Shown one piece after another: positions 1 to 64,000 of a stretch of 64,000 nucleotides of DNA (positions are counted from its first letter, which is position 1; each line of letters starts with the position of its first letter). This DNA is from Gracilaria domingensis (lineage: Eukaryota; Rhodophyta; Florideophyceae; Gracilariales; Gracilariaceae): positions 50,407-114,406 of the forward strand of contig VCMS01000178.1 in NCBI GenBank assembly GCA_022539475.1. The letters are read 5' to 3'. Position numbers and translations under genes: made by a program. Below the pieces are notes generated by a model. It did not search any database and was not told where the DNA came from. It was given only the letters and a program-made list of their open reading frames with translations.

Positions 1-1
1 T

Positions 2-628
2 GTCCGACCTGGTGCCCTTAAGCGTTATATATTGCAGAAGACTTTCATGGAAGGGTATCAGCAGATTTCTTTCCGTTTCTTGAACATGATCAACAACGGA
101 TACGTTCGCCGCCCAAGAGGATTTTTACCAGAACTTTATACGACCAGAGAAAAGAATCAGACTTCTGTACTCGGGAAAGTGCTCATAGACACGGATAGTA
201 TGTGGACGTGGAATAGCGTGCACAAAGTTAACGCGCATACAAACTATACAGTCCGCACCTATTGGAATAAGACTCAGGAGTATGAGCCCACGTCACTTAA
301 GCACAACTCCATGCTTGTACACTTCACACATAGAAGTTGGGAAGATTACTGTGCCAAGAACGCAGCTGGTGGTGCGAGCACTTTAACGGCCATGCCCGAA
401 CGGGAAATGAACGTGAGTAAGCCTGATCCGAAGTACATGGAAAGAGATGGAGTGGAGTTCATATTCTTTCGCAGTTTGTGGCGTGAGATGATGAATCATC
501 CAGATCGTAAAGGCATAACCCTCGTGTGGAAGAACGCTAAGGGAGAGCAGTGTCATCAATTGTATTGTCCTCATTGCGTATTTCTTCGGTTGGGACACTC
601 CCAGTGTTTGGATGATTATGCTTACTGA
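2..628 (+). CDS. C-terminal part of an unrecognised protein, perhaps glycosyltransferase-like
   Basis: The frame is open from the first bases of the window to the TGA at 626-628, so the true start lies upstream; the first in-frame ATG is at 47. About 208 residues are visible. The part around SVHKVNAHTNY, followed by a hydrophobic LVHFTH and then RSWEDYCAKNAAGG, has the look of the C-terminal region of GT92/GT2-type glycosyltransferases, where a conserved SVH is followed by an aromatic-His block. I see no complete catalytic motif, so this is a weak suggestion. The last 60 residues hold three Cys (LYCPHCVF, SQCL). No signal peptide or membrane segment is visible in this portion. It could equally be a lineage-specific protein. 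Confidence 0.5.
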   Translation, partial: VRPGALKRYILQKTFMEGYQQISFRFLNMINNGYVRRPRGFLPELYTTREKNQTSVLGKVLIDTDSMWTWNSVHKVNAHTNYTVRTYWNKTQEYEPTSLKHNSMLVHFTHRSWEDYCAKNAAGGASTLTAMPEREMNVSKPDPKYMERDGVEFIFFRSLWREMMNHPDRKGITLVWKNAKGEQCHQLYCPHCVFLRLGHSQCLDDYAY

Positions 629-1511
629 GATTTGATCCCGTCTGGGAGAACGATAAACCAGCGTTTTTAGGATTTCTGAAGATCATCTGGAGGTGATCAT
701 GTGTTACGTGTTCGGGGTCACGTCCGTGCAGGGGGGGGGGGGGAATGGTTTCTAGTAGAAACTTCCTACCCATTGCTATTGAAAATAAAATCGAACCCAC
801 CCTCTGAGCCTTCTTCTTTAATTCCGCATTGGTTGTTGGCCTCCGTTGGAGATCCATCTGCCGACTCATTTCGCCCCGATCGCCGAAGCGTCCGGACCCA
901 GCTACACCGCGGGGAGGCGAGTAGCACGTTCCCGAATTGAGCCTTTATAGTATTAAGTTACTACCAGAAGTTGTGAGATACGGGTATAGGAGTGCTTCTT
1001 TATTACGGGCAAGGTTTTCTGTTACAAAACTGGAGTGAAGCTTCAAGTGAGGCTTTCTTCAGAAAGGCAAAGAATCCTTGGGGTTCGTGTAGCTTCAAAC
1101 GACAAGACCGTCGCACTATCTTCTGGTCACGGCGTGAGTTGCAATAATGTCTAATACGGATTGGATCACATCAAATGTATCCAAGATTCTTAGATACAAG
1201 TCCACTGACCGTGTGATGAGCCGGTGAGCTTCGACCAGGCGAAGCAAAGAAAGGCAAAACCTATTCAAACATTGATTTCGAAGCAACTTGGTAGAACAAT
1301 CGACTTCCTTCACGGGCCAGATCGGTCGGGCTAAATTGTACCTATCATACAAAGGTCGCTGTAAGGATACTCTCGTACACGAGCTTCGTATCACGTTTAT
1401 CTCATGAAGATGATAGACGCCAAACAATGTCGCAAAAGGATTGATGATACATAGACTTCGTCAAAGATCCAATGAGATTCTCATCACACGGAGCATGTCA
1501 TAATCTTGCTT
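629..1511. other. Intergenic, no supported gene
   Basis: It holds a pure G tract of 13 at 731-743. A reverse-strand open stretch at 1116-1427 has no ATG and no recognisable motif. Nothing else seen. Confidence 0.5.
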
Positions 1512-3125
1512 TTATTTCCGAGAAGACAAAACCATGTCATAGTCACCTGCGGCCTCATAATCTTCTCGCTTTCTCTTCCTCCCAGATCCTGTCGCATTTT
1601 GCTCCGTGCTCCCCTCAAGAGGACCCCTAATACCTGTTGACAGGCGGACAATCAAACTCATTCCCGGTTTTTTGAACTTCCAAGAATTCATCATACATTC
1701 CCAACTAGATATGGCTCTTTTGATTGACGGATCAAGCACAGAGCTCGGCCTCGGAATATTCCCAACGGAAGCTGAAGTTCCGAGCCCAACAAAGAAACTG
1801 CTTGTTTTTTCGCTTGTTTGGTGACAGACTGACTTCACTGCCTCCGGAAAAGGTCGAATGTCTTCCAAACCACATGTTTGTTCCAATTCATATGTCAATC
1901 TTCTTATTCTGGACTCCACAAAATTCTGCCACTCTCTATAATTCGTTGGATCCTTTGCTTTCACCTCAATCACCAAGTAAAGCGGAAAGCAATGGTCGAA
2001 GGGGTACATTTCCACAAGCCTCAGAAGGCCTGCATCTATAGAAAGTGATGCTCGCGTAACTTCTTCCATAATTCGGCAAGCGCGACGAATTTCCTTCATG
2101 ATGGCATTATGAGTCGTTCGACAAACATTGTAAGAAGTATTCGTAAATGGAACGACAGGGCAGATGATTTGCATTGGATTTTGGTAGTATGTACTCGGTG
2201 GCATCCAGTTGTCCCAGTTCCTCCACATGCCATCATACTTTTCGAATGTCATTCGTACAGGCCTCCAAAGAGGAAAAGGAGCCCATTCCCATGCTGCGTA
2301 TGTTTTGAAGAATAGGGCTAATAGTCTTATCTCAGAATATCCTTCATAAGTTTGGCATATTCGTGCAGTCAAGATCGCCCAAGAAATTCCACCTAGGTAT
2401 CCATGCAAACTCGAATAGATACAACGCCGTTTCGCCCACAACTTCACCATTCTCAGTACGGAGCAGAATGTATCATAGTTTGGAACACCTCGTATCATAG
2501 CTTGGTCGCTTCTAACTCCTGAGGCACTACGACTTGTGCCGGGATCCACATCCTTTAGAAGTGAGTTGTCCAAGACATCCAAAGGGAATGGAATATAAGA
2601 GACGGCCAAAGGAGCGCATTGCATATCCACATTTACTCCATGAAAGAGGAAGCGAATCACCGGAGCATAAGCATCTCGAAGATCTACAATTTGTTCCGCT
2701 TGTCCAGTACGATACAGTAAATCGAGCATGCAAGTGCCCGAATATTCCTCTCCTTTAGCTCGGCAATTGGCTCGATTCTGCGGACCGAAGAAATGTTGCT
2801 TTCTGGAAACGAAGATGGGGGTGATCACAACAATATCTACGTCCGACCCAGGTCCATCAACGCCTAGAGCATGTGAACCGAAAGAAAACACCCGTGACAG
2901 CTGCTCAACACGCTCTGGAAGCTGAATATGAAACAGATGCGCAACATTTCTAACCCATCGTTGAGCAACTGAATCTAGTGAACTCACGACAAATGTTCGT
3001 CGTGCCCGCTCTTCATTCGTTAATGACTTCTGATGACGGTCAAGGAAATTTCGAATATTACATCCGTTCATGGTCTTCATTGCAGGAGCTACCCCAGGGA
3101 TTTTAATCGAATCAGCCAAGTTCAT
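1512..3125 (-). CDS. Canonical nuclear poly(A) polymerase
   Basis: It adds the poly(A) tail to pre-mRNA 3' ends in the nucleus, using ATP. The 537-residue frame starts with ATG at 3125 and is uninterrupted. The nucleotidyltransferase core is clear: FGSHALGVDGPGSDVDIVV supplies the GS motif and the first two catalytic acids (DVD), and VNVDMQCA supplies the third. The central domain follows, with FPLDVLDNSLL, VPNYDTFCSVLRMVKLWAKR and LGGISWAILTARICQ, then the WEWAPFP block that precedes the RNA-binding domain typical of eukaryotic PAPs. The C terminus ends in a basic GRKRKRED stretch, a likely nuclear signal. Length is shorter than animal PAPOLA but normal for the core enzyme. The next forward gene begins about 1 kb upstream of this start, so it has its own promoter. 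Confidence 0.93.
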   Translation of the reverse strand: MNLADSIKIPGVAPAMKTMNGCNIRNFLDRHQKSLTNEERARRTFVVSSLDSVAQRWVRNVAHLFHIQLPERVEQLSRVFSFGSHALGVDGPGSDVDIVVITPIFVSRKQHFFGPQNRANCRAKGEEYSGTCMLDLLYRTGQAEQIVDLRDAYAPVIRFLFHGVNVDMQCAPLAVSYIPFPLDVLDNSLLKDVDPGTSRSASGVRSDQAMIRGVPNYDTFCSVLRMVKLWAKRRCIYSSLHGYLGGISWAILTARICQTYEGYSEIRLLALFFKTYAAWEWAPFPLWRPVRMTFEKYDGMWRNWDNWMPPSTYYQNPMQIICPVVPFTNTSYNVCRTTHNAIMKEIRRACRIMEEVTRASLSIDAGLLRLVEMYPFDHCFPLYLVIEVKAKDPTNYREWQNFVESRIRRLTYELEQTCGLEDIRPFPEAVKSVCHQTSEKTSSFFVGLGTSASVGNIPRPSSVLDPSIKRAISSWECMMNSWKFKKPGMSLIVRLSTGIRGPLEGSTEQNATGSGRKRKREDYEAAGDYDMVLSSRK

Positions 3126-4162
3126 GGTCTCAATCTAGCGTAGCCGATTGATGAATTGGAGGTAGGAAAAAGATTCTCAAACACAGCCCAAGGAGTATGC
3201 AACTCACTGAAGGAACAAGCTCAGGAAATACTACCAAGTTTCAATCTGTACTATCTTCTTTGCAAAGGCCTGAAACGTTCTGGTCACGGTTGTCTTTGCC
3301 CCTCAACGGAAACAAGAAATTATGACTCGAATGCATACGTTCACGAAAATTCTTTGTTCGGAACCAAAACGAGCATATCTGCTAGTGTAGGAAAGTTTCT
3401 TTACTTCCCAGGAGTCTTACGTTACCAATTGACTCTCTCCATCTGTGGTTTTATGGTATTGGGAACTTGGAAGGATGGTCAAAAAGCTATCGGCAGGAAA
3501 CTATTTTGCTACGATATGAACATCCTTCTTTCAATCACGAGACTCATCTTTACGCCGAACTTCAGTGCTCTATTTCTGAGCTCATGTCAATCTACCGTAG
3601 TGGTACTCTTCTCACAACAGCAACCGAGCACTTATTTGTCCCGTGTTGTATCGAAGCTCTCAAAGAGGATGTCGGGCATATGTTTTGATGCGTGTAAGGG
3701 ATGGACGGGGGATCACGACTATTAAAGTTTGAACCTTTCGAGAGGGGGGCCGGATGTTCTTTTTTTCCAACAGAATTTCGTTGCAACTACCGTCGTAGAT
3801 GGGCGCCTGAGAACGGACATCAAGTCAGTTTCTTGGTCTCGTGTGTCCATACCTGCGGAAGTAAAAAAATTCTGCCTTTCGTTCTCTTAAGCTGTTCTTT
3901 TTGAACATGCATGCTTCTTTCTCCTCTAGGAGACGAATCTATGTTCATTCAAATGTATGTGTTCTGACTTTTAAACTCCTATATTCCTGGGAGCCTGGTT
4001 GAACTTGGAGAGTTTCTTCTTCCCTGTTTAGACGAAGAAAACAACTTTATAACCGTGCCCCATTCCTGCAATTCGCTAGACACGAAGTGACCTGCACTGT
4101 CTTCTACGTCTTGGCTCCGTTCGCTACTTAAGAAGTTCATATCCTTTTCATCAGTTAGAACA
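3126..4162. other. Intergenic with one weak ORF (3386-3688, +)
   Basis: A frame open from 3386 to the TGA at 3686-3688 encodes about 100 residues with protein-like composition (WFYGIGNLEGWSK, HETHLYAELQCSISELMSIY). It has no ATG near its start. A TTACTTCCCAG at about 3400-3410 could be a 3' splice site, so this may be a terminal exon, but I find no partner exon. Not recognised. Confidence 0.25.
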
Positions 4163-5263
4163 ATGTGCATTGCAAGCAGAGCAGCGTTTCATAATCGACT
4201 AGGTTCCATGAACTTTTCCAAAGGCAAAGAGGCTCTGCTACGGACACATTTTCCTAAGTGTTCAGAAGAAATTGGGATTGTTCTTGAGTCCAAACATGGT
4301 AACTATGGTCTTGCATACGACGAACTTTCAGGGATGAATAGGTTGAAGAAGATGAATAGTGAGTGGAGTGAAGCCATGGCGCGGGCCGAAAAGATCACTG
4401 CGAGCTATATAGAAGCTGTTGACAGAGATTCCGAGAATCTTCTTGAGTTCTGGAGCAGTCAGTGGAATGATTCCTATGAAGGCTTTTGTCGTGTTCGTGA
4501 TGAACTTGCCAATTTACGTGAAATCGTGTTTCATGGTCACTCAGAGAGATCAAGTGAACGAGAAATGTTTCGGAAGCTTTTGAACATCATGATTCGTTCA
4601 AATGCGAAAGAATGGTTTGCAGTTTGGGGAGAACTCGATCTTCACAGATTATCTCCATATCATGCCCTCGAGACATTGAATCGATGCATATGTACATGGA
4701 TGTGGGATGAAGTTCGGATCATATCTGGACAACGGGCGCACAATGGGGCCCATGTTTCGAAAGGGATTCTGTTCAACCTGATTCACAGCGTCACTGGGAG
4801 AACAGAACCGGATGCTACAAAGTTCGACAAAAATAGAATCAAGACGATAAATGATACAAGGAAGTATATCCATGATAACGGAGTAGAAGTCTTCTTCTAC
4901 TCCGATGGTGGTGCTCTATATCTCAGGAGGTCTGAAGATGCGCAGAGAGACTACTTAAGGAACCTGAAAGGCAATCTTCGTTCGCCGAACCTATCACGCA
5001 CGTCACGTCTATCACGCTCAGCACGCTCATCGCGTCTATCACGTTCTTCGCGGCGGAAGAGTGAGTGGTCGGAAGCGGATTGGAAGAATATGAGGAGCAG
5101 TGCAGTTGAAAAGCCGGTGCAGTCCGAGAAGAAAAGGAAACAAGAATCACGCAGAAAGACTATTTGTTCTGCAGCCTGGCGGAGCAAGAGTAAGCGATCC
5201 CCTACATCGCTAAGAAGATCTCCAAGACTGTGCAAGGTGCTGAACAAGGATTCCCGTTCGTAA
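4163..5263 (+). CDS. Unrecognised 366-residue protein with RS-like basic tail
   Basis: The frame runs from ATG 4163 to TAA 5261-5263. Residues 1-270 are mixed and mostly helical-looking (LAYDELSGMNRLKK, EAMARAEKITASYIEAVD, FRKLLNIMIRSNAKEW). The tail changes sharply: from about residue 275 a short repeat of the type (L/R)SR(S/T)(S/A)R is iterated about six times, encoded by near-tandem tcacg(c/t) units at 4994-5055, then a Lys/Arg/Ser-rich end (KKRKQESRRK, KSKRSPTSLRRSPR). Such tails occur in nuclear RNA-associated proteins, but no RRM or zinc finger is present, so I assign no function. Codon use is like its neighbours. Confidence 0.6.
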   Translation: MCIASRAAFHNRLGSMNFSKGKEALLRTHFPKCSEEIGIVLESKHGNYGLAYDELSGMNRLKKMNSEWSEAMARAEKITASYIEAVDRDSENLLEFWSSQWNDSYEGFCRVRDELANLREIVFHGHSERSSEREMFRKLLNIMIRSNAKEWFAVWGELDLHRLSPYHALETLNRCICTWMWDEVRIISGQRAHNGAHVSKGILFNLIHSVTGRTEPDATKFDKNRIKTINDTRKYIHDNGVEVFFYSDGGALYLRRSEDAQRDYLRNLKGNLRSPNLSRTSRLSRSARSSRLSRSSRRKSEWSEADWKNMRSSAVEKPVQSEKKRKQESRRKTICSAAWRSKSKRSPTSLRRSPRLCKVLNKDSRS

Positions 5264-5394
5264 GGACAAAAGACCTGTGAACTTTAGTTGAAAACTATAC
5301 AAAAACTGTCATCCTTCCGGAAGCATGAGCCTCTTCAAAATGGACCTCGCCCTCCTATCCTTGTTTCGTTGCAGCCTATAACTCTTGGTCGGGC

Positions 5395-5562
5395 ATGGCA
5401 CAAACGTTCTCGCGCTATTTAGCAAATCCTATTCTGCCGCCCCTGAGCGAACGTCAAGGTCTGACAGTTAGTGATATTGTTTCCAAGTGGCGCGACAAAG
5501 TGTTGGCCTTTCTGTTGAGGGAGCGCTTCTTTGAAGATCGCTCTGCATCAAGTTCTCGTTAA
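5395..5562 (+). CDS. Possible 55-residue small protein
   Basis: An ATG at 5395 opens a 55-codon frame ending in TAA at 5560-5562 (MAQTFSRYLANPILPPL at the start; a helical, amphipathic SDIVSKWRDKVLAFLLRE near the end). It lies alone between the RS-tail gene and the dehydrogenase. Its composition is protein-like, but the length is near what chance gives. The rest of 5264-5872 shows nothing else. Confidence 0.2.
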   Translation: MAQTFSRYLANPILPPLSERQGLTVSDIVSKWRDKVLAFLLRERFFEDRSASSSR

Positions 5563-5872
5563 GCTTGTGTCCCCAAAAGAGAGAGAGCAAATCCTATCTT
5601 GGAACCCTTTGTTGCCAACCGACAGTGCACATAAATTTCATTGAAACGCTCTTTCTCGCGGCTAAATTTGTGTTCTTGTCACGCTTGTATCCCACACGAG
5701 AACCGCACACTTCATGGCCTGCTACGGTGGTCTCACCACACAATGTTCGTTCGGGCCCCGGGACCAATGTCGCTGAGTCCCATGTTGGCTTTCTGAGACG
5801 ATATGGAAATGCTCACAAAGCGTTCATTAAAGGAATTATCAAGAGACGTTTTCTGTACATATCCCCAAGGAT

Positions 5873-6997
5873 ATGAATTCGCGTCCAGGCTTTGCTAGCC
5901 CACACAATTCAAGCTTTCGCACATTCGTCAGATCATCGCACCACGCATTCTCGCAGGCTTCAAGAATGTCTCTCAACCAGCGTACAGTTGTTATCACGGG
6001 AGCAACGCGTGGTATTGGGCGTGGTCTTGCAATCGGGGTTGGTGAAGCAGGTGGACATGTGATCATCACAGGCCGCACCAAATCCGGACCGCTTTCACTG
6101 GAGGCCACAGCGCAGTGTGTTCGTGAAGCTGGTGGCACCTGTGACTTTCATGTGGTTGACCATGGGGACGATGGTGCCGTATCATCTTTTTTTGCGACTC
6201 TTAAGCAGAGTTTGCACGAACAAAACAGAACTCTTGATGTCTTCGTCAATAATGCGTATTCGGGGGTAGGCTTCTTGACGCAAAGTATAGACATTCCATA
6301 TTGGCTGAAGAGCGCTTCCCGACCCAATGTTGAGGACAGGGAATCGGCTCCCGGTGAAATTTGGGATCTCATAAATGGAGTTGGACTACGGACAATCTAT
6401 GTCTGTGCGATCTATGCTGCTCGTATTATGGCAAACCAACCGAAAGGTGGTCTAATCGTTAACATCTCCTCTTGGGGAGGCCTGGTTTCTATATTTGACC
6501 CAGTCTATGGTATCGGGAAGAGCGGGGTCGATCGGCTTTCAGCTGAATTAGCTCAAGGTGCGCCCCCCGATGTGCAGTGTTTCACTTTGTATCCTGGTAC
6601 TGTTGCAACTGAGGCTATGCGTGAAGCAGTGAAAACCTTCGAAGCAGCTGGGAATAATGAGAAAGCAAAAAGCACGACACAGCCAGATGTGAGCATGTGG
6701 AACGCCGAAACGCCTCTGTTTGTCGGGAGAGTTCTGGCAGCCATAGTAGCTAGTGATAAGAAGATGTTCGATTCGATGAACGGGCGAATTGTGATCGCAG
6801 CTGAGGCTGCGCAAAGCCTGAAGATTAGCGACGAATATGGATTTCGGCCTCTATCCTTACGTTCTTTTCGTTTTGCACTGCTAAAGGCACTTCCAGGTCT
6901 TCGGAAGAGCTCTGTTCGCCATCTGATCCCGGCTTCGCTTTGTGTGCCATGGTGGTTAGTTCAAATGCTAGCAGGCGCCGTCAGAGTATGGAAGTAG
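5873..6997 (+). CDS. Short-chain dehydrogenase/reductase, DHRS1-like
   Basis: A classical SDR of 374 residues that should reduce carbonyl compounds with NAD(P)H; the substrate is unknown. After a 31-residue leader the Rossmann fold begins at MSLNQRTVVITGATRGIGRG (glycine motif TGxxxGIG). VNNAYSG is the NNAG-type motif, NISSWGG carries the catalytic Ser, and YGIGKSGVDRL carries the YxxxK pair. The VNNAY variant and the general order match DHRS1. The C-terminal 60 residues extend past the core and include a hydrophobic end (VPWWLVQMLAGAVRVWK), also seen in DHRS1, which may bind membrane. Either ATG 5873 or ATG 5966 could be the start; the longer N terminus is Ser/Arg/His-rich and could be an organelle presequence. 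It converges with COG7, 46 bp from it. Confidence 0.88.
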   Translation: MNSRPGFASPHNSSFRTFVRSSHHAFSQASRMSLNQRTVVITGATRGIGRGLAIGVGEAGGHVIITGRTKSGPLSLEATAQCVREAGGTCDFHVVDHGDDGAVSSFFATLKQSLHEQNRTLDVFVNNAYSGVGFLTQSIDIPYWLKSASRPNVEDRESAPGEIWDLINGVGLRTIYVCAIYAARIMANQPKGGLIVNISSWGGLVSIFDPVYGIGKSGVDRLSAELAQGAPPDVQCFTLYPGTVATEAMREAVKTFEAAGNNEKAKSTTQPDVSMWNAETPLFVGRVLAAIVASDKKMFDSMNGRIVIAAEAAQSLKISDEYGFRPLSLRSFRFALLKALPGLRKSSVRHLIPASLCVPWWLVQMLAGAVRVWK

Positions 6998-7043
6998 AGC
7001 CGACTTGACCTCAGAGTTAAGTACGTGGTGGATAAGAAATGGA

Positions 7044-9476
7044 TTATAATGGCACGCTGATACCTCTTAAAGCTGCGATCCGACGAGCAAGCTTCTTGTG
7101 GTCTATAGTAGTGTAACCCTCCATAGCCTGAAGAAAAGAGGATCTTTCTGATTTTGCTTCTAGAAGCTTGCAGATTAACGTCATTTCGGGAGAAGGCGAA
7201 ACTCCCAGGGATGCTATAACGTTGCATATATAATCAACGTCCGTGGCTAGCTGGCGAGTGCCGCCTTCTGAAAGACGTGATAAGCTACCTATTTTCTCGA
7301 CGTAGAACTCCATTGTGGCAATTGTAAGCACTGATATCCACATCCCCGCAAAAGAGAGCTCGTCATCCACGTTTGCACTACGTTTGCAAAAAGCGTACGG
7401 GGACTTTGGCATAGCAAAACGAGCGTCTTCTTCGTCAGGGATGAATGGTTCTAGTTGTTGCGGAATGGTCATTAGATAGTCCGCTACCTCTGTTGCATAG
7501 GCTAAAGGAGAGCTCGATACACTGGATAATGTTTCATCATCACCGTCGACATTCCAAAAGTCTTCACCATTGAAAGCGTTGAAGCGGTCTTGGACCCCAT
7601 TGAACATGCTTTCATATACAAGACGATGTACAACATCGATTAGATTTCCGAAGTCATTGGCGCTCTCCAGCATCTCAAACTCCGATACAGTCCTGCGGGT
7701 AAGCCCCGAGTCTCGAACAAGTTCCCACACAATGCCAGCTTCAGCGGGACTTGTTTCGGCCTGAGTCAAAAACTGTTGAATCCTTTTCTTGCGTGAAACC
7801 TGTACTACTGACGCAACTTCCAGGACAGGGGTAGCGGTTCCAACTGCTATCGCAAACAAAGACTCTTTCTTTCCGTCCCATGTCCTTTTTAGAATACTTG
7901 TGGACGTCAATAAACGAAGGACGTCGCTTATGTTAGTCCATTCATCTGTGCTCTGCGCACTGGACGACATTCTGAGTACAGCAATTATCCGCTCTGAGAG
8001 TTCTGATGCAATAGCGCCGCTTGTTCTTTTCATGACATCAATCCCGATGCCGCAAGTGCGCTCAATAAGAATTGTCAAAGTGCCGTCGAGCAATGTAAGA
8101 GCGTCCTTGGACAAAACATCCACATCTTTCGCGATAAGACCGAGAATTGGTCGCCTCACATCTGATCCCCCTTCCCGCTGTGCTGAAGGGCTCACAGAGT
8201 CCAGGGCTCCGAGCTTTATGCTGCGCGCCAGTCGTCGAGCACTTTGCACGGATATCAAAGAGAAGTTATCCCAAAACTTTCGATAGGGAAGTAGGAGAGA
8301 AGAAATGGCATCTTGAATAGCGAGCATAACCTCGTCGCCCACGTCAGAAATTTCCTCTTCTCCTCCTTCGACCTCTACAACGTTGTCCATAACGCTCGGT
8401 AGGAAGGTGCGGCCGATTCTACCACATGAACGTATGCTGCGAAGCGCGACTGAATACAGATTGAAATCAGCGCTATCTCCAGCTTTTACGACTAGTGGAG
8501 GTGAAAGACCACCCATGCTTGCCGACACCAACTCGGGCAAAACTATATCACAAAGATCGGGAAAAGCCTCTAGCAACCATGTACGCTCTGCGACAAGCAT
8601 TTCTTCGAGCTTATCGTAGAAAGTTTGCAGCGCACTATCAGATTTCGGAGCGCAAAGGTTTGCTTCGAGAATGCGAGAACTGACGGAGTCGTTGTCTTCA
8701 TCTCTATCTTCCAAGAGTACCGACCATGCTCTAGACCAGAGGCTCCGAACCTCGGCTGCACGGAGGGAGCCGTATTGGGTACGAAACGCATTCTCGCGAC
8801 CGGCGTGATCGTAAACTATTCGTGCGTTACGTGCTGCAGACGTATTGCGTTGTTCCAAAGCTCGCTGTAACTGTGGCTTGGCGAGCTGCTCTAGAGAGGC
8901 ATCCGCTCCTTCAAGTTGAGTGACTCGCGAATTGAACTCTGATATTTGCCGCAATGGAAGCAGCGAGGTCCGAAGTTGAGAGACGAGATCAGCAGCCTGT
9001 ACAAGATCAGCTCCATCTGCTGCAGAAGAAGCCAGCAGCGACGACAATCGATCAAGCAGAGTATCGACGGTGACGGCAGTGCTCAGCAATTGGGCTGTGT
9101 CCTGAACGCGTCGAACCACGGTGTCAGCGTCGGCGATCGTTTTCACACTAGAAACGACTGAAGTTTCAACGCCGGCAACTCTTTCACCAACACCGTCAAC
9201 ACTGGTTCGTAGAGCAGTAGCTCGCTGGCGGACACGCTCGGTTTCTCGTACGACCCACGGGATTGCGGATAACGCAGACTTTAAAGACTGGTCTAACGTA
9301 GAGTGTGCCTCTCGAACAGCATCGTTTGTTGCATCGAGTAGCTGATTCAGGGTGATGGCATTTTGGGTCGTCTGTGTGTGAGATAAGACTGCGTTCAGCC
9401 ATGTTGAAGAATGAAATGAGTCAGGGTCCAAATCGAAATCATGAGATCGAGGCAGGGGAGCATCGACGGAAGACAT
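7044..9476 (-). CDS. COG7: Conserved oligomeric Golgi complex subunit 7
   Basis: A subunit of the COG tethering complex that captures retrograde vesicles at the Golgi. The 810-residue frame starts at ATG 9476 and has no introns; animal COG7 has about 770. The N terminus has the COG7 layout: a short acidic piece (FDLDPDSFHSSTWLNAVL), then helices rich in Thr/Val/Leu with DATNDAVREAHSTLDQSLKS and AIPWVVRETERVRQ, and a conserved-looking LEQLAKPQLQRALEQ followed by the AFRTQYGSLRAAEV block. The rest is the helical-rod part of CATCHR proteins, with no other domain. It diverges from RLP24, 357 bp away, so both may share a promoter region. Confidence 0.85.
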   Translation of the reverse strand: MSSVDAPLPRSHDFDLDPDSFHSSTWLNAVLSHTQTTQNAITLNQLLDATNDAVREAHSTLDQSLKSALSAIPWVVRETERVRQRATALRTSVDGVGERVAGVETSVVSSVKTIADADTVVRRVQDTAQLLSTAVTVDTLLDRLSSLLASSAADGADLVQAADLVSQLRTSLLPLRQISEFNSRVTQLEGADASLEQLAKPQLQRALEQRNTSAARNARIVYDHAGRENAFRTQYGSLRAAEVRSLWSRAWSVLLEDRDEDNDSVSSRILEANLCAPKSDSALQTFYDKLEEMLVAERTWLLEAFPDLCDIVLPELVSASMGGLSPPLVVKAGDSADFNLYSVALRSIRSCGRIGRTFLPSVMDNVVEVEGGEEEISDVGDEVMLAIQDAISSLLLPYRKFWDNFSLISVQSARRLARSIKLGALDSVSPSAQREGGSDVRRPILGLIAKDVDVLSKDALTLLDGTLTILIERTCGIGIDVMKRTSGAIASELSERIIAVLRMSSSAQSTDEWTNISDVLRLLTSTSILKRTWDGKKESLFAIAVGTATPVLEVASVVQVSRKKRIQQFLTQAETSPAEAGIVWELVRDSGLTRRTVSEFEMLESANDFGNLIDVVHRLVYESMFNGVQDRFNAFNGEDFWNVDGDDETLSSVSSSPLAYATEVADYLMTIPQQLEPFIPDEEDARFAMPKSPYAFCKRSANVDDELSFAGMWISVLTIATMEFYVEKIGSLSRLSEGGTRQLATDVDYICNVIASLGVSPSPEMTLICKLLEAKSERSSFLQAMEGYTTIDHKKLARRIAALRGISVPL

Positions 9477-9833
9477 TTTCTGCGTATAGCCGTCATTGAG
9501 CAGAAGAGTTCAATTGCGGTGGGCGGTTTCTCCCTTGAGGACAGCGTCAGCAGTTGGATGCCACTGGAAGTCTGGATTCTATCTGGACTACTTCGCCACT
9601 TTTCCAAAGTTAAAAATATTTATACATTCTGTACACCTTACGAGCGCCCTTGTGGGCGGGGCTTCGTCGTCGTAAGAGCAAAGAGACCAAGCATCCACCT
9701 TCGTAACATATTTGCTACGCAGTTGCCTTCCCGCTTTTCTAAGAGTTCTGAGCTTTCTTCCTGTGTCACCTTAGCTCTACTACCGCACTCAATCGTTCAA
9801 TCCAGTCTTTTCGAATCGTTCTAAGATAGCGGG
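9477..9833. promoter_or_regulatory. Divergent intergenic region between COG7 and RLP24
   Basis: These 357 bases separate two divergent housekeeping genes and must hold both promoters. I see no TATA box at the expected distance from either start. Confidence 0.4.
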
Positions 9834-10328
9834 ATGAGGCTTGAAAAATGCTATGTATGCTCCTCAACAATCTATCCAGGACATGGGAGCATGTTTGTCC
9901 GCAATGACGCAAAGATATTCAGGTTCTGTCGATCGAAGTGTCGCCGAAACTTTAATTTAAAGCGTAACCCCCGGAAGCTGCGTTGGACAAAAGCCTTCCG
10001 CAAAGCCGCTGGAAAGGAGCTTGCGATTGACACCACTTTCGCTTTTGAGAGACGGCGAAACAGAGCTGTCAAATATGATCGTGAGCTGGTCGCCAAAACT
10101 CTGCAAGCTATGCCTGTAATCCAAAAGGTTAGGAGCGACAGGCAGCATGACTTTTACAGGACACGAATGGTCGAAAGAGAGAAAGAAACAAGGAAGGATG
10201 CGTTGCGCGAGCTGGCTACTGGCTTGGATGTCATTCGCCCACTTGTCGTGCGGGAGAAGTTGCGCGAACGAGAAGAGAAGGAAGGCGCGATGGAAGTTGT
10301 CGAAGAGGGCGCTGTGGAAACGAAATAG
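9834..10328 (+). CDS. RLP24: Ribosome biogenesis protein RLP24 (RPL24-like)
   Basis: A placeholder in pre-60S particles that is exchanged for ribosomal protein eL24 in the cytoplasm. The 164-residue frame starts at ATG 9834. The zinc site is plain: CYVC near residue 7 and FCRSKCRR near residue 33 give the four Cys. Then comes the family signature [24 protein letters not shown] and TFAFERRRN. The C-terminal half is a charged helix, as in RLP24 rather than true eL24 (KNPRKVRWT is the RLP24 form; length 160-200 fits). The gene is single-exon. Confidence 0.95.
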
Positions 10329-10376
10329 AAGTAGGATATGATTTCACTAAACATCCGATTGCTGCCCATCATCTGG

Positions 10377-10411
10377 AATCTGTACGGGGTCAACTAGACC
10401 CCGTACAGATT
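10377..10411. repeat. Perfect 15-bp inverted repeat downstream of RLP24
   Basis: Arms at 10377-10391 and 10397-10411 are exact complements (AATCTGTACGGGGTC) around a 5-base loop. It sits 48 bp after the RLP24 stop, where it could fold in the 3' UTR or mark a small mobile element. The rest of 10329-10870 holds nothing I can support. Confidence 0.7.
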
Positions 10412-10871
10412 CTAAGATGCTGTTTCACGTTAGTTTTGTGTGTGTTAAACGCGTGTTCACTTCGTAGAGCCATAGCAAGACACAAGCTGTCACGAACTCT
10501 AGATCTCTGTACAACATAAATATACGCCATGCCCACATCTCAGTCTGACAAAACGACCCTCTTCTTTGCCACACACGCTATTGTCCTTCTCCTCGTTCTC
10601 CATGTTCATATTAAACTGCGCAACAAACCGGCGCAGTCTTCGAAACGACTTCGAGTATCCAAGAACGTTAAATTCTTGCAAACAGGTATTGTAAGACCAC
10701 ACGCCCATACAATGCCTTGGAGAAAGTTATTATTGCGTTGCGGGGAAGATACGGTATTCATCGGAAACCGGCCTTGCGAACAGTGCGGCGCTGACGTCGG
10801 GCGCAGCGCTTGTGATTCTAGTGTCCTAGAGTCGGGCACAGCGATAGTAAACGTCATATGCTGGCGAGTAG

Positions 10872-12111
10872 TTAGTGACGGCGCGACGACGATGACGACA
10901 GCGACGGTACCAGCAACAACGGGTTGTGGTGCACGTCCTGGCAGCGCTTTACCAGGCTGGACCACTTGATGGTGCCAGATGTGGTTGCCGCGGTCGACAA
11001 CTTGATGCGGCAGTGCTCGCAGGCTAATAAGTTGATGCGCAGGCGCACGAAGTGCACGTGCTTGTTGAGGTCAGAATGCTGCCAAAGCGTCTGCTGCAGT
11101 GCGGACATACTTTCGGCCTCTTGTTGAGGTGTACCACGCGTAGATGCTTGACGGCGTGGTCCTTCTTGATGAAGAGGTAGTTACACACGTTGCCCTCGAA
11201 CCGGCGCTCGTCCTTGTGCTGCGCGCCGATGGGCGACATGAGGTTGTTGCGGCGGCGGAACGTGAGCGCACACATCATGCACTGGTGCGGCTAAGCGGCG
11301 GCGTGCGCGCGCGACACCAGCTTGAAGACTCACCGATGACGGGCACGGGCGGCGTGTAGTTGCGCAGCTGCGCGATGAGCGCGTCGTCGCCGACGGGAGC
11401 GGTGGCGTGGCGGCTGGGCGTGCGTCTAGCCGATGACTAGAGCGAGCGAACGGACGGCAGCGGCGCGTTGAGCTGCGGTGGCGGCGCCAGCGGCAGCCAC
11501 CGTCTGAACAAGGTGATACGCTCACCAGTGACGGAGAGGAGAAAGTCGACCAGCGTGCGCACCGCGACGAAGTTTGGATTCTAAACTTTGAAACTTCGGA
11601 TGCTGGAGGGAGAAGAGCCATCGCAGCGGGCGTGAGACGATGCGCGTGGTGTTCTGCTCTGTCGATTGAGTTGGAAGCGGCAGGGGAGGCGGCTGCGGCG
11701 GCGTGGTCGTCGTCGCGCACGACGGCGCGCATGGTGGAGAAGGAATGCTGCGCGGCGGCCAGCACGTGCGTGTCGCGCAGCGAGAGCGCGCGCACGGCGC
11801 CGCGCGACGCGTCCACCAGGGGGCAGAAGCAGCACGCGGTGGTCGGCGTACGCGTCGTAGTTGGTGTCGTTCTCCGCGTCGCTCAAGAGCAGCGCGCGCG
11901 CAAAGTGGCGCGCGCATCGTCCTCCTCCTCCATCGCGCGGCGGCGGATGCGGCGGCGGTGGTGGCGCTGCGTGCGGGCGCGCGGTGGCGGTGGCGCAGCT
12001 CGTGCGCGGCGGCGAGCTCGTGACGCTGGGCGCGCCAGTGCACACGTAGCGACGCTGAGCGCGACGCGCACAGCGCCATTTACTTTCCAAGGCGAAATTG
12101 CTTCTTTGCAC
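10872..12111 (-). pseudogene. Decayed C2H2 zinc-finger gene in a GC-rich island
   Basis: Reading leftward from about 11290, at least three successive C2H2 fingers can be seen, each missing a zinc ligand. Finger 1 (HQCMMCALTFRRRNNLM) has Pro in place of its first His. Finger 2 (NVCNYLFIKKDHAVKHLRVVH) has Gly for its first Cys. Finger 3 (KRPKVCPHCSRRFG) shifts frame near 11080 into SDLNKHVHFVRL, where the last His is Arg. A fourth (ACEHCRIK) falls apart. Upstream, to about 12111, the would-be N-terminal region is extremely GC-rich and meaningful-looking pieces (DAENDTNYDAYADHRVLLLP; DASRGAVRALSLRDTHVLAA) fall in different frames. It was probably a DNA-binding regulator; the gene is dead or badly resolved. 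Large overlapping open frames here reflect GC content only. Confidence 0.7.
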
Positions 12112-13138
12112 GTTCGTACCACCTATTCACCACCATCCCTGCACATTCCAACCTTTTCACAACCTAGATTCTGAGCACTTTTCCAGTCTATCAAGAGCAG
12201 GGATATCTCTTAACCAGGTCAAAAGAATCATGGCATCGTGGAGCTTCAATTATTTAGGAGTCGTAGTATACGACGGCGATCGTGTTTGCTCAAGAGAGCT
12301 GGGGTTTGAAGTCGCTGTCTTCGTGACTTCGACTTGTGACCCATTAAATGGGCCGCTCCAGCTCGTGCACGGTAGTACAACCCCTTCTCTTCCGGCTTGG
12401 TGGCAGGGTAAAACCTAGCTCTTGCAGCTTGATTAGACTTCCCTGGTCGCGGGAAATAGCGCACCTGTTGTTGGAAGACTCTGCGCAAATACAGAAACAT
12501 GACGATTGTGGATCTGGATTGCGTACGCGTTTGGTCCTTTCCTCAGCGATAAAGACCCAGGTGATTTCTAATACGCAAGAGCAGGTCTGAACGTGCGTCG
12601 ACGATGTCAGGATGTGTATCAAGAGTCTTGATTCAAGACGATCATCTACGACGATACCGCGGTACCTGTACCGTCGTAGGTAATCGAATCGCACTGGTGC
12701 GAATTGTCACGCTCATTTCGATTTGACCTTTGCCCCACCTTCGGGAGAAAGTCATCACGTTCTTTAAGAGTAAGTAACCTTCATATTCTCCCAGTGGGGA
12801 TACCAAAGGTTCGAACGGGACCGTTTTTTGGGGCTGTGGGCCGATATGTTCCCGGACCATGAGGCCCATAGAGTTCAATTCAGTCGATGCATTTTTGCAG
12901 ATCATATCATGGGGTCAACCTGAAACGCCCAAAATGGTACTGCAAACAACGTTTCGCTTCCGCTTCGTCGCATTCAGCTTCGTTCCAAACGAAACGGTGT
13001 GCTCAGTTTGTGATACATCTCTCACAGACTAGCAGTGCCCACCCCTTTAATTGCAGCTGAGTTCAAGCGGTTGAGAATTGCCGGAATTGACAACGTCTTC
13101 ATCTCCTTCCCCTTGGTTTGTCCCGCAAAGGTCTGAGC
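12112..13138. other. Intergenic, no supported gene
   Basis: No frame with homology-like motifs. A short inverted repeat (CTACGACG and CGTCGTAG) lies at about 12647-12679. GC content returns to the level of the flanks. Confidence 0.5.
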
Positions 13139-14321
13139 ATGGTGGTCACCGCAGGCAGATCAACTTCCGCAAACAGCCTTGATTCTTCTATTTTGAACAG
13201 CCTCAAAGCGTCACAAGATGATCTGGATCGTTTGGCTGATGCCCTGCAGTCCAGTTTGAAAGAACTCCATAGTTTGCAGGACAGTTTCGAGACAGCCGTG
13301 AAGAAGCAACAGAAAGCCCTTAAAGCTGCTTCCAAGGTCTGTTCCGCGATGTCATCTCGTCGAAGAAGACGTGGCCGCGATGCCGAGGAGGATGTAGACA
13401 ATCGTGCAGCCGCTGAGTCAGAGTCATCTGAATCAGCAACTGGCGCAAATGATTCGGTATCTCTCGAACACGTTTCCGAAGAACTACGTTCGATTTCGAA
13501 TCGGCTGCATAGCAGTCAACAACTCATGCCGGCAACTGGAGGATTTTTCGTGGAATGCTTCTTGGGATCAATCAATGTCCGCTTTGCCCGCAAGAAAGAG
13601 CGACTATCGTTTAAGCAAGAGTACGAAAAGCTAAAGCTAAAGCTGGCGCCGGTGTTCCTCATTGTCACGATAATATGTTTGTTTTTTGAAGACTACAGAT
13701 GGGTGCACATTGCTTCAGCTTGCGCTCTCGTTTTATTACACTGCTCTTGCTATACGCGAAAACATTTTGCGTGTCAACGGTAGCAACTTGAGAGCCTGGT
13801 GGATCATTCACCACTACTTCACAATGTTTCAAGGTGTTTTGCTATTGACCTGGCCAAATGGAGCATCCTACGCACAGTACCGGCGGATGCTTCACCTCTA
13901 CGGTATATACAATGCTATTCTCATGATCTTTCAGTACAGATATCAGATGGCACGCTTGTATGCGCTCCGCTCTCTAGGCATGGCAAATGAAATGGACGTT
14001 GCAAGTTCAGACTCTACTCAAATTCACTGGAGCGAAACCATGACATTGCTGCTTCCGCTTATCGTCATAGGACATTTCATGCAAGCCTTTCAAGCCGTGT
14101 ATCTTTTCTCGCTTTATCGTAAGTTCTCCAACGAGCTACAAATCATCTTACTTAGTGCACTATTTCTGGCTAATTTCATCGGAAACTTCACCACCACCGC
14201 GCAAGTCTTATTCGCCAAACGCGCCGACAAAAAGCAAAAGTCTCGGCAACCAGCTGCTTCGTCTTCACAGGCACAAGCTTCTTCATCGCGTGCTGCTTCG
14301 AAAGGTGACAAAGCCTCATAA
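13139..14321 (+). CDS. TMEM120: TMEM120 family membrane protein, one frameshift
   Basis: Members are six-helix proteins of the nuclear envelope/ER, structurally close to fatty-acid elongases and linked to lipid metabolism. From ATG 13139 the frame gives a coiled-coil N terminus (DDLDRLADALQSSLKELHSLQ), a Ser/acid insert, then ATGGFFVECFLGSINVRF and KQEYEKLKLKLAPVFLI, which match the start of the TMEM120 membrane domain. The rest lies one frame further on, from about 13690: FYYTALAIRENILRVNGSN, WWIIHHYFTMFQGVLLLTWPNG, QYRYQMARLYALRSLG and LLPLIVIGHFMQAFQAVYLF. Together they give a normal-length protein, so only one base is wrong. The T6 run at 13682-13687 is a likely site. The C terminus is Ser/Ala/Lys-rich. 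There is no room for an intron. Confidence 0.88.
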
Positions 14322-14967
14322 CACTGCCATGTGCTGTATAACTTACAATTATCATCGTCATCTGCCTGTCCGTGCTTGTGTGGAATGTCATGCCCTTAAT
14401 GGCGTAATGCATGGTAGCCAGAGGTCAGGTCTCATGACTAGGATGACATCAAAAATGACCCTTTCTCTCAGGTCTAACACACCTAACTTCAAGATACATG
14501 ACTTCCATCACGCTTCTCGCTCGACTAGAATTCAGGTCTGCCTCAATTGTAAACACATGTGAAGCTAGTAATACCAGTACGTGACGTCAGATACACCGAA
14601 ATAATATTATGTTCTGGAGCCAGGATGCGAGTTCCGGCCTACGGTATGGTTCGAACGAAGCATATTTGCATCGATTTGGTTCGGAACAACAGTTTCTTTT
14701 TGACATGTCACACAGATCCGTACAAATTATATACAGGGTAACTGCAGCATTGAGAAAAGCAGTTCTCAGACTATGCACGTTTTTCGCATGAAGGCAGCCC
14801 CATCCATATGTTGTTCAGTCATATGTCGCGGCTGAGAATTCATTTCGGTCTTTCGTTTATCCTCACGGCCATGAGGATCGTGTGCGAACGGCGAAAGGTG
14901 TCATACGAACAGGAGGGTTTCTTTTGCAAGTGACTTACATGTAGTGCACTCTTAGAGCAGAACAGCG
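14322..14967. other. Intergenic, nothing seen
   Basis: Short frames only, none with motifs; AT-richer than the flanking genes. Confidence 0.5.
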
Positions 14968-15858
14968 TCACTCTTCTTCAGAAAGCAGTGGTGTCGCGAC
15001 AAGCTTCCATCCCCAACAGGCAATCCCGTCGAATGCACATCGCAGACCAACCCAAAAACGGCAGCTATCAATCACCCAAACGCGGATCGGACGACCGCGA
15101 CCCCTCCACATATCCCGCCATCTGCCCAATACAACAGTGGCTTCCGAATCAGCATAGAAGGTTAATGTCGCTCCGTCACCAATAAAGCAGCGTCGATCAA
15201 ACTCTATAAGGGTGCGGCATCCTGCTGGGAACGTTCGTACCTCTTGAAGCATTTCATCGTGTCCAACATGATATGGGTGGGTTGATTCGGCCACTATAAC
15301 ACTTCCTCGAATGGATAGATTGTTAGGGCGATATCTTGATTTGCCCACATGGCTATCGCCTGCGCGCGCAAGTGCATCATGCTTGTACTTCGAAATTAGC
15401 TGACTCTCTGACAACATTCGTAACGGTTCCATCTCTCGAACGAAAACCTTGGTAGACACGGACAAGATACGGACGAATGGAAGAAGGCACTCAAGCGCAT
15501 ATTTTTCTCTTTCACCAGCTCGCGAATGTTCGGCGCTGTTCGCATTGCCACCATATTCCTTTGCGTATGCTTTCACGGCATGCAGAACATCATCCTCGGA
15601 AACCATGAGGCAGTCTTGCCTCAGGACATGCTTGAGCACCCGTGGCGGTTCATTGAGTAGTTCGGGGTGAGTGAGGATTTTGGAGGTGTGCGTCTGAACA
15701 TACGAAAACAAATCGCGGGCCCATCTCGAAGGAGGAGGATTGTCTGGCAGCGTGCGCAGATGTTCCAGAATATTGTTGGCATTGATTACCATCTGCGCTG
15801 GGTGAGAAGCATCGATTGCCCAGCCTTGACGGAGGCCATCGCGGCGCATGATAGCCAT
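14968..15858 (-). CDS. BACK-domain protein with C-terminal ESxHPY (CUB-like) domain
   Basis: A 296-residue frame from ATG 15858. Residues 45-160 have the BACK-domain pattern: helices with ARDLFSYVQTHTSKILTHPE, then LKHVLRQDCLMVSEDDVLHAVKAYAKEY and LECLLPFVRILSVST. Residues 195-250 (VIVAESTHPYHVGHDEMLQE, then FPAGCRTLIEFDRRCFIGDG and LTFYAD) match the beta-sandwich module with an ESxHPY signature that occurs in several large ubiquitin-ligase-type proteins such as HERC2 and ZZEF1. BACK normally follows a BTB domain, which is absent: an in-frame TAG lies 12 bases upstream of the ATG. Either an upstream exon is missed or the gene is N-terminally truncated. A role as a Cullin-3 substrate adaptor is only inferred from BACK. 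Confidence 0.6.
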   Translation of the reverse strand: MAIMRRDGLRQGWAIDASHPAQMVINANNILEHLRTLPDNPPPSRWARDLFSYVQTHTSKILTHPELLNEPPRVLKHVLRQDCLMVSEDDVLHAVKAYAKEYGGNANSAEHSRAGEREKYALECLLPFVRILSVSTKVFVREMEPLRMLSESQLISKYKHDALARAGDSHVGKSRYRPNNLSIRGSVIVAESTHPYHVGHDEMLQEVRTFPAGCRTLIEFDRRCFIGDGATLTFYADSEATVVLGRWRDMWRGRGRPIRVWVIDSCRFWVGLRCAFDGIACWGWKLVATPLLSEEE

Positions 15859-16165
15859 GGTAAAGCTCTAGCGTCGTAGCATATTGACAACGTCGTACTG
15901 CTCCCGGCAAATGATATGGTAATATAGTCTTCTTCCTCTCTCTATAGCCGTGAGCGAACGCAACACACCGGCTCAAACCCGGATGTCCGCCCTCCGTCAA
16001 TGTTCTGCACCTGACAGATGTGTATACACGTAGAAGGCTAATGGGTCGCCCGGGGCGACTCGCCCCTCGACAGCTGGCGCCCAAAGTACATAATCTCGCT
16101 TACAGCAGCTGAAAAGCTACTGTACAACGTCAACAGTATTACAGTGTAAATGCAGCATCTTTGAA

Positions 16166-16220
16166 GGGCCCTGTGACAGGGCCCCTGTCGTGTCACACAC
16201 GACTCGTGTCACACACGACT
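16166..16220. repeat. Short palindrome plus tandem 16-mer
   Basis: GGGCCCTGT and its complement ACAGGGCCC abut at 16166-16184 (9-bp arms, 1-base centre). Two exact tandem copies of CGTGTCACACACGACT follow at 16189-16220. Confidence 0.65.
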
Positions 16221-16316
16221 CGAGCGTAAAGCATTGCAGCGAGTTGAGCTAACTCATCTCGCGTCGTTCTTGCCCAGTCCTGTGACAAACAGCTTGAAGG
16301 GATAGCCTTCTATCAG

Positions 16317-16382
16317 CTTGGCGGTGGTACCAAGAGAAGATAAAAGGCTAGCCTTCTATCTACTCTTGGTACCACCGCCAAG
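16317..16382. repeat. Perfect 20-bp inverted repeat
   Basis: CTTGGCGGTGGTACCAAGAG at 16317-16336 is exactly complementary to 16363-16382. The arm itself contains a short internal palindrome (CTTGGTACCAAG type). The motif GATAGCCTTCTATC is found just before the left arm and almost repeated in the loop. Confidence 0.85.
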
Positions 16383-16941
16383 TTGTCGCCTGCAGGTCGC
16401 TGAAAGCGGGCCTATTGGTTGGTGTATGTCAGAGCCAGTGATGATGATAAAAGGCTGTGAAGAAGGGAAATGAAAATGCTTACCGAAGTACCAGGTTGTC
16501 GACGCAAGCTAAAACTTTAAACTCTCGTTCCATTTAACACACTGACTTTTAGATTTCAAGCTGAGCCGCATTCATTGTGCAGGGGTATCAGGATACCCGC
16601 AATACTTTTTTACAAATTCTCCGATAATCTGACATTTCATTCTTTACGTGCGTATTGTAGGTTTTCCTCCAAAAGTTTACTTGTACAGCTGAAGTTGAAG
16701 GGTTATCTTCCTGCCGAAGGTAAGAAATATAGATGGATGGCACTGCCATGATTGCAAGCGATACCTGTAACGATACAGTGGGGCCTACTATATAGGGCTC
16801 CCCCTTGCTATGGCAAGGCAGGTGGCTCTTTTTTGAACCTGGTAGTGTAGAGTGACTACTCTACTCAAGCTTTTTACAAGTCGTGCCGTGCCAATTTGGG
16901 TAGCACGTCGAGTACGGCACTCATAAACTCCGCACTATATC

Positions 16942-16990
16942 GTGACCACCACCACCTGGTGACCAGTGGTCACCAGGTGGTGGTGGTCAC
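16942..16990. repeat. Perfect 22-bp inverted repeat
   Basis: Arms at 16942-16963 and 16969-16990 are exact complements (first 10 bases GTGACCACCA) around the 5-base centre CAGTG. Confidence 0.88.
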
Positions 16991-17946
16991 CCCGGGGTGG
17001 TTGCAGAGAGAAAAAATAACGCCATGCGGAACAGTTTGTGTCGGGGCCGCAATGGCTCCTTACAGATGAAGCCTCGTCGTTTCGCCTAACATTACAACCT
17101 TTATTACTACCCTAGTACTGTAGTCTCTTGTAATGTGAGAAAAGAAGGGGGCCACCAGTAAAATCAAATCCTTACTATTTATGCGTATTATAAAAAGCTA
17201 TATACTGTGGATACCGTAGATATTGCTATTCAAACCTTTTTGGCAGTAACTTTACAAGCGTAGCTACAGTATGTGTTTCTTTTCTCCCCTCTCAGGATGT
17301 GCTGGCGGGACTGTGCTTGCTACACGTTAGGGAATCTCGGATTGCTCTGTCTCCAGCAACGACCTTGCGTGAAGTTAGTGAGCATGAGGGATTCAGTTCG
17401 TGTGGAGGATTGCGAGCTTTGCACAATGTTCCAGCCTCTGCGGTCTCTGCTTGTCGGGAACACGTAAGTCTTATCTGGATAATCCAGCGTAATTTCATGT
17501 CCATGTGTTTATACGGCTTCATCCAGAATCAGGTTCACTTACGTTTTGGAACCTACCAATGGTGAACGAGAAACGCTCTCACCCGAGACGAGAAGTTATT
17601 CAGCACAACCAATCGGCGCGCGTTTCACCAGATTTACAGCGCACCACCTCGCTGGTCCGTGCGCTGTATGTCCTACCATGCAACAGAGACGGATAAGCAC
17701 CGCCAACATGCTATGGGATCTCCTCACGTCGCTGGGGCGCAAAAGCTTACGATGTGCACGTCGACTTCGACACCAGTCGTCATGTATTCTTCCGGTGCTG
17801 ATGCGCCTACTCCGACGGCAGCAATAACCCTCCACGCACTAAATACGTTCGACATCGTTCCAACTCTCGGCGCATAGCGTCTCAATTCCGGCTCTGATCG
17901 CCCTTCTGTCTTCGTTCCCCAAAGGTCACCACTCACTCACCCGAGA

Positions 17947-19686
17947 ATGGCTTTGTTTCGTGCGGCGACTTTGCTTTCTCTTTGTCTCTTGTTAGCGCCT
18001 TTGCACGCGGTTCCGTACTCCGCAAAAGCTGCTGCGTCTCGTTTTGGAGATCGCCATCACGATCCACATGAGTGGAAACGAGCTGTAATGAACCATGTCT
18101 CTGAACGCACCTTCACCTCTCGACCTATGGTTTCTCACCTGACTCGTTTGCTAAAGAACGCTCCTCGACATAATGATATCAAAAGGGCTCTTCCTAAAAT
18201 CGCTAACCGCCAAGGTTTTGTCGGCGATCAATGCTCGACAGATGCCGATTGCCAAGGACCTCGGCAGTGCATCGCTGCCGAAGAAGGCGGCATTGCACCT
18301 TGCACAACTGCTTCTTTCTTTTGCTTCTGTTTTTCTCCGGCTGTGACCTGTTCATCAGAAGACGATTGTGACCCTGGAGAACTTTGTACTGCTATTCCAC
18401 AAGGCACTGGTAACTTATGTGTTTCCGCTGATGCTCTCGCCAACGTTAACATTGCTGTTGAAGAAACCGCGCCTGGTCTTGTGTCTGTCGGTATGGATGA
18501 TTCGCCATTGATTGACGGTTTAAATGGAGACTCGTGTTCCTTTGACAGCGACTGTACTGGTTCGCGTGAGTGCTTCGGTTTGTCTGGGACAGATTCTGTC
18601 CCTTGCTCTGGACAGGAAGACTGCGTCTGTTTGACACAGGACCCCATTTGCTCCTCCAATTCCGACTGCGAGTCGGGCGAGTTCTGCCAATCTGTGGATG
18701 AGGAAGCCTCCATCGGTATCTGTTTATCCACATTCCTGGTACCGAGCAACCCGGCTGCCCAAGCTGCGAATGAAGAAGCTATCATCAGTTCCATCGAAGA
18801 TGAGGAACCCATTCCGAGCGATGACGTGGATACAATGTTCACTCTAGCTGATGTAACGGGCCCAAGTGAGGAGAAGCTCAACTTCGACGTTTGTCAGTCC
18901 AGTGACGAATGCGCCGGAACGCGTAGATGTGAAAACCAAATATCTGCAGATGTGGATTGCTCTGCCACTACTGAGTGCAGATGTATACCTAGTGATAATG
19001 CAACTTGCACTTCTGATGATGAGTGCGACGATGGCGAATCTTGCATAGGTTTTGGTAGTCTTAAAGTATGTTTTTCGGACAACGCCCCATTGCCTGGAGA
19101 AGAAGGTTCAGGGATGGAAACTGAAGAGCCGCTTCTTACTGTAGAACCAGAATTTACTACCGAAGAGCCTATACCTACTGATGACATCCTTGGTCTTTCG
19201 GAATCTGAAATTTCCGTTGAGATTGAGGCTTCCCCTTCTCCGACAGCTGAAGAGTGTCAGGATGATCGCGATTGCCCTGATGGACAATTCTGTGAGGAAA
19301 TAGATGGACGTCAAGTATGCGAGCCTGTTTCGAACGGTGACGAGGAAGTCTCTGTATGTATATCGACACACCATCTATCACACATGAATCAAGAAGAACT
19401 TTTGTATTCAACTCACAGAGTTGCTCGAGTTCTGTGTGATGAAAACAACAGCTGTGCTACCCCTGGCCATATGATCAAATACAAGAATACAGCCATGATG
19501 ATGAGTAGTTACTGTGAAAAGGTTGGATGTACTAGCAAGATCGACACAGTTAACAGCCCAAGATACTACCCAGGGAAGCTTGTGAAGTCCCACTCGGATG
19601 GATTGGAGTTCACCGCGCATGCAGCTCGGTACAGTACGAGAGTAGAAGAGCGGATGCTTTCTATTGCTGTTCGAGTCGGTCTCTGA
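17947..19686 (+). CDS. Secreted cysteine-repeat protein
   Basis: A 579-residue frame from ATG 17947. It opens with a clean signal peptide (ALFRAATLLSLCLLLAPLHA). From residue 95 a unit of about 75-110 residues recurs: GxxCxxDxDCxxxRxC, then CxC, then CxxDxDCxxGExC and a closing C. Three full units and a last half unit (ECQDDRDCPDGQFCEEIDGR) are present, joined by acidic Pro/Glu/Thr-rich linkers. The Cys pattern resembles EB or Dickkopf-type modules; the function is unknown, perhaps cell-wall or matrix binding. After VSNGDEEVSV the composition changes, and a GTATGT sits at 19354, so the last 110 residues may be read-through into an intron or 3' UTR. Confidence 0.75.
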   Translation: MALFRAATLLSLCLLLAPLHAVPYSAKAAASRFGDRHHDPHEWKRAVMNHVSERTFTSRPMVSHLTRLLKNAPRHNDIKRALPKIANRQGFVGDQCSTDADCQGPRQCIAAEEGGIAPCTTASFFCFCFSPAVTCSSEDDCDPGELCTAIPQGTGNLCVSADALANVNIAVEETAPGLVSVGMDDSPLIDGLNGDSCSFDSDCTGSRECFGLSGTDSVPCSGQEDCVCLTQDPICSSNSDCESGEFCQSVDEEASIGICLSTFLVPSNPAAQAANEEAIISSIEDEEPIPSDDVDTMFTLADVTGPSEEKLNFDVCQSSDECAGTRRCENQISADVDCSATTECRCIPSDNATCTSDDECDDGESCIGFGSLKVCFSDNAPLPGEEGSGMETEEPLLTVEPEFTTEEPIPTDDILGLSESEISVEIEASPSPTAEECQDDRDCPDGQFCEEIDGRQVCEPVSNGDEEVSVCISTHHLSHMNQEELLYSTHRVARVLCDENNSCATPGHMIKYKNTAMMMSSYCEKVGCTSKIDTVNSPRYYPGKLVKSHSDGLEFTAHAARYSTRVEERMLSIAVRVGL

Positions 19687-20447
19687 AGATTGAAACGTAC
19701 CTCAATTCGTCCATCAAGATGAGGCAATTGCGTAATCTACTCCCAGTTATTGAATGATAACAGGTTTACGCGAATTCCCGCAGTGAATATGGCGAGCATG
19801 GAGTGATAGCGCAATCTTTTACTAGTTAATGATAACAGGTTTATGCGAATTCTTAAACTGCGAGCTTGGCGCGCCTGGAGTTTTCGCTAGCGTCCCATAC
19901 GTGACGCACAATTAAAGATGCTCTACATGAAGACGTGGGTAAAACGTCTTTGGTCTGCTGGAAAGTGGAGACATATGTGTATTTCCGTCAGCTTCTAGAG
20001 CCGCCAGAGCGCCCTCTGCAGACAGAGAAATTAAACGATTCCGCGTACGAAAACAGCAGGTAAGGACCCCTGTCGTCTCCAGAAGATACTACGACATTCT
20101 CCCTGAATCGCTTCCGTGAAGGAAGTGCCCCATCAAAGCTTCTGGACAGTGGGTTCCCAGAATTCTTTGAAGTGACTGCGCCGCGCGTAGAGAACGGTTG
20201 CAAAGAGGCTTAATTGCAGAGTACGGACTGATTCTTTCAACTGATCTCGCCGATGATGTGCGGGTTGAGTGGAAACGGACGTGGCGAATGATTTCTTTAG
20301 CCCCAAACGTTGTAAATGGGATGCACCTCATCGCGGCGCGTCCCACTCTCGACGGTCTCCTGATGTTGACTAAAGAGGCGTACGAGCGGAAGGAGGTCAC
20401 CAGTAGCGAAACGTCCGTGGTCGCAAGGCTGCTGAGGATGAATCTTG

Positions 20448-20489
20448 CCATCGCAGTAACTGACAGTTAAACTGTCAGTTACTGCGATG
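20448..20489. repeat. Perfect 42-bp palindrome without loop
   Basis: The left arm 20448-20468 (CCATCGCAGTAACTGACAG...) is exactly complementary to 20469-20489. This is far beyond chance and should form a cruciform or hairpin. Confidence 0.9.
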
Positions 20490-20736
20490 GGTTTCAAGAA
20501 CAAAAGTAGCTTATCGCAGTTTTGGACCGATTTGAGTTCTGCACTTTGCTGGAAAGCTGACGATCGTGAGATTCGATTGGTCAGATTTGATGATTAAATG
20601 GACGTCAAGCAACAGTAGCATAACCAAAACAAAAACCACGAGTCTCGAGATATAAAAAAATGAAACTCTCTTTGTTTGTGAAATAAACGACAATAAAAGT
20701 ACGGTCGCGCTTAGCGGGTCATAACCAAGACCATTG

Positions 20737-21010
20737 TGATCACCCAAAAACCACTAGGCTATATATCCGGTGTAGATGTGATGGCAGTAGCCGCAGTCAG
20801 GCGCATATGACACTCCCCGCTACCCCGGCACTCCCCGTGGGCCGTGAGTGGAGCTGATCTAAAGATGCGCTAAGGCGTGCACTGACAGGACTCAAACCTG
20901 CGACCTCATTACCTGAGCCCATAGCCTGTGATCACCCAAAAACCACTACGCTACATATCCGGTATAGATGTGATCGCAGTAGCCGTTGTCAAGCGCACAT
21001 GACAACATTC
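20737..21010 (-). repeat. tRNA-like repeat, candidate SINE
   Basis: On the reverse strand an A box TAGCGTAGTGG (20953-20943) and a B box GGTTTGAGTCC (20898-20888) fit the pol III promoter consensus. They are 66 bases apart end to end, a little long for a plain tRNA, and I cannot pair the acceptor ends. About 80 bases containing the A-box part recur at 20737-20812 with several substitutions (TAGCCTAGTGG). Two partial tandem copies point to a tRNA-derived SINE and not to a working tRNA gene. Confidence 0.5.
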
Positions 21011-22359
21011 TGACGTGAAAGTCATATCTTTGTTATTTGATACGCATTCTTGTTTATTTTACCACTGTTGTAAAGCCCGTTTTTTCCTGCGAATAAAACA
21101 TTTTTACCGTTTTCGCAACTTTTCTGCCTGATTTTGTGTCTAACTCCGGTTTGCCAAAAACGCAATAAGCTACTTACGTCTTTGAAACCTACTCACGAAA
21201 CTGTTACGCTGACATAAACACGTAAGTGTCTCCGCCTTTAGGCCTTCTCTTCACTGCACCGTGGACAAGTTTTCAAGTTTCTTTTGTCCACAGTTTTCAA
21301 GTCGCTTCTTCAGCGACTCTAACGAAAAAAAACACTTGAAGAACTGTTCTATCAGATTTGTTTTTACTTTTTCCGCCTGCCAAGTCATTTTCTTTTCACT
21401 TCTTTTGTACCACGTGTGCTATTTGTGCGTGTTCTTGTTTCTATGTAGAAAAAGCCTTACAAAATTGCCGAGCCTCACATGTCACGGGCAGCAAAGATAC
21501 AGAAATGTAACATTGACGTCTTTATCACTTATCAGAAATTGAGCAGTCACGAATAGATCTTCTAACTCATGATATCAATTTCGGCGACAAACCTTGCGCA
21601 ATCGACGTGACTGTAATTATTCCTCACAGTGCGTCATATACGAATCAAGGTGCGATTCGAGCGGAACAAGCGGCCATAGAAGCTGAACAAGCGATTAAGC
21701 GTAGCACAAAGCGTTTTGAAAGCAAAACCGAGTAGAATTTGTGCCTATGGGCTTGGACGTCCATGGTCTGTTTTGTTGCTCATTGAAACACTTTTTCCGA
21801 CGTGTTTCTTTAATCACAAGTGGTATAAAAGACACGAAACCCGCGAAGGAGTAATTCTAACTCACTCCACGGCGAATGGATCATACTACAGCTGACAGAG
21901 ATAGCTGTCAACCGCCTCCGCTTGGCAGCCGTTCAAGCGGACACCGCAAAATCTTGCTAGCTGTGGTCGCCTCTCACGAAAATGGTAAATAGAGCCCTCA
22001 TTCATTCATTCATTCAAACCTCTCGGCAAAACTCCAGCTTTTATGACAATAGCATCGAGTACCCTCTCACTGAGCGGCAACTACAGTCTGAGACGGAGTA
22101 TTTGCTAAAACAGCGCGCCATTTTTGCAACGAGGGCACACGGTATCATTTATGAGCCCATAGCGTCACTTCGAGTTCGAAACGTCGCAGTAAGGCGGCAT
22201 ATTCGAGTTTAGCGACCTTTATTCTCCTTCAAAACCGACTTCCAAATCCCACTCCCTATTCCTAGAACCACCAGCCGGCGCATGAGACCGGCATCCGTCC
22301 AAAGACTGCTCTCAGTCACCCCGGCTAATCAGGGATAGTTGAGAGACCAGTATTGGCCC

Positions 22360-22643
22360 CATTAAAAGACAAGGCCAAGTACGCCCCACTCCTGGCCGCC
22401 CTCGAGACTTACTGTCTTTCCACTAAGCTTTCTTATCTTTCAACTGCTAAAAGATTCAAAGTCTCAAATTCATAACCCCAGTGTTCAATAAAGGTGACGT
22501 TGACCTCGAATCTAAGCGCAACGCCTTAAGCTTTGACTTTACAAACGATGAGGAAGAGCTCATAGCTAGTCCAACCACATATTACGCTAACCAAGGCGCA
22601 CCACTCTTCCGAGAATGTTTTAAAGACTTGGTCAAGTTTTACG
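22360..22643 (+). pseudogene. pogo/Tigger-like transposase, 5' part (split by LTR element)
   Basis: In one frame to about 22470 the residues KYAPLLAALETYCLSTKLSY and STAKRFKVSNS look like the N-terminal helix-turn-helix. After a frame change, the residues from about 22488 to the end read GDVDLESKRNALSFDFTNDE and then PLFRECFKDLVKFY, the CENP-B-like second DNA-binding domain. The frame runs into the TTACG at 22639-22643, where the LTR element begins, and resumes at 56053. The gene also has the earlier frame break, so it was dead or is now dead. Confidence 0.65.
22639..22643. repeat. Target-site duplication TTACG, left copy
   Basis: TTACG directly precedes the TG of the left LTR, and the same five bases follow the CA of the right LTR at 56048-56052. 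Confidence 0.92.
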
Positions 22644-23408
22644 TGTAGTGCAACGCAATTTGTGGTATGCGCTCGCTTTTGAGATGAAATCACTGCGCCT
22701 GCAGTGCAGTGGAGGTCAGTGACGTCGAACGGGTTGGCACAGCATTGCTGGATGGTGACACACGTGTATAGACGGTTGGCGCCCAACTTTGGGATATTTT
22801 AGATATTATTATTTATCTTATTTTAGCTCGGTTGCACCACTTGACAGTGGCATAGCTACACTACTTAGTAGGTTGAGCTGCACCCATTGCTGGGGAAGTA
22901 AACGGAGCAACCGAGTGTTCGGCTCTAACTTACCACCCCCGGTGTGTGATAGCCTCCTTGCGGAGAGTCGCCACCGTGTGTCGGGTACGTTATCCGCCTC
23001 GCGGCATCCTCAAAACCACTACCGCTTTCGCGTGTTTACTTTGTGTGTGTTTTCTTTATTTCTGTCCCTGTTATACAGGTAGCACTACTTGGTGTACCGG
23101 TGCATACCGTTTGTGGCTCGACACACTCGCGTGGGCTATTACCGCTCTTGCATGTCATCGCCACACTCGTGGGTACCGCATGTTACGCACGTGACGCTAC
23201 TGCCGACTTGTGTCGTGTGTTCTCTACCACTGGACGCCTCTTCTTCGCCGCTTCACTCCCTCCATTACTTGGGAAGGGTCGACCCCGGTCTTACACCCGG
23301 CATTGCCGTTCCGTACCTGTGGGAGCGCTCTACTGCTGTACTCGCCTCTTGAGAGAGGGTCTGAACCGCCTTTGCGTGTCTTTCTCTATCGCTGGGTTTT
23401 GCACAACA
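22644..23408 (+). repeat. 5' LTR of chromovirus
   Basis: 765 bases starting TGTAGTG and ending CACAACA, nearly identical to 55283-56047. TTGGTCTCCC-type sequence starting two bases past its end is the candidate primer-binding site. Confidence 0.92.
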
Positions 23409-23847
23409 ATTGGTCTCCCGACTTAGAAGTCGCGTTAATCCAGCAACTTGGTTTTCTGATCAATTTCCGGTTTGCCGGTTCGTATCTGGTCGTGGAGATA
23501 CACTACAGAGTTTGTACTGGAGGGCTTTGCCGACAGACGTCGTGTTGGTACTGCTTTCCTCATTTTGGGTTGTTGTTTGGACACGGTTTACTACCGGTGG
23601 CTCTACCTATTTCCGTAGTGTGTGATTCCTGTCGGTACGGTTGTCGTCACCCTGTTTGGGTTGTCTACTGTTCCCAGCAATCTTGTCGAGTCAGTCCTAA
23701 TTCCGTATACGGCTGTTCCCATTGGTACGGTTGGTTCGTCCGATTTGTCGGTTATCTTCACTCGTGTGAGGACGCTACACTCATTCGAGGTTAATTTGTT
23801 GTTTGCTTTTCTGTTCCCAGTTTTCTGGTTGTCTCTCGTCGTGGACG
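23409..23847 (+). promoter_or_regulatory. Chromovirus leader with candidate primer-binding site
   Basis: The leader separates the LTR from gag. TGGTCTCCCGACTT at 23411 would pair with a tRNA 3' end ending AAGTCGGGAGACCA; it is not the usual initiator-Met site and I cannot name the tRNA. Open frames here overlap in all frames and are not genes. Confidence 0.5.
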
Positions 23848-25932
23848 ATGGTGTCGGGCAAGCGCTCGGGCCCTGCGAAGTCTCGCTCCGTTGGCTCTGG
23901 CTTGCCCCTGCGTCTGCGATCTGTTCCTGAACCCCTACAGGGTGATGGAAAGAAACCCGGAAACCGGAAACAGCCTGTCAAGTCGTCTGACGCCCCAGTG
24001 GCTGGGCCCTCATCTGCTCCTTTGGAGGGTCTTATACCCGCTGTCGCGGCGAAGGATGCGCTCGTAAACGAGTTGGAGACTCAAGTTCGTATGCTTGAGG
24101 CTCAGACTGCTGTGATGAGGAGTTCTCATGAAGCACTCGTTTCCGAGGTCGACACACTTCGTTTGAAGGTTGACGCAGCCCTCAACGGAGGTGTATCAGA
24201 TGATCTACGTATTTTACGGAAGGATGTTAATGCCCTCTTGGAGGTTCTTCAAGGATATCCCAGTTTCACCGAGGAGGTTGACACGAAGTTCATTCGGATC
24301 CTTGGCCGTCTTGAGACGTTAGAGGCCACCATCCGTGAGGATGACGGCCTTGCTGCCGCTTCTGCGGGAGTGTCTCGTGGTACACGTGACCGGAAGTCCG
24401 GGAAGGGTCGCTCTAAGAAGAGGAATGTCGACGAGTATGACTCGGATTCGTCACAGTCTTCTGGTATTTCAAACCGCTCGGCGGGTTCCTTATCATCGAG
24501 CTCGTCAAGTGACGGTGAACGTCGCGCTCGTTCTACGCGCTCGCGGAGTTCTACGTCCACATATGGTGTTGTTGGTACCCGGAAACGGGGGCGAAAGCAC
24601 TCAGGTTTGAGGGAACTGGAGCCGACGAATCCCTTGTTCAAAAGGTTGTTATCTTACCGGTATTACCGTTTGGAAGATTCAAGTCTGAATCGGACGCCCC
24701 GTGGCACGGGTAAGGTGAAGGACTGCATCAAACGCATGTCCTTAACCTTTCGAAACCAGTTGTTCACTGGGGAGGATCCCATTCTGGTGCTTGACTTTCT
24801 TTCACGCTTTGTAGCGGAAGCTGACATCCTCGGCATGAGTGAGGGGCAAGCTTATGTTGCCTTACCGTATTTTCTACGTGGACTCGCTGAAGATCAGTAT
24901 AACTCTGTAAGAGGTTCATCTCGCGCCTCTGAAGGAGGGGTCACCTGCTGGCCCGAAGCCGTGCAGTATTTGTTGCGCTCGTATGCGACAAATACCTCTA
25001 TCGAGGAAGCAATCACCGCGTTGCGGGAGACGAAACAACGCCCGAAGGAGTCGGAAACCGAGTACTCGGTACGCCTGAATAAGGCATTCCACCGTTGTGG
25101 CAATGTTTACTCGTCAAACGAGCGCTGTACGCTGTTTATCAACGGATTGAATCCGGCTATTGGTACTCTGGTTGCCCAGCGACGGGAAGACCGGAAGAAG
25201 ACTACCTACCTGGAGTTAGTGCAGTACACGAAGGCGGAGGGAGACGCCTTGCGCGCACGCACCGGATACCGGGTTTCAACCAAAGCGTTGCACCTCGAAG
25301 GAGGGTCGTCATCAGCTTCACTGCTACCGCAGGACTTTTCTGGCCACGACGTGGATAACTTACATCTCGCACAGGTGGACCTGGATTCTATCCCGACTAC
25401 GGAGTTGCCTTCTACTTCAGAAGCCTCGTCGAAGACCGAAGATGCACTGCTTTACGCAGACCGTCGACGCGTTCGCGGTCCTCAAGTACCCTATTCAGGG
25501 AGTCGTTACCAGCGACCTGGTTGGGTAGACCCGCGAACGGTGAAGTTTCAAGACCCACGGAGTTCCGGAAGACCACCCCTGATCTGTTTCACGTGTTACA
25601 ACCACGGTCATGCAGCTCCGAACTGCAACCTCTCGATGAGGGAAATGCCCACGGTTGTGGCGAATTTTGAAGCGCTGACCGCCGCCGAACAGGCGTCAGT
25701 GCCGGTAACCGCATATCTGCGTGCGAAGGCTGATTACCCCCGTAGGGTGTCTGCCGCAGAATTGGCTGCGTTACTGCACTCTGATTCGACCCAGGTCAAT
25801 GTTTCACCGGCTCAAGCCGTGGCGGCAACCGCTGCCGCGGGTAGTTCTGTCGTTGTTGCACAGGAATCTGTGAAGATGCCTGCTGCACAGGACGCCGTTC
25901 CCGTTAGAACGGATAGAACTCAGTTAAACTGA
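23848..25932 (+). CDS. Gag of chromovirus
   Basis: Capsid/nucleocapsid precursor, 694 residues from ATG 23848. Residues 75-150 form a coiled coil (LVNELETQVRMLEAQTAVM). A Ser/Arg-rich segment follows (about 200-245). The capsid-like Retrotrans_gag region spans roughly 300-480 (LRETKQRPKESETEYSVRLN). A single zinc knuckle of CX2CX4HX4C type (CFTCYNHGHAAPNC) is at residues 580-593. The frame ends in ...TTA AAC TGA at 25930-25932, three bases from the protease ATG. The last seven sense bases, GTTAAAC, are a potential -1 slippery site leading into the protease frame. Confidence 0.9.
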   Translation: MVSGKRSGPAKSRSVGSGLPLRLRSVPEPLQGDGKKPGNRKQPVKSSDAPVAGPSSAPLEGLIPAVAAKDALVNELETQVRMLEAQTAVMRSSHEALVSEVDTLRLKVDAALNGGVSDDLRILRKDVNALLEVLQGYPSFTEEVDTKFIRILGRLETLEATIREDDGLAAASAGVSRGTRDRKSGKGRSKKRNVDEYDSDSSQSSGISNRSAGSLSSSSSSDGERRARSTRSRSSTSTYGVVGTRKRGRKHSGLRELEPTNPLFKRLLSYRYYRLEDSSLNRTPRGTGKVKDCIKRMSLTFRNQLFTGEDPILVLDFLSRFVAEADILGMSEGQAYVALPYFLRGLAEDQYNSVRGSSRASEGGVTCWPEAVQYLLRSYATNTSIEEAITALRETKQRPKESETEYSVRLNKAFHRCGNVYSSNERCTLFINGLNPAIGTLVAQRREDRKKTTYLELVQYTKAEGDALRARTGYRVSTKALHLEGGSSSASLLPQDFSGHDVDNLHLAQVDLDSIPTTELPSTSEASSKTEDALLYADRRRVRGPQVPYSGSRYQRPGWVDPRTVKFQDPRSSGRPPLICFTCYNHGHAAPNCNLSMREMPTVVANFEALTAAEQASVPVTAYLRAKADYPRRVSAAELAALLHSDSTQVNVSPAQAVAATAAAGSSVVVAQESVKMPAAQDAVPVRTDRTQLN

Positions 25933-25934
25933 GT

Positions 25935-26816
25935 ATGGGAGTCTCCAATGGAGAGGCGCCCGAGTCGAGGTCTACGGCGCCCGAGGCGTCACCGCCTCGC
26001 TCCCAGGTCAAAATCCTTTCGAGGAAACAGACCGTCTTAGACGTGGACTCTACCACCATCGGTGTGTTACGTCGCCCGTGGATACGGTTTAGGAACAACC
26101 GGATCCCGGATCGAGTCATGGTAATGGCCAAGCGAAACTACAAGATATTTGCTGACCTTGGCCTATCCACCCAGTATATGGTGAGTCATCTCTCTGTCTT
26201 GGATACAGGTGCTGGCCCCAACTTCATTGTTGAGTCGTTACTACCGCCGGAAGTCCGTTGTCGAATCCGCCATGGACCCGTCATGGACGTGGGAGATGCT
26301 AACAATAACCCGTTACAAACGGCTGGAATGGTTTCACTGATTGTCAGGATTGGTAACTGCATCGAGCAGGTAGAATTCATCGTCTGCAAGACGCTCGCTG
26401 CCCCTGTCATTCTAGGCTGTGACTTTTGCGACAGATATGTCGAAGCCATCCGACCGCGTGCGCGTGAAGTGGAAATGGAAGATGGTTCGGTTGTACCGAT
26501 TGTTCGTCGCTCATTACGCCGAGCGTCAGCTAAGCTGGTACCACTACCCGCTCCTCTACAGAATTCCTCGCCTCCGAAGGAGTCGCCGAAGCTCCGCGTA
26601 GCGCGTGCAATTTCTATTCCGCCAGAATCCCAGGTTTGGGTTGATGTTACTGCCGCACCGCGTGGTTTGCGGGTTGTTCAACCATTGAACTCGTTATACG
26701 AGAAGTATCAGGTCGCGTTGGCGAACGGAGTTGTTCAAATCAACAGCGAACACCCCTTTCGGGTTCTGTTAGCCAATTTTGGCAAGAAGCCCCAGTATCT
26801 GGTGAAGAACAAGTAA
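25935..26816 (+). CDS. Aspartic protease ORF of chromovirus
   Basis: A 293-residue frame with the retropepsin active site LDTGAGPNFI (Asp at residue 90) and the partner ILGCDF about 70 residues later. It lies in the -1 frame relative to Gag. The ATG at 25935 is two bases past the gag stop; the frame is already open from 25917, so either frameshifting or reinitiation could express it. Pol lies in a further -1 frame and overlaps the end of this ORF. Confidence 0.88.
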   Translation: MGVSNGEAPESRSTAPEASPPRSQVKILSRKQTVLDVDSTTIGVLRRPWIRFRNNRIPDRVMVMAKRNYKIFADLGLSTQYMVSHLSVLDTGAGPNFIVESLLPPEVRCRIRHGPVMDVGDANNNPLQTAGMVSLIVRIGNCIEQVEFIVCKTLAAPVILGCDFCDRYVEAIRPRAREVEMEDGSVVPIVRRSLRRASAKLVPLPAPLQNSSPPKESPKLRVARAISIPPESQVWVDVTAAPRGLRVVQPLNSLYEKYQVALANGVVQINSEHPFRVLLANFGKKPQYLVKNK

Positions 26817-26875
26817 TTGGTACTGTATTACCCCACCCTACGGCACTTATCCCTACAAAGGTGACTGCCGCCGAG

Positions 26876-29800
26876 ATGCTCGGGATTGCTGAAGAACGCA
26901 CTGGTGTGCTTCCACCTAAGGAGGGGGAGGGAGAATCGTCTCGCTCGTCCGCGTCGGACCCGTCTCAGAGGGTTGAACACACGAATGACTCGGAAGTTAG
27001 GACCGTTCCTACGAGTTATGACAAGATTGACCCTATCAAGGAGTTAGAAGAATTGAATCTCGGTCATGTACCGGTTTCACACCGTGAGAAGTTGCGCAAC
27101 ATGTTGCGAGAGTTTACACCAATGTGGGATGGTTCCCTCGGAGAGGTTTCAACTACGGAACACCGAATTGACCTCCTGCCGGAGACCAAGCCGATTGCTC
27201 AGCACCCCTACAGGGCAGGCCCGAAAGCACGGGAAGAGGAAGAGTTTCAGATTAACAAAATGCTCCGCGCTGGCGTGATAGAACCGGCTCAGTCGCCGTG
27301 GGCATCTCCAGTTGTACTGGCTCCGAAACCCGATGGGTCCTGGCGCTTTTGTATCGACTATCGTCGCTTGAACGATGTCACCGTCAAAGACGTGTACGCT
27401 ATACCTCGTATGGACGAGTATATCGACTCGCTTGGCGATGCTACTGTGTTCTCCACTTTGGATGCAAACTGGGGGTACTGGCAAGTACCAGTTAGACCGG
27501 AAGACCGTGACAAGACCGCGTTTACCTGTCATTCAGGACTATACCGCTTTAAGCGTATGCCGTTTGGGTTAACGAACGCCCCCGCTACGTTTCAGCGTGC
27601 TCTGGACATTTTGTTAGCTCGCTTCAAATGGCGGAGTTGCTTGGTATACCTCGATGACATCATCGTGTTTTCCAACAGTTTGGACGATCACCTCGAACAT
27701 GTTCGGGAGATAATGACCGCTTTGCGGGATGCTGGAATTACTCTCAAATTGAGGAAGTGTAAGTTTTTCACTGACTCAGTGAAGTATCTGGGCCATGTCA
27801 TACGTCCAGGACGGTTACTGATCGAGGAAGCTCGCGTGAAGTCCCTCAAAGAGGCGAAGCACCCCACTACACAGACAGAGCTACGCTCCTTTCTGGGGCT
27901 ATGCAACGTATATAGACGGTTCATTTCCTGCTTCGCGAACATCGCGGGACCGCTCAACGAACTCCTGAAGAAGGGACAACCGCCCAAATTGGGACCACTT
28001 ACCCCCACGCAAGTGGAGGCTTTCAACTCTCTTAAAAAGGCTGTTACTACGGCCCCCGTGTTAGCGTTACCGAAGAACGGGTTGCCGTACACCGTGGATA
28101 CGGATTCGAGCGATTACCAGATTGGCTGGGCTCTCTTTCAGACTACACCCGAAGGGGAACGCAAACCAATTGGATATTGGTCTCGTACACTCAACGTGCA
28201 CGAGCGCAATTACTCGGTGTCCGAGAAGGAGTGTCTCGCCATGGTATGGGCTTTGCAGACTCTACGACCATATCTTATGGGTGTCCACTTTACCGTCAAT
28301 ACGGATCATTCCGCCTTGCGTTGGTTAATGTCAGTCACGGAGCCTTCCGGACGCCTAATGCGCTGGCGTCTTCGGCTTGCCGAGTTTGACTACGAGGTCA
28401 CCTATAAGAAGGGTTGTTTGAACGCGCAAGCGGATGCTCTTTCACGTTTAGGAACGGAAGGTGAAGCTTTACCCGTCGATGACGAGGATGAAGATATCCC
28501 CTGTTTCCTCATGGAGGAGGGTGATGAAGACTACGACATCGTGTCGGACGACATCTGTGATGATTTGCTCGTCGCAAACGGTGAAGACCCGGAATCCGGT
28601 ACATTCGTCCCCATTACTCCAGAAGAGCTCGTGCGGGAACAGCAATCTGACCCGTTCTGTACGAGGATACGCGCCCAAATTAATGGTGGTGCTAACATCC
28701 TGTTCGGGGTCAACACACAAGGTTACCTCGTCAGAGTGGTTCGTTCTACCCCACAGATTGTGGTTCCTCACTTCTTACAAACAAGGGTATTGCATCTCTC
28801 GCATCACTCGCGGATGGCTTCCCATCCGGGTGCTAAGCGGTTGTACACGACACTGCGTCGGGATTTCTACTGGCCCGCGTTAGCGTTGGAATGCTACACA
28901 ACCGTGAAGGCGTGCACACATTGTGCTCGAGAGCGAGTTAAACAGCGTCGCCATGCGAAGAAACTAACACTTTTCCCCGCAAGGGCGCCGTTGGAGTTTA
29001 TTGCCATCGATATACTCGGCGAGTTCTGGCGTACTTCCCGAGGAAATCGGTTCTTACTCGTTATTACGGATAGATTCAGTAAGCTAGTCCGGACAGTTCC
29101 GTTGAAGTCGATTACAGCACGCAGTGTTGCGGAGGCATTCGTTCGCCATTGGGTTATGGTCTACGGTCCCCCGGTCAATCTCCTCTCGGATAATGGTCCG
29201 CAGTTTACCGCACGTTTCTTCCAGGATGTCTGTCGGATACTCGACGTGAAAAATCTCTTCACGACGACGTATCATCCCCAATGCAATGGGCAAGTCGAAC
29301 GGTTTAACCGGACGATGCTCTCCGCGTTGCGGGCTTATACTGTTGAACACCCGAAAACTTGGGATCTCTACACGGATACCGTGACGTATGCGTATAATAC
29401 GCAAGTTCACAGAGTAACTGGTTTATCGCCCTTTGAGCTCGTGCTCTCACGGACACCACCCCCAGTTGCGGTTGAACCATCTGCAAAGCTGGATACGTCA
29501 CCGTCAATACGGGATCACTACTTGCAATGGAAGCAGTGGTTATCTGCCATGGTACCTGTCGCCAGGTCGTCAATGGCGAAAGCACAACACGCTTACAAGC
29601 GGAACTTTGATGCCCGGGTACGAAGACCACTACCGCCACTGAAAGTGGGAAACCTCGCCTTTGTCAGGAAGGAGTACTACAACCATGAAAAGGAGCGCCG
29701 CCACAAGCTTTCACCCATCGCTGATGGTCCATACCGCGTTATTAGCGTGAATACGGACACAGTCGTACTGGAAGTTGGCGACGCTCATGAGCGTTTCTCC

Positions 29801-30807
29801 CGCGATCGCGTTGTGCAGGGCCCAACCGTGCACACGGAAGTAGTTTCGGATTCACAGCAAGAAGCTGGACAGACACAGAACCGAGAAATCTCGTCGCAGA
29901 ACACTGCACCTACTGTGGGGCTTCGCCACCCTGCAAGGGGTCTCGCAGAGGTACCGATTATATCGTCGCAAGCCGAGATATCGGAACATACACCGCTGGT
30001 GAAATCGCGTTTCACAGCCTCTATTACACCGTCAACAGACGTGATGACCGCTCCCCGTAACGCTCCACCTAAGGAGGGGGAGGAGAATTCACGCGTCGTC
30101 ACGGAGAGTGAGTCACCGGTGTCGCTACCGTCGCAGCACCGTGATTCACGGGAAGATAATGAAGAGGAGGCGGAGTCGCCTCAGGACACCGTCGAAGACG
30201 TAGTTGCTACGGACACCACTGTCAGTGGGAAGGATCACCCACTATCGCGTGTTGAGGCCGCGAAGGATGCGCTGCAGTCGGCCGCTGTCGCGCAGAACTC
30301 CGCGGAGGATGCACAACCTTTTACGAAGGATCGCGACCTTTCTGAAGGATACCGCACGCAACGAACGCACTCGAGGTTGTCCCAGGATACTGGTATCGCT
30401 CACCCGCTTGGGGAATTGTCGCCAGAACACGCGCCCATCGCCTCGTCGGTGCAGGACGCGGAGCATGCTCTCGTTCGCGACGTTACCACGGCAAGGCCGG
30501 AAGTTGATCAAGAACACTCGAATTCTCGGCAGAGTGAGGCTACAGCAAAGCTGGATACTGTATCACGGAGTATTCTGGACGCGCAGTCGCCGCAAACCGT
30601 CGCTGATGACCGCCACATACCGCCTTCACGGGGGCGCGCTAAGGAAGTCAAGGCAGATCCCGGTACCTTAGACACTGCAGAGCAGGAGGAAGAGAAGACG
30701 CTCGCTGAAGCGAAGATCACATACCCCGGTTCGGGTAATGGTAGTGCACCGTTGCACCCAGCCGTGGGGAAGTCGCAAGCCGCACGTCATCGTCTGTCTC
30801 TTGCAGA
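26876..30807 (+). CDS. Pol of chromovirus: RT, RNase H, integrase (interrupted)
   Basis: The open frame extends before ATG 26876 into the protease ORF and is intact up to the insertion at 30810. Reverse transcriptase: WRFCIDYRRLND, then LVYLDDIIVFSN with YLDD at residues 258-261. RNase H: VDTDSSDYQIGWALF and VNTDHSALRWLM. Integrase: HH-CC zinc site (HLSHHSRMASHPGAKRL, CTHCARER), then the catalytic core with FIAIDILGEFW, LLSDNGPQFT and CNGQVERFNRT. A GPY/F-like part (ADGPYRVISVN) follows. About 330 residues of acidic linker lead to the break. The reading frame would continue in the chromodomain piece at 52257. Bases 30808-30967 stay open by chance inside the inserted element. Confidence 0.93.
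26912..26928 (+). repeat. Internal polypurine-tract-like repeat 1
   Basis: CCACCTAAGGAGGGGGA recurs at 30065-30081, and all but its first base at 55265-55280 as the true 3' polypurine tract. Confidence 0.8.
30065..30081 (+). repeat. Internal polypurine-tract-like repeat 2
   Basis: Same 17 bases as at 26912, inside pol, encoding PPKEGE in the pol frame at both sites. Confidence 0.8.
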
Positions 30808-31289
30808 TGCTAGTTTTTGGCGAGGGTCGTCCAGAAATTCGCAAGGGTCGTCCAGTAAATTTTTTGAAAAAATATCGAGATCAATTATTTCAAAATTTGC
30901 AGATAATTGCTTGGGTCGTCCAGAATCGCTGTGCAGTAAATACTGGTGGGTTTTCCACTCATGCTAGTTCTTTAGTCGAGGGCTACCTGAACGGTATTTC
31001 GCGAAGTCTAGGTTCAGTTTCCATTAAGGTGCACATTACACGATACCTTCTGCGGAATGATACCCTGCAACGCATGGAATACTGGTGCTAGTACAGATGA
31101 TGCCCATTATGACGTCATACCGTTTTATTCGTATCTATTCTTCTATCGACCGCTTTTGCTAACCACTACTTCGCTATATTACATGTACCATTTCCCCATG
31201 ATGGAGCGGGTGTAGGCGCAATCTGCGGCAGATGCCGCAGACTGCACCTCCACCATAGTGCTGTATCGGTAGCACAAATACGCACTCCG

Positions 31290-31374
31290 AGAGGATGAGG
31301 CGCGAAGCGCCTCATCCTCTCCGTTCCTCATGTAGGGAACCATGCCCAGATGCATGGTTCCCTACTTGAGGAAC
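31290..31374. repeat. Two adjacent hairpins
   Basis: AGAGGATGAGGCGC at 31290-31303 pairs exactly with 31307-31320. Directly after it, 31323-31345 pairs with 31352-31374 over 23 bp with one mismatch. A weaker inverted repeat precedes them at 31210-31254 (TCTGCGGCA core). Confidence 0.85.
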
Positions 31375-31750
31375 CTGCACCTGCAACTCGTGAGCTACGT
31401 CCGCATCAAAAGTCATTTACCTGTATACGCAAGCAGAAAGTATCCATAAGTTAGTCAATTCTCCGTTGGAAGCATTTGAAATGCGATGGAACCTACCATT
31501 GATTAAACAAAACAGAAACGTTGAGCTAGAAAAGTCGAGGGACCTAGTAACTCGCAAAAGTAACGCAAAGCCTTTTTCCTGCCGTTTACATGTCGCAGAG
31601 CGCGAAGAGACGTGGTGAGGATTGGTTAGTTTAGAAAAAAGATACGTAGAAGGATATGGAAGCACGTACGAAAAGACTGCACGGAAAGACTGCACGGAAT
31701 ACATCCGTGAGATACGGATGCTGTCCGCTTCATGGAGGCGTCCGACGAGG

Positions 31751-31837
31751 GCGGAGAAAGAGAATGAGGTACGCTTCATGTCCGCTTAATGGAATCCATT
31801 AAGCAGAGATGAAGCGTACTTCATTCTCTTTCTCCGC
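31751..31837. repeat. 42-bp near-perfect hairpin
   Basis: Arms at 31751-31792 and 31796-31837 pair over 42 bases with about three mismatches and a 3-base loop. It lies some 300 bp upstream of the transposase ATG. Confidence 0.85.
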
Positions 31838-32150
31838 ACGCTACTTCGTAGCGAGTGCGAGGGCGGAAAAAAGTACGACGGAGCGGAGTAGAACGCGAGG
31901 ATGGCACGGATCACGACGGTAACAGAAGGTCGGACGTCGGACGGGCGGCGGCGGCGGCGGAGGGAAGAGATTTATTTTTCTGTGCGAGATTGGACAAGTG
32001 TACAGCCTACAACGTTGCGAAACCACAGGTTTATAACCCGTGGTAGATAATACGAGAAGTACACCCTTGTGTTGAGGTCGACGTGTACCTACGTTCCTTT
32101 TTGAACGAAAGCACGTGATTTAAACTCAAAATATATTCTCCGTTCTCAGC

Positions 32151-35100
32151 ATGACGTCGATCTTGACTGTCGCTCGACCTCCTTCTCCCTTCTTACAACC
32201 TTCCCTTGCAGTCTTTGTCGTCGTTTCTCGTTCATTTCTTCTTCCCATGGTCTACTACTGTACACATAAGAAGCGTGGGTGCCCCTTCGTTACTCGCCGA
32301 GGAGTCTTATCTCTTCAACAGCATTTCAACCATTGCCCGTTTCGTCTGAAAGCAGCGCTGGAAGACGACAATAGCCGGCCCATTCGGAGAAGCAAGCGTC
32401 TCAAGCTTTCCGCACCCGCGCCCGCATCTTCCGAAACGGTCACTGCCCCTTGTCGCCTTCCCGAGCCTCCGGTGTCCGAGGACATCGTCGACTCCACTCC
32501 GTGCGCCCCTCCCATTCCGGACACTTCGCATTGTGTTTCTCCTTCCCCGGGTCCCGCGTCATTAGAGCGAGAACACGGAAGCAGTTCCCGCCCAGTGCCT
32601 TCTGAGGAGGCCCTCGGTGATTTGCATATGGATTATCTCACGGTTTGTCTGGCTTCAGTAGCTTCCATCCTTGGTCATCGTGAGGCAGACGAGCTAATTG
32701 GGCTACTTCGGGACCCGCGATTCTCGCAAAAGCGATTCAACGAGACCATAACAAGTTCCAAGCGCTGTACAGAACTGAAGAACGCCATTTTCGAACGATA
32801 CGCCTCAAAGGACGGTTTCAATCGAAGAACTGTCTCGCCAGAAGGATGTAAGTTCAGCGCCACCCTCTACACGAGAGACCCCGTTCAGACACTTGTGAAA
32901 CAGCTCCAGTTGGCTAACAACGAAAACACATTCTTCCACCCTATACCTCAGACCCACTCCACGAAAATATCTCACCCCATGTCCGGCTCTCTCGCAAGAG
33001 ACGCCACCTCAAAACTTAAGGAAATGGTCATGGGCTCTTTGGATAGTAGAATAGTGTGGTACTCCCAAGAAATAAGTTACAGTGAATCTTTCGTAGGTCT
33101 TCTGCAGGTATACACCGATAAGTCTTCAACAACTCTAAAGCAAACATCGGTTACCGCCTATCCTCTTCACCTCATATTTCTCAACTTCTCCGACGAGCTT
33201 CGCCGTAAGTGTATCCGTGATGACCTCACAGTAGTGGCATACTTCCCTACCACACTGATCGAGGTTTCCGCATCTGAAGCAGACGCAATGCCATTTGTTT
33301 CTAGCAAGTCTCTACGCGAGTCCAGGATGCAAATCCTTCAAGAATCTCTTCGTCAAGTCCTGGAGCCCATTCTAAATCTCACGCAGAAAGTTTTTCAGTT
33401 CATCGGGGAAGACAAACTAAGTCGAGTGTGCCATCCTCTGCTTGCAAGTTATTGTGCGGATATTCCTGAGGCTAAGGACATTCTGTCCATTCTTCATGGG
33501 ACCAAAACGGAAAGCCCGTGTCATAGATGCAAAGCCCCTCGCTCATCTTTATGCAGTCCTATTCCCACCTCATTCAACGGACGTTCTCAAAAGCACACGA
33601 AAAGCATCCGAAAGACATACACAGCTATCTTGCAACATGCACAAAAAGACGAGGCGGAAAGACGTCCACGTCGTGCGAGGGAGAGGAGATCTCAAGCGGA
33701 TACTCTGATGCGTTCAAATTCCATATCTCTCATTCCTTCGTTCCTCGAAACTTCCGTAAGCCTTGGAATGATCCCGGGATTGTCTCCATACAGTCTGTTC
33801 TCATTCGAACCATTACAAACTTGCATCTCGGCATCTCAAAGTTGATAAAAACGGCCACAATCGAGAGACTGCAGTCAGACACCTTGTGCACCACAATAGG
33901 AACATCTGCATCGCGTTCATTTCGAACGATACGCACCCAACTCCTCAACCATGCAAACGCAATTCTAGCTGCCATAGAACGCGATTCTCCTGCCAAAGGT
34001 TTACATATCGATTTCTCCACGCAGGAGAAAGGCAAATCTTTGAATGGTATCTTCACGAAAGACGGTCTCCGTGGAATGCTGGAGGCCAAAAACTACAAAG
34101 CACTTGACATGGTCTTTCCCTTCATAGGAGCATTCTTTGACATATGCTGTGGAGAACAGGACGTTGCCCCAATCACAACCGTTTTCTCTCAGTACTCGGA
34201 CTTGCTCTCGACCTTATTCAGATACAATCGTGACCCGTATTGGACTGAAAGCTCTCTCCTGTGTCTTAGTTCGGAGATTGAAGCCTTCAAGCGTTCCGCA
34301 ACAAAGACTCTGGCGGATTTTCATCCCTCCAGACTGGGAACTCTGAAGTTTCATCTTCTCGATCATCTCGTGGACGATATTCGCCGTCTGGGAAGTATCA
34401 AGTACTACGACGCAGGCATATACGAACATGCACACCTGCTATTTAAAAGACACTACAAAAAGACGTCCAGAAGAACAGCAACGGCTGTGGAGGAGACTAT
34501 TCGCTCCATTGAGCACGGACATGTTAGAAAGCAATGGAATGGCAATACTCCTTACCAGCGTAATCCAGGTTTACCAGGAACTTCCACACAGCTTCCTCGG
34601 TTTGCAATGAGAGGGCGTTCTTTCACTTTACGAGCTCTTCAACATTGTGTTTCAAGTATGTCCAGTTCAAAAACATGGACTGCTGTTAGAGAAATGTTCT
34701 CAAGTACGGACACAAGGTCGATTCTTGATCAAATTGGTGAACAGGCCCTTCCTCCTTTCCTCAGTCTCGTGAAAGAAACACTGGATGAGCACTCTATTAC
34801 ATACTTCCCAGAAAAGACAAGGATAACTCTGGTGAATTCGGCCCTCGTGAAAGGCGGTTTCGTTCCGACTCTTGAACACTTCGATTCGTCTTCTAAGGCA
34901 CTTAAGCTGGGACGACCCAAATACCCCATCATCCAACGTGTCTTCGCTTCTCCAGCATTTGGTCCCAGTAGAAAGCCAAAGTTTTCCACTGTATTGGTAA
35001 GCGGAGAAGATTCAGAGACTTGGGTTGCCCAGGTAGTCGCTCTGATTCGAATATCTCTCCTTGATTCTGCACTTACCGCACCAGAGGTGGCATTCGTCCG

Positions 35101-35425
35101 GTATTTCGAGGTTTTACCCCCCGCAACAAACATCGACCACATATTGAAATGCATATCTTTACGGTGGGCTACAAACGATGAAAAGAACCACACTCTTCCG
35201 TTCCCTCGTCATTCCAAAGCGGAGACTATCGTAGAGTTAACTCCTTGGTACGGGATGGTTCCCGGCTTCTGCACTACAGGGAACTGTCGATGTTGTTCGA
35301 TCAAACTACCCTGCCCACCTTTTTGTCCTCCACTTCAATGGTTTCAACACCGATTCTACATCAATCGATTCTATCATGATTCAGATGAAGGACCAACTGA
35401 GCACGTTGATCTTGTACAGCCTTAA
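32151..35425 (+). pseudogene. Plavaka-like (CMC superfamily) transposase, one frameshift
   Basis: Two overlapping frames (32151-33845 and 33527-35425) together give a protein of about 1,080 residues. The N terminus has a single zinc-finger-like CTHKKRGCPF with a paired H/C. The first frame holds the family core: YTDKSSTTLKQTSVTAYPLH, LIFLNFSDELRRKC, then CHPLLASYCADIPEAKDILS and SPCHRCKAPR, the signature of Plavaka transposases. The second frame continues with LHLGISKLIKT, HLLDHLVDDIRRLGSIKYYD and IYEHAHLLFKRHYKK, which match the C-terminal part of the family. The frames switch between about 33640 and 33740. It should cut and paste the element; the break suggests this copy cannot. It points into the element from its left end. 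Confidence 0.75.
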
Positions 35426-35609
35426 ACATTAAGGGCTCCATCCTCTACATGTTCACCTTGTGGTGCCTTTTCTTGTGATCCTGTGTTACTTCCGAAATCG
35501 TTCATGTCCATTTCCTTGAACTCCATATCCCCTTCCTCGCATTCACCAACGAAACAATCGCTAATAGACCCCAATCTTCGGCTCACACTGTCAATAAAAA
35601 ATTGTTCTT

Positions 35610-37142
35610 TCACAGTGAGGTAAAGTCTTCCGTTCGACGGCATTCGATATCCAATGTAGCCTCTCTCATGTCATTACCAAGAACCTTAGTCCAATCTTCC
35701 GTTGTCGTTCCAAAATTATGAAACTCGCTGGAATTGGTCCTCAAGACACGTTGCTTAACATCCCCCAGAACATTCTTTAAACACAGAGGTAGCAGTTGAG
35801 CAAACTTCTTTGTAAACAGTTTCTGTCTCTGGCCACCCCTTGACACATCCGTACTTAGAAGGCTCACAACCGTCAACACCCAAGCGTCCAAACGTGCGAG
35901 CAACAGTATTGTGCCATCTAAAAAGGTGCCCGTATCCTTGTCTTCCACATCATACCCAATAAACTCCTTCAGTACTTGTACCCCGTCACGGTTTTGGAAG
36001 AACAAGTCTTGATCTTCCGTCGGCATATCCTCGACATTGTCCGCATTGGAGTACTTTAGACGAACAAATGGGGCTTTTCTCCGCCATGAAGTGTTCGGTA
36101 CACCATTTTCGTCAAGACGCAGTATGTTCTCCTGCGCTTCCTTCAACTGCATTGTGAGTTCGTCTGCATTCTCTTCTACCAGCTTTGTTCTTCTCCAAAT
36201 CAGATCGTACCCCAGGAGCAGAAATAGTTTATCCCTCGTATTTCTCTTTCGAACGCCCACGACGTCACTCATGGTCTGCCGCATTCTCTGCCTAAGGCAC
36301 ATATCTGCACATAGTTCCAGTATACACCTGTCGGTAAGAGATGCTTTTCTAATACCTTCCCAGCTCAACTCCTTCAACTCGCTTTCAACCATTTTCTTCA
36401 GCAAAGCATCTGGCCCCCCCTCTACCGACGGTGTGAACATGCCAAAACTGCCCAAGAGCTCCACGGGGTTTTTAGGAACCATGTATGAACCACCTTCCTC
36501 CGGCTCAATAAGCCCTTCCCCACTCTCAGTTGCGTCTGCCACCTTCTCGGCACGGTTACCCCAATTTCGGGTGAGCGACTCACCTTCGAGCCATAGCTCA
36601 CTTGTTTCTCTCCTTGCCCACGTCAGCATGTTGTGATACAATGCTCGAGCAACCCCTCGAAACTCGTCGCACACCTCAATTTTATGCTTCTTTAGACCTG
36701 TCTGCCCAGGTTCACCAGCACGTGTACTCCTATCTCCCTCCTGTTTCAGTGCCCCTCTTAGCCCTTCAATGACTAGATCCTTCTCTTCAAGCCTCTTTTT
36801 CAAAGCCGTACTCTGCTCTTGGGCGACCTTCACTAGAATTCCCCGAACCATCAAGTCCTCTTGTAGCGTCTTAACCTTTTCTTTCAAGCAATTCAGTTCA
36901 TTTAAAAGATCAGGTCTGTTCATAGAGCTTGAATTCACACCAGTTTGGATATCTTCCGTTATTTCCCTAGCTTCTTCGGCGACAGGCCCCGGTAATGCCG
37001 CAGGATTCGGTGTTATTTCGTTATCGGAACTATCCTCATGTGCCATAGCCTTAGACACGAGAGGCTGCAGGCGTTCTGTGTCCACCCTTGGCACGGCTCC
37101 GAGCTCCAACTCCCGTATCTGTCCTCCTCCATGGCATGGCAT
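35610..37142 (-). CDS. Coiled-coil protein of the giant element, function unknown
   Basis: A 510-residue frame read leftward. Residues 80-130 are a strong coiled coil (LNELNCLKEKVKTLQEDL; STALKKRLEEKDLVIEGLRG). The C-terminal 250 residues are helical without known motifs. Upstream of 37142, to about 37815, Ser/Gly/Arg-rich coding-like pieces lie in other frames and repeat the motif (P)SGSGQ(E/Q)G, so the real N terminus (perhaps MGITPRKRNS at about 37815) has been lost by frameshifts. It may be an accessory DNA-binding or structural protein; I cannot place it in a family. Confidence 0.5.
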   Translation of the reverse strand: MPCHGGGQIRELELGAVPRVDTERLQPLVSKAMAHEDSSDNEITPNPAALPGPVAEEAREITEDIQTGVNSSSMNRPDLLNELNCLKEKVKTLQEDLMVRGILVKVAQEQSTALKKRLEEKDLVIEGLRGALKQEGDRSTRAGEPGQTGLKKHKIEVCDEFRGVARALYHNMLTWARRETSELWLEGESLTRNWGNRAEKVADATESGEGLIEPEEGGSYMVPKNPVELLGSFGMFTPSVEGGPDALLKKMVESELKELSWEGIRKASLTDRCILELCADMCLRQRMRQTMSDVVGVRKRNTRDKLFLLLGYDLIWRRTKLVEENADELTMQLKEAQENILRLDENGVPNTSWRRKAPFVRLKYSNADNVEDMPTEDQDLFFQNRDGVQVLKEFIGYDVEDKDTGTFLDGTILLLARLDAWVLTVVSLLSTDVSRGGQRQKLFTKKFAQLLPLCLKNVLGDVKQRVLRTNSSEFHNFGTTTEDWTKVLGNDMREATLDIECRRTEDFTSL

Positions 37143-37815
37143 ATCAGATGAATTGGGCCTCGTAGGAGCTGCAAAGGCCCCCGTTCTGGAAAGCGGGGAA
37201 GGTCGAAAGTAACTCGTCTATCAGTTGTCTCTCGATTTCTTATTGTCTTTCTCCCTTGTCCGGACCCATTGCGAGGCATGATACAATTCATAGCGGCCCC
37301 AGTTCTAGAAGACAGGGATGGACGTGACGATCTTAATATACTAGGGCTCTCACGACTTCTCGTCATTGTCCCTTGTTGTCCAGATCCACTGGGCGGCGTA
37401 ACCCGCGCCCCAGTAGCTCCGGTCTTCGATATCGCCGGGGACATGAAGGTTTTGGTGTCATACGAACCTCTTCGGTTCAGTTGTCATGCCCTCCTGTCCT
37501 GACCCGCTGGGCCGAGTTACCTCATCTTCTTGAGGAGCAGAGACAGATGCACGATTTGCATTATCGGCAGTTGACGGCACGACATCGTTCGCTGATCCAC
37601 GAATTCTTGACGCAATCCCGGAAGACGCTCCGCTGCGAGATGGGCGAGAGAGTCCTGTAGAAGGACGCCCACTGACTCTCTCCTTCGTCGAGGACGACTT
37701 CCGTTTAGGAAGTGCGGTGCTTGTAGCCTGATTCGTATCATCCGATGCTCTTCTCTTCTTCTGTCCACTCTTGTTCGCTGCGTACTATTTCGCTTTCTCG
37801 GCGTTATACCCATGC
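37143..37815 (-). pseudogene. Frame-broken N-terminal region of the coiled-coil gene
   Basis: Low-complexity sequence in at least two frames, with PPSGSGQQGT, PRNGSGQGRK and RPSGSGQEG repeated about every 45 residues. A G-rich strand tract (C/G-run at about 37853-37878) precedes it and may mark the promoter edge. Confidence 0.4.
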
Positions 37816-38060
37816 TGTGGAGATAAACAGGGTAATGAAACGAAATTGTTGGGGAGGGGGGGAGGGGGTGGGGGGGGGTGCATGGTTCAGATTTCCGGGA
37901 GACTCCGCAGTTCCTGCTTTTTAGGAATTTGAGGTGCCCAATGGGTCGCAAATATCGCCGTTACAGATGAAGAGCTCCAGTGTACATGTACAACAACGCG
38001 TATTGCAGGCAGCTGCAACACTCACAAGCATATTTACTTTCTATTCGGTACTGAACTCAT

Positions 38061-39903
38061 CTATTGCTCCAATGTCAGAGCCCAGTCCCAGGCGTACTGC
38101 TCTCCGTAGTTGAAATACAACTCTTCGCCCCTCTCAATATCTCTTACTGCTCTACAACGAAGTAGAGCATAGTTAGAAAGGTCGACTTGAACTGTATCAC
38201 GGACTTCGCTTCCACCACCTGCACATTGGCACTTCGAGTCCTGTTTGACCGGGGCTCCGATAAATCGGGATCCCCGGCATGATATCCGGCGTCGTTAATG
38301 TAGCCCCCGATACAAAAAGGCGCCGGGACAATGTAGACTTCGCTCTCCTTTCTATCCTGAGCCTGTCCTGGTCTGTTCCTCAGGTGCAGAAACTCCGTAC
38401 CAGTCACAGTGACCATCATAGAAAACAACTTGTACCGCACTGGAGTTGCTCCGAGACAGCCACTTCCATACGTTAAGTGTCTTTCCTTCCGGTTCGTCAG
38501 ATCCGTGTATACCAAAGTTCCATAGAAATGACAGATAGTTTCCCCAGCCAATATCTTATGTTCCGTGAACACCCCCATACCAGCACGGGGATGTCGAATC
38601 TTAGAAGATGCTATATGTAAGCGATAGCGATTGGCTTCAACAGTCAACAGCATATGCATATCCATAGATTCAGAGCTCCTCGGTACTTCTCCTCCCAAAG
38701 ATCTACAGTACGCTGTCCACACTTCTCGACAAAGTCCCAGTCCTTCCAGTATCTTCCTAGGAACTGAGTAATATGTCCAGGCATCACTTGGTACTGGGGG
38801 TAACCAAATGGAGCCTCCCATTCAAGCCGACCTCGGTCCCGATGTGGAACCCGTTCATAGGTCGTTGAAGCCGCATCCACCACCTCCTGTTCAACCAGGA
38901 TGTCATTCTTCCCCCCGCGAATAACTTCGGCCATAAGAGTCGTTAGATGGTGCTTCGCATGGCTGAAACATGGCCTATTCTTCTCGCACCCCAAGAACTT
39001 CCTATGCTTTGTCAGCGATAGGCACGCCATACCCGTAGAAAAAGTTCCCGCGAACATGTCCATGACAAGATCACCCGGTCTTGTGAAGCGACATATCAAC
39101 TCCTTCATCAACTCCCTCGACTTCTGCTCCGGTCTTATGTACTGCCCACCTGGTACTGAACTACCTGGCTCATGTACCTTCCATGTCAACCACTCCCCCG
39201 CTCTCGGTTTGGCACCCGGTCAATTACATTCCTGTTAGCCGGGAAAGTGAAGGAATGAAATTGTTCTCCTCAAATGGAGTAAGACTGGCTTCCTCCGATG
39301 GTCGCAATCCACGCTTCACCCCATGAACGGCGTACTCCGTTACGGGCTGTATCCCAAACTTCCGTGGATTCCCTCCAACATTACTGCGATCCCGGATGAA
39401 CACCAGTGGATTCGCATCCACTTTAAACGAAGGCATGAGTTCTGGTTTACCTTCGCTTCCAGCTTCATCTTTCGTACTCGCCGTTTCCGAAAGTATCCTG
39501 TGCCAACATGAAACTGTGCCATGGCACAGAATATAATGAAGTGCCCACCTGACCGAAGCGCGGAACTTATTAAGTCAGCCGTACGGATCATGTCTTCCTC
39601 ACTGAAGACATCGTGACCACTATTCCGTTTGTTCCTCTTCCTTCGAGTGTTAAAGGGAGGGTCTGTTAGGACAAGCTGTGCCTCACCCCATAAAATCTCA
39701 CTCTGATTCACAAACGTTTCGTGTGTGTGCCTCAGGTCCTTCATGTCACAGTTGTACGCTACAAAGTGTGACTTTCTCATCCCCTTCCACACCTTGTCCA
39801 TATTCATTCGAAGGAGACTGGATATCCCCTTCATGGGCGGCTCAATACCAGTCTTTTGGATGTTGTAACCGGCAACCCGAGATTCATGCTCCGCAAGATT
39901 CAC
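38061..39903 (-). pseudogene. N6-adenine-type DNA methyltransferase continuous with a SET domain
   Basis: Read leftward across several frame changes, the order is: LVLTDPPFNTRR (the DPPF catalytic motif of N4/N6 amino-methyltransferases, near 39660), SGGHFIIFCAMAQFHV, PLVFIRDRSNVGGNPRKFG, VHEPGSSVPGGQYIRPEQKS, then GDLVMDMFAGTFSTGMAC (SAM-binding motif I, near 39060). Motif order DPPF before FAGT is the beta class (N6_N4_Mtase). About 110 residues later comes a SET domain: RAGMGVFTEHKILAGETICH, GGYINDAGYHAGDPDLSEP, SANVQVVEA and, in another frame at 38061-38150, AVRDIERGEELYFNYG. It would methylate DNA and, if SET is active, protein lysine. At least four frame changes make this copy dead or badly sequenced. 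Confidence 0.78.
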
Positions 39904-41192
39904 CGCTTCTCGAACTCGTCGCTATCGGAGCTCACGAGGTTCATATACTCTCGACGAGGTGGGGGTGGGGCAGACTTGGTCGAAGAAGGTTCGGCATTAC
40001 CGGAAGTTTTAGGGGTTTTCGTCAGTTCAATATCAGGTTTCGCGTGAATGCCGACATGGAACCCTGCCGCATGACGCATATCCTGTATCGGTTTCCATAG
40101 CAACTCCGAAAACTTCTGAAATCGAGCAGGCAACTCACCGGAGTCAGAGCTAGATACGGTATCCATCCGTATCTCCGAAAACTCTATCCAGTTCCTCATC
40201 TGATCAACCCGTAAGCTATAGAGGCTATCGTGGGTGCATATGGTTTCGAGGTCTGTCAAAAACTCCTTAGCCAGTATTCGCAGGTTTGTATCGCATTCAT
40301 CACTCAAGGTCTCCACCGATCCACTAGTACTGCTCTGTGGCACATCCTTTGTGTTGAATCGAGTACTCTGGCTCGGCGGGGCATAACCAGACTCCCGTGT
40401 CTCTAGCGCTGTATACTTCAACGTCTGCATATTCATGTAAATGTATGGTTTCACCATGTGCTGAACGTTCGTGTATCCAAGATGAGCCGCAAAACAACTC
40501 CATGCCCATACGACCTCACTGATAGCGAATCCCAGTCGATCACAGTTGTCTTTGGAGAACGACGTAAAAGTGGGTATGTACACAGATGGTGCATGGTTCA
40601 CTTTTCGTTTCTTTTTCGGTTGTTTCTTCTTCATCATTCGGATGTTGTCGTTCTCTCCCATTATGTGGCCGAGGTATGATAAGTATATAACGACCTCAAA
40701 TGGGTTCACAGCTGTTGGTGGGATGAACACTGTCGTCTTCAGAACCTGCTTTCTCCTGGTCATGAAATAACCAACCAGGCATCGCACCGGTAGGTATATA
40801 CCCATATCCATAGAGAGAAGGAAAAAATCGCGCAGTCTCTGGTCCTCATCCCCGTCCTTCTTGTCAAGAAGCTTCGTTACAAGATATCGCTGTTCCACAG
40901 GTTTGTTATTCACAACACTCTTTCGCAGCTGTTGCAGTGTCAAGTTCTGCAGGTTCTTGGAGTTAGTGGCCTCCTCAAACATCTTCCTTGCCTCCGGAAT
41001 ATCCTTATAGTTCTCGGCGCAGAACTCTATTAACCCTCTAAACCCCACGTCCCGTGGCCGATCAGGGCCTCCATCGCTGTTTGCCAAAGCATCGCGAAGA
41101 ACCAAGAAAAGTCTGACATATGCATGGAACGCCGGAGGCGGAGCACTCATGTCGATAGGATGTATCTCCTCTCCAACATCGGTGGAATCCAT
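39900..41192 (-). CDS. Unknown 430-residue protein, probably N-terminal part of the methyltransferase-SET protein
   Basis: The frame starts at ATG 41192 (or ATG 41150) and stops at 39900, where the methyltransferase frame begins with no ATG of its own. A basic patch KKKQPKKKRKVN (residues 190-200) is a likely nuclear signal. Other parts are helical with no known motif; the tail is Ser/Asp-rich (LVSSDSDEFEKR). Because the next frame opens without a start codon, I think both were one protein before a frameshift. TTTAAA at 41222-41227, about 30 bp upstream of the ATG, would be the TATA-like box. Confidence 0.55.
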   Translation of the reverse strand: MDSTDVGEEIHPIDMSAPPPAFHAYVRLFLVLRDALANSDGGPDRPRDVGFRGLIEFCAENYKDIPEARKMFEEATNSKNLQNLTLQQLRKSVVNNKPVEQRYLVTKLLDKKDGDEDQRLRDFFLLSMDMGIYLPVRCLVGYFMTRRKQVLKTTVFIPPTAVNPFEVVIYLSYLGHIMGENDNIRMMKKKQPKKKRKVNHAPSVYIPTFTSFSKDNCDRLGFAISEVVWAWSCFAAHLGYTNVQHMVKPYIYMNMQTLKYTALETRESGYAPPSQSTRFNTKDVPQSSTSGSVETLSDECDTNLRILAKEFLTDLETICTHDSLYSLRVDQMRNWIEFSEIRMDTVSSSDSGELPARFQKFSELLWKPIQDMRHAAGFHVGIHAKPDIELTKTPKTSGNAEPSSTKSAPPPPRREYMNLVSSDSDEFEKR

Positions 41193-41204
41193 CGCTTCAG
41201 CGCA

Positions 41205-41986
41205 AACAACGGAGGCGAGCCTTTAAATGGCGACTTACGCTGGGCACCCCCGCTTTCGGCAGCTCCTCCCAGCGCACTGCCAGTCTCGTCCGTGTCCGTG
41301 TCCGCTCGGAGCGATAGCGTCGCGTGTCGGCCACGTCGCGATTCGGAGCTATTGCAACGGTCCCGTATTGTGCTAAAAGTCGCGGATCAAGTGGGTGTGA
41401 AGCGCTAGTTTTCTCTAGTTTGATATATGTGCACGGCGTGTGCAGCGAAATCACTGCCGGAAGTGCCAGGGAGGAGTGTTTTGGGAGGTCTCCGGAGGCG
41501 CTGTCAGAAAAATCGTGCCAGAAACGTGCCCGCGAGGCGGGGGGCGGGGGGGGGGTCCGGTCGTGTTAGGGTAGCCTACCCTAACACGACCGACCCCCCC
41601 CCCCCCCGCCCGCGGGCACGCTTCTGGCCACATTCCGGTGCCTTCCCGGGACCTCGCCAAAACACGCCGCCGCGCAGTGATTTCGCTACACCCGGCCGCC
41701 GGTACGTTGGCGCCGCTGTCCACGTGTATTGCGGGAGTAGGCTGTACATGGAAGTGAATGAGTGTACTCTTGACTACTATGCAAAGCATTTGAAGAGCAT
41801 GATTAGAGAACGCGACCATTGCTCGCGTGAGTCATCATTGCGCGAACTCCACGACTCTAAAGCGTACAATCAGTGTGCGAGCGGCCACGGACAGGACACG
41901 GACGAGACTGGCAGTGCGCTGGGAGGAGCTGCCGAAAGCGGGGGTGCCCAGCGTAAGTCGCCTTTAAAGGCTCGCCTCCGTTGTTG
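41205..41986. promoter_or_regulatory. Bidirectional promoter built as a 0.8-kb inverted repeat
   Basis: The left arm (41205-41574) and right arm (about 41576-41986) are inverted copies; the outer 110 bp of each arm are almost identical and each contains TTTAAA (41222-41227 and 41963-41968) pointing at one of the two divergent genes. At the centre, 17-bp arms CGGTCGTGTTAGGGTAG and its complement meet around a single C at 41575, flanked by long G and C runs. The inner core contains TTAGGG/CCCTAA. The duplication would give the methyltransferase-SET and ParB-dioxygenase transcripts the same control. The centre is close to the midpoint of the whole element. Confidence 0.75.
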
Positions 41987-42044
41987 TATCGTCCAGAGCG
42001 AGCGTATTGTTGATATACACCTTTCACTGCAATAGCTGTTCAAC

Positions 42045-44642
42045 ATGAAGCCAACTCGTGTTCGAAAGCGTACGCAAAGCGTGACTCCTCGCACTCGGCG
42101 GAGCACTCGATTATTGCAAGGTGGAATGCGGGTTTCTCTGCAGATGGATATTGAGGATGAAGGAAAGGTGATAGTCGGGGAAGCGTTGTTGCATGGAATT
42201 GGAAGTGTTCTACGCCGCGAGTTGCACGGGAAGCAATTGGACCCAGGTCTTGTGGTGGTTCATAATATTCTCATCAGTCGAAGCGGTCAGACGTTCTACC
42301 CTTACCGGGCGGAGGGCCTGGATCTTCCACAATATATCCAGGATCTCCGGACGGCCGCTCCTTGGGATGAGAAAATGATGGAACCGGTGGCAGCCAGCAT
42401 TCCGGCGTCGAAGCGAGGAACGGTGAGCGCTATGAGTGAGGTGATGACGCCGACAAGCCGCACGGAGCCAATTCGAAGTTCATCAACACCGAGAGGTAGC
42501 GCATCAGTAGCACCTCCGCGGGCAGGTCCGTCGTCTGTTACGAAGCGGTCTATGGAGACGAGAGCATCCCCAGCTACGAAGCGGACAGGTCAAACAAAGT
42601 CTACCTCCGCTACGAAGCCCACTGCGTCGAAAAGGGCTTCTCCTGCGATGAATCAGACCGTCGACACAAGGGGATCTTCTGCGTCGAAACAGACGGTTCA
42701 GCAGGGGACGGCTGTGCAAGAGGAGGAAGATGAGATCATGAAAGGTCCCCTTCCAGACGCGGATGCGCAATCCGCGCAAGGAGCTGGTCCATCTGTACCC
42801 CAAACTGCACCAGAAACTGCGGAGCAGCAGGACGATGACGTTGTGCTTCTGTCCGCAAGAATGGCACGTTCAAGTGTTTCTGGCGAGCGGTCTGGAACAC
42901 AAGGGACACCTACTCGGAGCAAGACGTACAGACGAATTCGTCAGAAGGTACCAAAGGTGAACCTCAATCAGTACCGGATGGTTGTTGTTACTGTTGACAT
43001 CACTCTGGTGGACACTCCGCCCAATTTACTCCGTGGAGTAAGTAAACGCCACGTTGAAGCCCTTGTGAAGAGTATGGAGGAGCGGGGGATATTGCAGTCG
43101 ATGGGTTCTCCAGTGGTGGCCTTACAAGATGCTACTACGGGAGAGAGGGATACTGACAAGGGACGCCTAACGAAGAAGTGCTTCATTGTAGATGGTTTGC
43201 ATCGTCTGAAAGCTATACAATATTTGGCAGCGACTGGTGCACCGAAGTGGAAGCGATTAGCCAAGTTTTGGCGTTGCAATCTGCTGATACGAAGAGATGG
43301 GAGGCCCATTGGGATGAAGGAATTGTTATGTGTTGCTTCGTACCTCAATGAGTCGACGAGTACCATGCGAAGGATGATGTTTGCAGACAAGATACACTCT
43401 ATAGTTAGTGTGGTCGCCATTCTAATTGAAGATGTTGAGGGGGTGACGCCGGCAGACGTGGATCCTGCAGAAGTGACAGAAGTGTTGAAGGAGAGCCAAC
43501 TGATTGGGACTGTGCAAGAGCGTCAGTACCTGAGATATGCCAATGTCGCCCTGCAACTCATGTCTCGTGAGGGAATGCTGGCCCATTTCGAGGATATATG
43601 TGAGACTGTGAGTGACATAGGTCTCACACATCTGTCCCATACTCCGCTATATGTTTTGGATGCCGAGGAGTTTTCCTTCATTCTTGATTGTCTTCAGATG
43701 TTTCTATTGAAGGGCAAGTCGACGAAGACAAAGCAATGGAAAAGCTTTGAGGAGGTTCGAGGTTTCTTTTATGATAGAGCAGTGTCTCTGTTCCGCGCGG
43801 CTAGAGCAGTGAGGAATGAACTGAACGAGGAAGAGTCCATGGAAGTGTTCCTGAAACGCGAAGTCAGTCTTTCTGCTCCATCGAATGAAGATGACGTTGA
43901 AGACCCAGACAACAACGCAGCTGTGTATCAGTTCCTTTTGGGACAAGTTGTGAACTTCAACACATTGCCGCGTGTTCGGAGCAGGACGAACTCAATTAGA
44001 ACTGCCACGACTTCCGTTCAGAATCGATTGCGGACGATGCTCAAGGTAATTCCGCCCCCCGCACCAGTGAAGCAGTCCGTGACGAAGAGGAGGACTCCCG
44101 CTGCTGCTGCTGCAACATCTGCCAGTGAAGAAGGGGAGCCGCGAAGAAGTGCACGAGAACGGGCGCAGGTGAGTTATAGGGAAATTGAGCACGGCCGAAA
44201 TCGAGGTGCCATAGAAGTTCTGGATAGCTCTGAAGAAGAACAGCGGGCTCCGCCGAGGAAGAAACGGAGAAAGACTTTCACACAACAGATGAGATCTACT
44301 CTGAACAGCATGACACCGGATGACCTGATGTCTCAACTAAATGAACATGTGCTGAGAGGAAGGTCGATGAAGGTTCAGTTCGTGGCATTGGGAGAGGGAG
44401 CGAATGCAGAGAACGCAGGCAGTTCTGCATTTGTGGATGACGATGAGCTTCTTTCTGTGACAGTTCCACGGGTTGTCACCGTCGAGAAAGATGCTGCGCC
44501 AGACGATCAGCAAGAGACAGGTGGGGGGTCATTTGATGACGAGTTACCTACAGCTCTTCCGGAATCTGAGGAGCACGGACTTGTTCGAGGTGACCCATAT
44601 GATGGCCCACGAACCCATCATGGTGCGGGTATGCCAGGCTGA
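42045..44642 (+). CDS. ParB-like domain protein of the giant element
   Basis: An intact 865-residue frame from ATG 42045. After a basic start (KPTRVRKRTQ) comes a conserved-looking region around residues 28-110 (MRVSLQMDIE, LRRELHGK), then 170 residues of Ser/Thr/Lys-rich repeats. Residues 305-420 are ParB/sulfiredoxin-like: VDITLVDTPPNLLRGVSKRH, VEALVKSMEERGILQ and the nucleotide-binding motif FIVDGLHRLKAIQYL. A helical domain follows (MMFADKIHSIVSVVAIL; YLRYANVALQLM), then a basic, low-complexity tail with PPRKKRRKTF. ParB-like folds bind DNA and CTP or act as nucleases or kinases; which applies here is unknown. The same gene, degraded, lies at 60875-63418. It is followed at once by the dioxygenase in the -1 frame. 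Confidence 0.75.
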   Translation: MKPTRVRKRTQSVTPRTRRSTRLLQGGMRVSLQMDIEDEGKVIVGEALLHGIGSVLRRELHGKQLDPGLVVVHNILISRSGQTFYPYRAEGLDLPQYIQDLRTAAPWDEKMMEPVAASIPASKRGTVSAMSEVMTPTSRTEPIRSSSTPRGSASVAPPRAGPSSVTKRSMETRASPATKRTGQTKSTSATKPTASKRASPAMNQTVDTRGSSASKQTVQQGTAVQEEEDEIMKGPLPDADAQSAQGAGPSVPQTAPETAEQQDDDVVLLSARMARSSVSGERSGTQGTPTRSKTYRRIRQKVPKVNLNQYRMVVVTVDITLVDTPPNLLRGVSKRHVEALVKSMEERGILQSMGSPVVALQDATTGERDTDKGRLTKKCFIVDGLHRLKAIQYLAATGAPKWKRLAKFWRCNLLIRRDGRPIGMKELLCVASYLNESTSTMRRMMFADKIHSIVSVVAILIEDVEGVTPADVDPAEVTEVLKESQLIGTVQERQYLRYANVALQLMSREGMLAHFEDICETVSDIGLTHLSHTPLYVLDAEEFSFILDCLQMFLLKGKSTKTKQWKSFEEVRGFFYDRAVSLFRAARAVRNELNEEESMEVFLKREVSLSAPSNEDDVEDPDNNAAVYQFLLGQVVNFNTLPRVRSRTNSIRTATTSVQNRLRTMLKVIPPPAPVKQSVTKRRTPAAAAATSASEEGEPRRSARERAQVSYREIEHGRNRGAIEVLDSSEEEQRAPPRKKRRKTFTQQMRSTLNSMTPDDLMSQLNEHVLRGRSMKVQFVALGEGANAENAGSSAFVDDDELLSVTVPRVVTVEKDAAPDDQQETGGGSFDDELPTALPESEEHGLVRGDPYDGPRTHHGAGMPG

Positions 44643-44660
44643 GACCGCAGGAATGGCAAG

Positions 44661-45961
44661 GGAAGAACGTAATTGAGCACAAGGACCCCTGGCTCAGAGT
44701 CATTCACTTGCCGAAGGGACATAGGTCGGAGCTGCTAAGTGTCTCGAATCTCAGAGATGTACACCATCTTGTCTTTTGGCACGCTGCAAGGGCTGAACAT
44801 CGCCTACGGGCGGAGACATTTGGTATGCAGTATCCTCGTACTCGACCGACAGGTATGGATGATGAAGAGGTGCTGTGGGTTGCTGCGAAGGAGCATGACG
44901 AATTTGGGCAAATGTTCTTCGCCCGAATGCAAGCTGAGCTAAGGCAGAATGGATATTGCGTGCTTGATGGCTTTGCGACGGATAATGGTGTCCCTAAATG
45001 GGAGGAGTTGGAAGAAGTTCGGGAGTTCGGAGATGTGTCGGGGAAGTTGGTGGACTTCTTCGAGAATGAGTATGGAGCGATGCCGGATATACGGAAAGGA
45101 GAGGAACAGAAGTCGTTTGTTCAAATAATCAACGATGATGAAGGATGGAAGGACGGTAGCGATGGACCATTTGAGGGGAGAGTGATGTCGACACGTTGGG
45201 GTACGGTGGAGAAGCCGGAGGATAATGAGGAGCTCAGGTGGGTTGTAAGGTCGCGTGCTTTACTTGATGTTCGAATGGGTACAATTGCTGCGGCTTTGGG
45301 ACTATGGGACAATGAAAGGGAAGCTGTGAAGATGTACACTCCGAAAACTGGTGGTCGATTTCTGGGGACGACGAGAAAGTGCAAGCGCCAGACGCTGCAC
45401 ACCGACTTCAGTGGTCTGGTTACGAAGGAAACAATGAATACTGGCAACCCCGGATACTTTGTAATGGCCTCTGGGAAAGAGGGCTTTCCTCTCTGGGTGA
45501 GCGCTGGAAGCCATCAACTGGTGGGGATGAACAACCAACAGTTGCGAGTGATGTCGGAGGTGTATCCAGCGAAGAAGATAATCATCCCACCGTACTCTGT
45601 ATTCGTGGGCCGTGGTGATGTGACACATGCTGGAGCAAGTGGGAAGGACAAGGTGGATAGGCCCGAGTCTATGGATTTGCTGGTTAGATACCACATGTAC
45701 ATGGTACCAGAGGGCTACGCACTACCTGATGCTGTTCATCGGGTGCGGGATTTCCGACCCACGTTTGTCAATGGTGACGAGGAGGAGGAGGCGGAGGATG
45801 AACTGTTGTCCGATAAGGAGGGTGGGGCGGTTGACATGGACGAAGACCAAGTGGTCGTGGAGATTGGTGTGGAAGCGGACGCCGGTAGAACCGAAGTGCT
45901 CGAGAGTAGTAGTGATGACGATTTGCCAATAATGAGGCTGCGAGCGCCTCGAAGTGGATGA
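44661..45961 (+). CDS. 2-oxoglutarate/Fe(II) dioxygenase of the giant element
   Basis: The double-stranded beta-helix signature is present: the iron ligands HxD in RQTLHTDFSG (45398-45406), the distal His in GRGDVTHAGA (45626), and Arg for 2-oxoglutarate in LLVRYHMYMV. PKTGGRFLGTT and GYFVMASGKEGFPLWVSAGSH are core strands. The paralogue at 59586-60840 keeps all ligands. A very acidic tail ends both. Homology with the paralogue begins at least at WLRVIHLPKGHRSE, yet the first ATG is only at 44828; the frame is the -1 frame of the ParB gene and overlaps its end. So it is read through splicing (GT 44590, AG 44660 would join both frames), frameshifting, or a lost start. Next to a DNA methyltransferase, a nucleic-acid substrate is attractive but unproven. 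Confidence 0.75.
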
Positions 45962-46224
45962 GAATGAGATGATTAGTAAATTATGTGTGTCTTGCGAGTA
46001 TTAAGAGTAGTATACTATTACAAGGCTATACATATGAACATAGAAAAGGTGCGGCAGGCTGGTAATTGAACAAATGTCAAACGTCTTTGGTCCAGTTGCG
46101 TCTAATTGCAACATGCCAAATGCTCGGTATCGTTAACATCATTGGTGGCACCAGTCAATTCGCAATTGAACATGTAGCGTCCTAACATTCTGAAACTGCA
46201 CTTAAGGTTGCTTTTAAGAGAAGT

Positions 46225-47172
46225 ATGAAACTGAGAAGTCTATACAGTTCCTGTCTATGCGGTACTTGTGGCAGTATGGTGACTGTATCAGGAAAAATGG
46301 CAGAGGAACAGAGAGACTTGGCGGAAATTTCACCAAATACCTTGTCTAAGTTCATATATGCCAATGGTTACGGTATATTAAGTTCCGTTGATGGAACGTT
46401 GAGAAGAGAAGGAGAGTCAATTCCAGAAGAAGTTGTGAAGTGTATGAAGTTCATTGACGAACGTGTTGGTTTCGGACTTGTCACAGGGGGTGATGTGGGC
46501 GACGTGGAGGGGAAAATGGAAGGACTCGGAGACTATAAGTTTGGTGTCTCGGCGAATCATGGAGCTTTCCTGCGTTTCTCTGACGAGAGGGAAATTAAGG
46601 GTGCATTCAATGATCACACCCTTGACCACACTGTTGACGGACTACTGTTCCTGGCAAGGGATTTGAATAGGAGGCATGGTATTGTGAATGATGATGACAA
46701 GGGGTTCGTGGAGACCAGAAGTGATAGTGGCCTTCCCAATTTCGTGTACAACAAACTGTGGCAGTGGAAAGAAGAAGTGGATTCTGCTATTGGGGACCTG
46801 TTGCAGAAGATGGATGCGTTTGTTATCTATCCCGGCGATAAAAGTTGCGAAATTGTGGACAAGCGATACACAAAAGGAAGCGGAGGAGAAAATCTTGTGG
46901 ATAATGAACCGAGATTTATTGATACGGATGACGTCGTGACGTTCGGAAGTGCTTTGAGCGACGGGCCTTTGCATGAGGTAGGCGTGTACGGCGTTCACGT
47001 CAAAGAAGATTGTATCCCGGGTGGAGTACACAACCTGTTCGAAAGCGTGGAGGATGTACATTCGACAATTATGTTGGTGGCTCTGTTGTACGGCTACGAG
47101 GAAAAGCAGCACGATAAAAACCACCATGATCATAAAAGGGTATTGAGATATATACGACACTTTTATTACTGA
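46225..47172 (+). CDS. HAD-superfamily phosphatase-like protein with lost nucleophile
   Basis: A 315-residue frame from ATG 46225, homologous over its length to the gene at 47195-48058. Motif I should be DxDGT; here it reads LSSVDGTL, with Ser54 where the nucleophilic Asp must be (Asp56 is kept). Motif II is VTGGDV instead of ATGRDI. The sugar-phosphatase-like middle (RSDSGLPNFVYNKLWQWKEE) and the motif IV region (TFGSALSDGPLHEV) remain. It is therefore probably a pseudoenzyme, although the frame is intact. It converges tail to tail with its paralogue, 22 bp apart. Confidence 0.75.
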   Translation: MKLRSLYSSCLCGTCGSMVTVSGKMAEEQRDLAEISPNTLSKFIYANGYGILSSVDGTLRREGESIPEEVVKCMKFIDERVGFGLVTGGDVGDVEGKMEGLGDYKFGVSANHGAFLRFSDEREIKGAFNDHTLDHTVDGLLFLARDLNRRHGIVNDDDKGFVETRSDSGLPNFVYNKLWQWKEEVDSAIGDLLQKMDAFVIYPGDKSCEIVDKRYTKGSGGENLVDNEPRFIDTDDVVTFGSALSDGPLHEVGVYGVHVKEDCIPGGVHNLFESVEDVHSTIMLVALLYGYEEKQHDKNHHDHKRVLRYIRHFYY

Positions 47173-47194
47173 GATCTCATATCATAGCTAAGTA

Positions 47195-48058
47195 TTAAGG
47201 CATCGTAGCACTTGAAACAAATTCCAAGAGCATTTCTAAACCATTGACACTTGCATTTTCTGTACCCGTACAGTTCTGCCACCCTTCTGATGGTCTCATG
47301 CACGTCCTCCACCCATCAACAAGATATGTTACCGCTGCTGGATGGTCTTCTCCCTTCACATGAACTGCCAGGGTTGCCATTTCATATAGAGGGCCATCAT
47401 TGGAAGCATTCCCGAAAGCAACGATTAAATGTGTGTCGAACTGGGGGTCGTTTTCAACCAAGGCTAGCGCCCCACTATTTTTCGTGAAACGAATGTCCCC
47501 TATGTCACAGTTTTCATCTTGAGGGTACGCAACCAGGTTCGGAAAGGATGTCAACACTTTTGAAATACCGGAGTTAACTTCTGTTTTCCACTTCGACAGT
47601 CCATTGTACGTGAAGTTAGGGAGTCCACTGTCTTTTCTAGTGCTCACCACTGCTTGTTGACGCTCTTCGTGAAGTCCGTGCGATTCATTTAAGGAGAGTG
47701 CAAGTCTCTCAAGTTCGGCTGCACATCTTTCGTAGCCTTCCCTGTCAAGGTCCTGATCAATTTCGGTACCATTGGATAATCTCACCCGTGCGCCTTGGTT
47801 TCCAGAGATGCCAAAAGTGTAGCCACCCAGGTGCTCCATGAAACTCTCGGCATCCTCTATATCTCGCCCAGTAGCAATTCCGAAACCAACGCGTGCGTTG
47901 ATGTACTTCATGCATTTGACTGTTTCGGCAGGAATGTTCTCCCCAGCTCTTTTCAGAGTACCGTCAACATCACTAATCACGGCGTAGCCATTTTCGAATA
48001 TTTCGTTAGCCAGCTGCTGAGGAGTTACTTCTTGGGCTCTAACTTCTGAGTTATACAT
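47195..48058 (-). CDS. HAD-superfamily sugar-phosphatase-like protein (Cof/T6P-phosphatase type)
   Basis: Starting at ATG 48058 it encodes 287 residues. Motif I is intact (ISDVDGTLKRAGE, Asp30 and Asp32), motif II is ATGRDIEDAE, the cap region has FGISGNQGARVRLSNG, and motif IV is VAFGNASNDGPLYEMA. Such enzymes remove phosphate from small sugar phosphates; the substrate is unknown. Frame and motifs are whole, so this copy could work. It and its inverted paralogue look like cargo of the element, since the related element on the right lacks them. The Asn in GNASND, where many HADs have Asp, is a mild oddity. Confidence 0.78.
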   Translation of the reverse strand: MYNSEVRAQEVTPQQLANEIFENGYAVISDVDGTLKRAGENIPAETVKCMKYINARVGFGIATGRDIEDAESFMEHLGGYTFGISGNQGARVRLSNGTEIDQDLDREGYERCAAELERLALSLNESHGLHEERQQAVVSTRKDSGLPNFTYNGLSKWKTEVNSGISKVLTSFPNLVAYPQDENCDIGDIRFTKNSGALALVENDPQFDTHLIVAFGNASNDGPLYEMATLAVHVKGEDHPAAVTYLVDGWRTCMRPSEGWQNCTGTENASVNGLEMLLEFVSSATMP

Positions 48059-48136
48059 GTTTTGAAAGCTTTCGAAAGGGTTCGTTTTGCAAATGGGTGT
48101 GGGTATACGAATGAGAAGGATGTGATTGATGTTCAC

Positions 48137-48683
48137 AAGGTGTTTCGTAGTATAAAAAGAGTCTAAGAACGACCATATACGGGTATTGTAGTACTGTTTT
48201 AAAACGTTACTAGGAGGAGAAGTTTTTGCATCGATTTGAAGTAAAGAAAGGATGATTTAGTCATAAATTATATGTACGGGTTCAAGTGGGTAAAGAAAAC
48301 TGTAAATATCTTTAACATGAGCTTAGAAATCAAGAAGAGTAAAACAACCTCCATTAGGGTTGAAACCCATAAAAGGTTTACCTTACTTTATACGGGTGCC
48401 CCAAGTAATGCAAACGCTTAGTTCTTCAGAAATATCACAATTTTTGTACTTGTTTCGTTACTAGTATCGTGCACTTTAATGATATGGAATGACCATTTTC
48501 TATCTAGCAAAATCTTAGCGAAGTATTAGTGATAAGGATGTAGGATTTAAAGGGGCATATTTGAACCACAGAAGGACGAACAATATAAGTAATGTAATAG
48601 GAACAGGTCATTTCGATAAAGTAACTTTTATGTTTAACTATCTCTAAAAGGTTTACAACACCGAAAAGTCATGTGTTCTAACC
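48137..48683. other. AT-rich spacer, nothing seen
   Basis: No coding signal; much richer in A and T than the flanks, with no clear repeat. Confidence 0.5.
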
Positions 48684-49566
48684 TCAAAGCTGGGGGAATG
48701 GGGAGGGGGATAACTTTTCCTTAACAACGTTGACGTAGTTTGTATGAAAAGGAGCGGGGTCACCGCCTACAATGTTTCTTTCTTGGCGGGAAAAGTCGTA
48801 GAAGTACGCGTTCCTAAACTGAAAGTCGGAGAAAGAAGTAGGGAAGCCAACGAGAGTTTTCCCATATGCAAGAAGTCGCCCAACGGTCTCTTCCAGGTTG
48901 AAAGTAGTACCTGTCTTAAGCGAAACTATCTTCAACAGCTCTTTCATTATTGTGAGCACAACCGTACTGCACTCCGTAGCGACTACGTCCATAGGAATGA
49001 AACCTCTTGAGGCCCCGACGATGTTGAACGCTGATAGCCACACGAGCTTCTCATAATAGCTTACGAGAAATGTGTCTTCGTCGACAACCCCGCAAGTGAG
49101 ACCCATAGACCTAAACCTGTCTGCAACGTTGGAGGCCCACTTTCCTGTTGCGACAGTGAGACCATCCGGACTTTGAGGAGTGACACCATCCTGCGGAGCT
49201 GCGTTTCTTGAGGGGACACCAACGTATAGGACAACTTTTGAACATTTGTCCACACCGAGCTTCGAAACCAATGGTATGATGTCTCCATTCTCTGAGCGAA
49301 TAAGGGCAAGCCTGAATTACGGTCTCCAGGGTGTTCGTTCTTCCACAAACTAGTATCGGTACATCAGAAAGATGAGAGGTAGCAGCCATGCTGCAGAATT
49401 CGTGTGCGGAAATGACCGTATCTTCTTCGTTCGCCAGCATGGTACCTATACGCCCCCTTCCAACAATAACGGCCCGAGTCCTTCGGGCGGGAGATGAGGC
49501 CTGAGGGACGTCAGAGTATCTGGGACTCGGAGGCGGAGTGGGAGGCATGTCGGACTGGGAGTTCAT
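48684..49566 (-). pseudogene. Ketopantoate-reductase-like (ApbA/PanE) oxidoreductase, one frameshift
   Basis: Read leftward from ATG 49566, a Pro/Ser-rich start leads to RTRAVIVGRGRIGTMLAN, a Rossmann GxGxxG motif for NAD(P). The frame breaks near 49310 (around TLETVIQA), and the rest lies in the next frame: ENGDIIPLVSKLGVDKCSKV, VDEDTFLVSYYEKLVWLSAF (the conserved Lys of the family is in YEKLVW) and a helical C-terminal domain. The combined length, about 293 residues, fits PanE-like enzymes. A single extra base explains the break. It looks like a captured host or bacterial metabolic gene; no pathway can be named. Confidence 0.6.
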
Positions 49567-49958
49567 TGCAAGTGTTCGATGTTTTTGTGTGACGATAAAA
49601 TGGAAGATGGGGCGGAGAACTGCTGGGGTAAAGAGTGATACTTAAGTACAAACGGTTGGGAAGCGCAGAACGGGAACATGGTTCACTTTGTGAAAGTGAG
49701 CGAAATGTATGATATGTGATTGTACTGAATGAATGATAGGGCTTGTATGAGACGACAAGCCACAAAGTGTGATGATGTTTTATGAAAGGTAGGTGGAAGA
49801 GTAGAAAGTGTGCAATGAATGAAACTGATTTCGAACCTGAGTTGTAAAGTAGTTGTAAAGTACGAGTTACGGGGAGCTTGAATACAGGATGAAAGGAGCC
49901 ATTTTGGCTTCATAAATGACGTGAACGGGTTTATAGCTTCACTCGGATTGCCATAATT
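49567..49958. other. Spacer, nothing seen
   Basis: Short frames on the reverse strand only, without motifs. It probably holds the promoter of the reductase-like gene. Confidence 0.4.
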
Positions 49959-50281
49959 AAAAGGATGGAGTTGGATTGCGCCCGAATACGTCTATAAAGG
50001 TCGTAGAAGCACTTATGAAGGAAGGAGTTGTAGACATGTTATTGTTGATGACGGTGGAGCCAGGGTTTGGAGGACAGGCGTTTATGGAGGGTGTTCTTGA
50101 TAAGGTGCGACATGCAAGGGAGTTGTACCCAAGAATAGGGATACAGGTGGATGGAGGTATTGGACTGAGTACTGTGAAAGCAGTAGTGAAGGCCGGTGCA
50201 AACATTTCAGTTGCAGGATCTGCCATCTTTGGCTCGAGTAACCCAGCTCATGTCATAGCTGGTTTTCGAAAGGTTGGTTAG
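49959..50281 (+). pseudogene. RPE: Ribulose-phosphate 3-epimerase, C-terminal fragment
   Basis: About 106 residues starting abruptly at DGVGLRPNTSIKVVE just after an in-frame stop, with no ATG there. Family motifs are excellent: LLLMTVEPGFGGQAFM, IGIQVDGGIG and AGANISVAGSAIFGSS. The normal enzyme has about 225 residues; the first half, with the metal-binding His-x-Asp, is missing. The enzyme interconverts ribulose- and xylulose-5-phosphate, a Calvin-cycle and pentose-phosphate step. The fragment is a captured piece of a host gene and cannot be active. Confidence 0.88.
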
Positions 50282-50352
50282 AGATAGTAGCATAAATTTA
50301 TTGTTTATTACATTGTTACCTTTACGTGTTATCACGACTATATTCTCCGTCT

Positions 50353-50675
50353 CCATTGGAGATGTATTTCTCTTGTATCACAACCGGGAAAGGATGTGAG
50401 AGAACATAATATATCCCCAGTGGACGCTGAGAGGGAGGATGAACTACTCTACGTGCTACCATTGTTACCCATCCGGTGTCGAGTGGTGACATATTCTTTT
50501 TTTGTCACAACCCACAAAGGATGTGACGGAAGAAGAACATGCCCCCAGTCGAGACAGAGGGTGAGCAACTCTAAGTACAATCACTAGTCCCTAGCTTGCC
50601 TCCACTGGCAATATCTTCCTGTTTTGCTATAACCATCGAGTGGGTTATGGTGGAAGAGAAAAATATCGCCGGTCG
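50353..50675 (+). ncRNA. Three tandem related hairpins, candidate structured RNA
   Basis: Three units of about 115-125 bases each fold into a long hairpin. Unit 1: CCATTGG (50353) pairs with CCAGTGG (50417), inner TCACA with TGTGA. Unit 2: GTCACA pairs with TGTGAC, outer TCTT-rich strand with AAGA-rich strand (about 50478-50555). Unit 3: CTGGCAATATCTTCC (50605) pairs with GGAAGA...ATATCGCCGG (to 50672). The loops share an AAAGGATGTGA-like piece in units 1 and 2. Primary sequence differs, but pairing is kept, which suggests compensatory change. Strand and transcription are not shown. No protein gene is seen in 50282-50910. Confidence 0.45.
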
Positions 50676-50910
50676 AGGCGAGGTGGGTGGGGACTATGTG
50701 AAGAGGGGACAGAGAGATGGCGCTTAAATAGTGGAAGGTGCGGAGGTGTACAGTAGATGTTTTGGCGGGAAATGGGATGAGGGAAACAGGGACAATCATG
50801 GTGCTGGATATAGCCCGTGTGGTTGGACAGTGGGGGTGGACAGCACAGTTTAGCTCGATTGCACTGTATCGCAGCGGAAACTTCGATCCAACTACTACTT
50901 CTTTCTGAAG

Positions 50911-51837
50911 ATGTCGAACGGATACGTGAAGGATGAGGAGCTGTTGGCGCTGTTGGAGGGGAGGAGGTACCGCAGACGCCGTCACCAAAGCGGGAAGAGG
51001 ACGTGATTACGGCGGCTGGTCGGATGTCGCAGAAGAAGGAAGTGGCTGATGAAGGAAAGAGTGTGAGGCGAGGAGAGGGGATGGTGATGAGGTGGAGAAG
51101 GGGGTAGAATTGGAGGTGGAGGGGGTCGCAATGGAGAGAAGGGGTGCGGTGCATCTGAGTCAGTTAGAGGTTGGAGACCAGATAGAGAGTGGGGGCGGAG
51201 AGGGTGACAGGGAGATGCGGTTTGTGGGGGAGATGAAGGCGAGGGTGGGGATGTTGGGGTTGGTGATGAAGGAGCAACTGGACGATGGAATTGTGGAGAT
51301 TGTAACGGAAATGGGCGGTGTGGTGCTGAGTGGGGGTGGTAGTGGTGTTTCGGTTGAGGCGATTTCGAGCCTGCGGAATTCGTTGTCGGTATTGGGAGTG
51401 GAGATGAGAAATCATGTGTATGGGATAGTGGAGTGTGCGGGAAGGGAGGTTGGAGAGTTGCGGGAGGAGAATAGGGTTCTGAACGAGAGGTTGGACGTGC
51501 TGGAGAAGGAGGTGAAGGAGCTGGGCAAGAGGCAAAGATTGGTGGAAGAGGAGAGGTGAAAGGAGGTGTGGAGGGAAAGACGGAGAAGGGAAGTGTGGGA
51601 AGGGTGGCGGTGCAGAAGGGGTCTCCTGTGACACCGAAGACAAAGGGTGGTGGGGTTGGGGATGGGAAGAGCCGTCTGAAGAAGAGGCGTAAGGAGATGA
51701 AGAAGGTGGTGGAGGAGGTGCGGCGGGAGGGAGTCGGAGCTCCGGTGGTGACTGGGTTTAGGAGTGCGGCGGAGGTAGCGCGAACTGCGAAGGGGATTCT
51801 GAGGGGACAGGAGGAGAGAAGGATGGGAGGGATTTGA
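50911..51837 (+). pseudogene. Second coiled-coil protein of the giant element, frame-broken
   Basis: ATG 50911 opens MSNGYVKDEELLALLEGRRY, which leaves frame near 51000; pieces continue in the other frames (REDVITAAGRMSQKKEV; then 51092-51559 with LNERLDVLEKEVKELGKRQR; then 51556-51837 with KGSPVTPKTKG and KSRLKKRRKEMKKVV). The order coiled coil, G(S/T)PVTP, basic tail matches the intact gene at 56733-57554, so this was the same protein. At least three frame changes. It lies last before the right end, as its homologue lies next to the end of the other element. Confidence 0.6.
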
Positions 51838-52251
51838 AGCCGTTTTGGGGCGAGGCGGGTATACGAGAAGGGGGAGGGTTGTACACCTGACTTCTACAAA
51901 ATGACGTTTGCGGAGACGGAGAGAGAGGATGCGAACGCGTGATGGGCGAGAAATGGGTAAATAGCGGGGGTGGTGTGGACTGGGAAGAAGCGATGGGATG
52001 ATTGAGGTGGAATGAGTTGCGATTGGCATTGCAACATGGGAGAAAATGGAAAGGCAAACTAGCACGAGTGCAGTTTTGAGAGAGGGTCGCGGAAAAGAGT
52101 GAATGGGGTGGTGCGGCGAAGTAGAACCTCTACAAAAACTAGGGGACCCAAGAACTAAACTGCGCGAAATGGAATTTAATATTCCAAAATTTCTTAATTC
52201 TTTGAGTGCCAGCCTCTGCCACCCCCTCGCGCGCCCCAAATAGCCCCAAAA
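51838..52251. other. Right subterminal region of the giant element
   Basis: Non-coding. At 52121-52142 the reverse complement reads CTAGTTTTTGTAGAGG, matching the left terminus CTAGTTTTTGGCGAGG better than the outer end at 52255 does. So the right end may be double, or the 52143-52255 stretch is a separate small insertion. Confidence 0.5.
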
Positions 52252-52256
52252 CTAGC

Positions 52257-52979
52257 TTAGTTTCCAAAGCGAACAGACTATATTCCACTTTGCAGAACAC
52301 AGACGATGACGTTTCGATAAGTCATGACGGCGCACCGCTCGTTGGAGATACGGATTACAGCCCTGATTTAGGGAAAACGCACACTGCAGCTGCAGGAGCG
52401 CTTGCGCACCACAAATCTTGCGCCGCGCAGCGCGCGCCACAAAGTGGGCCAATCACAGCTCGTGGCAGTGCCACCACCGCGAACCGTCCCGTGTCGTCAC
52501 GTGAGCCGGCACGTGCCGTGGTGAACAATCCGCCTCCGCGTCCGCCTTCACCGTCAAGACGGGAACTACCGCGTGAACTAGCCGTTCGCGGACCCGCCGG
52601 AACGGCGAAGCTGCTTGAAGAAGACCGGAAACGGGAAGCGAACACTCAACAGAGGACACGTTCACCGCCGAAGGCGTCAGTCGAGACTCACAGCACCGCT
52701 GATGACGAAGTTACGGCACCGCCGCAACGCGCTGACGACCCTTCGCTGGAAGAGCTCGAGCGGGGCGTATACTCGAAAGAGTTTGTCGTAGACCACATCG
52801 TGGGACATAGTTGGAACCCGAAGGGGTATGTTCAGTACCAGGTACGCTGATATGGCTATCCGCCGTCGCGGGATTCGGACGAACCCGTGGAGCACTTACC
52901 CCGATCGAAGATCGTGCAGTACCATCGTCGAACTAACACGGCGTTCCCGGCTAACCTACATCAAGCGATGGTCGGATAA
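52257..52979 (+). pseudogene. C-terminal part of chromovirus Pol with chromodomain, one stop
   Basis: It continues the pol frame after removal of the giant element. About 175 residues of linker (Pro/Arg/Ser-rich) lead to a chromodomain: EFVVDHIVGHSWNPKGYVQY, then YGYPPSRDSDEPVEHLPRSK and QYHRR. In chromoviruses this domain steers integration to marked heterochromatin. A TGA at 52848-52850 stands exactly where the conserved Trp (TGG) of the VRWYGY motif belongs, so it is a single-base nonsense mutation. The frame ends at TAA 52977-52979. Confidence 0.85.
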
Positions 52980-55264
52980 CACACGTCGTTGGAGACGGAG
53001 GCTGATCGCGTACCGCGCACGAACGGTTCTACGAACGACAACACTCAATCGAGGAACGCTGCGACAACCTCCAGAGGAGTACTGTACCGCTACTCGCGTG
53101 GTGAGGAGACACTCTCTTCAGAGGAGAGTTGACATCGAGAATAGTTTATGCCCTCAGGTAGAGGAGAAATGTTTATGCCCTCTGAAGAGGAAGAAGTACA
53201 CTCAGAAGAGGAATAAGACTCTATGGAGAGAAATTGGTATTCAGATGTGAAGTTATGAAGAAGGAGTTTCACATGTGGCCCTCACCCGTGTGGGGTCACT
53301 TGGTTGCTCGCATTTTGCGGTTGGAGTCCGACTCATGTCGTGTCTAATCGCTTTTCAATCGTTTTCGATGTTGTTTACCTGTTAGGTTTTTTATCCAGCT
53401 TGCTGGTTTGCTACCACCGTGGTGGACCGCAATCAAGGTTTTTCCCTAACGGAAGGGTGTACAATTTCCGTGTACATCACGTGTATCTACCGGTTGGATA
53501 ACCGTTTGCATTTTCCTGTTGAACAGGGCTCGCTCGCGTCAGTGACGGCCGCTACCCGTTTTACGGTTGTCACTGCGAGCCCCACGCAGCGAAGGCTCGA
53601 ATCCTCACGCACAGGGCGGCGGAAAGACGATTAGAATCGGTTCTCATCACCTCTGTGAGGGTTCGCCACTCTTGTCGTCGAGGATTGTTTTTGGTTGACC
53701 GAGATTCTCGAGAGTCTCGTTTGCGACCGCGCTGCGGTTTATCATCTCGTCTCACCGTTTCAACGGGTTTTCTGACACGTACCGAGACGCTCTCGTGAGT
53801 TCTGACACGGTACAATAGCGGGGGATACACTTCTTGTTTGAAGGTTGTTGTTCAATATACGACCCATTTTCATGGTGTTATCGGTTATCTCAGCCTTGCT
53901 GGTGTGTTGAGTCTTGAGTTTCAAGACCCTTTGTGAGGTATGCAGACTACTTTTAGTAGAGTTCGAACCTTGCTTAAGGTCTGTTACGCAGTTATCGGGT
54001 TGAACGTTTTCACGGACTACCGGTTTAATTGCTGCTGTCGACGACTTTCGACCACGTCTACTACTGTTCACTCCGTTGTGGAGGCCGTCTTTCACGCTTC
54101 TGCGGTCTCTGGTACAGCCGCACAAGGCGTTGGTATCGATTACCAGTCGTTTCTGGTCTTTTTCGCGGTTCTCCGATGTCGGGTGTATCACCTCTACAGT
54201 ACCTTGCGAGGGTCATCTGCGAAAAACCCGTAACTCGGTGAATACTCGCTCGTTTCTTTAACAGTTTTGTACCAGTAGTCAATGGATGTATACAAACACT
54301 TTGGCGGAAACGGAACACAATTATCTCGAAGAACTTCGGAGTTACGGCACCGTTTCGGTTCGACAATCTATTTTTAGACCGCATTTTCGTGAACTGAAAG
54401 GGGTCGAGCTTTCCCACTCAGTGGTGTTCAATCTCAATTATCTTGCTTTTAAATGAAACCTCGGGTTTTCAGGAGTTCTTCGGTGTACTCGGTTTGTTCA
54501 CAGCGTTGCTGGTTCAGAAGTTATGGCGACTGCAATTTTGGGGTTGTTGCAAAACCCCAACTTTCAGATGCGAAGTTTGCAAAACCGCTTCGAAAGCGTT
54601 GAGTCGACATTGTCGCAAGTCTTCAACCTTTCCGAGGATTATTTGCCGAGTAACGGCGTGGTGTGAGTGGCCGCATGACAGGGCGGTGGACCTCGGAGAG
54701 GAAGGAATTGGGCAGGAAAAGGTCGCTACTGTACTGGGTGACCTCGGATGGCGCTTGTCGATTCCACAGTGTGGCAACCGCCCTTGAAAGGGAAAATAGA
54801 CGCCTCAGAGAGGTATAGCACCGGAACCCCGGGACAGTGAACGAAGTTCAGGAGGACCGCTCCCGTTCGGGTGTGTCGAGCGTTGCTGCAGCACTGTTTG
54901 GCAGGAAGTCCGCTCGCCGTACTGCGAGCAAGGGCACCGTCACGGACGTTGGTTGCGCACCCACTGGGGGAGCCTAGACGCATATCGCGCGGGCTCCAGG
55001 ACCGTTATTAGGCGTGAAGGAAACGCAGTGAACCCCAATCTGGGCGTGCTGCAGCCATTTTCACGACGATGTCGGGAACATATCGGCACGTCAATAGACG
55101 GTGCTCGTGACTCCATGGAAGGTACGGGACGACGCAGGTAGACCCGGAAACCGGTGGAATTGCAGGAAGACTTAAACATCGCTTGCAGATACCGCTCATG
55201 CGTGTAGTTGCACAACAATGTTGGTTCGTCCGGCGCTTCAACAGTCATTAAGACGTGGTGTTCG
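52980..55264 (+). other. Long 3' untranslated region of the chromovirus
   Basis: About 2.3 kb between pol and the 3' polypurine tract, with only short scattered frames and no envelope-like signal or membrane segments. Such long spacers occur in large plant-type Ty3 elements. Confidence 0.55.
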
Positions 55265-55282
55265 CACCTAAGGAGGGGGATG
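55265..55282 (+). promoter_or_regulatory. 3' polypurine tract
   Basis: CACCTAAGGAGGGGGATG ends directly at the TG of the 3' LTR. It primes plus-strand DNA synthesis. Confidence 0.85.
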
Positions 55283-56047
55283 TGTAGTGCAACGCAATTT
55301 GCGGTATGCGCTCGCTTTTGAGGTGAAGTCACTGCGCCTGCAGTGCAGTGGAGGTCAGTGACGTCGAACGGGTTGGCACAGCATTGCTGGATGGTGACAC
55401 ACGTGTATGGACGGTTGGCGCCCAACTTTGGGATATTTTAGATATTATTACTTATTTTATTTTGGCTCGGTTGCACCACTTGACAGTGGCATAGCTACAC
55501 TACTTAGTAGGTTGAGCTGCACCCATTGCTGGGGAAGTAAACGGAGCAACCGAGTGTTCGGCTCTAACTTACCACCCCCGGTGTGTGATAGCCTCCTTGC
55601 GGAGAGTCGCCACCGTGTGTCGGGTACGTTATCCGCCTCGCGGCATCCTCAAAACCACTACCGCTTTCGCGTGTTTACTTAGTGTGTGTTTTCTTTATTT
55701 CTGTCCCTGTTATACAGGTAGCACTACTTGGTGTACCGGTGCATACCGTTTGTGGCTCGACACACTCGCGTGGGCTATTACCGCTCTCGCGTGTCATCGC
55801 CACACTCGTGGGTACCGCATGTTACGCACGTGACGCTACTGCCGACTTGTGTCGTGTGTTCTCTACCGCTGGACGCCTCTTCTTCGCCGCTTCGCTCCCT
55901 CCATTACTTGGGAAGGGTCGACCCCGGTCTTACACCCGGCATTGCCGTCCCGTACCTGTGGGAGCGCTCTACTGCTGTGCTCGCCTCTTGAGAGAGGGTC
56001 TGAACCGCCTTTGCGTGTCTTTCTCCATCGCTGGGTTTTGCACAACA
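55283..56047 (+). repeat. 3' LTR of chromovirus
   Basis: 765 bases, same ends as the 5' LTR. About 15 differences by eye, nearly all transitions. Confidence 0.92.
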
Positions 56048-56052
56048 TTACG
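56048..56052. repeat. Target-site duplication TTACG, right copy
   Basis: Exact copy of 22639-22643. Confidence 0.92.
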
Positions 56053-56345
56053 TCGACAGAATGCCAATCAACCGGCAGAGACAGACAAGGTTTCGTAACA
56101 ACCACCCAGGTAATAAGTTCGTTATGACCTTTATCAAGCGATATCCCCAGGTGACACTCAAACGCAGATCTAACCTCCAAAGCCAACGAGCAACTGCTAT
56201 GTCTCCTACGAATCTCGCAAAGCACTTGGCTCGCCTACGACAAGCATGCCAAGAATTTAACATCCGCTTGGTGGAACAAGTGTTCAATATCGACGAAAGC
56301 GGGTTTTCAACTAGAACTGCCTCGTCTGTGTTCTTGTTTTGCTAG
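56053..56345 (+). pseudogene. pogo/Tigger-like transposase, middle part
   Basis: It continues the frame of 22488-22643 once the LTR element and one TTACG are removed: RFRNNHPGNKFVMTFIKRYP, LQSQRATAMSPTNLAKHLAR and FNIDESGFSTRTAS. The order (CENP-B-like DNA-binding domain, then the N-x-DE-x-G start of the DDE catalytic domain) is that of pogo/Tigger/jerky. The similarity stops near 56325 and the frame ends in the TAG of CTAG 56342-56345, where the second large element begins. Confidence 0.75.
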
Positions 56346-56732
56346 TTAGGTGCACTAGAACACGATTATCGGACGAAATTAGTCAAAAAATCTGCAAAAA
56401 TTGCGTATAGGGCTATGTGCAAGCAATTAATTTCAATTTTTTGTATACTACGCTTTCATGTACTAGGGCGTTTTCTCCATTCAATGCAGAACAGTTGACG
56501 TACGACACGATTGCTAGCATATGTTCACGAAATGAAAGTATCAGACGTATTATTTGTCGTCGTCTGAGGACATCATGTGATGTCCACCTGTGCCGCCATA
56601 TTTACGTTGGCAAATTTTGTGCAAATATTCTAGAATAGTCATGATTACTACGACTACCTAGTACAACATTCATCTTATGGAACCGCGCGCATGCATTTCA
56701 CCAACCCCATACCACTTCAAGTTGTATTCTAC

Positions 56733-57554
56733 TTACAAGAGTCCACCGCCACCACCCTCCTCTATCTCCGCATCTGCGAAAGACAACGGCCCAAACCCTT
56801 TCGCCACATCATTGCCCCCTTCCTCCTCAATTTCCTCTTCCTCCACATCCTCCCAGCTCCACTTCTCCTGATATCCCACAACGCTGCTTCCCTTCCACAC
56901 CGGCTTCGGAACACACCTGAACCCAACCCTAGTCTTCTTCTTTTTCTCCATCTTCTCCTTCTTCTCCTTTCCAGCCTTCGGCCTCCCTTCATCCTGCTCC
57001 ACCTCTAGTTTCCTCGCCACAATTGGCCTCTTCTCCCCGTACTTCCTCTTTCGGCCCCTCTTCTTTCCTTCGTTATCCGCAACAATTTCATCCTCATCCA
57101 AACTCTCCGTAGCCGGCACAAAGTCCCTCACATCTTCATCTCCATCCACACTAGCCCCATCGACCCCGACCCCGACCCCGCTCACAATCCACAGCGCAGG
57201 AGTCACCGGAGTACCTCGGACTTGACGTACATTCTCCCGCTTCTCACTGAGTTCCTTCAGCTTCCCCTCCAGCTCCTGCACTCGACCGATCAACTTTTTT
57301 TGCCCATCCTTCAATCCCCTTAGCTCTCTAGCAACAAATCCTGTGACCTTCTTCGTCAGTCGACGAACGTCCTCACCAATGCGGGTCCCCATCGTCCCTG
57401 CGCACCCCAACATCGCCATCGACCACCAGTCCAGCTCATCCTTGTCCTCCCCTTCATCTTCCTCCGCAAAAATTCTCTTAATCTTCTTATGAGACCTCTC
57501 CCCATCGCTGGGATCCCACGGCCTCTTCACGTTCGAATGAGACTTGCCGCTCAT
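56733..57554 (-). CDS. Coiled-coil, Lys/Glu-rich nuclear-type protein of the second element
   Basis: An intact 273-residue frame from ATG 57554. The start is basic (VKRPWDPSDGERSHKKIKR), residues 60-115 are a coiled coil (GQKKLIGRVQELEGKLKELS), then RGTPVTPALW, an acidic part, a KRGRKRKYGEKRP nuclear-type signal and a C terminus of Glu and Gly runs. It is homologous to the frame-broken gene at 50911-51837 through the coiled coil plus G(S/T)PVTP. Being kept at the same place in both elements, it is part of the core set, perhaps a DNA-end-binding or chromatin protein. No known domain. Confidence 0.65.
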   Translation of the reverse strand: MSGKSHSNVKRPWDPSDGERSHKKIKRIFAEEDEGEDKDELDWWSMAMLGCAGTMGTRIGEDVRRLTKKVTGFVARELRGLKDGQKKLIGRVQELEGKLKELSEKRENVRQVRGTPVTPALWIVSGVGVGVDGASVDGDEDVRDFVPATESLDEDEIVADNEGKKRGRKRKYGEKRPIVARKLEVEQDEGRPKAGKEKKEKMEKKKKTRVGFRCVPKPVWKGSSVVGYQEKWSWEDVEEEEIEEEGGNDVAKGFGPLSFADAEIEEGGGGGLL

Positions 57555-58093
57555 GATCAGATTTCAATGAGCGGGAACGTATCGGCAGGAAGAAAGGAAA
57601 GGAAAAGACAAGGGACGGAAGGGAACGGGAACGGGAACGGAGGGAAACGGAAACGGAAGGGATCCGAAACGGAAGGGATCCGAAACGGAAGATGACGAAA
57701 CTCTATTCGTGCGTAAGCGCTCCATGAACTTATCACGGCGCGAAAACCCTGTCATGTATGTACGCGCTTTCACCACCACTGCCTAGCACCAGTTCTTATC
57801 CCTGTGAAACAAGTTGTTTCTCAAAAATAATTTCATAAATTCTAGCCCAGTTCCCCAGTTTTCAACCGTCTTCCCCTCTTCATATTACCAATTCTTCATC
57901 ATCCATGTACCATTTTCCTTACTTATATCAATTTCTCGTCTCATAGTACAGTATAAAAGCAACCAGTCTAATCAATCGTTCATGAAAACCATGTTCTCTA
58001 CATGTCAGTAGCCTCCACTTTTAAAGAAGCGTAATAGTAGAGCTGTTTTCCTATGTATTGTAACTCACAAACAGTCCACGTTCTAACAAATAA
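57555..58093. other. Spacer with purine-rich tandem repeat
   Basis: 57590-57690 is built from GGAAAC/GGGAACG/GGGATCCGAAACGGAA units in tandem. No gene seen. Confidence 0.6.
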
Positions 58094-59371
58094 ATGTACT
58101 GCCTCTCAACAATCATCCAAAACCGCCTTTTCTCTCCTTTGTTACGAATTCGAAAACGAAACTGTTCCGCAATGGTCTTTCGCAATACACACCAAGTACG
58201 GGAAATCCTGCTAAACAGTCGACTGCGTTCTGTACTTATCCCGCTGGATGCTTTCCAACATGCAACGTACATCACTTTGAACAACTGCCTTCAGTTACAG
58301 TACGACCTCGATGCTAAAGAAGCTCACATTCGTGGGGTGCAAACTCTCATCACTCCCGCACTGCAGAATGAGCTCAATGAGCTCTATGAAATACTACATG
58401 ACACACCCCGTCACGAAAGTATTCTGGAGCACCCGCCCTTTACTCACGCTATTCGAACTCTCCCAGAGCTTTCAAATTATATATATCAGTCAAGAATCTA
58501 CTCTCGGAATCCTCTCAGCATGCTTTCGCCACCTTTAATGGTGTTATTTGCTTCATTGTCAACGGTAGCCATAGCCGCGCTTTACGGTATCATCAAGCCC
58601 GTCTTGGCCCAAGCGCTTCTATTCAAGCGCTCCTCTCGCCATGCTGAGCTAGGTTACACCATTCTCTATAGCATTCTGGAGACCATGTTACACATTATTC
58701 TCTTCGATCTTGCCTTTTCCCTACATGCCGCAAGATACGGTACTCTAGCTCTCGGACCGATGATTCCTTCGCACATGACGAACACCTCCTCCACATTGAG
58801 AAATAAATACTTGGGTATAGCGGTCGGTGGCCTTTTCGCTCTCAATCTCTCCATCTTCGTCACCTATTAACTCCGTCCATCCCCGCCCAATCTTATTGAT
58901 TCTGTCAGAACAGCCTCTATAGCTTTTTTTCCAGGTGGATTTCTATTCGGGCTGTTCACTATCGTCGTGAACGCACTCTCTATCTTCTACTCTACAGGCA
59001 ACACCTTCAACAACATTTTATCGCTCTCGCACCGCGTAGGAACTCGATGGGAAGGGCTCTGTCTCTACATCCGTTGTGTCCTACACTCCTTCAGAAAGGC
59101 TCTCTTTTTCCATGATGTATTGCTCTCCATCAGAATGTTTTTGAACAGAGTGGTCCCAGTATTCTTCGCCCACACGCTTTCTGAGTCGCTAGAACCATCA
59201 GCCTTTCGTATGTACAGAGGCATCCCCCCTCTTCTTACAAACACTTTATTCGTTGCGCTTCTTGTGTGTGCGGGTATCGTCAAGCACGAACCACGGGTCA
59301 ACCTCAAGAGGTACTTGTGTGCACTCGGAGAGCATCCTAGACCCCAGATTCGGCGTCTATTGGAGAAATAA
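58094..59371 (+). pseudogene. Multi-pass membrane protein cargo, one in-frame stop
   Basis: One frame runs from ATG 58094 to TAA 59369-59371 with a single TAA at 58868-58870; the frame on either side is the same, so one nonsense change divides a protein of about 425 residues. Membrane segments: LMVLFASLSTVAIAALYGII, TILYSILETMLHIILFDLAF, IAVGGLFALNLSIFV, then after the stop FFPGGFLFGLFTIVVNALSI and TNTLFVALLVCAGIV. The N-terminal 130 residues are soluble and helical. I do not recognise the family. It lies between the coiled-coil and dioxygenase genes on the opposite strand, where the other element carries its metabolic cargo. Confidence 0.55.
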
Positions 59372-59585
59372 TTTAGACACTAACTACGATAGTTATTAGT
59401 AGTATATAGATAAAGAACAAACATTCAACTATTTCTTAATGAAGTCCCTTTGTGGAAACATATGAACATATATATAGCACTTTTGACATAGGTTTTACGC
59501 AAAACACCAATCAATATCTTCAACAACAACAACACATGCTGACGACATCTCCAGATATCCACTCGTTAACTGCAATATCATAAAA

Positions 59586-60840
59586 TCATAAATTCATGGC
59601 TCGTTCAGTTCTCCTCCCCATCCCTGTCTCTTCCTCCATCCCTTGTGCTTCATAGTTCTCGTCTTCTTCGTCGCTGTCCCCTTCCTCGACCATCAACTCT
59701 TCCTCTTCGTCCTCGTCCTCCCCATCCTCCACCAATTCTATGTCCACGTCAGGATCACCTGTGTTGTCCTTCATTTTCATGAGGTCGTCTTCTTCCACAA
59801 AAGTCGGGCGAAAATGGTGATTCAGATGAACTGCATCCGACAAACTGTACTTCTCTGGTACCATATACATATGGTAGCGAAACAGTGGGTTTTCCGGAAA
59901 TCTTCCATCTTTAGTGCCCGCACCGGCATGAAATACATCGCCCCTCTCAATAAACACAGACATAGGTGGGACAAAGAACTTTCTCACCACCATTCCTCGT
60001 GCCAACCCTTCAAATGCTTTTGCTGTTACAGCAAAGTGACTGTGGGATCCTTCACATATCCAAAGTGGGAACGACACAGTTCCGGAGACCATCACAAAGT
60101 ACCCCGGGTTCTTCCCCTCCAGCTTGTCTTCGTTTGTCAAGGTCTGGAAGTCGGTATGTAGTTGCTGTCGCTGGCAAGCCACTCCGGTACATAAGATCCT
60201 CCCTCCAGTCTTCGGTGCATACATTCTCTCATTCGGTTCCTTGTTGTCTTGTAGCCCCAACGTCGCACATATCTGACCAAGCCGAGCATCTAACAACGCC
60301 CTCTTCTTCACAAGCAAATGCGTCTCCGTTCTATTCTCCAGATCGTCCACTATACCTCTTCTCGTCGTCATATACCTCTCATTGTCCGCGTTGATTATAT
60401 AAATCCATGTAGTTCGATTCTCTGGTACCCTGAGGTTCGGGGCTTCTTCGAAACTTTTTTTGAAGAAGTCTAATAACTCGACGCTTACATCCCCATCGAT
60501 GAGCTTGCTGGGACTTTCAGCGATGTTCAAAAGGTCGTTGTCACAAGCAAAGCCTTCCAAAATACAGAAACTTCTCTCCCGAAGCTCAGCCTTCTTGTTC
60601 ACAAAATACATATATGCGACGGAATCGTTCTTCACTGCCTCCGTCCATAGGGTCCCATCATCAACCTCCCCTTCTCCTACCTCCTCGTTGAGAAGCTTCT
60701 AACCCAGATACGCAGCATGCCAAAACACAGCATGATGTACTCCTTTAAAGTCCTTCGGCTCGAGCAAATGGCCTCGGTGCTCCTCCCAAAGATGTATCGC
60801 TTCCATCCACGAATATACCGACTTAATTCCGTCCACTCCA
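59586..60840 (-). pseudogene. 2-oxoglutarate/Fe(II) dioxygenase, second copy
   Basis: Paralogue of 44661-45961. The 349 residues from 60635 keep the iron ligands HxD (RQQLHTDFQT) and His (ERGDVFHAGAG), the Arg in FRYHMYMVPEKY and the acidic tail. In the same frame further upstream, WMEAIHLWEEHRGH and GVHHAVFWHAAYLG match the N-terminal part of the first copy, but a TAG separates them from the rest near 60698. So the catalytic domain is whole and the N terminus is cut by one stop. Confidence 0.7.
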
Positions 60841-60874
60841 GCAGGCTACATGGCAAGAACTGCTTTCAACAATT

Positions 60875-63418
60875 TCAACCACGAATCCCCCCCTCGTAAG
60901 GTCCTTCGTCTGCTTTCTTCAGCCCCGGGGGTAGAATTTCCGGGACTGTGTCGTCGAAAGGATCCGTGTCGTCTCCTCGCGTCTCAACATTCGGCGCTGA
61001 ATTAGAGTCCGTGTCGCTGCTGAAGGAGATTTGATGAGCTTTGAGGAAGCTTCTGACCCCTTTCCCTCCGAGCTTACGCGGATGATTGATGACTAAAGTT
61101 TCATCTTGGGGCACTTCGCTTACTTTCGCCTTCTTCTGAGCCCTGGGGTTGTTATCTCTCGTCATCTTCCTTCGTCGACGACTTCTTTTGGTGCTCCTTC
61201 TCAACCCCGCACCACTTGGCTCCACTAAAACCACGTCACTTACCATTTCCTGAACGTCTTCCCCGGAATTCTTCGCCTTAACAAGTTTAGAACGCGACCC
61301 CCGAGTATCCGGTTTAGTGACTTGGGTCCTAGGTGTGGTCGCCTTTCCCCCTCCCGCCGTAGCAGACGGCCCCACAGTCGAATTGAAATCCACCCCGACG
61401 GACTTCTTCAGCTTTTCATGAGCATCAGCCACCCTTCTCGATATCTTTCCGCCCCAAAGCTTCTTTGTCGCTGCAGTTTCCAAGTGTGCGGCCTGTGTGG
61501 CAAGATACTCATGAAGGCTGAGTTTCTCAAACCTAGTGACTTCAATCTGCATCTCGTACACTTCCTTCAGAGACAGTCTCTTTCTTTCGATACTTCAACG
61601 GCCAGCTCATTTAGGGACCGGCAGCATATAAAGAAATACTTTCGTATATCTTCAAAGCGGCCCTTCAGTTTGGACTCTCGTCTCCTCGCAAAATAGGCTG
61701 CCAGGGCGTCCAGGGTGAAATCAGTTGTGTCCTCATCCATAGAAAAGAACTCATCACTGGAGATACATGTAATACCAATTTCATTATACTCCCGACACAC
61801 ACTTTCCAAATGCTTCAGCAATCGAGGACTCTTGGCCACCTTCAAACCCATCTCCGCAAACCTCGATAGATGTCTGATATGGTACTGACCTATGATTCCG
61901 CATACACGTAAGGCACCCGCTACAGCGGTCCTTGTCATGTTGTTCAACACTTTCTTCTCCTCTTCAACCATCGCGGTTATAAAGGATACAATGGAATGAA
62001 CCTTGTCAGAGAAGTTCATAAGTCGGGCCTGCTTCAGTCCATCGTTCAAAGCATTACCCAGGCTCAGAAGCTCCCTCGTTTTCATCTCTTGTCCATCCTT
62101 TCTCCTCCATAAGGAAACGGTAAGTCCTTTACACAGTTTCCTTATCTTGGCATCCTCCTCACATAGTTCCTTGTGTGCCACAAGACGATGAGCCCCATCT
62201 ATGAGGATACACATAACTTTCACGCGATTGCCCTCCACCATCTCCTTCTCGGACTTACCCGTGATCAAAATAGAAACACTCATCGTTCCAAGGGCTGAAG
62301 AAACCCTTTCCTTCGAATCTCCGCCTTCAGAGCTTCAAAATGCTCCCGAACTGTCCCTCTCACAGTTGCGTCCGGGATTTCGATTAGGTCGATGTCGACC
62401 TTTACAGACTCGTACTCATAATGGTCCAGGGTTACTTGAGGGACGCCAGACTCATATCCACGTCATCCGGAGGTAATTCATTCCTTCGTCGAATAGTTCA
62501 TTGACATTTCCAGCCAATCTCTCCTTCACCAAGACAACGTCATCATCATCCACTTCATCCACATCCACAACTTCCATCCTACCTCCATTGCGACTCCCAG
62601 CCATTGCAATCGCTCCATCAATGCTATTTCTGGACGACCCAGACTGCACATTCATCGCTGGTTGCTTTCGTAATGCAGAGACTGCACTTTCTGGAGTTGT
62701 GGTCAATTGTGCAGTTCCTACCTTTGAACCATCCTGGTCTTGCTTAGATGGAGTTTTAGGCACAAGCCCAGACGCTGGGGGCGGTACTTCCTTCCCCTCT
62801 TTGTTCTTCTGTTGTTTGCCTTTTGTTTTGGCCTGGGCTATCTGAGGTGGCAACCGCTTCCCACTCGGTGTACACGGGGGTTTCGGTGTTTCCGCCATAC
62901 GCACTCGTTTCCCTCCTGTCGTGGACGCCGCATTGGTATGCCCTGATTTCTTACTAGGCACCTGCGGCGTGGTGTTCTGAACGGTCTCACCTGAAGCCAT
63001 GAAGTTCAAGTCCCAAGCATAGAAACCCATCTTGCTTAAGTCCGCAACGGTCTTCGGAATGGAGTCTTCATCCGTACACTTAAAGGGATACGGGTACGGT
63101 GTATGGAGCTCCTTCGATACATCAGCTCGCCATATACCGACTATATCCTCTCCCGGCTTCCCTTCTAGTGTGTGACCATGCATTTCTCTTCGATAGTCTT
63201 TGCCGTCGCCGGCAGACTCGATGGCCACCACATCAGCCGTGCCAATTGGGACCTTGTCCCCTCCATTCCGCGCGATAAGAAGCGTCACCTTGTCCCTCGG
63301 TGCTGTTTTCGCTTTCCCCGGGTTAGAGCTCTTACTCGTCTCCGGATTCTGTGCTTCCTCACTACTCTTCTTCTCCTCCTTCTTTTGTTTTCTTCGCACT
63401 TCGAAGATGCGGCGCCAT
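60875..63418 (-). pseudogene. ParB-like protein, second copy, frame-broken
   Basis: Three frames carry the parts in the order of 42045-44642. N-terminal part (63399-62452): DKVTLLIARNGGD, YRREMHGHTLEG and a low-complexity stretch. ParB part begins at 62420 in another frame (VTLDHYEYESVKVDIDLIEI; TVRGTVREHFEALKAEIRRK) and returns to the first frame at 62283 (CILIDGAHRLVAHKEL; MNFSDKVHSIVSFITAMVEE). The basic C-terminal part (61561-60875) is in a third frame (STKRSRRRRKMTRD). The conserved motif DGxHRLxA is intact. At least three single-base breaks inactivate it. Confidence 0.7.
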
Positions 63419-63780
63419 GGGGTTGCGAACTTTCCGTGGCTTTCGGGAGCGCCTCATCTGCCGGTTCCCCAATTCTCTTGGCTCCATAGATTATAGCACT
63501 GTTTGAATAGCTTCCGGTCAAACACCTATAAAGATTTGAATGCACGTAACAAAAAGCCTTTTGTTTGACGGTTTGTTTCCGCTCAAGATAGGATGGTTAA
63601 CGCCCGTGCATAATCACTTCTTTCAAATCCGGGATGGGTGCCACTGTTCCCGCAACAGAAATGGCAGTGCTGCGACTCGCCTCCAACGGTCAAACAGTTA
63701 GGTAGGTCTCTTCCGGCGAGTAACGTTCGACCCGAAACACATCTCGAACTGATTGAATACCGTGTGTGCTTCAATCAACA
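63419..63780. other. Spacer upstream of the second ParB-like gene
   Basis: By position it should hold the divergent promoter. I see no copy of the 0.8-kb inverted repeat of the first element, and no TTTAAA pair. Confidence 0.35.
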
Positions 63781-64000
63781 TCGCCGGGTCTCCGTATAGC
63801 CTCAAAATGGGCCGTCTCATTCCCATGGGACTTCAACTCGCAGGAGGCCAGTCACTGTATGTGTCAGCAACTCAACTGGCGCACATAATCATGAAAAGAG
63901 CTGTTGAAAATCAGTTTCCTTTAAGAACCACGCGTGTCACTAACTCTTCGGTTTCAACCTGGAAGAGACCGTGGCACTTTCCTGAAACACAGTACACGCT
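63741..64000 (+). CDS. Possible start of an unrecognised gene running off the window
   Basis: A frame open from about 63750, with ATG 63807, continues to the last base (MGRLIPMGLQLAGGQSLYVS; later WKRPWHFPETQYT). By position it could be the divergent partner of the second ParB-like gene, but it shows no similarity to the 430-residue protein found there in the first element. Confidence 0.25.

Follow-up and report, generated by a model that had tools for sequence, protein, structure and literature searches.

A Plavaka-type DNA transposon of 21,515 bp was identified in the red alga Gracilaria domingensis, within the 64,000-nucleotide stretch of DNA that was analyzed (the window). It carries two divergently transcribed genes, a DNA methyltransferase-SET fusion and a ParB-dioxygenase fusion, the dioxygenase domain of the latter being probable. 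The mobile element with DNA- and chromatin-modifier-type genes that had been predicted was recovered through its ends, empty sites, fusion frames and divergent pairs; as a whole, the original observation and its interpretation held in part. We assign a probability of about 0.5 to the reading that this is a cut-and-paste transposon whose co-regulated epigenetic gene pair serves the elements against host silencing, so that the chromosome marks on the element may be set and altered by the element itself.

The transposon (30791..52305, + strand) has CGTCTGT...ACAGACG ends and a 2-bp AT target duplication. It interrupts a Ty3/gypsy LTR element (22643..55581, +), whose LTRs at 22643-22942 and 55282-55581 are 98% identical to each other. 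The left end is common to 7 further copies and the right end to 3. Empty sites were found in other gypsy copies in 7/7 cases, matching the 2-bp AT duplication. Copy C168 has TA at both flanks, and copy C81 has no matching flank pair. The transposase (32124..35425, +) was recognized by the Pfam Plavaka profile on the window piece (2.5e-18) and by the same profile, PF18759, on an open-frame copy (1e-18, 68.1 bits vs a cut-off of 26.3). In the window it consists of two overlapping broken frames, and copies C108, C49 and C505 each contain a single 1100-codon frame. Introns were considered as the cause of the broken frames and rejected because the frames of other copies run uninterrupted. The element further encodes a protein without a Pfam family (35610..37142, −; an 832-codon frame in copy C171), two HAD-type phosphatases (46225..47172, +, Hydrolase_3 at 5.3e-5; 47195..48136, −, 3.1e-13) and an ORF (48684..49271, −) that is also present in copies C108 and C329.

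Plavaka elements are grouped with CACTA/EnSpm (CMCT) and have 2-3-bp duplications (Kojima 2025, PMC12730594); the 2-bp duplication observed here lies within this range. Fungal Plavaka termini are of A type (TGT..ACA) or B type (CATCA..TGATG) (PMC12730594). The termini CGTCTGT..ACAGACG match neither of these types, both described from fungal families, and the element is Plavaka-type, outside types A and B. The original prediction had referred to KDZ-type (Kyakuja-Dileera-Zisupton) transposons. Target duplications are 7 bp in Kyakuja and 8 bp in Zisupton (PMC12730594), and the KDZ label had to be abandoned because the transposase is Plavaka and the duplication is 2 bp. A fungal host was likewise considered and rejected.

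The methyltransferase-SET gene (38064..41192, −) was delimited with tblastn pieces of an open-frame protein. Its frame is broken in the window; other copies have 1055 codons, or 1045 amino acids counted from the first Met. An N-terminal domain without a Pfam family (39906..41192, −), conserved among relatives, is followed by a beta-class amino-methyltransferase region (38665..39909, −) with DPPF ahead of FAGTFSTG, and by a SET domain region (38064..38665, −). In the open-frame protein L034, the N6_N4_Mtase profile matched residues 506-743 (3.8e-15) and Pfam SET was detected at 1.7e-7 (32 bits vs a curated cut-off of 22.4). With both profiles matched, the predicted joining of a beta-class amino-methyltransferase to a SET domain was confirmed, although the SET score of the window's own broken piece was only 14.8 against the same cut-off. 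The relatives P0003 (7.8e-6, 26.7 bits) and L053 (2.2e-6, 28.5 bits) also scored above 22.4 for SET. The order of the catalytic motifs is DPPF/DPPY and then F(A/S)GTFST in L034 and P0003, and DPPY and then YSGTFS in L053. P0003, from an ENA record, is a full-length relative (41% identical) that has kept DPPY, FSGTFST and the SET domain. In the protein-collection searches for relatives, scoring covered the best-ranked part of the candidates. Family B contains an open-frame methyltransferase-SET protein with 33% identity. Among five open-frame methyltransferase-SET copies chosen by hand, dN/dS was 0.28-0.34. DPPY is an N6-adenine motif and SPPY an N4-cytosine motif (PMC8885841). The enzyme would probably methylate N6-adenine.

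The ParB-dioxygenase protein comprises a ParB/sulfiredoxin-fold part (42045..44642, +) and a C-terminal part with an HxD/distal H motif (44708..45961, +), which share one frame in open-frame copies. Three families, 33-38% identical, contain open frames for this fusion, and HTDF and GDVxHAGA are invariant in them. The ParB/sulfiredoxin fold was found, as expected for a ParB-like protein. CTPase ParB proteins carry a GERR-type nucleotide motif; the protein described here has DGxHR instead in 5/5 aligned sequences. We consider the C-terminal domain a probable 2-oxoglutarate/Fe(II) dioxygenase on the basis of its residues. At the motif level, the HxD...H iron triad is present in 6/6 aligned sequences from the three families. 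The predicted HxD...H...R signature therefore stood for HxD and H, but the 2-oxoglutarate-binding R after the distal H was present in only 4/6 (L in L038 and L039), and the family searches were negative.

Those searches bear on a doubtful but serious alternative, in which the C terminus is something other than a dioxygenase, or has lost iron binding, and the protein serves only as a DNA-binding partner of the methyltransferase. No dioxygenase match to this part was obtained in Pfam or NCBIfam. PHROGs returned weak unrelated rows (best 0.011, "holin"), a sequence search of the PDB only unrelated rows (0.34 and above), and a tblastn search of phages nothing. AlphaFold2 on the core gave a failed fold model, and fold comparison yielded no dioxygenase match. 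With HHalign against 44 of the 69 features listed for cyanophage P-SSM2, the five annotated 2-oxoglutarate oxygenases were unremarkable, the best ranking 19th. Pfam gave no Tet_JBP match on the proteins, and the Tet_JBP profile (PF12851) was silent in the alga's own genome, but equally so in the control genomes. The Pfam, NCBIfam, PHROG and PDB results, the failed fold model and the HHalign result, together with the L in 2/6 sequences, fit a protein that only binds DNA. Against it, no aligned sequence of the three families departs from H, D and the distal H, and between families A and C the C-terminal core is conserved above the whole protein (48% vs 38%). A dioxygenase remains our preferred assignment.

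The gene pair is arranged around two near-identical inverted 75-bp boxes, one upstream of the methyltransferase-SET gene (41223..41297, −) and one upstream of the ParB-dioxygenase gene (41894..41968, +), in line with the duplicated promoter proposed originally. In the diverged family C (L041) a box is found at the same position before the gene, with 86% identity over 49 bp. All 28 family-A ParB copies with a listed methyltransferase within 7 kb are divergent. The genome contains at least 70 transposase copies. For 23 of the 70 listed, the methyltransferase matches listed include one no more than 7 kb away, each in the expected orientation (23/23); for the other 47 they include none, and contig ends are close to several of the copies. 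These family-A counts took in 150 of 151 methyltransferase matches, 52/52 ParB matches and 70/70 transposase rows listed. In family B, divergent pairing was seen for 44/44 methyltransferases that have a ParB of their own family no more than 9 kb away; 26 of the 70 methyltransferases taken in have none of the selected ParB rows within that distance. The rows for family B were selected by hand, 70 of the 79 for the methyltransferase and 78 of the 150 for ParB; those dropped were additional fragments of copies already included, rows of other families or weaker fragments. The divergent pair thus recurs in the diverged family B, and the ParB-dioxygenase fusion also occurs in a third family, C. A decayed family-B ParB-dioxygenase copy lies in the window itself (59586..63487, −; tblastn with an open-frame family-B protein, 44-69% identity in pieces).

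This conservation makes it very improbable that the genes are passive cargo, captured from host, phage or bacteria and without a role in the life of the element. Resemblance of the methyltransferase to phage enzymes and near-neutral evolution of recent ParB gene copies (dN/dS, open-frame copies chosen by hand) would agree with such cargo. However, both fusions and their catalytic motifs were kept across families only ~30-40% identical, the divergent layout was kept in B, and the methyltransferase-SET fusion appears again in the 41%-identical P0003.

Copy numbers were high: scored candidates in the genome amounted to at least 100 matches for the dioxygenase, 52 for ParB, 151 for the methyltransferase and 70 for the transposase. 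Many near-identical copies could be expected if the genes put repressive marks on their own family, letting copies build up without killing the host, and SET domains can act repressively. We nevertheless regard such self-limitation as improbable, because near-identical copies (15 of the 100 dioxygenase rows listed share the top score, the window's included) point to recent unrestrained bursts rather than to restraint.

Escape from silencing is our best guess for the putative role of the pair. The methyltransferase would put a mark, probably on adenine, on element DNA, and the SET domain would methylate a histone or another protein. The ParB-like protein may bind element DNA, perhaps spreading along it, and bring in the dioxygenase, which would remove or alter a mark. 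Acting in trans, both proteins could keep the elements transcribed or time their movement against host silencing. More tentatively, we envisage a self-acting system of an adenine and histone writer and a ParB clamp delivering an oxidizing eraser or hypermodifier, with the HAD phosphatases possibly adding a further step. A 5mC-erasing role in particular is spoken against by the C/T differences between copies (CpG 0.0213, CHH 0.0194, CHG 0.0157), since the CpG value is not raised much.

The lack of a 5mC-decay signature calling for anti-silencing would also suit a role in transposition control, which we rate as rather unlikely. Here, a methyl mark would separate new from old element DNA, much as the Dam mark distinguishes newly replicated from old Tn10 DNA, the ParB-like coat would guide synapsis or excision, and SET would modify a bound protein. 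The DNA-adenine type of the enzyme and the ParB fold are both DNA-directed, and a single type of upstream box is common to both genes. The histone-type SET domain, however, fits chromatin control more readily, as in the preferred reading of protection from silencing.

Epigenetic enzymes on transposons are already known, TET/JBP in fungi and SET in oomycetes. Fungal TET-carrying DNA transposons, Plavaka, Kyakuja and Zisupton among them, likewise have a dioxygenase-type gene beside the transposase, and the Plavaka carriers share the 2-bp duplications (Kojima 2025, PMC12730594). The algal element differs in its red-algal host, in a probable dioxygenase that Pfam did not recognize as TET/JBP and that is fused to a ParB fold, in the additional DNA amino-methyltransferase-SET fusion and in termini unlike both Plavaka types; that study does not contain the word ParB. 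Phytophthora HarbingerS and MuDR also carry a SET domain within a cut-and-paste transposon, and their description in the same text mentions no fused DNA methyltransferase or ParB-dioxygenase partner (PMC12730594). The bdelloid rotifer N4CMT similarly combines a phage/bacterial-type N6_N4 amino-methyltransferase with a eukaryotic chromatin domain and is transposon-linked. It is, however, encoded by the host and has an SPPY motif and a chromodomain, a reader of histone marks (PMC8885841), whereas the algal enzyme has DPPF/DPPY and SET, a writer and not a reader, and lies inside the transposon. The Plavaka giant repeats of Amoebidium are comparable in being very large, multi-gene and flanked by a Plavaka transposase, with intron-poor genes, some of which have red-algal relatives; the genes reported are tyrosine recombinases, and the paper mentions neither ParB nor a SET domain (PMC11244446). 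No report of a transposon with this gene set was found in the open-access literature searched.

In a red alga, far from fungi and oomycetes, the pair of methyltransferase-SET and ParB fold with probable dioxygenase is kept divergent in at least two diverged families. If the enzymes are active, DNA and histone methylation would be linked within one mobile protein, a ParB-type DNA-binding module would be at work in a eukaryotic nucleus, and the element would be a test case for transposons writing their own marks. The 78-Mb seaweed genome, with its many near-identical open-frame copies, makes the question open to direct testing.

The methyltransferase region belongs to the same family as phage beta-class DNA methylases (PHROG 67, DNA methyltransferase, 1.8e-23). 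The top phage rows are annotated DNA methylases, some adenine-specific; in the best 15 of 103 records the matches span 85-94% of the region and are 24-29% identical. Unlike the algal enzyme, these have prokaryotic hosts, and we know of no SET domain among them. Viral contigs contained no ParB-dioxygenase relatives and three loci with distant methyltransferases. Among plasmids, 29 records matched the methyltransferase, one with coverage of at least 80%. In Streptococcus phage Javan179, the methyltransferase match is named "chromosome partitioning protein," and the region lists a 690-bp gene so named.

The element at 30791-52305 (plus strand) is a recurrent mobile element that carries two fusion genes behind common upstream boxes. 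The original prediction had placed a methyltransferase-SET protein, a ParB-like protein and an HxD...H...R dioxygenase next to one another in one transposon; the mobile element with two fusion genes was borne out, and the dioxygenase is a candidate only. In other copies, the methyltransferase-SET gene (38064-41192, minus strand in the window) is one frame of 1055 codons, ParB (42045-44642, plus) and the probable dioxygenase (44708-45961, plus) share a single frame of 1308 codons, and the transposase is one frame of 1100 codons. All three are frame-broken in the window copy, with the transposase spread over two frames, the methyltransferase-SET gene over several, and ParB and dioxygenase in different frames. 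The element also holds a gene for an unknown protein (35610-37142) and smaller unknown ORFs. Two HAD-type phosphatase genes (46225-47172 and 47195-48136) converge inside it at 46225-48136, and their products might conceivably serve an additional step of DNA modification.

The window element was compared with nine further copies from the genome. The left end at 30791 recurs in seven of these and the right end at 52305 in three, and the termini CGTCTGT and ACAGACG form a 7-bp inverted repeat. The window copy sits within a Ty3/gypsy element with 98% similar LTRs (22643-22942 and 55282-55581). Seven other gypsy copies are uninterrupted at the insertion place; left homology ends at 30790, right homology restarts at 52306, and in all seven there is a 2-bp overlap, AT, between them. 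The transposon therefore inserted cleanly, duplicating 2 bp. In two other gypsy copies, L048 and L049, a right end belonging to this transposon family stands at a different place, ~900 bp past the empty site, so the gypsy element was hit more than once. Right-end flanks were read in three other copies: TA stands on both sides in C168, the flanking pairs do not match in C81, and the reading of C329 covers the right side only. Judged from end positions alone, same-family ends are spaced 21.4 kb in C6, 13.9 kb in C16 and 10.5 kb in C60; because of the latter two spacings, shorter derivatives probably exist. The left portion of the transposon contains a 43-bp inverted repeat (31751-31837; 1-nt spacer, 93% complementary), and a 78-nt direct repeat (20735-21004; a pair with 90% similarity at a distance of 192 bp) lies left of the gypsy element.

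A toolkit of the fungal KDZ kind had been proposed. This assignment was not upheld, since Pfam placed the transposase in Plavaka and the duplication is 2 bp. In the accessible text of Kojima 2025 (PMC12730594), Plavaka is grouped with CACTA/EnSpm and has duplications of 2-3 bp. Its ends are of two types there, TGT..ACA and CATCA..TGATG, and those found here differ from both.

The predicted joining of a beta-class methyltransferase to a SET domain was confirmed in an open-frame copy, where Pfam N6_N4_Mtase (3.8e-15, residues 506-743) and SET (1.7e-7, residues 873-1032) both scored above cut-off. Both domains also occur in P0003, a 1015-amino acid ENA protein on a 7,972-bp contig (41% identity over 98% of length), and in a protein of family B, a diverged family in the same genome (33% identity across nearly the whole length). 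DPPF or DPPY stands ahead of an (F/Y)(A/S)GTFS motif in all three proteins, the third being that of family A, to which the window element belongs. The best phage matches (24-29% identity) were annotated DNA methylases, some adenine-specific, and PHROG 67 matched at 1.8e-23. According to the text seen of PMC8885841, DPPY marks N6-adenine and SPPY N4-cytosine enzymes; the same source describes N4CMT of bdelloid rotifers, a host gene in which a phage-type amino-methyltransferase is fused to a chromodomain. In the proposed working, whose five steps are ordered by falling confidence, the methyltransferase would act on DNA and would target adenine, the ParB part would bind element DNA, the C-terminal part may be an oxygenase working on base or histone, and, least confidently, the gene pair might keep elements expressed.

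The two fusion genes are divergently oriented. BLAST within the window showed a 75-bp box ahead of both gene starts, its copies inverted relative to each other and 98.7% alike. All nine further family-A copies whose fetched sequence spans the region have both boxes, and the box ahead of the methyltransferase gene was seen in the five shorter family-A loci. In family C (locus L041, 4209-4257), 49 bp of the box are kept at 86% ahead of a ParB-dioxygenase gene whose protein is only ~38% identical, which suggests a putative conserved regulatory or binding site. Family C apart, the fetched loci gave no further match at E 1 or better, and the box was not seen in three B2 loci. A rival account has the gene pair control the timing of transposition. 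In family B, 44 of the 70 methyltransferase rows used had a family-B ParB within 9 kb, all divergent. Among the matches listed for family A, 28 of 52 ParB copies had a methyltransferase within 7 kb (28/28 divergent) and 24 had none; 23 of 70 transposase copies had one (23/23 in the expected orientation) and 47 had none. Several of the copies sit close to contig ends, and some of those with no listed partner may lack the genes.

Searches of the 77.9-Mb genome scored at least 100 dioxygenase, 52 ParB, 151 methyltransferase and 70 transposase matches (680, 918, 528 and 1789 first-look candidates, respectively), and at least 40 ends of each side (610 candidates for the left, 634 for the right). 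Among the 100 dioxygenase rows listed, 15, window included, tie at the top score and 71 are stop-free by hand count; the copy pattern therefore points to recent bursts. Limitation of the element by its own gene pair is a further rival. The dN/dS values were 0.28-0.34 for methyltransferase-SET (five open-frame copies), 0.67-0.85 in family A and 0.88-0.99 in B2 for ParB-dioxygenase (three copies each), and 0.48-0.89 for the transposase (three copies). Among recent copies, the methyltransferase-SET gene is thus under clear constraint and the ParB-dioxygenase gene under little or none; motifs conserved between families indicate long-term constraint on both proteins. Two other rivals are that the genes are passive cargo and that the C-terminal domain of the ParB protein is non-enzymatic. 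Between the window element and the nine copies, C/T differences amounted to 342/16,068 (0.0213) at CpG, 202/12,827 (0.0157) at CHG and 824/42,569 (0.0194) at CHH, and CpG observed/expected in the element was 0.90. Because this comparison lacked a strong 5mC-decay signature, removal of 5mC as the element's need is not favored. Adenine or N4-cytosine methylation would leave no C/T trace of this kind and may occur.

Transposons bearing TET/JBP or SET genes are already known (PMC12730594, in the portion seen), and the accessible part of PMC11244446 describes, for Amoebidium, large Plavaka-flanked gene clusters whose tyrosine recombinases have red-alga relatives. In the open-access literature, as far as its text was available, no account was found of a methyltransferase-SET or ParB-dioxygenase fusion in a transposon, or of Plavaka in a red alga.

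In a large protein collection, the ParB-dioxygenase query matched two proteins of the red alga Gracilaria domingensis (93 and 87% identity over 78% of the query stretch), and the dioxygenase query gave a further one (98% identity over 95% of that query). Two public Gracilaria gene models of the ParB-dioxygenase protein, P0001 and P0002, are improbably named (as mediator subunit 15-like and as cell-wall-anchored SasA) and are without the segment containing HTDF and GDVTHAGA. The window also holds a decayed family-B copy of the ParB-dioxygenase gene (59586-63487, minus strand), whose open-frame relatives have frames of 1326-1327 codons.
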